Shown piece by piece: positions 1-33,875 of a DNA stretch of 33,875 nucleotides. The stretch spans positions 1,659 through 35,533 of the forward strand of contig PBOU01000033.1 of the NCBI GenBank assembly GCA_002724415.1. The letters run 5' to 3'. Positions within the stretch are counted from its first letter, which is position 1. Each line of letters begins with the position of its first letter. The notes beneath the pieces were generated by a model. The model was given only the letters and a program-made list of their open reading frames with translations, was not told the origin of the DNA and ran no database searches. The DNA comes from Planctomycetaceae bacterium. GTDB taxonomy: Bacteria > Planctomycetota > Planctomycetia > Planctomycetales > Planctomycetaceae. Position numbers and translations under genes: made by a program.

Positions 1-435
1 AACCTGTTAGCCCCTGGGATGATTCGACGGGGCAACGGTTCAATCATCAATTTGGTTGACCTCTCTGCTTGGAATCCTTGGCCAAACCGAGGTGCTCACT
101 CTGTCGCCAAAGCAGCCCTTCTCGCTCTCACCCGACAACTAGCAGTTGAGTTGGCACCGACAGTTCGCGCCAATGCCATCGCACTGGGGCCCACGATTCC
201 GGCGACGCGCTTTACCCAAGAACAAATCGAGCACCTGGCCCAACGGACCCTCAAGGGAACTTGGGGGGACGCTGAGCAGGTGGTAGCTGCAGTGCGGTTT
301 CTCGTCGAATCCGACTTTGTGACCGGAGAATGCCTCACGATCGACGGTGGTGAGAGATGGGCCCACGTGCGCAGTCGCTTCCTCGCTGCAGAGGGTGGAA
401 TCGACGCCGCGAAGCCCTCTGATAGCACCAGCTGA
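1..435 (+). CDS. SDR family oxidoreductase, 5'-truncated by window edge
   Basis: Frame open from base 1; translation has SDR C-terminal features (S-A...H-S-V-A-K-A-A, then R-A-N-A-I-A-L-G-P, and F-V-T-G-E-C-L-T-I-D-G-G). Confidence 0.85.
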   Translation, partial: NLLAPGMIRRGNGSIINLVDLSAWNPWPNRGAHSVAKAALLALTRQLAVELAPTVRANAIALGPTIPATRFTQEQIEHLAQRTLKGTWGDAEQVVAAVRFLVESDFVTGECLTIDGGERWAHVRSRFLAAEGGIDAAKPSDSTS

Positions 436-1263
436 TTAGCCAGCAGTGATCATCGAGATTGCTGCCAGTGCTGCGACTAGCCCAACGCTTTGGCTAGCCG
501 ACATGCGCTCACGCAGGAAGACACGAGCAAGGATCACGGTTACCGCCGGGTGCAGGCAACTCAGGACCGTGGAGATACTCAGAAGGCCGCTGTTTAGGGC
601 CGCTAGGAAAAGGACTGCGGCAAGAACATCAGCGAAACTTGCCCCCACGATGAACGGTCGTGCTCGGGTGGAGGCGATTGCTGGCCATGGAGCCTTTGCA
701 ATGGCCAGCACGATAAGAGTGGCCGGCACGACGCGGGCGCCAGCGATTGGCCACGGAGCCGTACTGGGATTCGTGCTGTCGAGAATTATGTAGCCGAAGC
801 CGAATCCTATGCCTGCCAGTAAGCCGTTGATTATGGGGCCAAGCTGGAGGTTCAACTTTCCCCTTCCAGAAGCGGATACGAGGACGATAGAGAGAAGCCC
901 TAGCACGACTCCGAATAGCTGTAAGAGAGAGAGGTGTTCCCCCAGGGCAAGCCCCCAGAGCAGAGGCAGAAAGGCGCCTGCCACGCCCGCTATGGGGGCA
1001 ACCGTGACCATGTTGGTCCGGAGGCCGAGGTAGAAGAACGCTACCCCTGCTGACCCGAATAGTCCGGAAGCGCCACCAATTAGGAAGTCTCTGAAGAGGA
1101 ATTCGTCTGCAATGAAGAAGGCGAGCGGAATCGAAAACAGTGCTGCGAGGATCTGGTCAAGGACGAGAACGGAGAACAGGTGGGAGCGGCGTGCCGCTTG
1201 ACCGCCAGCAAACGCCGCAAATCCCCAGAAGAGCGCGGCGAGAAGGGCGAGCGTATTTGACAC
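436..1263 (-). CDS. EamA/DMT-family transporter
   Basis: 275 aa, highly hydrophobic with about 10 TM-like segments; two-repeat EamA-like layout. Confidence 0.8.
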   Translation of the reverse strand: MSNTLALLAALFWGFAAFAGGQAARRSHLFSVLVLDQILAALFSIPLAFFIADEFLFRDFLIGGASGLFGSAGVAFFYLGLRTNMVTVAPIAGVAGAFLPLLWGLALGEHLSLLQLFGVVLGLLSIVLVSASGRGKLNLQLGPIINGLLAGIGFGFGYIILDSTNPSTAPWPIAGARVVPATLIVLAIAKAPWPAIASTRARPFIVGASFADVLAAVLFLAALNSGLLSISTVLSCLHPAVTVILARVFLRERMSASQSVGLVAALAAISMITAG

Positions 1264-1502
1264 CGTCGAAGCCTATGAGTCGCTCTCTGGACTTTTTGAT
1301 TCCATGTGCGGTGGCTGGAATCTCGGGTGACTCTGGAGGCGGCCCAGTTGGACCCTTCCCCCCCTCGGGGATGCGAGGTGGCTGGAACGGAACGACTCGT
1401 CATCGGCGGTAACAGCGGCTTCGGCAGGCTGGCTGGCTGCGAGCCTGAGTTCGCTTGGTGTTGTGCATTTTGTGACTCAAGTTGTGACACGCGAGGACGA
1501 CC

Positions 1503-1756
1503 TATTTTGAGATGCGACCGATGTCCCGGTCTTCGGTGAAGAGCAGTTCAATTTCGACGCCTTGCACCGTGGCGGTGTTTTCGACGTTGAACAGTGCGTC
1601 GATGAGTTCTAGGCGGTACCGGTCTGTGCTGCCTGAGCGCAGCATGTCCTTGGAGTCGCGCCCATCTGGGCAACGGGCGACAGCGCTCCATCGCCCTCCT
1701 TTGGTCGCGCCGATTTCGCGACCGACGCACAGAAGTCGGTCCGCGGTATCCAGCAG
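1503..1756 (-). pseudogene. Possible gene remnant: in-frame open continuation directly after the stop of the HD-domain gene
   Basis: Minus-strand reading after TAA gives LLDTADRLLCVGREIGATKGGRWSAVARCPDGRDSKDMLRSGSTDRYRLELIDALFNVENTATVQGVEIELLFTEDRDIGRISK*, protein-like but with no obvious start codon or RBS. Confidence 0.3.
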
Positions 1757-2350
1757 TTAGGAGCCTGGTGTTTTTGATTCGTTAGCGAAGAACTCGGTAA
1801 CCAGTGGCTCAAATTCTTCAACTGGAAGTTCGTCGTAGTCTGGCTCGAAGCAGTTCTGGTCGTATTCGCGGCAGAAGGTGACGCAGTCATCGAACCATTC
1901 GTGGTCACGGTAGATGTCACGTGCGTTGCGGTCCCGACCCTCTAGGTGGAAGTAGTAGTACCCCTGGAAGAGCCCGTGGTGCCGAACGATCCAGTAGGTA
2001 CGTGCCTCCACGTAGGGCTTAAGAATCTCGGCAGCTACTGCGCTGTGGTTCCAAGGAGCAACTGGCTCTCCTACGTCGTGCAGGAGGGCGGCCACCACCA
2101 TCTCGTCGGGCTCGCCGTTTCGCAGCGCCCTAGTGGCGCATTGCAGGCTGTGGCGAAAGCGATCAATCTGATAGCCGAAGGTCGGGCCCTTCAACTCGCT
2201 GAGGAGCCGTAGAACCTGGGTTGCAGTGTCCTCGCTGTCGTGAGCTTCGTAGTGATTGGCAATGATTGCTGCATCCTCTGCGGTCATGTCCTCCATGTGG
2301 ACAAAGCTGACCGTCTCCAGAGAAGCGGTATCAGTCGAGGCCTTTTGCAC
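1757..2350 (-). CDS. HD-domain protein, possibly related to the PhnZ/TmpB-type mixed-valent diiron oxygenase group
   Basis: 197 aa with H (RFRHSLQ), HD (LLHDVGE), H (NHSAVAA), HH (VRHHGLF) and D pattern of HD domains. Confidence 0.7.
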   Translation of the reverse strand: MQKASTDTASLETVSFVHMEDMTAEDAAIIANHYEAHDSEDTATQVLRLLSELKGPTFGYQIDRFRHSLQCATRALRNGEPDEMVVAALLHDVGEPVAPWNHSAVAAEILKPYVEARTYWIVRHHGLFQGYYYFHLEGRDRNARDIYRDHEWFDDCVTFCREYDQNCFEPDYDELPVEEFEPLVTEFFANESKTPGS

Positions 2351-2426
2351 TTTGGGCTCCTGGGTGGGTTCGAGGGCCAGCAGGTTGGTATTGGCTCAGG
2401 ACCAAGTGTTTGAAGATGCTCGGATG

Positions 2427-3173
2427 TCAGTCCTTGTAACTGGGTTCTAGATCGTCGAGCAATCTAAGTAAAGCGGGCCACTCCCACTGGCCCGGCGCAG
2501 AGTGCTCGTACTGGGCGCGTACTTTGTCCCAAAGAGAATCTTCTTGTCGCGCTACCGGTAGGCCTGTGGCAGCTACCTGCATTTGCAGTGCAGCAGCTCG
2601 AACTAGGTAATGCATGTTCATGAAAACTTCGCCAGCGGTAGCGCCGACAGTCAGGAATCCGTGGTTACGCATTATCAGGGCGCTATGTGAAGCAAGGCTC
2701 TTAGCCAGTCGGACGCTCTCCTCGGAGTCGAGAGAGAGGCCTTCCCATTCGTGATATCCGACGTTTCCGTAAAGCATTCCAGCGTCTTGCTGCAGGAACT
2801 CCAAGTCACAGGCAAGGGCGCAGAAAGCCAGAGCAGCGGGGGCATGTGAGTGGAAGACGAATTGAGCGTCGCTGCGGGCATCGTGAACGGCGCTGTGGAT
2901 CACCAATGCGGTTGGGTTGACTGTGCCTTCACCCTCTATGACCTGGCCGTCTTGGTCGACGACCAGCAGATTGGAAGCCGTGACTTCTCGATAGAGCAAG
3001 CCAAAGCGTCCCACAAGGTAACTCTGCCCACTCCCAGGTAGGCGTGCAGTTATGTGGTTCCAGACGAGATCGTCGTATCCGAACCGCGCGGACAGGCGAT
3101 GGAGGGCGGCCAAGTCCCGGCGTACAGCAATCGCTGGTGAGTCTGGATCGTTCGATTGGGTCTCTGAACTCAT
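2427..3173 (-). CDS. Class II aldolase/adducin family protein
   Basis: 248 aa; motifs N-H-I-T-A-R, V-F-H-S-H-A-P-A and M-R-N-H-G-F-L-T-V-G typical of class II aldolases. Confidence 0.88.
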   Translation of the reverse strand: MSSETQSNDPDSPAIAVRRDLAALHRLSARFGYDDLVWNHITARLPGSGQSYLVGRFGLLYREVTASNLLVVDQDGQVIEGEGTVNPTALVIHSAVHDARSDAQFVFHSHAPAALAFCALACDLEFLQQDAGMLYGNVGYHEWEGLSLDSEESVRLAKSLASHSALIMRNHGFLTVGATAGEVFMNMHYLVRAAALQMQVAATGLPVARQEDSLWDKVRAQYEHSAPGQWEWPALLRLLDDLEPSYKD

Positions 3174-3191
3174 CGGAGTGATTGTCGTAAT

Positions 3192-4157
3192 CTAGTGAAT
3201 CGGTGCAAAGTCAGTGCTCGTTTCCAGAGCGTGTAGAACTGCCAAATAAGCAAGGTCTCGACTGCTTAGAGCTTCGGCCGGTGATTTGTACTCATGAAAT
3301 CCTCGCCCAGTTTTTACGCCAAGGTCACCAACTTCGACCTTGGACCGCAGATAGCTGGGAAGTTCCTCGGGTAGCCGGTCCCCGGCTATAAGGTCCAAAC
3401 CATTGAAGTCGAGGCTCTGGAAAATGCCGACCACTCCAAGCCGCACACCCACGCTCGTCTTGATCGCGAAGTCAATTTCCGCAGGCGTGCACGCACCCGA
3501 ATCTATCAATTCCTCCGCAGCGTCGGCCATGGCCATCATGATTCGATTCGCAATGAAGCCGGGTACAAACTTTCTCATGACCACCGGCCTTTTCCCGACC
3601 GATTCAAGAAGTGAAACGGTTCTGTCTATGGCCTTGGCGGACGTTTCGGGTCCACCGACAACTTCAACTAGAGGAACAATGTGTGGTGGAGCGAACCAGT
3701 GAGCGCAGAGGAGCCGTTCCGGGTGAGAGAGCTTCGTTTCTTCGAACAGGTCTAGTACTGAGGTGTTACTTGCAATAACGGCCTCTTTCGGGGTGTGTTC
3801 TTCCAGAAGATCAAAGACCGCTTGCTTAGCCTCGAGAGATTCATAGACAGCCTCGAATATGAACTCTGCTTCAGCGGCGACGCTGCTCAGATCGGTGGTG
3901 GGTTTTACGAACCTCAAGACGTTTTCGATGGACGTCGTGGGCTCGGCTCCCGAGGAGTGTTCGGCTTCCTTGACCGTCGATAGGTTCGCCGCGATACGCC
4001 TGACAGCTGTTTCGAGAACTCCGGCGTTGGTGTCGGCCAAATCGACCGTGATGCCCGCTTGGGCAAATACCTGTGCGATCGAATGCCCCATCGTTCCCGC
4101 ACCCACGACGAGAACTCTCGAAGGTTGTTTGGCCGTGTCCATCGGTGCCTCCCACAT
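3192..4157 (-). CDS. 3-hydroxyacyl-CoA dehydrogenase family protein (true start probably ATG at about 4142)
   Basis: Rossmann motif VLVVGAGTMGHSIAQVFAQAG; ASNTSVL; CAHWFAPPHIVPLVEVVGG; PGFIANRIMMA. Confidence 0.88.
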   Translation of the reverse strand: MWEAPMDTAKQPSRVLVVGAGTMGHSIAQVFAQAGITVDLADTNAGVLETAVRRIAANLSTVKEAEHSSGAEPTTSIENVLRFVKPTTDLSSVAAEAEFIFEAVYESLEAKQAVFDLLEEHTPKEAVIASNTSVLDLFEETKLSHPERLLCAHWFAPPHIVPLVEVVGGPETSAKAIDRTVSLLESVGKRPVVMRKFVPGFIANRIMMAMADAAEELIDSGACTPAEIDFAIKTSVGVRLGVVGIFQSLDFNGLDLIAGDRLPEELPSYLRSKVEVGDLGVKTGRGFHEYKSPAEALSSRDLAYLAVLHALETSTDFAPIH

Positions 4158-4379
4158 GCTTTTTCTTGCTTTCTGCGTTCAAGCCTCAAAGCCCGCGATC
4201 CCACGGACGTTAACTAGATGACCGAGCGATAAGGACTCGTTGCCACGCTCCCCTGACCGCCTCCTTTCGGTGACGGACAGGTTCATCTGTTTACACGGGG
4301 ATCAAGATGTGGTAACACTCGCTGTGTCCGGAGGTGGAAGTGGGACCTGGAATGTCAGATTCCATCCGGGTGGTCCCCA

Positions 4380-4422
4380 CATACATCGGCGCTTTGTTCG
4401 CTTTTCGCCGAGCATATGTATG
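4380..4422 (+). promoter_or_regulatory. Imperfect inverted repeat just upstream of the binding-protein gene (candidate leader hairpin or operator)
   Basis: CATACAT-CGGCG (4380-4391) pairs with CGCCG-agcat-ATGTATG (4406-4422), with the G-rich RBS-like GGGGGAG directly overlapping/following. Confidence 0.4.
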
Positions 4423-4437
4423 GGGGAGATCTGAAAC

Positions 4438-6525
4438 ATGTCGAAGCGAGTCGCTGCCCTGGCTTGTGTGCTGGGCCTTCTAGCCGGAGCGTGTGGTTCT
4501 GATTCTGATGAGTCGACTGCACCTGCAGCTACTGCTGCACCCACTACTGCACCTGCAACTACTGCTGCACCTACTACTACTGCACCTGCTGCCGCAGATG
4601 ACGGGGGTGGAGCGGCGGATGCAAAGGTCAGTGTCGCCATCCTCCTTCCCTGCGCGATAAACGACCTCTCGTGGTGCCAGGCGGCATATGAGGGCGTCAA
4701 GGAACTCGAAGCCGAGGGTCTGATCGATCTCCAGTTTGTCGAGAACGCTCCCTTCGATGCCCAAGGGGCCACTCGCGTTATGAGTGGTTTCGCGAATGAC
4801 GGGGTTGATCTGATTATTGGGCATTCATTCGATTACGGAGCTCCGATCCATGAGCTAGCCCCTGAATTCCCGGACACCAAATTTGCCTGGCAGGGATCGT
4901 GTGGCGGTTGGTGCGGAGTCGAGGGTCCGAACATCGTCGATTATGCGATGAACATGTACGAGCCGGCCTATCTGGCGGGGATCCTCGCCGGCGGCATTTC
5001 TCAGACAGGCGTTCTCGGTACCAACTCCGGGTATGACATCCCCGCGTGCCGGGCTTCGGTCGAGGCTTTCTTGCTCGGAGCCCAAGAAGTCAATCCGGCA
5101 GTGACACGGCTTGATGCCTTCCTCGGTAGCTGGATTGACGCAGCGCTCGCCAAGGAAGCGACTGCAGCGCAGGCCGATCAGGGAGCCGATGTCTTTATGG
5201 CCTGCGGTAACGCTGGCTCCTTCGGAATGCTCGCTGAGGTCGCAGAACGGGGACTCTCAGGGTTCGGGTACGTCTATGACGAGTCTGCGTTGGCCCCCGG
5301 AAACGTGGTGGCGTCAATGTGGTCCAAGTTCGGCGTGAACGTCCGGAAGATGGTGGAAGGAATCGAAAACGGCACCTGGGAGGAGTACCTCACTACCCCA
5401 ATGAGTGGGGGAGCGTTTGAGCTGTTGATGCATTCAGACTTCAATGCCGCAGAGATCTCCGCTGATGCCATGGCCCTTTACGAGACACGACTGGCAGGGA
5501 TCATGGACGGCACATTCGAGGTGCCGTTCATTGGTGCTGCCCCTGAACCTGAGGCGGCCGAGGCCACCCAAGTTCGGGTCCGGCTCAACTGGATTGCCGA
5601 CCCTGGGTTTGCTGGCCTCTACATGGCCGATGAGCTTGGGTATTTCGCGGACGAGGGCGTTGAGCCGATCTTCGAGTTCGGTGGTCCAAATGTGCCCCAT
5701 CCGGTGCAGATCCTTGCTGGTGGCGCGGCCGACATTGGCTTCGGCGGTCTAGCCATGATCGCCGACTCGGCGTCACAGGGCGAAGAGTTCGTGGTCTTCG
5801 GGACGAGGCTCCAACAGGGAATCCTGGGGATCAGTTCGCTGGCTGAGTCTCCGATTTACACAGCAGAGGAACTCTGCGGCAAGAAGATCGGCGCCACGCC
5901 TGGAGACATTGTCCAACTTGATGCGCTGCTGGTTATCAACGGACTTGAGCCAGGTTGTTATGAGATGGTCCCGGTTGGTTGGGACCCCTCTCCAGTCGCC
6001 GAAGGTCTTGTTGACGGAATGGTCAACTACATGAACAGCCACCCGGTGGTGTTGGACGGCATGGGCATCGACAACGTGGCGGTTTCCTACGCCGACATGG
6101 GTATGCCGATGTACCACGACCTTGCGTTCGCTACAAAGGAGTTCGCCGAGAACCATCGCGACGCACTCGTTGGCTTCACCAGGGCGATGGTCAAAGGCTG
6201 GGAAGCAGCGTTTGCAGATCCCGAGACGGCCATGGACGTGATGTATAACGGGTCCCCCAACCTCGGTGGCGGTGTAGACGTAGGGATGGACATCTCGTAC
6301 CAGATCTACATCCACTACGCCCAGGTGCCTTTGATGGAAAGTTCTCTGACTGAGACAGATGGACTTTTCTCAATGAGTTACGACGAAATGGCTGGTGCGA
6401 TGTGGGATGTGCTTGCGTTGACAGGCATTGATCCGTTGCCAGAGGCAGCCGACGTCATTGATATGTCCATCTTGGACGACGCGTTCGGAGACTGCCGGCC
6501 GTCGATCTTGGCTTGTGATGGCTAG
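4438..6525 (+). CDS. Fused ABC transporter substrate-binding lipoprotein: N-terminal BMP/PnrA-like domain plus C-terminal NMT1/THI5-like (NitT/TauT SBP) domain
   Basis: 695 aa; lipobox LLAGACGS, Thr/Ala/Pro linker, BMP-like half (KVSVAILLPCAINDLSWCQAAYEGVKEL... GVDLIIGHSFDYG... EPAYLAGILAGGISQTGVLG), then VRVRLNWIADPGFAGLYMADELGYFADEGVEPIFEFGG... typical of NMT1/THI5 proteins. Confidence 0.88.
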   Translation: MSKRVAALACVLGLLAGACGSDSDESTAPAATAAPTTAPATTAAPTTTAPAAADDGGGAADAKVSVAILLPCAINDLSWCQAAYEGVKELEAEGLIDLQFVENAPFDAQGATRVMSGFANDGVDLIIGHSFDYGAPIHELAPEFPDTKFAWQGSCGGWCGVEGPNIVDYAMNMYEPAYLAGILAGGISQTGVLGTNSGYDIPACRASVEAFLLGAQEVNPAVTRLDAFLGSWIDAALAKEATAAQADQGADVFMACGNAGSFGMLAEVAERGLSGFGYVYDESALAPGNVVASMWSKFGVNVRKMVEGIENGTWEEYLTTPMSGGAFELLMHSDFNAAEISADAMALYETRLAGIMDGTFEVPFIGAAPEPEAAEATQVRVRLNWIADPGFAGLYMADELGYFADEGVEPIFEFGGPNVPHPVQILAGGAADIGFGGLAMIADSASQGEEFVVFGTRLQQGILGISSLAESPIYTAEELCGKKIGATPGDIVQLDALLVINGLEPGCYEMVPVGWDPSPVAEGLVDGMVNYMNSHPVVLDGMGIDNVAVSYADMGMPMYHDLAFATKEFAENHRDALVGFTRAMVKGWEAAFADPETAMDVMYNGSPNLGGGVDVGMDISYQIYIHYAQVPLMESSLTETDGLFSMSYDEMAGAMWDVLALTGIDPLPEAADVIDMSILDDAFGDCRPSILACDG

Positions 6526-6624
6526 CTGCTCACCTAGTCGAGAGCGACCGGGCGGCCGTGGTCGCGGTACGCGTCCGCTCTGACATTGACCTGCTGTAGG
6601 CCACTGGTCGTCATTTAAGCGATG

Positions 6625-6661
6625 GTTGTACGGGTGCCCGGTCTCCGGGCACCCGTACAAC
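6625..6661 (+). promoter_or_regulatory. Strong intercistronic hairpin between binding-protein and ATPase genes
   Basis: GTTGTACGGGTGCCCGG-TCT-CCGGGCACCCGTACAAC: 17-bp perfect inverted repeat, 3-nt loop, no following T-tract. Confidence 0.8.
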
Positions 6662-6773
6662 GCAGCTTCATTTGAGATGAGAGGCGGGTTCGCCCTCTTT
6701 GGATTGCCGGTTGACCCCGAGATTCGGGTTTTCAATCGTCTGGGTTCTTCAATCGAAGGTGTCGATGGGTTTT

Positions 6774-7610
6774 ATGGATGCTGAAAAATTTGTATCGGCG
6801 CCTGCCGCCGACCTACCGAGCGTGAAGGGCGAGAGCGGAATCGTTGTTCGTGACGTCGTCAAGGACTTCGACCTGGGTCTGGGCAAGCGACTACGGGCCG
6901 TCGATGGAGTATCGCTTGAAATCTCTGACGGGGAGTTCGTCGCAGTCATCGGACCTTCTGGCTGCGGTAAATCCACGATCCTGAGGATGATCGCCTCGCT
7001 AGAAAAACCCACTGAGGGCGAGGTCAGCATCAACGGCGTCGAACCATCAGTTCTGGTCAAAGGACACCGACTCGGGGTTGCCTTCCAAGATCACGCGCTA
7101 CTGCCGTGGCTGAACGTCTGGGAGAACGTTGCACTTCCATTTCGGGCGGCGGGTATGCGTCCAGAGTCAGAAACGATTACTGGTCTGATTTCCTTGGTGG
7201 GTATGGCGGGATTTGAAAAGTCGCGCCCGAAACAGTTGTCGGGTGGCATGAAGCAACGCGTTGCGATAGCCCGGGCTTTGGCCCTAAACCCGGAAGTCCT
7301 CCTTCTGGATGAGCCGTTCGGAGCTCTCGACGCTGTTACCCGTAGGCAAATGAATTTCGAGTTGCAGGAGATCTGGTCTAGGGATTCGATAACCACGTTG
7401 TTGATCACACATTCCGTCGAGGAAGCGGTTCTTCTGGCAGATCGGCTGATAGTCCTCACTCAACGCCCAGGTCGCATCAGGCTGATCGAGGAAGTTCCGT
7501 TCGGCCGCCCACGTGATCGCCAATTGATGCGCACGGCGGAGTTCCACCAGTTGTGCGACAAATTGACTGCGGCACTTGATTCAGCTGAAGAGGCTCCTGA
7601 GAGTGAGTAA
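6774..7610 (+). CDS. ABC transporter ATP-binding protein, NitT/TauT (SsuB/TauB) type
   Basis: Walker [11 protein letters not shown]-loop [16 protein letters not shown], signature [15 protein letters not shown], Walker [16 protein letters not shown] extends upstream to 6699 but MDAEKF is the likely start. Confidence 0.92.
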
Positions 7611-8814
7611 TCAACTCCTTCGGCTTAAGGGGACTCCGTTTCACTCTCGAACGGAGGCCGCCACCTCGACTGCTGAGTGGTACCGGTGGGGTGACTACGT
7701 CGTTGTCGATGTCTATGACGGCGTGCGCCAAGAACTAGCTGCGATGCGGGAGCAAGCGACAGTTAACGAGATGTCACCGCTATGGAAACTAGCAATCACT
7801 GGAGCTGACTCGCTGAAGTTGATCAACGATGTGGTAACTCGCGACATCTCTGGACAAGAAGTTGGCCAAATCATTTATACGCCCTGGTGCAACCAAGAAG
7901 GAAAGGTTGTTGGGGACGGCTTACTTCTGCGAGAGAAGGAGGATTCCTTCATTCTCGTGGCTGGGCCCAACGATGAGTGGTTTAGGTCCTTCAGCAGTGG
8001 CCTCGATGTTGACATCGTCGACGTAACGGACGATTTCGGGATCCTGGCCTTGCAGGGTCCGAGGTCCCAAGACGTGCTCGAAAGTTCAACCGGAACTTCA
8101 TTTTCTGACCTCCAGTTTTCGAGGTCTAGAACTTGCGAACTGGGAGGAGTCCAGGTCCGCGTCATTCGGCAGGGTTTCACTGGTGAACTTGGATATGAGT
8201 TGTGGGTTGAACCTGATGGGGCAGAGGATGTCTGGGACGCGCTCTTTGAGTTTGGGGCTCCCCTTGGGTTGGTTCCCGCTGGTGAGCATGCAATCGACAT
8301 TGCACGAGTCGAGGCTGGATTACTGATAATCGGTTCGGACTACAGGGGAGCAGGTCCCTGGCATGGTGTAGATACATACCCCGACAGTCGCCGAGAGTGT
8401 TCCCCGCGCGAGTTGAACCTCGGACGGTTTGTGGATTTCTCAAAGGAACACTTCGTTGGGAAACAAGCCCTGCTTGACGAAGAAGCCGGCGGAGGGCCGC
8501 GGGATCGGCTGGTCGGGCTTGAACTCAGCGAGGATTCCGTCCGCAAGTTGGTGGAGATTGAATTTGGTTCCGTACTGCCAAGGGTTAGCAGGTTTGTCTA
8601 CCAGTTAAGCCAAGGCGCCCAGACAGTCGGTTATGTGACAAGCCTCACATGGGCCCACTCGCTCCAGAAGATCGTTGGGCTGGCTCACGTGGAGGCACCG
8701 GTAGCCAGTGAGGGAACAGAGGTATCGCTGGTTTGGCCCTTGGATGGACAACAGCATTTCCTTGACGGGCGAATCGTGGGACTTCCATTTCGAAAACACA
8801 CGCGGAATCAATAA
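7603..8814 (+). CDS. GcvT-like aminomethyltransferase family protein (folate-binding)
   Basis: GcvT-like sequence: [45 protein letters not shown]. Start overlaps end of the ATPase gene. Confidence 0.85.
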
Positions 8815-8918
8815 AGAGTGTAAGCGCTCTTTGAATAGAGTTCTAAAGAGAAAATAGTTTAGTCAGATCTAGGTCACTGATCTCAGAATATGCATTATTA
8901 TGAAAGGGTATAGAGAAT

Positions 8919-9827
8919 ATGATTACCATTGACTGCCATCTGCATCTGGGAATGGTTGAAACGCAAGTCCCCATTTGGTGGATGGAAGAGCTCTACGGGA
9001 TGTACGGGGTGGAGGATTGGGACTCCACCGATGGTCAAGCCATCGTGGACCTTCTCGACGCGAATGACACCGACGCAGGGCTAGTCCAAGGCGGGGACAT
9101 TCGCCGAACGACCTTTCATCCCGACTATCCAGAAGAGTCAGCTGGCCGGATCTATATCCCAAATGATTGGACAGCGGAGCAATGCGAGCTCCACAAGGGC
9201 CGCCTCTACGGCGTGACCTGCATCGACCCGTTTCGGGATCTTCCGGGTGCGCCCATCGAACTGGAGCGGTGCGTCACAAAACTCGGGTTCCGCTCCATGA
9301 AACTGCTCCCCAGTTACCTTCACTTCGACCCAGGCGATCCCGAACTCGATCCGCTCTACCGGAAAGCTCTGGAGCTTGATGTGCCGGTGCACTTTTTCAC
9401 CGGCATGACACCGACGCGAACGGCGATGTTGAAGTATGGCGACCCCGTGCTGCTTGACGCCGTCGGTCGTCGCCATCGAGACCTAAAGGTCATCGTGTTC
9501 GTCAACTATCCATGGATCGATCAGTGCATTGCTCTTGTCGCGAAACACCCGAACTTCCATGCGGACATGTGTTATTTCGCCGGTGGGGATAGTGCCCAGC
9601 TCTACGAGGTGTTGTCGAAGTTCCGGTCCTACGGCGCCCTCGACCGGGTGATCTATGGAACCGACAATGCCGACAAGGCTCGAGCCTTCGATGGGGTTGG
9701 AAAGGTCCCTGACCTGTACTACGGAGTCAACAAGGTCGCGGAGGAACGCGGTGGCGAACCTTTCAGCCAGGACGAACTAGACGCAATACTCGGCGGGACT
9801 GCTTCCAAGTTGTTCAAGATCCCATGA
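8919..9827 (+). CDS. Amidohydrolase-2 family protein, paralog 1 (two expected metal-ligand histidines missing)
   Basis: 302 aa; starts ITIDCHLHLG (HxH); RRT...KLLPSYLHFDP; GTDNAD; homologous along its length to the next ORF. Confidence 0.85.
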   Translation: MITIDCHLHLGMVETQVPIWWMEELYGMYGVEDWDSTDGQAIVDLLDANDTDAGLVQGGDIRRTTFHPDYPEESAGRIYIPNDWTAEQCELHKGRLYGVTCIDPFRDLPGAPIELERCVTKLGFRSMKLLPSYLHFDPGDPELDPLYRKALELDVPVHFFTGMTPTRTAMLKYGDPVLLDAVGRRHRDLKVIVFVNYPWIDQCIALVAKHPNFHADMCYFAGGDSAQLYEVLSKFRSYGALDRVIYGTDNADKARAFDGVGKVPDLYYGVNKVAEERGGEPFSQDELDAILGGTASKLFKIP

Positions 9828-9843
9828 TGCAGTTCTGGAGAGA

Positions 9844-10737
9844 TTGCCAATGGTGACGATTGACTGTCACCTGCACTTAGGTGTGATTGACCAGCACACG
9901 CCAACTTGGTGGTGGTGGGAGCAGTTCGGTTTCGAACCGGTCTCTGTCGACGGTGAGACAATTGTCGAATTCCTCGATAGCGCAGGTCTAGACGTTGGGT
10001 TGGTGCAGGGGGGTGACATTCGACGAAATACATTCAACCCGGAGAGCCCCAAAGACCGGAATATGTATGTACCCAACGACTTCACCGCCAGACAGTGTGA
10101 GATGTATCCGGACCGGCTCTATGGGGTGATCGGGGTAGACCCCCTACTTGACATAGCAGAGAGCCTCAATGAGATAGATCGTTGTGTAGAGGAATATGGC
10201 TTCAGGGTCTTGAAGCTCTTGCCTACATATCACCACTACCGTCCAGACGACAGGAGACTTGATCCTTTCTTTGAGCGTTGCCTCTTGCATGACATCCCGG
10301 TTCAGATTCACCTCGGTTGGACGCGGACTATCAATACAACGATGGAGGACCAACGCCCGGTCCATCTAGACCGTATTGGACGAGATTTCCCGGACCTGAA
10401 ACTTATAGTTGCCCACCTGGGACACCCGTGGGTTGATGAAGGAATTGCTGTAGTAGCAAAGCATCCGAATTTCTATACTGAAATGTCAGGATGGGCGGCC
10501 TACGGCATGGCCCCCCATGAACCAGTCGAAGAGATTTACAAGGCATTGAAGAAACTAAAGTATTATGATTGCCTCGACAAAGTAATGTTCGGCTCAGATA
10601 ACGCCGATTGCGTTGATATGTATCCTTTGGCAAATGAAATGTCTCGTGAAAAGGACGGAGTGGAACTCTACAGCGAAGAGACTCTTAGCAAGATTATGGG
10701 TGGCACGGCTGCTGAAGTGTTCAAGATTAGGTCCTGA
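9844..10737 (+). CDS. Amidohydrolase-2 family metal-dependent hydrolase, paralog 2 (ligands intact)
   Basis: 297 aa; VTIDCHLHLG, PVQIHLGWT, LIVAHLGHPW, MFGSDNAD retain the superfamily histidine/aspartate pattern. Confidence 0.88.
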   Translation: MPMVTIDCHLHLGVIDQHTPTWWWWEQFGFEPVSVDGETIVEFLDSAGLDVGLVQGGDIRRNTFNPESPKDRNMYVPNDFTARQCEMYPDRLYGVIGVDPLLDIAESLNEIDRCVEEYGFRVLKLLPTYHHYRPDDRRLDPFFERCLLHDIPVQIHLGWTRTINTTMEDQRPVHLDRIGRDFPDLKLIVAHLGHPWVDEGIAVVAKHPNFYTEMSGWAAYGMAPHEPVEEIYKALKKLKYYDCLDKVMFGSDNADCVDMYPLANEMSREKDGVELYSEETLSKIMGGTAAEVFKIRS

Positions 10738-10755
10738 GAATAGGAGTGGTATGAG

Positions 10756-11730
10756 ATGGTAGGCGTCGAAACGTATTGGGATTACCGGGACCCACACCTT
10801 TGGATGGAGAAAGTCGGTCGAACCCAGCTTCCTCCAGTGATCGTGACTGCAGCCATTAACGGTGGATTCCACGGCAAGGAGGCGAATGCGGCGCTCCCGG
10901 AGACACCGGAAGAACTCGCCGAGGAAGCCTTCAGGGCGTACGAGGCCGGAGCCAGTCAAATCCACATTCATGGCCGTGATCCAGAGGACTGGAGCCAATG
11001 CACCGGAGACCCCGAGGTTTACGGAAGGATCAACTCTCTAGTCCGTGAGGCTTGCCCAGATGTGATCATCAACAACAGCACAGGAGGGGGCCCGACTCTC
11101 ACGACGGAAGAGCGCTATTGCCCCCTGGATGCGGATCCCGCTGCCGACGTGACGACCCTCAATCTCGGACCTGCGATGTCGAAGTTCACTATGGAGGAGC
11201 GTCCGGAGGGACTACCCCACCCTCGTGGTGCGTTGGAGTTCGACATGTGTGACTCAACTACGTATGGGGAACTAAACCACTACGCCTCTGTAATGAACGA
11301 ACGTGGATTCAATATTGAATTCGAGGTCTACAACTCGGGTCAGTTCTGGGTTCTCCAAGACCTCATTGATAATGGACATGTGAAAACGCCATTCATGGTT
11401 CAGTTCGTCCTCGGCGTCGGAATGGCCGCTTTGCCGACCCCCGCGAGTCTGATGGCACTAATCAGCGAGCTGCCAAACGGTGCGATGTTCTCGGTGATCG
11501 GGACGGGTGTCTACCAGATTCCCATGAACGTCATGGGCTTGGTTCTGGGAGGTCACGTTCGGGTGGGCCTTGAGGACAACCTGTACTACAGGAAGGGCCA
11601 GAAAGCAGGCGGGAATGCCGAGATGGTTGCTCGAATCAAGCGAATTGCTGAAGACATGAACCGAGAAGTGGCGACCCCACAGCAAGCACGAGAAATGCTT
11701 GGCCTTGGAGCACTCTCGCCCGTTGCCTGA
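10756..11730 (+). CDS. BKACE family (3-keto-5-aminohexanoate cleavage enzyme-like, DUF849) protein
   Basis: 324 aa; PPVIVTAAINGG, AYEAGASQIHIHGRD, DVIINNSTGGG, FEVYNSGQ, VGLEDNLYYRKGQKA motifs. Confidence 0.88.
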   Translation: MVGVETYWDYRDPHLWMEKVGRTQLPPVIVTAAINGGFHGKEANAALPETPEELAEEAFRAYEAGASQIHIHGRDPEDWSQCTGDPEVYGRINSLVREACPDVIINNSTGGGPTLTTEERYCPLDADPAADVTTLNLGPAMSKFTMEERPEGLPHPRGALEFDMCDSTTYGELNHYASVMNERGFNIEFEVYNSGQFWVLQDLIDNGHVKTPFMVQFVLGVGMAALPTPASLMALISELPNGAMFSVIGTGVYQIPMNVMGLVLGGHVRVGLEDNLYYRKGQKAGGNAEMVARIKRIAEDMNREVATPQQAREMLGLGALSPVA

Positions 11731-11768
11731 AGTCGGCATTCTCAAAGTCTTTGAAATAGGTCCACAAC

Positions 11769-13082
11769 ATGCCCCTGCAACTTGAATACTTTGATGTAAC
11801 AGAGATCGTCCTTGGAGATCGGACGGTGCTTGAAGGTGGGACGCTCGTGGTTGACCAAGACCGCCTACGAGCACACTTGATGGAAGACGACCACTTTGAA
11901 GACGTTTCCCTCCACGTCGCCCACCCTGGCGACAGTCTCCGGATCATCAACGCGGTAGACGCCGTGGAACCACGCTGCCGTCTGGGGAACGGCGACCACG
12001 ATTTCCCAGGGTTTCTTTCCGCTCCACAAACTGTTGGAGAAGGACGGACGGCCGTATTGCGTGGTGCAGCCGTAGTAGAGGTCTCTGAGCCGGTGCCAGG
12101 GGAATCAACATACTGGCGCGAGGCATTCTTCGATATGACGGATTCCTGCAACGGATTCAGCCCTTTCTCTGACCTTGTAAACCTTGTTATTGAGGTCACG
12201 CCAGCCAAATCGATTCGGGAAGACGAACGGCCTCCCCTGAATGTCTTCGAGGGGACTCCAGAGGCAGTATCTCTGAACCGAGCAATACGCATGGCAGGGC
12301 TGAAGGCCAGCGTCTTCATGGCCTCGGCTGCAGAAGGTGTGACGCCGAATGAAGTAACTACTTTTGACTTGCCGTCAAGGCGAAATAATGATCTGCCCGG
12401 AATCGTCTACCTCTATCAGCTGGCAATTCCGTATCTGTATGGTGAAATAGTCCCTGGTGGAGGAGCTATCGGGGGCTCGGCACACCTGCCAACCTTGATT
12501 CACCCAAATGAGATTCTCGACGGTGCTCTTGTATGTGGATGGAATGCGATTGCATGCATGCGAGAACTCACATATGTAGCTCAGAACCACCCCATCATCA
12601 GCGACCTGTACGAACGAAGTGGCAAGGACCTCGAGTTCCTTGGAGTCGTTCTCTTCGCTAATGGCGATACCCGAGAAAGCAAGGACCGGTTGACTGGGCA
12701 TGCCACCACACTTGCGCGACTCCTCAACCCAGACGGTGCAGTTATCAACTACGCAGGTGGTGGGCATCCGTGTGTTGACACCATGATGATCTGTCAGAAG
12801 TTGGAAAACTCGGGCATTCCAACAACCGTCCTCTCCATGGAGATGGCTCCGAATCCGTCGGACTCTGGGTTTGTCCACTTTGTTCGAGAGGCTGATGCCA
12901 TCGTTAGCACCGGCAATTACGAGGAGAGTTACGACTTCCCGGAGGTGAAATCAGTAGTTGGAGGGGCTGCGTTGCTCAACTCGGAGTCCAGTCCTAACGG
13001 GCCGTTTTCATATCCATTGAGCGGTCTCCTCGGCTCGACGAATCAATTCGGGTTCACAAACATGACTGCAAGATCTCACTAG
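11769..13082 (+). CDS. grdE-like: Glycine/sarcosine/betaine reductase component B proprotein (GrdE-like, alpha/beta)
   Basis: 437 aa; HVAHPGDSLRIINAVDAVEPRC, FPGF, LDGALVCGWNAIACMRELTYVAQNHPII resemble GrdE/GrdG/GrdI. Confidence 0.85.
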   Translation: MPLQLEYFDVTEIVLGDRTVLEGGTLVVDQDRLRAHLMEDDHFEDVSLHVAHPGDSLRIINAVDAVEPRCRLGNGDHDFPGFLSAPQTVGEGRTAVLRGAAVVEVSEPVPGESTYWREAFFDMTDSCNGFSPFSDLVNLVIEVTPAKSIREDERPPLNVFEGTPEAVSLNRAIRMAGLKASVFMASAAEGVTPNEVTTFDLPSRRNNDLPGIVYLYQLAIPYLYGEIVPGGGAIGGSAHLPTLIHPNEILDGALVCGWNAIACMRELTYVAQNHPIISDLYERSGKDLEFLGVVLFANGDTRESKDRLTGHATTLARLLNPDGAVINYAGGGHPCVDTMMICQKLENSGIPTTVLSMEMAPNPSDSGFVHFVREADAIVSTGNYEESYDFPEVKSVVGGAALLNSESSPNGPFSYPLSGLLGSTNQFGFTNMTARSH

Positions 13083-13161
13083 GTATGAGTAGTCCCAGCA
13101 GGCCAAGGAGCGGTATGTCCCAGCCCTCAGATCTCACCATGCATGCAGGGAGGATGAGCAG

Positions 13162-14472
13162 ATGAAAGTCGTCCACTACCTAAATCAGTTCTTTGCTGGT
13201 ATCGGGGGCGAGGAGGCTGCAGATCACGCTCCCGAGTACCGAGAAGGCCCGTTGGGGCCGGGCGTTCGCCTTGACGAGTTGTTTGGTGGCTCAGCCGAAG
13301 TAGTTGGGACTCTTCTCGCAGGAGACAACTACTTCAGTATGAACCAGGCGGCTGCTATGGAAGTGATTGAGGGTCTTCTGCGTGCATCGGGCGGCGAGTT
13401 TCTTATCGCCGGTCCAGCTTTCAATGCAGGTAGATACGGCCTGGCCTGTGGCGAAGTCTGCTCCTTGGCGGTAGATCGTCTAGGAATGCCGGCATTTATA
13501 GCGATGTCAGAAAACAATCCTGCAGTTGAACTCCACAGGGCCAAGGTCCCCATTCTTCGGACATCTGAATCGACCAGTGGCATGGGACAGGCGCTAGAGG
13601 ATATGGCTGCGGGCACCCGCGCTTATCAGGGTTCCGATGGCGACTGGTCAGATGCCGCGCCACTGTTGATTTCGAGAGGCATCCGGCTTAATGAAGTTTC
13701 TCCTAGTCGCGGCTCAACAAGGGCAATAGACCTGCTGCTCTCCAAGATCGAGGGTCGGCCGTATTCGACCGAGTGGCCACTTCCTGAGTACGACATTGTC
13801 CAGCCAAGTGACCTTGAAGTCACCAATTCACAACCCTTGCTTGCACTAGTGACCGAAGGGGGCCTGGTTCCAACTGGGAACCCGGAGAGATTGAACTCAG
13901 GTCGAGCAGATCGGTGGTTCCGCTATCCGGTGCAGAGCATGGACCGGTTGCTGTCGGAAGAATTCGACATCATTCATGGGGGGATAGATACAACTCCATC
14001 TAATGAGAATCCAAATCGGATGGTTCCTCTAGACACAGCAAGAGAGCTGGAACCCAATGGTGGCTTTTCGTTGCACGAACACGTCTATTCCACCACGGGC
14101 AACCAGGGCTCGATGCCCGCAATGCGGAAGATCGGAGACGAGATCGCTGCAGAATTACACAACGAAGGTGTTCATGCAGTCATAGCAACATCCACTTGAG
14201 GAACAGGAACGCGCAGCGGGTCTGCGCTTGTGAATCAGTTCGACAAAGCTGGAATCCCATCGGTGCTGGTGACCGCAATACCTTCCTTGGCTGAGTCGCT
14301 TGGGGTCAATCGGATTGTGGAAGGCGGAGCAGTCACTCACCCAATGGGGGCGCCGGACGTCCCATCTAATGAAGAGCAGGCGTATCGAGCCCAGTTGTTT
14401 GAACTGGCACTCAGTACTTTGAAGACATCAGTATCTGGTCCGACTGTATTCACGCTAGATCAAACAGCCTGA
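13162..14472 (+). CDS. grdB-like: Glycine/sarcosine/betaine reductase selenoprotein B (GrdB/F/H-like), in-frame UGA (14197-14199) read as selenocysteine
   Basis: ORF 13162-14199 ends VIATST-UGA and the same frame continues GTGTRSGSALVNQFDKAGIPSVLVTAIPSLAESLGVNRIVEGGAVTHPMG to 14472; matches GrdB organisation VILTSTU-G-T...GIP...VGANRIV...PHPLG. Total 437 codons. Confidence 0.93.
14211..14227 (+). promoter_or_regulatory. Candidate bacterial SECIS hairpin for the grdB-like UGA
   Basis: 11 nt after UGA: GCGCAG-CGGGT-CTGCGC, 6-bp perfect stem with GGGTCT at the apex, same spacing and 17-nt length as the E. coli fdhF minimal SECIS upper stem-loop. Confidence 0.7.
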
Positions 14473-14499
14473 CTATTAGTAAGGTTCTGGGAATAATTG

Positions 14500-15966
14500 A
14501 TGAATAGCATCGGCAACCGACCCTGCATCAAGTCGGTCAACCTCTGTTTGGCCCACGTTCCTAATCTGGTTCGGTATGGGTCAAAACCACAACGCGAAAT
14601 CGATGCACACCCAGAAACCCTTGACGAGATTCTCCGAGCAGCACGATCTTTCGAAGAAGCTGCGGCCTACCCTCCACACCAGGCCTTTATCGGAAATCTC
14701 ATGCCGGAAGATCTGGAGCAGATCGCAAGACCCTGGCATTCAAAGCCATTAGTCAATGCTTCGCCGGTTGGCCCCGATGGGCTTATTGTCGAGGAGGGAC
14801 TATTGCTCTGCCTTACGGCAGCGACAGACCCCTTCAACCTTCTCCGCCTCGATCCGCAGTACATAGGGCGGCACCGGGAGGCGCTCTCCACTGCTGAATG
14901 GTTCACCAAAGATGACTTCGATGCTCTAGGCGATGGAACACCCCAAGAAACGTTGAAGGAACTCGTCAAGTCTCGGGGGGCACTTCCGCTGCTTGAGAAA
15001 GATGAACTAATTGGCTGCGTAGAAAATGCCCATAGCGAGGACTCGAGCCTTCGTAGAGAGATCGTTCTGGAGAATTTGATGGCAAAGTCATCCGCAGTGC
15101 TCGCGCTGCGGATGCTCAGCGCCGTCGAAGAGCGTGGTGCGGATATCGACTATGTAATGGGATGCGGTGAGGAGGCCGTAGGAGACCGATACCAGCGTGG
15201 CGGAGGAAATCTTGCGAAGGCTGTTGCTGAACACGGCTGGTGCCCGAATGCCACAGGTTCTGACATCAAGGCCTTCTGCTGTGCGCCAAACCACGCCATC
15301 GTTATGGGTGCAGCACTAGTCGCCAGTGGCTTGTATAAGAACGTGGCTGTAATCGGTGGGGGATCGCTTGCGAAACTGGGAATGAAGTTTCAAGGGCACC
15401 TGCGCAATGGAATGCCCATTCTCGAAGATGTCTTAGCTTCGGTCGCAGTTCTCATAGGAGAGGACGATGGGTTCAGTCCAGTCATTGATCTTGAGTCGGT
15501 CGGTCGCCACACGGTTGCGGCCGGCTCGTCACCCCAGGCCATTGCCGAGGCCTTGATTCTCGAACCCCTAACTAGCAAGGGACTGGGCATCTTGGATGTC
15601 GATCGTTACGCAACCGAACTCCACGATCCTGACATCACCGAACCTCAGGGCAGCGGGAACACTCCGCTAGCCAACTATCGAGTGCTGGCCAGTCTTGCTG
15701 TCCAGCGAAAAGAGATCAGTAGAGAGGAAATCCCCGATTTCGTTGGTCGTTTCGGAATGCCAGGGTTCTCTCCAACACAGGGACATATCGCATCGGCCGT
15801 TCCCTTTCTTGGCCACGCGTGCAGGAGCCTGACCAGTGGTGAGGCGGATCACACGATGTTCTATGCCAAGGGAAGCCTGTTTCTGGGACGGATGACCGAG
15901 ATGTCAGATGGCATGTCATTTATCTTGAGTCGCAATACAAACACTAAGAAAAGTCAGAAGGGTTGA
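14500..15966 (+). CDS. grdC-like: Glycine/sarcosine/betaine reductase component C beta subunit (GrdC-like)
   Basis: About 488 aa thiolase-fold-like protein; CGEEAVGDRYQRGGGNLAKAVAE, FCCAPNHAIVMGAALVASG, GHIASAVPFLGHA. Confidence 0.88.
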   Translation: MNSIGNRPCIKSVNLCLAHVPNLVRYGSKPQREIDAHPETLDEILRAARSFEEAAAYPPHQAFIGNLMPEDLEQIARPWHSKPLVNASPVGPDGLIVEEGLLLCLTAATDPFNLLRLDPQYIGRHREALSTAEWFTKDDFDALGDGTPQETLKELVKSRGALPLLEKDELIGCVENAHSEDSSLRREIVLENLMAKSSAVLALRMLSAVEERGADIDYVMGCGEEAVGDRYQRGGGNLAKAVAEHGWCPNATGSDIKAFCCAPNHAIVMGAALVASGLYKNVAVIGGGSLAKLGMKFQGHLRNGMPILEDVLASVAVLIGEDDGFSPVIDLESVGRHTVAAGSSPQAIAEALILEPLTSKGLGILDVDRYATELHDPDITEPQGSGNTPLANYRVLASLAVQRKEISREEIPDFVGRFGMPGFSPTQGHIASAVPFLGHACRSLTSGEADHTMFYAKGSLFLGRMTEMSDGMSFILSRNTNTKKSQKG

Positions 15967-15967
15967 C

Positions 15968-16426
15968 ATGACAGAGTTGAGTGGAAAGTGCGTTATCGCG
16001 ATTGGAGAACGCGATGGCATCCCAGGTCCAGCTATTTCAGAAGTAGTCAGGTCTGCGGGAGCCCGAGAAGTGGTGTCCTTCACTCAGTGCTTCGTTTGAA
16101 CGTCAGCCGGAGCTGTTGATCTGGATGATCAAACGAAGATTCTCGAGACGGTGCGAGCGAACGGTGATAACGAGGTCGTCGTCGTCTTGGGTACACCTGA
16201 CCGTGATAGCACGGAAATCGTCACCCAAACTGTGACAACTGGAGATCCCAGTTATGCGGGCCCTCTGTCAGGAATCCCTCTCGGCCTGCCAGTCATCCAT
16301 GTTCTCGATGAGCGGGTAGCAGCACAGTCAGATCCGGCGACCTATTCGTCTGAGATCGGGCTGATGCTGGACGCGCTGGAAAGAGATGCACTGGTTGCTG
16401 CCACACGAACTTCAGAATCCGGGTAA
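15968..16426 (+). CDS. grdA: Glycine reductase complex selenoprotein A (GrdA), in-frame UGA (16097-16099) = Sec44
   Basis: Frame read through UGA: MTELSGKCVIAIGERDGIPGPAISEVVRSAGAREVVSFTQCFV-U-TSAGAVDLDDQTKILETVRANG...GDPSYAGPLSGIPLGLPVIHVLDE...SSEIGLMLD. CFVUTxAGAxDL is the GrdA active-site signature. The ORF track only recovers 16151-16426. Confidence 0.95.
16107..16124 (+). promoter_or_regulatory. Weak candidate SECIS hairpin after grdA UGA
   Basis: CCGGA-GCTGTTGA-TCTGG, 5-bp stem including one G-U pair, starting 7 nt after UGA. Confidence 0.3.
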
Positions 16427-16617
16427 GCGTTAGTAATGGGTCCGGTAACCCGGGATCTGCGATCAGTTAGAGCGAGAAATGGGTGCCTTGAGATCACACG
16501 CCAGTCGAGAGATGACCCGGCCAGAAGTGATTCAGGCGAAGCCTCGGGAGCATTTCGACATCTAGGACAATCAGGTTGGTTGCGCCCAGCCAACCCAACT
16601 CGTCCAGGGGGACAGAG

Positions 16618-17640
16618 ATGAATCAAGAAACCGTTTGGCTCGATAACGAGCATCCCGCACTGCGAAAGTGCTGGCATCCAGTCGCCAGGTCAGAGGATGC
16701 AGTAGAGGGAGTCCCATTACAGGTCGAGCTCCTAGGGGAGTTCTGGTGCGTCCTGCGGCTTGATGGGCAACTAGCTGCTTTCCCAGATGTTTGCCCACAT
16801 CGATTGGCCACTCTTAGCGAGGGGTCTGTTGTTGATGGGACTCTTCAGTGCGGATATCACGGTTACCGCTATGCAATGGACGGGAAGTGCGTGAAGATCC
16901 CAGCGCAGTCTCCGTCTCTTCCAATTCCGCCTCGGGCGAATTGTCAGATGGCCGCTGGCATTCAAGACCACTTGGGTTTGGTTTGGCTGGCTCCAGATGA
17001 ACCACTTGTGGGGCTCCCAGAGGTACCAGAACATGATGATCCGAATTTTGTGAATTGCCCACTTGAGCCTTGGGAGTGGAATGCCAGTGCGGCCCAGATG
17101 GCTGACAACTTCCTGGACCTCGGCCACTTCCCCTTTTTGCACCTCGCAACGTTCGGGGTGACAGACGATGAGCAAGTACCCGACTACGACATGGAGCGGT
17201 CAGGTCTTTCCGTGCGCGTCGAGTATTCCCACGCGACCAAAGCTCTAGCGGATTCGATGGATAACGCCGATGATTTCAGGCAAGTCGAACGGCACGACGT
17301 GTTCGTATTTACACCGCCGCATCATGTCTACATCTACATCGACTATGCCGATGAGAACGCCGTGCTCGCAATCAGCTTTGCTCATCAACCGGTGAATGCC
17401 TCAACGACTCGTCTCTTCTGCACCGATTATCGGAACGATATTGAAGACACGGCTGAAGCGCGTCTAGAGGCAACAAAGTTCCAGTTGGCAGTGGGTGCCG
17501 AGGACAAAGCACTGCTTGAGCGATCGCATTTCAAGGCGGTGCCACTTGACCAGCGTTACGAAGTACACACGAAGGCAGATCGTGTCACTTTGGAAATGCG
17601 CAGGATCTTGACGGACCTTGTCGCGTTAGCTAGCGAGTGA
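16618..17640 (+). CDS. Rieske [2Fe-2S] non-heme iron oxygenase, alpha subunit (VanA/NdmA-B-like)
   Basis: Rieske motif CPHR...CGYHGYRY and mononuclear iron motif DNFLDLGHFPFLH. Confidence 0.9.
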   Translation: MNQETVWLDNEHPALRKCWHPVARSEDAVEGVPLQVELLGEFWCVLRLDGQLAAFPDVCPHRLATLSEGSVVDGTLQCGYHGYRYAMDGKCVKIPAQSPSLPIPPRANCQMAAGIQDHLGLVWLAPDEPLVGLPEVPEHDDPNFVNCPLEPWEWNASAAQMADNFLDLGHFPFLHLATFGVTDDEQVPDYDMERSGLSVRVEYSHATKALADSMDNADDFRQVERHDVFVFTPPHHVYIYIDYADENAVLAISFAHQPVNASTTRLFCTDYRNDIEDTAEARLEATKFQLAVGAEDKALLERSHFKAVPLDQRYEVHTKADRVTLEMRRILTDLVALASE

Positions 17641-18701
17641 GCCATCTCGTGGTCGAACCGGCAAGCCCAGAGCATGTCCGTTCGATTCCTAAAGTCGAAC
17701 TGCACGTTCATGTTGAAGGAGCTGCGCGGCCTAGCACCCTTACGAATCTCGCGAGACAGAACGGAATTGAATTGCCCGTGCAGGACCTCGCATCCCTGTA
17801 CGCCTACGAGGGACTGGAAGACTTCATTGGCGCCTACGACATAGTGTGCCGCTGTCTCGTTAGCGCCGCGGATTACGAGCGGGTTACCCACGAGTCGTTG
17901 GAACTCGCCCACCTTGCAGGCGTCCAGTACAGAGAGATGTTCTTTTCGCCAACCTTCGCGCTACGAAGAGGGATCCCTTTCAAGACTGTCTGGCAGGGAC
18001 TTGCGGCAGGTGTAAGTGAGGCACGCAAAGACTTCGGAATTGAATGCAAGCTCATCTTAGATATTGACAAGCCCTCAGGTCCGGGACCGGCCCGTGAACT
18101 GATCGACCTGGCGCTTGGCTGCGATCGTGAGGTTCTTGTCGGGATTGGTGGAGATGCGGGCGAGGACGGAGTTGACCTTGTTGCCTTTGTCGAACCTTTC
18201 GAGTTCGCCCGGCAGCAGGGTTTTAGGACGACCATGCACCTCAGTGAAGAAGGACCGGCCTCGGACATAGCCGTCGGTGTGCGACAAATAGGAGTCGACC
18301 GTGTTGATCATGGCTTCAACTTGTTGAAGGACATGGACCTGACTCGAGAGGTGGTTGAACGCCAGGTGCCGGTGACTGTTTGCCCAACCTCGAATGTTGA
18401 GATCGGTCTCCTGGATAGCTTGTCGGATCACCCGGCACCAGCCATGCGACAGCACGGAGTGTTGGTCTCGATCAACTCCGACAACGCAGAGATGTTTCGA
18501 ATTGATTTGGCCGACGAGTTTCTTCGGGTCCAAGAGGCCTTCGGCTATGGACTAGCGGATCTCGAGGACCTTTCGATAGCAGCAATTCAGAGCAGCTGGC
18601 TCGATGACGCGTCGAAGACAGAGATGAAGAGGCAATTCACCACCCGATTCCAGGAGTTACGTTCGGAGATGGGAAGAACCGAAAGGGCCTTTGAGTTGTG
18701 A
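17637..18701 (+). CDS. Adenosine/adenine deaminase family protein
   Basis: 354 aa, GTG start overlapping upstream stop; PKVELHVHVEGA, MHLSEEGP, VDHGFNL, VTVCPTSNVEIG, LVSINSDNAEMF. Confidence 0.88.
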   Translation: MSHLVVEPASPEHVRSIPKVELHVHVEGAARPSTLTNLARQNGIELPVQDLASLYAYEGLEDFIGAYDIVCRCLVSAADYERVTHESLELAHLAGVQYREMFFSPTFALRRGIPFKTVWQGLAAGVSEARKDFGIECKLILDIDKPSGPGPARELIDLALGCDREVLVGIGGDAGEDGVDLVAFVEPFEFARQQGFRTTMHLSEEGPASDIAVGVRQIGVDRVDHGFNLLKDMDLTREVVERQVPVTVCPTSNVEIGLLDSLSDHPAPAMRQHGVLVSINSDNAEMFRIDLADEFLRVQEAFGYGLADLEDLSIAAIQSSWLDDASKTEMKRQFTTRFQELRSEMGRTERAFEL

Positions 18702-18748
18702 ATGGAGAGTTGAGGAGAGCATGAAGAGGTGGCAGCAATCTGTTTCCC

Positions 18749-19672
18749 ATGCTTTGCCCGGAAATCAGCATGCCTGAAAGACTTTGCAACGACCCTGTTC
18801 TGGAGAATCTGTGGCACCCCGTTGCGGCCATTCCTGACGTGCGAGAACGCGGTCCGATCACGACCCAACTCCTAGGCGAGAAGCTTGTGATCTCAGGACA
18901 GGCAGGTGAAGAAATCGTGGTCTCAGAAGTGTCAGATGTGGGTATCGATCGGCGACTGCCAGTCCGAGAGTCCTTCGGGTTCGTATGGACGAGTTTGGGT
19001 TCGCCGCCAGAAACCCTCTTCGACATTCCTGAGTTTCACGAACCAGACCGTTGGTACGAGAACAGTGGAAGCTTCGGGGTACATACCTCCGCTGGTCGAG
19101 TGGTTGAAAACTTTCTCGATCTCGCACATTTTCCTTTTGTTCATGATGGATACCTGGGAGAACAGCCTTATACGGAAGTAAAGGAGTATTCAGTAGGAAT
19201 TGACAACGGAGAGATCTGGGCAACCGGCTGTGAGTTCTACCAGCCAATCGCTGCGGTCTCCGCGACAGATGGTCAGGTGACCAAGTACTCCTATCGGTTG
19301 GCGCACCCTTTCTGTCCGCTCCTCTATAAGACGAGTCCTCTGGATCCCGAAAGGTTCGATGTCATCGGGATCTTCGTCCAGCCGATGACGGAAGTGCAGA
19401 CTTGTGCACATCAGTTTCTCTGCCTTCTGGATGAAGCCAATGACGATGCGACCATCAAGAGGTTCCAGGCGATCATCTTCAGCCAGGACAAACCGATCCT
19501 CGAGAACCAAGTCCCCAAACGATTACCGCTAGGACCCCGAGCAGAAACTCCGATCAGGGCCGACAAGACGTCAATTCAGTATCGGCGTTGGCTCACTGAG
19601 CTCGGAGTTTCGTATGGGGTGATCCGAGATGAGGCCCAACAAGTTGCCGCTACCAAGGAAGAAGTTCGCTAA
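18749..19672 (+). CDS. Rieske-oxygenase-type catalytic subunit lacking the Rieske domain (NdmC-like architecture); start possibly 18770
   Basis: WHPVAAIPDV N-terminus, no CxH...CxxH, but VVENFLDLAHFPFVHDGY mononuclear iron motif present. Confidence 0.87.
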   Translation: MLCPEISMPERLCNDPVLENLWHPVAAIPDVRERGPITTQLLGEKLVISGQAGEEIVVSEVSDVGIDRRLPVRESFGFVWTSLGSPPETLFDIPEFHEPDRWYENSGSFGVHTSAGRVVENFLDLAHFPFVHDGYLGEQPYTEVKEYSVGIDNGEIWATGCEFYQPIAAVSATDGQVTKYSYRLAHPFCPLLYKTSPLDPERFDVIGIFVQPMTEVQTCAHQFLCLLDEANDDATIKRFQAIIFSQDKPILENQVPKRLPLGPRAETPIRADKTSIQYRRWLTELGVSYGVIRDEAQQVAATKEEVR

Positions 19673-21417
19673 TGGGGCAGGGGTCTCGTCAGTGGCACCC
19701 GGTTGCGGCGATCGCTGACCTCCGACACAGACACGTGTTCCAAACAGAACTGTTTGGCCATGAGCTGGTCGTCTGGCAAGCCGATGACAGTTTCGTAAAT
19801 GTGTGGGAAAACCGCTGCCTGCACCGAGGTGCGCGACTATCGGTTGGGATAAATGATGGAGCTGAACTGATTTGCGCTTATCACGGTTGGCATTACGCAA
19901 ATCGAACGGCAGGGTGCACCTATATTCCTGCTCATCCAGCTGATGGTCCGTCTCGCACTGTTTGTAATGGCGTTTATCCGTCATTCGTCCAACATGGGCT
20001 CGTATGGGCCGCACTTGAACCACCAGATGAGATACCAGCCTTCGACTGGCTGGATGACGGTGAGCCGCTTGTTCTGCGCAGCCTCCCTATCGACGCTTCG
20101 CTCGAAGAGGTTCAGCGCCATCTGGCAGGCCATGAATTCAGCGTTCATCCCGACCAGGATGGACAGAATCCGCTCTTTGGATTGGTTCCCAGTGACCAGA
20201 ATTCATTTTGTTACCAAAATTCGGCTTCAGCCGACCCGTTCGCAGCACGGTTCCTGCTGCAACCGTTCAGTTCCAATAAGACAATCATTCATGGTCTAGT
20301 AGCCCCCGCCCCTGAAGAAGAAGATCGGCTAGCAAGTCTCCTTCACTACAACACTCAGTTAACAAGGTTCCGGGAAGAGGTCGAATCCAGCATCTCCGTC
20401 AGTGCAGACCCGTGGTTGGAGGACATCGACCGACCAACCCATGGACGGCGTGGGAACACGTTCTCGACCGCTGACGAGATAGAAGTCGAAGTGGTCAAGA
20501 AGTGGAAGGCCGCAACAGACATCGCCGGTTTTGAGTTACGTCCAGCCGGAACGGACCTTCCGACATTCCAGCCTGGAGCCCATATCGACCTTCACCTGGC
20601 CAATGGCCTAGTTCGGCAGTATTCGCTAATCAACGGGCCAGAAGAACAGGGCTGTTATCAGATCGGCGTAAAACTGGAACAGGACTCGCGCGGAGGGTCC
20701 AGGTTTCTCCATGAAGAGGTCCAAGAGGGCGACAGGATCGCAATTACGGGTCCGCACAACAATTTCGGCCTCCGCAGGGATACTCCTCGGACCGTGTTGC
20801 TTGCCGGCGGCATTGGGGTGACGCCGCTCCTTGCAATGGCACAAGCGCTAGATAGAACCGAACTCGGCTTCACGTTGCACTACTTCGCGCAATCCACTGA
20901 GCACCTGGCGTTCCAAGATCGACTTGGAGAATTGGGAACCCGACTACGAACGCATATCGGATTAGGACCCGAGGAAACTATGCAGACTGTAGAGAAGGCC
21001 CTCGGACCCTACGATCACCTCAGTCAGGTCTATTCCTGCGGGCCGCCCCAAATGATCAACGCGATTCGCGACACTGCGTCAAGCCTGGGGTGGCCACCTG
21101 AAGCTATTCACTACGAATACTTCAAGAATGAGAAGACAATCGATCAGCTTTCAGCCTTCGAGGTCCACCTAGCCCGATCTGGGATCAGCCTCTCTGTCGA
21201 CAGCGGAAAGACAATCCTTGAGGTCCTTCGTGCCAATGGAGTTCCCCTTCCCTCATCATGCGAACAAGGAGCTTGTGGAACTTGCGAAGTTCCAGTCCTA
21301 GACGGAGTGCCACACCACCAAGACGTCTACCTCAATGACTCTGAGCATGAGGCAGGAAAGAGAATAATGACCTGCGTTTCTCGAGCTCACTCGGAACAGC
21401 TTATTTTAGATATCTGA
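19672..21417 (+). CDS. Rieske domain fused to FNR-type reductase and plant-type [2Fe-2S] ferredoxin (NdmD-like architecture)
   Basis: CLHRGARLSVG...CAYHGWHY; GAHIDLHLANGLVRQYSL; LLAGGIGVTPLLAMA; CSCEQGACGTCEVPVLDG-type ferredoxin loop (SSCEQGACGTC...MTC). Start ATG overlaps TAA of upstream gene. Confidence 0.92.
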   Translation: MGQGSRQWHPVAAIADLRHRHVFQTELFGHELVVWQADDSFVNVWENRCLHRGARLSVGINDGAELICAYHGWHYANRTAGCTYIPAHPADGPSRTVCNGVYPSFVQHGLVWAALEPPDEIPAFDWLDDGEPLVLRSLPIDASLEEVQRHLAGHEFSVHPDQDGQNPLFGLVPSDQNSFCYQNSASADPFAARFLLQPFSSNKTIIHGLVAPAPEEEDRLASLLHYNTQLTRFREEVESSISVSADPWLEDIDRPTHGRRGNTFSTADEIEVEVVKKWKAATDIAGFELRPAGTDLPTFQPGAHIDLHLANGLVRQYSLINGPEEQGCYQIGVKLEQDSRGGSRFLHEEVQEGDRIAITGPHNNFGLRRDTPRTVLLAGGIGVTPLLAMAQALDRTELGFTLHYFAQSTEHLAFQDRLGELGTRLRTHIGLGPEETMQTVEKALGPYDHLSQVYSCGPPQMINAIRDTASSLGWPPEAIHYEYFKNEKTIDQLSAFEVHLARSGISLSVDSGKTILEVLRANGVPLPSSCEQGACGTCEVPVLDGVPHHQDVYLNDSEHEAGKRIMTCVSRAHSEQLILDI

Positions 21418-21427
21418 GGCCCATCTC

Positions 21428-22066
21428 GTGATTACTCTCTATGACTATGAGTTATCGGTGAACTGCTACAAAGTTCGTTTGTTGTTGAATTTTCTTTCAG
21501 TTCCTTACAATCTGCATTCGATTGACTTTTTTCCGGGTTGGGAGCATAAATCTGAGTGGTTTAAGGAGATCAACCCCCTAGGCCATATCCCAGTAGTTGA
21601 TGATGATGGGTATATCCTCCGAGATTCGAACGCCATCCTCATTTACCTTGCTACAAAATATGACGACGAACTCAAGTGGTATCCAACCCGGCAAGCAGAA
21701 CTTCTAGGCGAAGTCTCCCAGTGGATGATGTTCTCAGAAGGGACGACAAACACTGCCTCAGCCGCCAGGCTGCACGACAGCCTGGGCTATGAATTTGATA
21801 TTGATGCGTGTCGCTCAGGGGCCCATCGTCTTTTCAGGGTGCTCGACGAACACCTCTGGTTCCGAGAACAACAAAATCTTCCTTGGCTCTGCTCGGCTGA
21901 GTTTCCAACACTTGCAGACCTGGTGATCTTTCCCGATGTGATTCTCTCAGAAGAGGGGGGAATCAATCGGGTTTCCTATCCAGCTATTCGCCGATGGACG
22001 GACCGATTTCGCAGATTACCCAACTTCTCCCTAATGGCGGGAGTGCTTCCAGCAGGGGCGATCTAG
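21428..22066 (+). CDS. Glutathione S-transferase family protein (NdmE-like position)
   Basis: 212 aa; ITLYDYELSVNCYKVRLLLNFLSVPYNLHSIDFFPGWEHKSEWFKEINPLGHIPVVDDDGYILRDSNAILIYLATKY is a canonical GST N-terminal domain. Confidence 0.9.
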   Translation: MITLYDYELSVNCYKVRLLLNFLSVPYNLHSIDFFPGWEHKSEWFKEINPLGHIPVVDDDGYILRDSNAILIYLATKYDDELKWYPTRQAELLGEVSQWMMFSEGTTNTASAARLHDSLGYEFDIDACRSGAHRLFRVLDEHLWFREQQNLPWLCSAEFPTLADLVIFPDVILSEEGGINRVSYPAIRRWTDRFRRLPNFSLMAGVLPAGAI

Positions 22067-22117
22067 TCGGTCAGGGCATCAAAACTGGCGGTCAGTCAAA
22101 AAGGCGGGGGCTGTTCA

Positions 22118-23500
22118 TCATCTGGACCGCCCCGGGTTTATCTCTATTGGCAGGTCTAGGCGTTTGATCAAGTCCGTAGCACGACCTTGCGCCTCTTCCA
22201 TGACGCTTTGTTCATCAACCTTTGTACAAGAGCCCTGTTCGAAAATGACCTCACCACCGACGATGGTCATTTCTACGTCTGTGCTTCGGGCCGCGAAGGC
22301 GACAGCTGGGATTGGCGCCGGTCTGGGTGTCATATGGGGGCCGTCAAGTGAGACGACTGTGATGTCTGCAAGAAGTCCTGGGCTTAGAACACCGGCTTCT
22401 AAACCTAGAAATTCAGCTCCACCCCGAGTTGCAAGAGTTAGAGCCTGTTGGGGTCCTGACTCAGTTGGGTCCATGCTTTGAAGGCGTTGGATGATCACTG
22501 CCAATTTGATCTGCTCGAACATGTCGTTGCGAAATCCCGCCACAGCGCCGTCGTAGCCGAGCCCAATCGAGGCGCCGGCCTCGACAAGGTCGGTCAGTCT
22601 CATAGTGCCAAGGCCGAAGATTCCATGGGAGACCGGGCAGTACGCGATTCCTGTTTTACGCTCACCGGCTAAGGCAACTTCCTCGTCGTCGAGAAAAATC
22701 ATGTGTGCTATGTGGGCATCAGGTCCTAGGAGACCGGCTTTCTCCAACCAGATGACCGGTCTTGTCCCGTGTTCAGCGAGGTAGACGTCGGCGTCGGTTT
22801 TGTATTGGGAGCAGTGGGTGTGCCACCCAACGTTCTTTGAGCGGGCGAGTTCAACTGCCGAAATGACGAAGTCCTGATCGTTGTAGATGATGTCGCCAGG
22901 GGCAGGCCAGATCTCCACCTTGCTACCGGCAGGACGTGCGTCGATCGCTTCAGCCGCTCTCACCAACTGCTCTTCTTCTGGGTACGGCTGTTCGCGGCCC
23001 ATTCCGTGCCCTATGGCGCCGCGCAACCCCACTGATTCCACTGCATCGGCAACGGCTATTGTCGTCTCGAGGTCGGTTCCTGCATAGTGGTGGTCTAGGA
23101 CCGCAGAAGTTCCGCTTCTCGCCTGTTCTACCGCTGCCATCGTCACTGCAGCTCTCACTTCGTCCCTTGTCATGCTTGCAGCCAGCGGCATCATGAACTC
23201 CGGAAGCCAAACTCTGAAGTCGACACCCTCTCCTAGGCCACGTGCGGCATTCTGAAATAGGTGGTCGTGGGCTGAGACGAAACTAGGTATCACCGCTCTA
23301 GCGCTGCAGTCGACGACCCTTTTCGCTGACAGATGCTTAAGGTCACTCTCTAGGCCGACGGCAGTAATCCGGTCACCCTTGATTGCGACAGTGCCTGGTT
23401 CGAAGATCTGGGCGCCGGTGTCCATCGTGATCACTGCGCCACCTGTCAACAGGAGGTCGCATGACCGGCTTTCAGCAGTGGAGTCGCGGTCCTCGTCCAT
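22118..23500 (-). CDS. Amidohydrolase family protein (TrzN/AtzA/S-adenosylhomocysteine-deaminase-like)
   Basis: 460 aa; VIPSFVSAHDHLFQNAARGLGEG, VGWHTHCSQYKTD, AHMIFLDDEE, YCPVSHG, GASIGLGYDG. Confidence 0.87.
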   Translation of the reverse strand: MDEDRDSTAESRSCDLLLTGGAVITMDTGAQIFEPGTVAIKGDRITAVGLESDLKHLSAKRVVDCSARAVIPSFVSAHDHLFQNAARGLGEGVDFRVWLPEFMMPLAASMTRDEVRAAVTMAAVEQARSGTSAVLDHHYAGTDLETTIAVADAVESVGLRGAIGHGMGREQPYPEEEQLVRAAEAIDARPAGSKVEIWPAPGDIIYNDQDFVISAVELARSKNVGWHTHCSQYKTDADVYLAEHGTRPVIWLEKAGLLGPDAHIAHMIFLDDEEVALAGERKTGIAYCPVSHGIFGLGTMRLTDLVEAGASIGLGYDGAVAGFRNDMFEQIKLAVIIQRLQSMDPTESGPQQALTLATRGGAEFLGLEAGVLSPGLLADITVVSLDGPHMTPRPAPIPAVAFAARSTDVEMTIVGGEVIFEQGSCTKVDEQSVMEEAQGRATDLIKRLDLPIEINPGRSR

Positions 23501-23678
23501 GGCTACTTGGAGATCATATTCGCCAGTAGTACTTCATCAAGATAACCGTTATGAGATAAAAAGATCTTGCTAAGGGAATGAAGTAAGTCCTGCGACAGAG
23601 TCAAACCAGAGTTGACGCTATAGTCCGCAGCTGTCTTCCTGAGCGATTGGTCGTGGTGACACTTGTCCGTGTATCTTC

Positions 23679-25304
23679 TTGGCCGTGTCAATGGGATCTG
23701 CCTCTAGTTCTCCTGCCAAGGAATCTCCCGGCTCTGGAGATGCAGTGTCGATGACCGGGATCCGAAAGTCATTTGGATCGACCGTGGCCCTAGAGGGAGC
23801 AGAATTTCACCTGCATCATGGAGAGATCCACGCCCTCCTAGGCGAGAACGGAGCTGGCAAGTCCACTCTGATGAACATTCTCTATGGCCTGGAGCAGAGA
23901 GATGGCGGCGAAATACTGGTAGATGGAGTACCAGTAAATTTTGGCACTCCTCAAGACGCTGTTGCCAAAGGTATTGGAATGGTACACCAGCATTTCAAGC
24001 TCGTACCCCGCCTATCAGTAATTGAGAACGTTCTCCTCAGTGATCGGAGATCGCGAACGTTTCGGCTTCCAGACCTTGATGTAGCTGCAAAAGAACTAGA
24101 AGAACTTGCTGATCGTTATGGCCTGCCGATTTGTGCCACTGATCAAGTCTCAGAGTTGTCTGTGGGAGAGCAACAACGCGTCGAAATACTCCGTTCGCTC
24201 TATCTGGGTGCGGAGACGCTGATACTTGATGAGCCCACTGCTTCCTTGACCCCACTTGAAGTAACCCAACTGCTGGCGAAACTCCGAGACCTTGCCAATA
24301 CCGGAACGTCGATAGTCATTATTACGCACCATCTCGACGAGGTGATGGAATCGGCAGATCGGGTCACGGTCCTGCGGTCTGGGTCGAATGTGCGAACTAC
24401 GAAAGCAGCTGATACAAGCCAAGCCGAGCTGGCGAGGATGATGGTCGGAAGAGACGTACGAATCCTTACGCAGCCGAATGCAATGCGAACCCAGCCATCA
24501 GAGCGACCGTCTTACGAGCAAAGACGTCCGGTATTGCAACTCGCCGGCGTTGGAGCCGGTGCTCATGATCCTGTGAACGGCAGTGATGACGGGCTCAAGC
24601 GCGGGTTGCTTGACATCTCCTTGGCCGTCCATCCAGGCGAGATTGTCGCTATCGCCGGTGTCGAAGGGAACGGACAAACCGAACTCGAAGACGTCCTTAG
24701 TGGATTTCTCAAAGTCGACGAAGGGGAGTTCTGGATTGATGGCAACGATTTGGCAAGTTGTCAGCCATCAGACCTGTTAGATATCGGTGTCGGATACATA
24801 CCTTCTGATCGCTACCGGCGTGGCGTGATAGGAGCACTGTCAGTAGCTGTAAATATCTCCTATGACAGGGTTAGTGAACCGCCAATAGGAACCCAACTAT
24901 GGGTTAATTCTCGAGAGATCATGAAGCAAGGCAGCCAAGCGGTTGAAGAGTTCTCGATTGTTGTCCAAGATGCCGCAGATCTCGTAGGCACGCTTTCTGG
25001 GGGCAACGCACAGCGGGTAGTCATCGCTCGCGCGCTTGCAAAGGACCTTCGGCTCCTCGTGGCAGCGCAACCAACTCGTGGGCTTGATGTTGGAGCGATC
25101 GAGTTCATATGGGACCTCCTTGATCAACAGAGGTCACAGGGACTCGCTACCCTTTTGATTACCACCGATTTAGACGAAGTTATGGCTCTCGCTGATCGCG
25201 TCTACGTCATGTATCGGGGACGGTTAACGGAAGTGCCCAATGACCGTGAACTAATTGGCATGGCTATGGGGGGCTCGAGTGAGGAAGTTGGAGACCCACG
25301 TTGA
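23679..25304 (+). CDS. Duplicated ABC ATPase of a BMP-type nucleoside transporter (YufO/NupA-like)
   Basis: 541 aa; two nucleotide-binding domains (GENGAGKST, LSVGEQQRVEILRSL, LILDEPTASLTP; GVEGNGQTEL, LSGGNAQRVVIARAL, QPTRGLDVGA). Confidence 0.92.
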   Translation: MAVSMGSASSSPAKESPGSGDAVSMTGIRKSFGSTVALEGAEFHLHHGEIHALLGENGAGKSTLMNILYGLEQRDGGEILVDGVPVNFGTPQDAVAKGIGMVHQHFKLVPRLSVIENVLLSDRRSRTFRLPDLDVAAKELEELADRYGLPICATDQVSELSVGEQQRVEILRSLYLGAETLILDEPTASLTPLEVTQLLAKLRDLANTGTSIVIITHHLDEVMESADRVTVLRSGSNVRTTKAADTSQAELARMMVGRDVRILTQPNAMRTQPSERPSYEQRRPVLQLAGVGAGAHDPVNGSDDGLKRGLLDISLAVHPGEIVAIAGVEGNGQTELEDVLSGFLKVDEGEFWIDGNDLASCQPSDLLDIGVGYIPSDRYRRGVIGALSVAVNISYDRVSEPPIGTQLWVNSREIMKQGSQAVEEFSIVVQDAADLVGTLSGGNAQRVVIARALAKDLRLLVAAQPTRGLDVGAIEFIWDLLDQQRSQGLATLLITTDLDEVMALADRVYVMYRGRLTEVPNDRELIGMAMGGSSEEVGDPR

Positions 25305-25365
25305 TGCCTGCTGGTCAGTCCATGAGCTGGTCCGGTGAGGAATCTCAGGTCGTGCATTCGTATCC

Positions 25366-26406
25366 ATGAACATGAAAGCCGACTTGGACAAGAAGTTCGA
25401 ACTACCAGCGTCTCTCCGCTGGTTGTCGGCGATCTTGGGGGCTCTGGTTACTGGTGGGGTTCTTCTAGCCCTAGTTGGTGCGAACCCTGTCACTGCCTAT
25501 ATAGAGATGGTCCAGGGAACGTTTGGTTCTCTTTTCGACTTGAGTCTGGTGCTCACGGAGATGGTCCCACTGGTGATCATCGGCCTCGGTCTTCTAATCG
25601 CCTTTCGGGCCCGGATATGGAATATCGGCGCAGAGGGCCAATACATGTTTGGTGCTCTCCTCGGTGGGGCGTTTGCTCTCCATGCTCCGTTAGGTACCCC
25701 GTTTCTTGCAGTTCCGGCGGTGCTGGTAGTTGGGGCGTGCGCTGGCGCGCTTTGGGGGCTGCTCGTAGCGCTAGCGCGTGTGCGCTGGCAGGTGAACGAG
25801 GTGATCTCGTCGCTCTTGCTCAACTACGTCGCTATTTTTGTATTCGCATACGCAGTTCGAAAACCACTGCGAGACCCTGGTGGATTCAAGCCGACTTCTG
25901 AGCGCATTCCCGACCAGTTTGAACTCGCCGACTTTCCGGTTGATGAGATCCGAGTCCATATCGGAATCATTCTGGCGCTACTGCTCGTGCCAGTAGTCGG
26001 CTTTCTGGTTAACCGGTCACCCTTTGGTCTGCGAGCGACCATGTTCGGCATGAATCCTGAAGCCGCTCAAGCCGCAGGTGTCAATACCTCAAGGATGACC
26101 GTAAGGATCATGCTCCTGTCGGGTGCCTTCGCTGGACTTGCGGGGATAGTCCAGGTCTTAGGGTCAGAATTCCGACTGAGCAACAACCTCGCGACTGGCT
26201 ACGGTTTCACAGCGATCGTGGTTGCTTTGATTTCGCGACTTCGCCCCGTTGGCGTCGTGATAGCCGCCGCATTGCTTGGGGCGCTGACCCTCGGTGGTGA
26301 CGTCATCCAAAGAACACAACAGGTACCTCGGGTGCTGACCATGGTCATCCAGGCGATATTTGTGCTCTTTCTGCTCTTGGCCGACCGCCGGAAGGGGGAG
26401 CAGTAA
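25366..26406 (+). CDS. ABC transporter permease, BMP-type (YufP/NupB-like)
   Basis: 346 aa hydrophobic; IWNIGAEGQYMFGALLGG and NEVISSLLLNYVA typical of this family. Confidence 0.9.
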   Translation: MNMKADLDKKFELPASLRWLSAILGALVTGGVLLALVGANPVTAYIEMVQGTFGSLFDLSLVLTEMVPLVIIGLGLLIAFRARIWNIGAEGQYMFGALLGGAFALHAPLGTPFLAVPAVLVVGACAGALWGLLVALARVRWQVNEVISSLLLNYVAIFVFAYAVRKPLRDPGGFKPTSERIPDQFELADFPVDEIRVHIGIILALLLVPVVGFLVNRSPFGLRATMFGMNPEAAQAAGVNTSRMTVRIMLLSGAFAGLAGIVQVLGSEFRLSNNLATGYGFTAIVVALISRLRPVGVVIAAALLGALTLGGDVIQRTQQVPRVLTMVIQAIFVLFLLLADRRKGEQ

Positions 26407-27383
26407 TGGACTGGGGCGATGTCTTCGGCGGAGCAGCGCTGATCCCCCTTCTCAACGCAGGGATTCGGCTAGCTATCCCGACTGGCTTGGCGGCGGTAGG
26501 GGAGTCCTTCTGCCAAAGGGCAGGGGTCCTGAATCTCAGCCTCGAGGGGATGATGCTAACCGGCGCCCTGACTGCCTACCTGGGTGCCTACTACAGCGGT
26601 TCTCTCTGGGTTGGCGTACCAGCAGGCATTGGAGGCGGGCTCTTGGTCGGTGTTCTCATGGCCCTGTTCACCCTCCAGTTCAAGACCGAACAGGTCATCA
26701 ACGGAATCGTCTTGGTTCTTCTTGCTCAAGCTGGAACAAGTTTCACTTTTGCAAAGTTATTTGGTGACCTCACACTGACTGGTCGCTTTGAACCAATGGG
26801 GAACTGGGAGATTCCCGGCCTCTCATCAATTCCCGGCGTTGGAGCGGTACTCTTCGACCAGTCTCCACTTGTCTACCTCTCAGCGGTTCTGATCTGGGGA
26901 ATCTGGTACCTCCTCAACCGGACAACCTTCGGGCTGGCTGTGCGGGCGGTTGGTGATCGACCTGCGGCAGCCGATGCGGCTGGAATCAGTGTGAACGGAA
27001 CCCGTTGGATAGCGATCCTCATTTCCGGCGCGATGGCAGGTCTTGGTGGCGTTGTTCTTGTAGTGGGCCAGCTCGGAATGTTCATGGAAAATGTCACTGC
27101 TGGTCGAGGCTGGGTGGCAATCGCACTCGTGATATTTGGCCGCTGGCGCCCTCTACGGGTAATGGCAGGAGCCTTGCTGTTCGGGATCACAGATGCGATC
27201 CAACTTCGAATTCAGGCAGCGGGCGGTGGGATAGAGAGCAATGTTCCGTTTGAACTATTTCAGGCAATGCCCTATCTGGTAACAATCGCCGTAGTCGTAT
27301 TTGCGACAGCTCGAGCGCGTAGAAGTGGCGAACCGGAGGCTTTGGGCCGCCCCTTCTTCAAGGGGGCGCAGATAGAGACCTAG
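26406..27383 (+). CDS. ABC transporter permease, BMP-type (YufQ/NupC-like)
   Basis: 325 aa hydrophobic; GVLNLSLEGMMLTGALTAY and EQVINGIVLVLLAQ; overlaps preceding ORF by 1 nt (TAATG). Confidence 0.9.
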   Translation: MDWGDVFGGAALIPLLNAGIRLAIPTGLAAVGESFCQRAGVLNLSLEGMMLTGALTAYLGAYYSGSLWVGVPAGIGGGLLVGVLMALFTLQFKTEQVINGIVLVLLAQAGTSFTFAKLFGDLTLTGRFEPMGNWEIPGLSSIPGVGAVLFDQSPLVYLSAVLIWGIWYLLNRTTFGLAVRAVGDRPAAADAAGISVNGTRWIAILISGAMAGLGGVVLVVGQLGMFMENVTAGRGWVAIALVIFGRWRPLRVMAGALLFGITDAIQLRIQAAGGGIESNVPFELFQAMPYLVTIAVVVFATARARRSGEPEALGRPFFKGAQIET

Positions 27384-27415
27384 CCGACCTAGCTCACTTC
27401 TAGAGAGCCTCACCA

Positions 27416-28855
27416 TTAGCGAATTCTCTGAGCGAGCGCGGTTCGTGTGAAGTTTCGATTCTGCTGAGAATGCAACACATCATCTTCCAGAGCATTGAGA
27501 TCCCAACTCGATTCCAGGAGTAATCGGAGTTGGTCCTCAACAGCGAGCCCTCGGCCTATGAGGTTTGTTGTCTCGTCGGCGTCAATCGCAGTATGGAATA
27601 ACTGTTGCGGAGATCTGGCGCTGGCGATCAGTTTGTAGCCGCCGAGCCTCACCATCACGACCGGTTCCAGAGCGCCCTCGCCAAGATACTCAGCGAATAC
27701 TGGCCGCTGGTTGCCTCCGCCAGATTCCTCGTCCGCCATGCCGGGGAGCTGGCTCTGACTAGCGAATTGGGAGTTGTGCCCGGGAACCGATTCCACTCCA
27801 GAAAAATCGGCGATGGTGGGGAAGAGGTCAAGAAGAGATACTGGCTCCCTAACTCGCCGAGGTGTCGGGTGCCTAGGGTCATAAATGAGAAATGGCACCC
27901 GTACGGCTGGTTCAAACAGGTGAGATTTAAACCACATTCCACGCTCGCCCAACATCTCGCCATGATCTGAGAGAAATATCACGACTGTATCGTCAAGAGA
28001 ATCGTTGACTGCTAGGACATTCAGAAGTCTTCCGACTTGGTCGTCAATAAAGCTAATTGCTCCGAAATAGGCTCGACGTATGCGCTTAATCTCTTCGTCA
28101 CTCAATGACAAACTGTCGAATCCATAAAGTTCAAAAAGTCGAGCACTATGAGCGTCTCGCATCTCGGGCGGAAAGGTCCGTTGAGTAGGTAGGCCAATTT
28201 CAGTTTCGGAGTATCGGTCCCAGTATGTCTTAGGGATCACAAACGGGTCATGAGGGTGCGTAAAGGAAGCGATCAGGCAGTAGGGATCTGTGTCCCGAGT
28301 GTTGCCAATCTGCGTCAACCGCTCAATAGCCCGATCAGCTACCTCTTGATCAAAATCGAGTTGAGCGGAGATTTCAGCTATCCCGGCATCCCGGAGCTCA
28401 GTGGCTGAAGAGAGGAAGTAATCAGCCAGGAGTTGTTCATCCCCCCAGGACGGGGTCCAACTGTAATCAGTTGGATATATGTCGGTTGTTAGTCGTTCTT
28501 CGAATCCGTGATTCTGGTCAGACCCTATGAAATGCATCTTTCCAGAAACAATCGTCCGGTAACCCTGCGACTGAAGTACATGGCCAATGGTAGGAATCGA
28601 TGAAGAAAAGTCGCAAGCATTGTCGTAGGTGCCGAGTTGCGAGGGCATTTTGCCTGTGAGCATAGAGGCTCGAGATGGGCCACATAATGGAGAGTTGCAA
28701 TAGGCGTTGACAAAGACCGTAGACCTAGTGGCGAGATCAGTCAGATGAGGCGTCTGGCATACGCTTCCGCCGTAGATCGACAGATGTGGAGCAGACAACT
28801 GATCAGCTTGGATTATAAGTATGTTGGGCGGTCGTCGCTTCGGTGGTTTCATCAA
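27416..28855 (-). CDS. betC-like: Sulfatase, choline-sulfatase-like
   Basis: CGPSRASMLTG formylglycine motif (C-x-P-S-R); SGKMHFIGSDQNHGFEERLTTDIYPTDYSWTP block resembling choline-sulfatase; C-terminal WDLNALEDDVLHSQQNR tail. Confidence 0.85.
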   Translation of the reverse strand: MMKPPKRRPPNILIIQADQLSAPHLSIYGGSVCQTPHLTDLATRSTVFVNAYCNSPLCGPSRASMLTGKMPSQLGTYDNACDFSSSIPTIGHVLQSQGYRTIVSGKMHFIGSDQNHGFEERLTTDIYPTDYSWTPSWGDEQLLADYFLSSATELRDAGIAEISAQLDFDQEVADRAIERLTQIGNTRDTDPYCLIASFTHPHDPFVIPKTYWDRYSETEIGLPTQRTFPPEMRDAHSARLFELYGFDSLSLSDEEIKRIRRAYFGAISFIDDQVGRLLNVLAVNDSLDDTVVIFLSDHGEMLGERGMWFKSHLFEPAVRVPFLIYDPRHPTPRRVREPVSLLDLFPTIADFSGVESVPGHNSQFASQSQLPGMADEESGGGNQRPVFAEYLGEGALEPVVMVRLGGYKLIASARSPQQLFHTAIDADETTNLIGRGLAVEDQLRLLLESSWDLNALEDDVLHSQQNRNFTRTALAQRIR

Positions 28856-29177
28856 TTGGACTTGTTGTTATGGAGCCATTCGAGTTTTCATAATCGTACT
28901 GTCGGCCGTGTTCGAGACGGTTGACGTTCGCTGGGGTGGAGGCAAGTACCGAACTTCCGAGCGCGAGCCTATTACGTCGAATCAGGTAATACCGCAAGGA
29001 TGCAGTAGCCAATAGGGATCTTGAAAATGCTCGGCCCATCTCTGGCACCGTGGTTCCTTGATGATGGGTGTTGTGTGGTGTCTGTGAGTTAATGATGCCG
29101 AAGACTTTGTGTGCTCTCTCGACCCCGACTAGTCTCGCCTCGCTATGTAAAGGTAGAGCAACGAAAGACACAGGGGT

Positions 29178-30752
29178 GTGCAGTCAGGAATCCGAACTAG
29201 AGTCGTAAATGTTCTCGCAGGCATACTTGGTATAGCACTGCTGGCTTTAGGCTCAGATGCTATAGGTCGATTGGAGATATTCGGCCGGGGATGGCCTCCA
29301 TTCTTTGATGTGTTGGTCAAAATTGGTGATGACTGGCAATTTCTCAGACGTGCGGCCTGGATCAGTGTCTGGGACGCTATGCGAGGGTTTACTCTCGGAC
29401 TCTTGGCCGGGTTTATTTTGGCTACTATTGGCCTTCTAGTAAAGCCGCTAAGTCGGGGCATTGGTCGACTGGCAACTCTCCTCAATTCAATACCATGGAT
29501 TGCGATAGGACCATTGATAGTGATGGTCGTGTCGTCCTCGGCGACTCCAATAGTGTTCGCCTCACTAGCTGTATTCTTTTCGAGCTTCGTGACGATCAGT
29601 TCAGGATTCTCGTTGGTCAGCAAATCCCACCACGACCTATTCCAGGTGCTGGGAGCGAAACGTCTTACGGAATATCGACGCCTTGAATGCAAGACGGCGA
29701 TTCCGGCAATCGTCTATGCCGCAAAGCTTGGTGTCCCCGCAGCGATGTTCGGAGTGATTTTTGGTGAGTGGTTTGGCACCACGCACATGGGTCTCGGTTT
29801 AGCGATGGTTACCGCCCTCCAGAACTACATGACTCTCAGGCTATGGGCGGCTGCAGTGCTAGCTGCCCTCATTGCGGTCGGCGGCTATGGGCTCTTCGCG
29901 TTGCTTGAGATCGCAATCCGTAGGCGCGACTACCGCGCGTTCGATGAAGTAGTTGGTTCGGCCGCTGCGACGGTCAAAGAAGCAGGACATGGTCTGCGGG
30001 GCGCGGTGAAGCGTGTCGCTGGGTTCTTCCTGCATGCCTGGCCACTGATTGGGATTCTTGTCTTCTGGCAATATGCGGTCTCTGTGTTGAACGTAAGTCA
30101 GATTGTTGCTCCGAGCCCGATTTCGGTAGTCAGAGATGTATTTGGGAATCTAGGAACCTACGCACAGGCAACCCTTTACACCCTTGAGTTTGCTCTATTA
30201 GGTCTCCTGCTGGGGACCGTCATAGGACTCCTGGCTGCACTGGGCAGTTGGTTTTCACCGTTTCTGCGAAGTGTGCTCGGAGCACCAATGATTATTCTCT
30301 ATTCGGTTCCCTTGGTGGCTCTTGTCCCGATTCTGGCCAGGGTGTTCGGATATTCAAGACTTACTGAGACCTTGATCGCCGCCCTAGTGGCGATGTTCCC
30401 GACGTTTGTACTTGTGAGTTCTGGTCTGGAATCGTCCCCAAACGGCACAAACGATCTCTTTGATGTGATTGGGGCTAAACGAACTCGTCGGCTTTGGCTG
30501 CTGGCCGTGCCGTCCGCGATCCCCAACTTTCTGACAGTGTTGCGGCTGACATCTTCCCTAGCGTTCATCGCTGCGATCCTGGGTGAATACCTGACCGGAA
30601 ATCCGGGCCTGGGATGGACTTTCGCACTTGCCAACGGGGCGTTAGATATGTCGAGGGCTTGGGGCGCAGCGATGCTGATCGTATTGCTCTCGGTCATCGG
30701 CTACATGATGGCCAGCAAACTGGAACAAGTAGGACAGAAACGAGTGCTGTAA
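29178..30752 (+). CDS. NitT/TauT-type ABC permease with two fused membrane domains
   Basis: 524 aa; two SsuC/TauC-like halves, each with an EAA-like loop (DLFQVLGAKRLTEYRRLECKTAIPAIVYAAKLGVPAA and DLFDVIGAKRTRRLWLLAVPSAIPNFLTVLRLTSSLAF). Confidence 0.88.
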   Translation: MQSGIRTRVVNVLAGILGIALLALGSDAIGRLEIFGRGWPPFFDVLVKIGDDWQFLRRAAWISVWDAMRGFTLGLLAGFILATIGLLVKPLSRGIGRLATLLNSIPWIAIGPLIVMVVSSSATPIVFASLAVFFSSFVTISSGFSLVSKSHHDLFQVLGAKRLTEYRRLECKTAIPAIVYAAKLGVPAAMFGVIFGEWFGTTHMGLGLAMVTALQNYMTLRLWAAAVLAALIAVGGYGLFALLEIAIRRRDYRAFDEVVGSAAATVKEAGHGLRGAVKRVAGFFLHAWPLIGILVFWQYAVSVLNVSQIVAPSPISVVRDVFGNLGTYAQATLYTLEFALLGLLLGTVIGLLAALGSWFSPFLRSVLGAPMIILYSVPLVALVPILARVFGYSRLTETLIAALVAMFPTFVLVSSGLESSPNGTNDLFDVIGAKRTRRLWLLAVPSAIPNFLTVLRLTSSLAFIAAILGEYLTGNPGLGWTFALANGALDMSRAWGAAMLIVLLSVIGYMMASKLEQVGQKRVL

Positions 30753-30798
30753 GGCACTTGTGTTGAGCAGCGATATGGCTGCGGGTTGCACTCGGGTC

Positions 30799-32142
30799 CT
30801 AAGAAGGTTGCAAAGACGGCAGTTGAGTGCCGGAAGAGGGAGTTACCTCGTTGCCGTTCACCCAAACCCGTGTGATGTCAGTCGCAGTGGAAGATCGAAC
30901 CAGTTTTTCGAAGATCCTCGGCCAGTCGTCCAACTCGGGCCATACGTCGACGGAACTGTTGGGACCGATGTCCACAGCGATGGCATCGAACACAAAACCT
31001 TCGGCCAGAACACCGGCAGGGATTCCGAGGAGTTCTGCCCCTCCGGCGGTAACAGTCCAGAATGCTGTCGGTATGTCGATACGTGAGTTAGAAACTCCAC
31101 GCTCCTCCGGTCTGACTAATGCGTCCACGCCGTCCTCAAGCATTCGTGACACTGTGACCGCGTGCTCGCATTGCCGAAACAAATTTGATTGCGAACCACC
31201 TGCAACGTCGCTTCCTAGTCCGACTCGGAGGCCGTTCTCGAGGGCCCTAGCTAACGGAAAAATTGCGTTGGCGAAATAGGAGTTACTTATCGGGCAGTGA
31301 GCCACTCCAGCACCGGCCTCGGCTGCAACATGGATGTCTTGTTCGGTTAGGTGTGAGCCGTGTGCCAGGACCGAGTGATCCCTTAGGAGGCCGAAACTCT
31401 GCAGTGAAGACGTGTCGCTAGTCCCGTGGCGTTCAAGGACGTACCCGTGTTCCCAGTCACTTTCGGAGCAGTGTGTCTGAGTCAGAACGTTTTCAGATTC
31501 TGCAAGCCTGCCGAGACCATCGAGCAACTCGTCGGTACAGGCCGGGATGAATCTGGGCGTCACGATCGGCTGAACGAGACCCGTGTTGCCGGGCAGAGAC
31601 CGGATATCCACGATCGAACGGTGAGAAGCCTCTACGCCTCCTGAGGCGCTGAGATCTCGATACCAGTCTGGTGTTCCATCTGGATGGTCCATCGCAACAC
31701 GGCCCACGTAGGCCCGTTGGCCGAAGGCCAGGCAGGTCTCCGCTAGAGCCGTTGTTGCTGCTTCATGAATGGAGGAGAAATACACGGCCGTCGTAGTTCC
31801 CTGACCCAGGAGCTTCGGAACCATGGATTGCCAGACACTTTGGGCGAAGCCTTCGTCGCTATAGCGAGCCTCTAAGGGGAAGGTGTATCTGAAGAGCCAT
31901 CTTTCAAGTGGTTCGTCTAGTCCGGTTCCCAACTGGGGCCATTGGGGTGCATGAATGTGTGTATCGATCAAGCCGGGAAGGAGGACCACCGACCTGTCGA
32001 GTTCAATATCCGGTTGGCAATCGGCGGTGTAGGGGGCCACCGAGATGATGACTCCACGAGAATCTGTACTGATAACTCGATCCTCTAGTACCTCTAGCTG
32101 GCCCCTATCGGGTGTATGGAGGATTGTTCCCCGAATCTTCAT
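30799..32142 (-). CDS. guaD-like: Guanine deaminase-like amidohydrolase
   Basis: 447 aa; LLPGLIDTHIHAPQWPQLGTGLDEPLERWLFRYTFPLEARY, GTTTAVYFSSIH, VQPIVTPRFIPACTDELLDGLGRLA, TQTHCSES, GSDVAGG. Confidence 0.88.
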   Translation of the reverse strand: MKIRGTILHTPDRGQLEVLEDRVISTDSRGVIISVAPYTADCQPDIELDRSVVLLPGLIDTHIHAPQWPQLGTGLDEPLERWLFRYTFPLEARYSDEGFAQSVWQSMVPKLLGQGTTTAVYFSSIHEAATTALAETCLAFGQRAYVGRVAMDHPDGTPDWYRDLSASGGVEASHRSIVDIRSLPGNTGLVQPIVTPRFIPACTDELLDGLGRLAESENVLTQTHCSESDWEHGYVLERHGTSDTSSLQSFGLLRDHSVLAHGSHLTEQDIHVAAEAGAGVAHCPISNSYFANAIFPLARALENGLRVGLGSDVAGGSQSNLFRQCEHAVTVSRMLEDGVDALVRPEERGVSNSRIDIPTAFWTVTAGGAELLGIPAGVLAEGFVFDAIAVDIGPNSSVDVWPELDDWPRIFEKLVRSSTATDITRVWVNGNEVTPSSGTQLPSLQPS

Positions 32143-32296
32143 GGTTCGAGTATGTCATTCCATGCAGATGGTTTGATCGGCCTGTTTGCTTGTGTAAAGC
32201 GTCGCGGTCTACGGGTCTGACTTGCATTGGCCCTCTAGGGGCTCGGCACCCGCTTACCCCCCCAGACCGGGGGTTAGGCACACGCCGAAAACCCGG

Positions 32297-32323
32297 GAAG
32301 GCAGCGCCAAGAGCGCTGCCTTC
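32297..32323. repeat. Perfect inverted repeat (11-bp stem, 5-nt loop), terminator-like without T-tract
   Basis: GAAGGCAGCGC-CAAGA-GCGCTGCCTTC. Confidence 0.8.
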
Positions 32324-32327
32324 TCGA

Positions 32328-32385
32328 AACTGCGAACACGTGCACGCAAAAACTGCGACCACGCCCTTGTGGCGTGTTCGCAGTT
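32328..32385. repeat. Three-armed repeat element: two direct copies and one inverted copy of AACTGCGAmCACG
   Basis: AACTGCGAACACG (32328-32340), AACTGCGACCACGCC (32351-32365), GGCGTGTTCGCAGTT (32371-32385); the last is a perfect inverse of the first over 13 bp and pairs with the second over 15 nt with one mismatch. Confidence 0.8.
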
Positions 32386-32616
32386 CCCGATGTCCCGTCT
32401 GACAGCAGGCATCTGACGTGGCCCCCGGGGAGGCTTCACCCGATAAGTGGGGGAGGCTCCACAGCTGTTTTAGGCCGCAAAGGCATCAACAACAGAGGCT
32501 GCTAGCGCTTCCCCTTTGTTTGCGTCCAATTTGAGTCTGACTGTTTACTGGTAGACAGCGAGGAATCGCGACCTCACGCCGTTCAAGGCGTCGTGCTGGA
32601 CGAGGAAGGAGTCCTG

Positions 32617-33875
32617 ATGTCCGAGATATCGACGGCCAGGACGTTCGCGGACTCCTGGGCCAGAACGGTCTCCGAGCACGGGGCCCGAACCTTCCTGCTC
32701 TTTGAGGAGCCCAGCGGTGCGACGGCGACATGGACCTACGCGGAGTTCGACCGCGTCCTCGAGGGTGTGGCGGACCGTCTGTCGTCGTGTGACGTGAAGG
32801 CTGGTTCCGCCGTGCACCTGGCGCTCGCCAACTCGCCGGCCTTCGTCGCGGTGTGGTTGGCGGCTAACCGGATGGGCGCCTGGATCGTGCCCTCGGACCC
32901 GATGGCCCGACGGCCGGAACTCGCAGACCACCTCGAGCGAACGCGACCCTCGGTGGGACTGTGTGCCGTGAACCGCGCGGACGTCTACCGATCGGCCCTG
33001 GTGGATGCGGGGGTGGCTGCCGAGGTCATTGAGGTCGACGAAGCCGACGCCTCGAGCCTCCCATCCTCCGGCGCGTCCTACACGGATTGGGTGACTCCGG
33101 CGCTGAGTGACCGCGCAGCTGTGATGTTCACGAGTGGCACCACCGGGCGCCCGAAGGGCGTCGAGATCACACAGGCCAACTATGCCTTCGCAGGAAAAGT
33201 TATGGCCGAGGCCTCGGAACTCACGGTGGAGGACCGGCAGATTGTCGTGTTGCCCCTGTTCCACGCAAATGCGCAGTACTACTCGTTCGCGCCTGCCATC
33301 TGGTCGGGCGCCAGCGTGGCCCTGATGCATACCTTTAGCGCCAGCAACTTCCTCTCTCAGTGCGCCCGTCACAGCGCGACGGCCGCAAGCCTGTTCGCTG
33401 CTCCCATCCGCATGATCCTGGCGCGTGGTGAGGAAGTCGACGGAGTACGTCTGCGTCACTGCTGGTACGCGCAGAACGTGACCGGTGAGCAGTACGAGCA
33501 GTTGTCGAGATGGCTTGGGTGCAGGCCACGGCAGCTCTACGGGATGACGGAGACCATTCCGGCCGTGCTTACCGAAGTTGTTGACAAGCCCCGTCACGAC
33601 TCGATGGGATCGGTGACCGAGGGCTGCGAGCTTCAACTCCAGGATGCAGAAGGCCGACCCGTCGGAGTAGGGGAGATTGGGGAAATCGCCGTACGCGGTG
33701 TTCCCGGAGAGACAATCTTCGGTGGTTATCTGGACGACCCTGTTGCGACCACTGCCAGTTTCCGGAACGGATGGTTCCTCTCCGGGGACCGTGCTCGGCG
33801 AGACGAGGACGGTAGGCATTACTTCGACGGTCGACACTCGGAGGTGCTGAAGGTCGCTGGCGAGAATGTCTCCAC
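32617..33875 (+). CDS. AMP-dependent acyl-CoA synthetase/ligase, 3'-truncated by window edge (CaiC-like possible)
   Basis: Open from ATG 32617 to window end; VMFTSGTTGRPKGVEITQANY AMP-binding motif, LYGMTET, LSGDRARRDEDGRHYFDGRHSEVLKVAGENVS. Confidence 0.92.
   Translation, partial: MSEISTARTFADSWARTVSEHGARTFLLFEEPSGATATWTYAEFDRVLEGVADRLSSCDVKAGSAVHLALANSPAFVAVWLAANRMGAWIVPSDPMARRPELADHLERTRPSVGLCAVNRADVYRSALVDAGVAAEVIEVDEADASSLPSSGASYTDWVTPALSDRAAVMFTSGTTGRPKGVEITQANYAFAGKVMAEASELTVEDRQIVVLPLFHANAQYYSFAPAIWSGASVALMHTFSASNFLSQCARHSATAASLFAAPIRMILARGEEVDGVRLRHCWYAQNVTGEQYEQLSRWLGCRPRQLYGMTETIPAVLTEVVDKPRHDSMGSVTEGCELQLQDAEGRPVGVGEIGEIAVRGVPGETIFGGYLDDPVATTASFRNGWFLSGDRARRDEDGRHYFDGRHSEVLKVAGENVS

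What the first reader, a model, noticed from the sequence alone, without database searches (positions are those of the whole stretch)
11769..22066. Grd selenoenzyme system co-located with O2-dependent Rieske oxygenases
Glycine/sarcosine/betaine reductase is classically an anaerobic amino-acid-fermenting (Clostridia-type) system that yields acetyl phosphate with oxygen-sensitive Sec chemistry. Here GrdE-B-C-A-like genes sit on one strand, at short intergenic distances, directly upstream of two Rieske oxygenase systems that need O2. Inference: this is a repurposed Grd complex doing reductive C-N (or other C-X) cleavage on an intermediate made by oxidative N-dealkylation, possibly in an aerobic host.
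Basis: partly seen in the sequence, partly recalled or inferred. Interest (0 to 1): 0.85.

Follow-up and report, generated by a model that had tools for sequence, protein, structure and literature searches.

The report
Altered Grd selenoenzyme beside purine demethylases
A selenium-dependent enzyme complex best known from oxygen-shunning fermenting bacteria turns up here, in an altered form also found in marine actinobacteria that carry genes for breathing oxygen, next to a set of oxygen-using purine demethylase genes; the altered complex probably cuts a carbon-nitrogen (or similar) bond in an unknown substrate, and the two gene sets look like separate modules that share an island rather than one fixed pathway.

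Summary
Genes for GrdE, GrdB (in-frame TGA at 14197), GrdC and GrdA (TGA at 16097) occupy 11769-16426. A Rieske block (16618-22066) follows on the same strand after a 191-base gap. It resembles the methylxanthine N-demethylase set: an NdmA/SxtT-like oxygenase, a deaminase, NdmC, NdmD and the GST-family NdmE.

The Grd genes belong to an actinobacterial clade; 23 of 345 Acidimicrobiia-class genomes have full-length GrdB (11 genes of the window type, 13 of others). Window-type GrdE lacks the pyruvoyl-forming cysteine, GrdB lacks the CxxC after selenocysteine, and GrdD is missing. All 26 actinobacterial GrdB sequences fail the published glycine and sarcosine motifs. Sixteen of 17 Grd-bearing relatives carry a haem-copper oxidase, so an oxygen-respiring host is likely.

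The Grd-Rieske pairing was not seen elsewhere. In relatives, this Grd sits with BKACE, amidohydrolases, an NMT1-type transporter and sometimes choline-sulfatase; Ndm blocks sit with a BMP-type transporter in other genomes. Here one fused binding protein joins both transporter types. That Rieske products feed Grd is possible but not supported by comparison. The contig is probably foreign to the bin that holds it.

The parts
4438..6525 (+). fused substrate-binding lipoprotein: BMP/PnrA-type half plus NMT1-type half
   Evidence: Pfam Bmp 63-309 and NMT1 389-598 in one 695-aa frame; residues 375-693 are about 70% identical to stand-alone NMT1 proteins in Acidimicrobiia Grd loci; those have lipobox, linker and NMT1 only
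6699..7610 (+). ABC transporter ATPase (conserved with type-1 Grd)
   Evidence: Pfam ABC_tran; 63-68% identity in Grd loci L050, L055, L057, L063, L198, L199
7576..8814 (+). GcvT-like folate-binding protein (closest: C-terminal part of TMAO demethylase)
   Evidence: Pfam GCV_T; NCBIfam TmaoDeMthMsil 209 bits, below cutoff; PDB 9q59; also near GrdEB in relatives
8919..9827 (+). Amidohydro_2 family protein Ami1
   Evidence: conserved beside GrdEB and, in pairs, beside GrdCA in relatives
9844..10737 (+). Amidohydro_2 family protein Ami2
   Evidence: 57% in L195
10756..11730 (+). BKACE (beta-keto acid cleavage enzyme)
   Evidence: Pfam BKACE 274 bits; 70-72% identity directly upstream of GrdE in type-1 loci
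11769..13082 (+). GrdE-like protein B subunit without the pyruvoyl-precursor Cys (GWNAIAC instead of GNCVSAC)
13162..14472 (+). GrdB-like selenoprotein, Sec at codon 14197-14199, motif STUGTGTRSG
14211..14227 (+). hairpin GCGCAG-CGGGT-CTGCGC 11 bases after the UGA, candidate bacterial SECIS element
   Evidence: present in window and 7 Acidimicrobiia (GCGTAG-CGGGT-CTACGC); one compensatory pair, not significant on 8 sequences
14497..15966 (+). GrdC (protein C beta subunit)
   Evidence: NCBIfam NF040746 585 bits, cutoff 450
15968..16426 (+). GrdA selenoprotein, Sec at codon 16097-16099, CFVU motif
   Evidence: NCBIfam NF040748 160 bits, cutoff 130
16618..17640 (+). Rieske oxygenase, SxtT/NdmA-like
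   Evidence: Pfam Rieske + VanA_C; PDB SxtT, NdmA; Rieske and iron motifs intact; 71% partial match beside an Ndm block in L248
17637..18701 (+). adenosine-deaminase-family hydrolase
   Evidence: NCBIfam aden_deam 258 bits, cutoff 217
18749..19672 (+). NdmC-like oxygenase subunit without Rieske centre
   Evidence: VanA_C only; PDB SxtT/NdmA C-terminal domain; iron motif ENFLDLAHFPFVH, no CxH/CxxH
19672..21417 (+). NdmD-like reductase: Rieske, FAD/NAD and plant-type ferredoxin domains in one chain
   Evidence: PDB matches include the NdmD ferredoxin domain 6icm_D and phthalate dioxygenase reductase
21428..22066 (+). NdmE-like GST-family protein
   Evidence: Pfam GST_N; 53-66% identical proteins end NdmC-NdmD-GST blocks in rhizobial plasmids and Acidimicrobiia
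22118..23500 (-). TRZ/ATZ-type amidohydrolase (AmiH), nearest to 8-oxoguanine or 5'-deoxyadenosine deaminases
   Evidence: 47-50% identical copies adjoin GrdEB and GrdCA in relatives
23679..27383 (+). ATPase and two permeases of a BMP-type ABC transporter
   Evidence: same genes beside Ndm blocks in L162-L164, L246, L248, L249
27416..28855 (-). choline-sulfatase family sulfatase
   Evidence: TIGR03417 523 bits, cutoff 433; also beside type-1 Grd in L195 (571 bits) and L141 (558 bits)
29178..30752 (+). fused double permease of the NMT1-type transporter
   Evidence: Pfam BPD_transp_1 x2; 55-59% identical in type-1 Grd loci
30799..32142 (-). guanine-deaminase-like amidohydrolase
   Evidence: TIGR02967 339 bits, cutoff 375; 48% to guaD after the Ndm block in Mesorhizobium

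Best explanation
The island joins two separable catabolic modules. Module 1 (with the transporter, amidohydrolase, BKACE and GcvT genes) is an actinobacterial, GrdD-less variant of the Sec-dependent protein A/B/C reductase. The Sec of GrdB attacks the alpha carbon of a substituted acetate whose leaving group needs no Schiff base (a quaternary or tertiary amine, or another group). The carboxymethyl group passes to the Sec of GrdA, and GrdC turns it into an acetyl thioester, released to CoA or another acceptor rather than as acetyl phosphate. Module 2 is a methylxanthine-type N-demethylase set (NdmA/SxtT-like, NdmC, NdmD, NdmE-like) with a deaminase and a BMP-type importer, which removes N-methyl groups from purine-like compounds with O2 and NAD(P)H. 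The host is probably an O2-respiring marine actinobacterium. Shown: the genes, motifs, Sec codons, clade, missing GrdD and module contexts. Inferred: substrates, acetyl acceptor and operation under oxygen.
For: Grd identity and Sec codons, kept as TGA in all relatives read; SelB above cutoff in 8 of 8 actinobacterial genomes searched. GrdB clade of window plus 8 actinobacterial sequences, SH-aLRT 99. Pyruvoyl Cys lost in GrdE as in betaine GrdI, kept in glycine and sarcosine types. CxxC lost in GrdB; the same two losses are reported for fluoroacetate reductase FarB/FarE (PMC10838667). No GrdD in actinobacterial loci or the window against 56 of 72 other loci; whole-genome hits only weak partial ones of about 30% identity. 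Haem-copper oxidase in 16 of 17 Grd-bearing relatives. Published glycine and sarcosine motifs failed by 26 of 26 actinobacterial GrdB, while 58 of 72 others pass the glycine one. Conserved Grd neighbours: BKACE, AmiH, Ami1/2, NMT1 transporter, GcvT, in some choline-sulfatase. Ndm block and its transporter in Grd-free contexts.
Against: The substrate is unknown for both modules and the acetyl-to-CoA step is inference. In the window's own host neither the Sec machinery nor the oxidase can be assigned, because the contig probably does not belong to the bin. No tRNA-Sec was confirmed: bin hits were below cutoff and ARAGORN called the best ones ordinary tRNAs; none lies next to SelB in the relatives. 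Oxidase genes do not show that Grd works in oxygen. The fused binding protein hints that the modules do share something here.
Confidence: 0.6

Rival explanations
1. Coupled pathway: Rieske N-dealkylation makes the compound whose C-N bond Grd then cuts, so that the whole 8.9-22 kb block is one pathway.
For: Same strand, short gaps, similar composition (tetranucleotide correlation 0.87 between the blocks, 0.70-0.71 to the contig tail); one binding protein fuses the transporter domains of both modules; purine-type deaminases occur in both contexts. From textbook knowledge, purine ring breakdown can yield glycine-type acids.
Against: No Ndm block within about 10 kb of the type-1 Grd loci read; four genomes with close NdmC, none with full-length GrdB; eight Grd-bearing genomes have no NdmD orthologue, only Rieske or reductase domains at 26-42% identity.
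Confidence: 0.15
2. Betaine-type route (a narrower form of the best explanation): Grd acts on glycine betaine or a relative derived from choline sulfate, choline or carnitine, releasing a methylated amine whose methyl groups go to folate through the GcvT-like protein.
For: Choline-sulfatase family gene in the window and beside type-1 Grd in L195 and L141; GrdE lacks the pyruvoyl Cys as GrdI does; GcvT-like protein nearest to TMAO demethylase; BKACE could follow carnitine oxidation, and carnitine genes were reported enriched in a sponge symbiont guild that includes Acidimicrobiia (PMC5649159).
Against: GrdB is nearer the sarcosine than the betaine model and far below every equivalog cutoff; betaine GrdH keeps CxxC; no choline or betaine transporter family was seen; it leaves the conserved AmiH/Ami1/Ami2 unexplained; the 3-hydroxyacyl-CoA-type dehydrogenase at 3192-4157 is far below the carnitine dehydrogenase cutoffs.
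Confidence: 0.3
3. Anaerobic electron sink: the host respires oxygen but uses Grd only when its animal host or particle turns anoxic, as clostridia do.
For: Grd and Sec enzymes correlate with anaerobic life in earlier surveys (PMC1794560); facultative bacteria with Grd exist (Enterococcus, Photobacterium records).
Against: No GrdD, so no acetyl phosphate by the known route and no direct ATP gain; the neighbours are uptake and catabolic genes, not fermentation genes.
Confidence: 0.2
4. Assembly artefact: Grd and Rieske blocks come from different organisms and were joined by the assembler.
For: The contig is a misfit in its bin, and GC changes from about 0.55 to 0.61 near 31.5 kb.
Against: Composition is continuous across 16.4-16.6 kb; the fused binding protein carries both module signatures in one frame; AmiH, sulfatase and PermT, typical of Grd loci, lie beyond the Rieske block.
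Confidence: 0.05

Closest known systems
Clostridial glycine reductase (GrdA, GrdB/GrdE, GrdC/GrdD)
   Same: Same subunits A, B, E and C; Sec in GrdA (CxxU) and GrdB; above cutoff for GrdA and GrdC models
   Different: No GrdD, no pyruvoyl-precursor Cys in GrdE, no CxxC after Sec, fails the published glycine motif; lineage with terminal oxidases
Fluoroacetate reductase FarB/FarE (Synergistota)
   Same: Reported to lack both the CxxC of GrdB and the processing cysteines of GrdE (PMC10838667)
   Different: FarE model 140 bits against a cutoff of 675; different neighbours; C-F cleavage not indicated
Betaine reductase GrdH/GrdI
   Same: GrdI also lacks the pyruvoyl Cys
   Different: GrdH keeps CxxC; 29-35% identity; GrdD follows GrdC in the Enterococcus cluster
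Sarcosine reductase GrdF/GrdG
   Same: Best-scoring NCBIfam models for both window B subunits
   Different: GrdG keeps GNC, GrdF keeps CxxC; scores far below cutoffs; motif failed
Caffeine/methylxanthine N-demethylase NdmABCDE (Pseudomonas)
   Same: NdmC without Rieske centre, NdmD with an extra Rieske domain, GST-family NdmE, SxtT/NdmA-like oxygenase, one gene block
   Different: Compared by sequence with NdmA, NdmB and a fragment of NdmD only; no substrate evidence; an ADA-family gene is included

Membership tests
Glycine/sarcosine/betaine reductase complex (Grd) | GrdA with CxxU selenocysteine | tested here: met
   CFVU at 16097; NF040748 160 bits, cutoff 130
Glycine/sarcosine/betaine reductase complex (Grd) | GrdB-type selenoprotein with UxxCxxC | tested here: not met
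   Sec present but UGTGTRSG: both Cys replaced
Glycine/sarcosine/betaine reductase complex (Grd) | GrdC with its acyltransferase partner GrdD | tested here: not met
   GrdC met; GrdD absent from window and from actinobacterial loci; only weak partial hits in the genomes
Glycine reductase (substrate type) | GrdE proprotein with pyruvoyl-forming Cys (GNC) | tested here: not met
   GWN at that place in window and type-1 relatives
Glycine reductase (substrate type) | published GrdB glycine motif | tested here: not met
   0 of 26 actinobacterial, 58 of 72 others
Sarcosine reductase | GrdF motif and NCBIfam cutoff | tested here: not met
   motif absent; 390 bits, cutoff 800
Betaine reductase | NCBIfam GrdH cutoff | tested here: not met
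   340 bits, cutoff 775
Fluoroacetate reductase | FarE equivalog cutoff | tested here: not met
   140 bits, cutoff 675
Selenoprotein | in-frame UGA conserved in relatives | tested here: met
Selenoprotein | SECIS hairpin downstream of UGA | tested here: inconclusive
   GrdB hairpin present; covariation not significant; no Rfam match
Selenoprotein | SelA, SelB and tRNA-Sec in the same organism | tested here: inconclusive
   SelB in 8 of 8 relatives; SelA and SelB in the bin but on a contig unlike the window's; tRNA-Sec not confirmed
NdmCDE N7-demethylase | oxygenase subunit without Rieske, reductase with Rieske, GST-family partner, adjacent | tested here: met
   pathway described in PMC8055839
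NdmCDE N7-demethylase | demethylates 7-methylxanthine | not testable with these tools
   needs enzyme assay

The most novel reading that the evidence does not exclude
A class of Sec-dependent reductase in O2-respiring actinobacteria that cuts C-N or C-X bonds without a pyruvoyl cofactor and without acetyl phosphate, handing acetyl to CoA, with a new substrate range; in this island it is wired by a fused importer to an O2-dependent purine N-demethylase, so that one cell uses Sec-reductive and oxygenative cleavage on one nutrient pool.
Probability: 0.3. Interest if true: 0.78.

Novelty: new variant of a known kind. Interest (0 to 1): 0.62.

Why it matters
Grd is the textbook reductive half of amino-acid fermentation in strict anaerobes, tied to ATP through acetyl phosphate. 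A selenocysteine-retaining, GrdD-less form across a lineage that carries terminal oxidases would separate Grd chemistry from fermentation, raise the question of how the Sec is protected from oxygen, and point to an unrecognised nutrient in sponges, corals and similar hosts. A motif-filtered survey of Grd (PMC9751293) would not have counted these proteins.

Tried and rejected
Rfam scans of the window and Grd region gave no RNA family. tRNA-Sec search of the bin gave only sub-threshold hits; ARAGORN read the best ones as ordinary tRNAs (Gly, Ser, Leu). Assigning SelA/SelB of the bin to the window's host was rejected because of composition. Carnitine dehydrogenase for 3192-4157 was rejected on score. 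SECIS covariation was tested and is not significant. No PDB relative of GrdB was found, so no structure-based inference was made. BKACE substrate could not be read from PDB alignments. Literature searches for Grd or selenoproteins in Acidimicrobiia or sponge symbionts found no report of this system, within the open-licence library only. GcvT, BKACE and amidohydrolases give no single substrate that I could defend.
Full report
What is there. Frame analysis and family scans show GrdE (11769-13082), GrdB (13162-14472), GrdC (14497-15966) and GrdA (15968-16426) on the + strand, with in-frame TGA at 14197 and 16097 exactly where selenocysteine lies in Grd proteins. GrdA and GrdC pass NCBIfam cutoffs; GrdB passes the broad subfamily model TIGR01918 but none of the glycine, sarcosine or betaine models. 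After 191 bases comes a five-gene block, 16618-22066, with overlapping or closely spaced genes.

The Rieske block. The gene at 18749 has the oxygenase C-terminal domain and the iron motif but no Rieske centre; the next gene carries the Rieske centre fused to FAD/NAD and plant-type ferredoxin domains; a GST-family gene follows. This fits NdmC-NdmD-NdmE of caffeine degraders, where NdmE is a GST homologue of structural role (PMC8055839); that NdmC lacks and NdmD carries the Rieske centre is from my own knowledge of that system. PDB matches are SxtT and NdmA for both oxygenases, and the NdmD ferredoxin domain is among those for the reductase. The same NdmC-NdmD-GST order, about 50-60% identical, lies on rhizobial plasmids beside a BMP-type ABC transporter, with guanine deaminase or a xanthine-dehydrogenase-type gene in some, and in four Acidimicrobiia-class genomes, one of which also has a 71% partial match to the window's Rieske oxygenase. 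The substrate is inferred to be an N-methylated purine or similar compound; it was not tested.

Relatives of the Grd block. A GrdB scan of GTDB genomes returned, besides many Bacillota, Acidimicrobiia MAGs and an Actinomycetota MAG. In seven of them, as far as the contigs reach, a block of ABC ATPase, NMT1 binding protein, double permease, amidohydrolase, BKACE (70-72% identical), GrdE (55-58%), GrdB (45-47%), Ami1 and often GcvT is conserved. GrdC and GrdA lie elsewhere in those genomes, beside a second AmiH and two Ami1 copies. Choline-sulfatase family genes adjoin type-1 Grd in L141 and L195 and occur in the window. In a draw of 345 genomes of the class, 23 have full-length GrdB; 11 genes are of the window type (type 1) and 13 of two other kinds, found mostly in E-B-C-A operons.

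What differs from textbook Grd. At the GrdE processing site clostridial proteins and G116 have GNC; sarcosine GrdG also has it; betaine GrdI does not; the window and type-1 relatives have GWN. After the Sec of GrdB, clostridial, sarcosine and betaine proteins have UGTCTRCG; the window has UGTGTRSG. The cysteine-derived pyruvoyl group of GrdE was shown in C. difficile at residue 242 (PMC9908766). Loss of both features is reported for fluoroacetate reductase (PMC10838667). GrdD was found in 56 of 72 non-actinobacterial loci and in none of the actinobacterial ones; whole-genome search gave only short, about 30% hits, plausibly PlsX-like proteins (inference). None of 26 actinobacterial GrdB sequences matches the published glycine or sarcosine motifs.

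Phylogeny. A quick maximum-likelihood tree of 81 GrdB proteins puts the window with the eight actinobacterial sequences (SH-aLRT 99); branches are long, the window's most of all, so finer placement is unsure. GrdA and GrdC place the window with L052 (98 and 99); the GrdA and GrdC of the seven Acidimicrobiia were not in those trees.

Oxygen and selenium. Haem-copper oxidase genes are in 17 of 18 genomes tested: 16 of 17 Grd-bearing relatives (G296, a MAG, is negative) and the window's own bin. SelB is above cutoff in all eight actinobacterial genomes searched. tRNA-Sec was not confirmed anywhere. A hairpin follows the GrdB UGA in window and relatives; only one pair covaries and shuffles reach that often.

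Host of the window. The assembly has 94% completeness and 5.5% contamination. Tetranucleotide usage of the window contig correlates 0.27-0.41 with other stretches of the bin, most of which correlate above 0.7 with each other. Of 293 other genomes drawn from the phylum only two have a GrdA match, one of them marginal, and none of the listed same-family genomes has it. I conclude that the contig is probably a misbinned actinobacterial piece or an acquired island; the bin's SelA and SelB therefore say nothing firm about this host. Within the contig, 1-31.5 kb has GC near 0.55 and the rest near 0.61, which suggests an island.

Are the two blocks one pathway? The comparison says they are separable: no Ndm block near the type-1 Grd loci read, and no full-length GrdB in the four genomes with close NdmC. 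In the window, however, they share strand and composition, genes typical of the Grd context (AmiH, sulfatase, PermT) lie beyond the Rieske block, and one lipoprotein carries both the BMP half that goes with Ndm transporters and the NMT1 half that goes with Grd transporters. This makes a shared nutrient pool plausible here. It does not show that one enzyme feeds the other.

Mechanism, with status. Shown: genes, Sec codons, motif losses, missing GrdD, neighbours. From known Grd chemistry: GrdB Sec takes the carboxymethyl group, GrdA Sec accepts it, GrdC forms the acetyl thioester. Inferred: with no pyruvoyl the leaving group needs no Schiff base; with no GrdD the acetyl goes to CoA or another acceptor; the substrate is a host-derived substituted acetate. 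The substrate is not known.

Verdict. I rate it a new variant of a known kind, interest 0.62.

Noticed in passing
window 4438-6525: Two unrelated types of solute-binding protein (BMP and NMT1) fused in one lipoprotein; each half matches a different transporter in the window.
   Followed up: partly
G000 contig C151 (window plus flanks): Contig composition does not fit the bin, and GC rises from 0.55 to 0.61 at about 31.5 kb; probable misbinning or island.
   Followed up: partly
L196, L200-L211: Two further kinds of Acidimicrobiia Grd operon (E-B-C-A, no GrdD) with GrdE motifs such as GVYVYACYKN or GQLGHPSLKN and GrdB UGTGTRCG or UGTSTRCG.
   Followed up: partly
L104, L118, L125: GrdB-like selenoproteins in groundwater Deltaproteobacteria and Chloroflexi MAGs with UGTANRCG or UGTGTRCG and, in L104 and L118, no GrdE processing Cys (GDYHIAA, ADYHIAA); another non-canonical group.
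   Followed up: no
L048 9120-13662 (G116): Genome of the bin's phylum with canonical-motif GrdE/GrdB divergent from GrdC/GrdA and no GrdD hit, suggesting that GrdD absence is not tied to motif loss.
   Followed up: partly
L162-L164: Rhizobial plasmids carry NdmC-NdmD-GST blocks with BMP transporters and purine genes, annotated only as generic Rieske proteins.
   Followed up: partly
window 30799-32142: Guanine-deaminase-like gene just under the model cutoff; its relative follows the Ndm block in Mesorhizobium.
   Followed up: no
L195 and L196 (G567): One near-complete genome (3.0-Mb contig) carries both a type-1 Grd cluster with choline-sulfatase and a separate E-B-C-A operon; a good reference for experiments.
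   Followed up: partly
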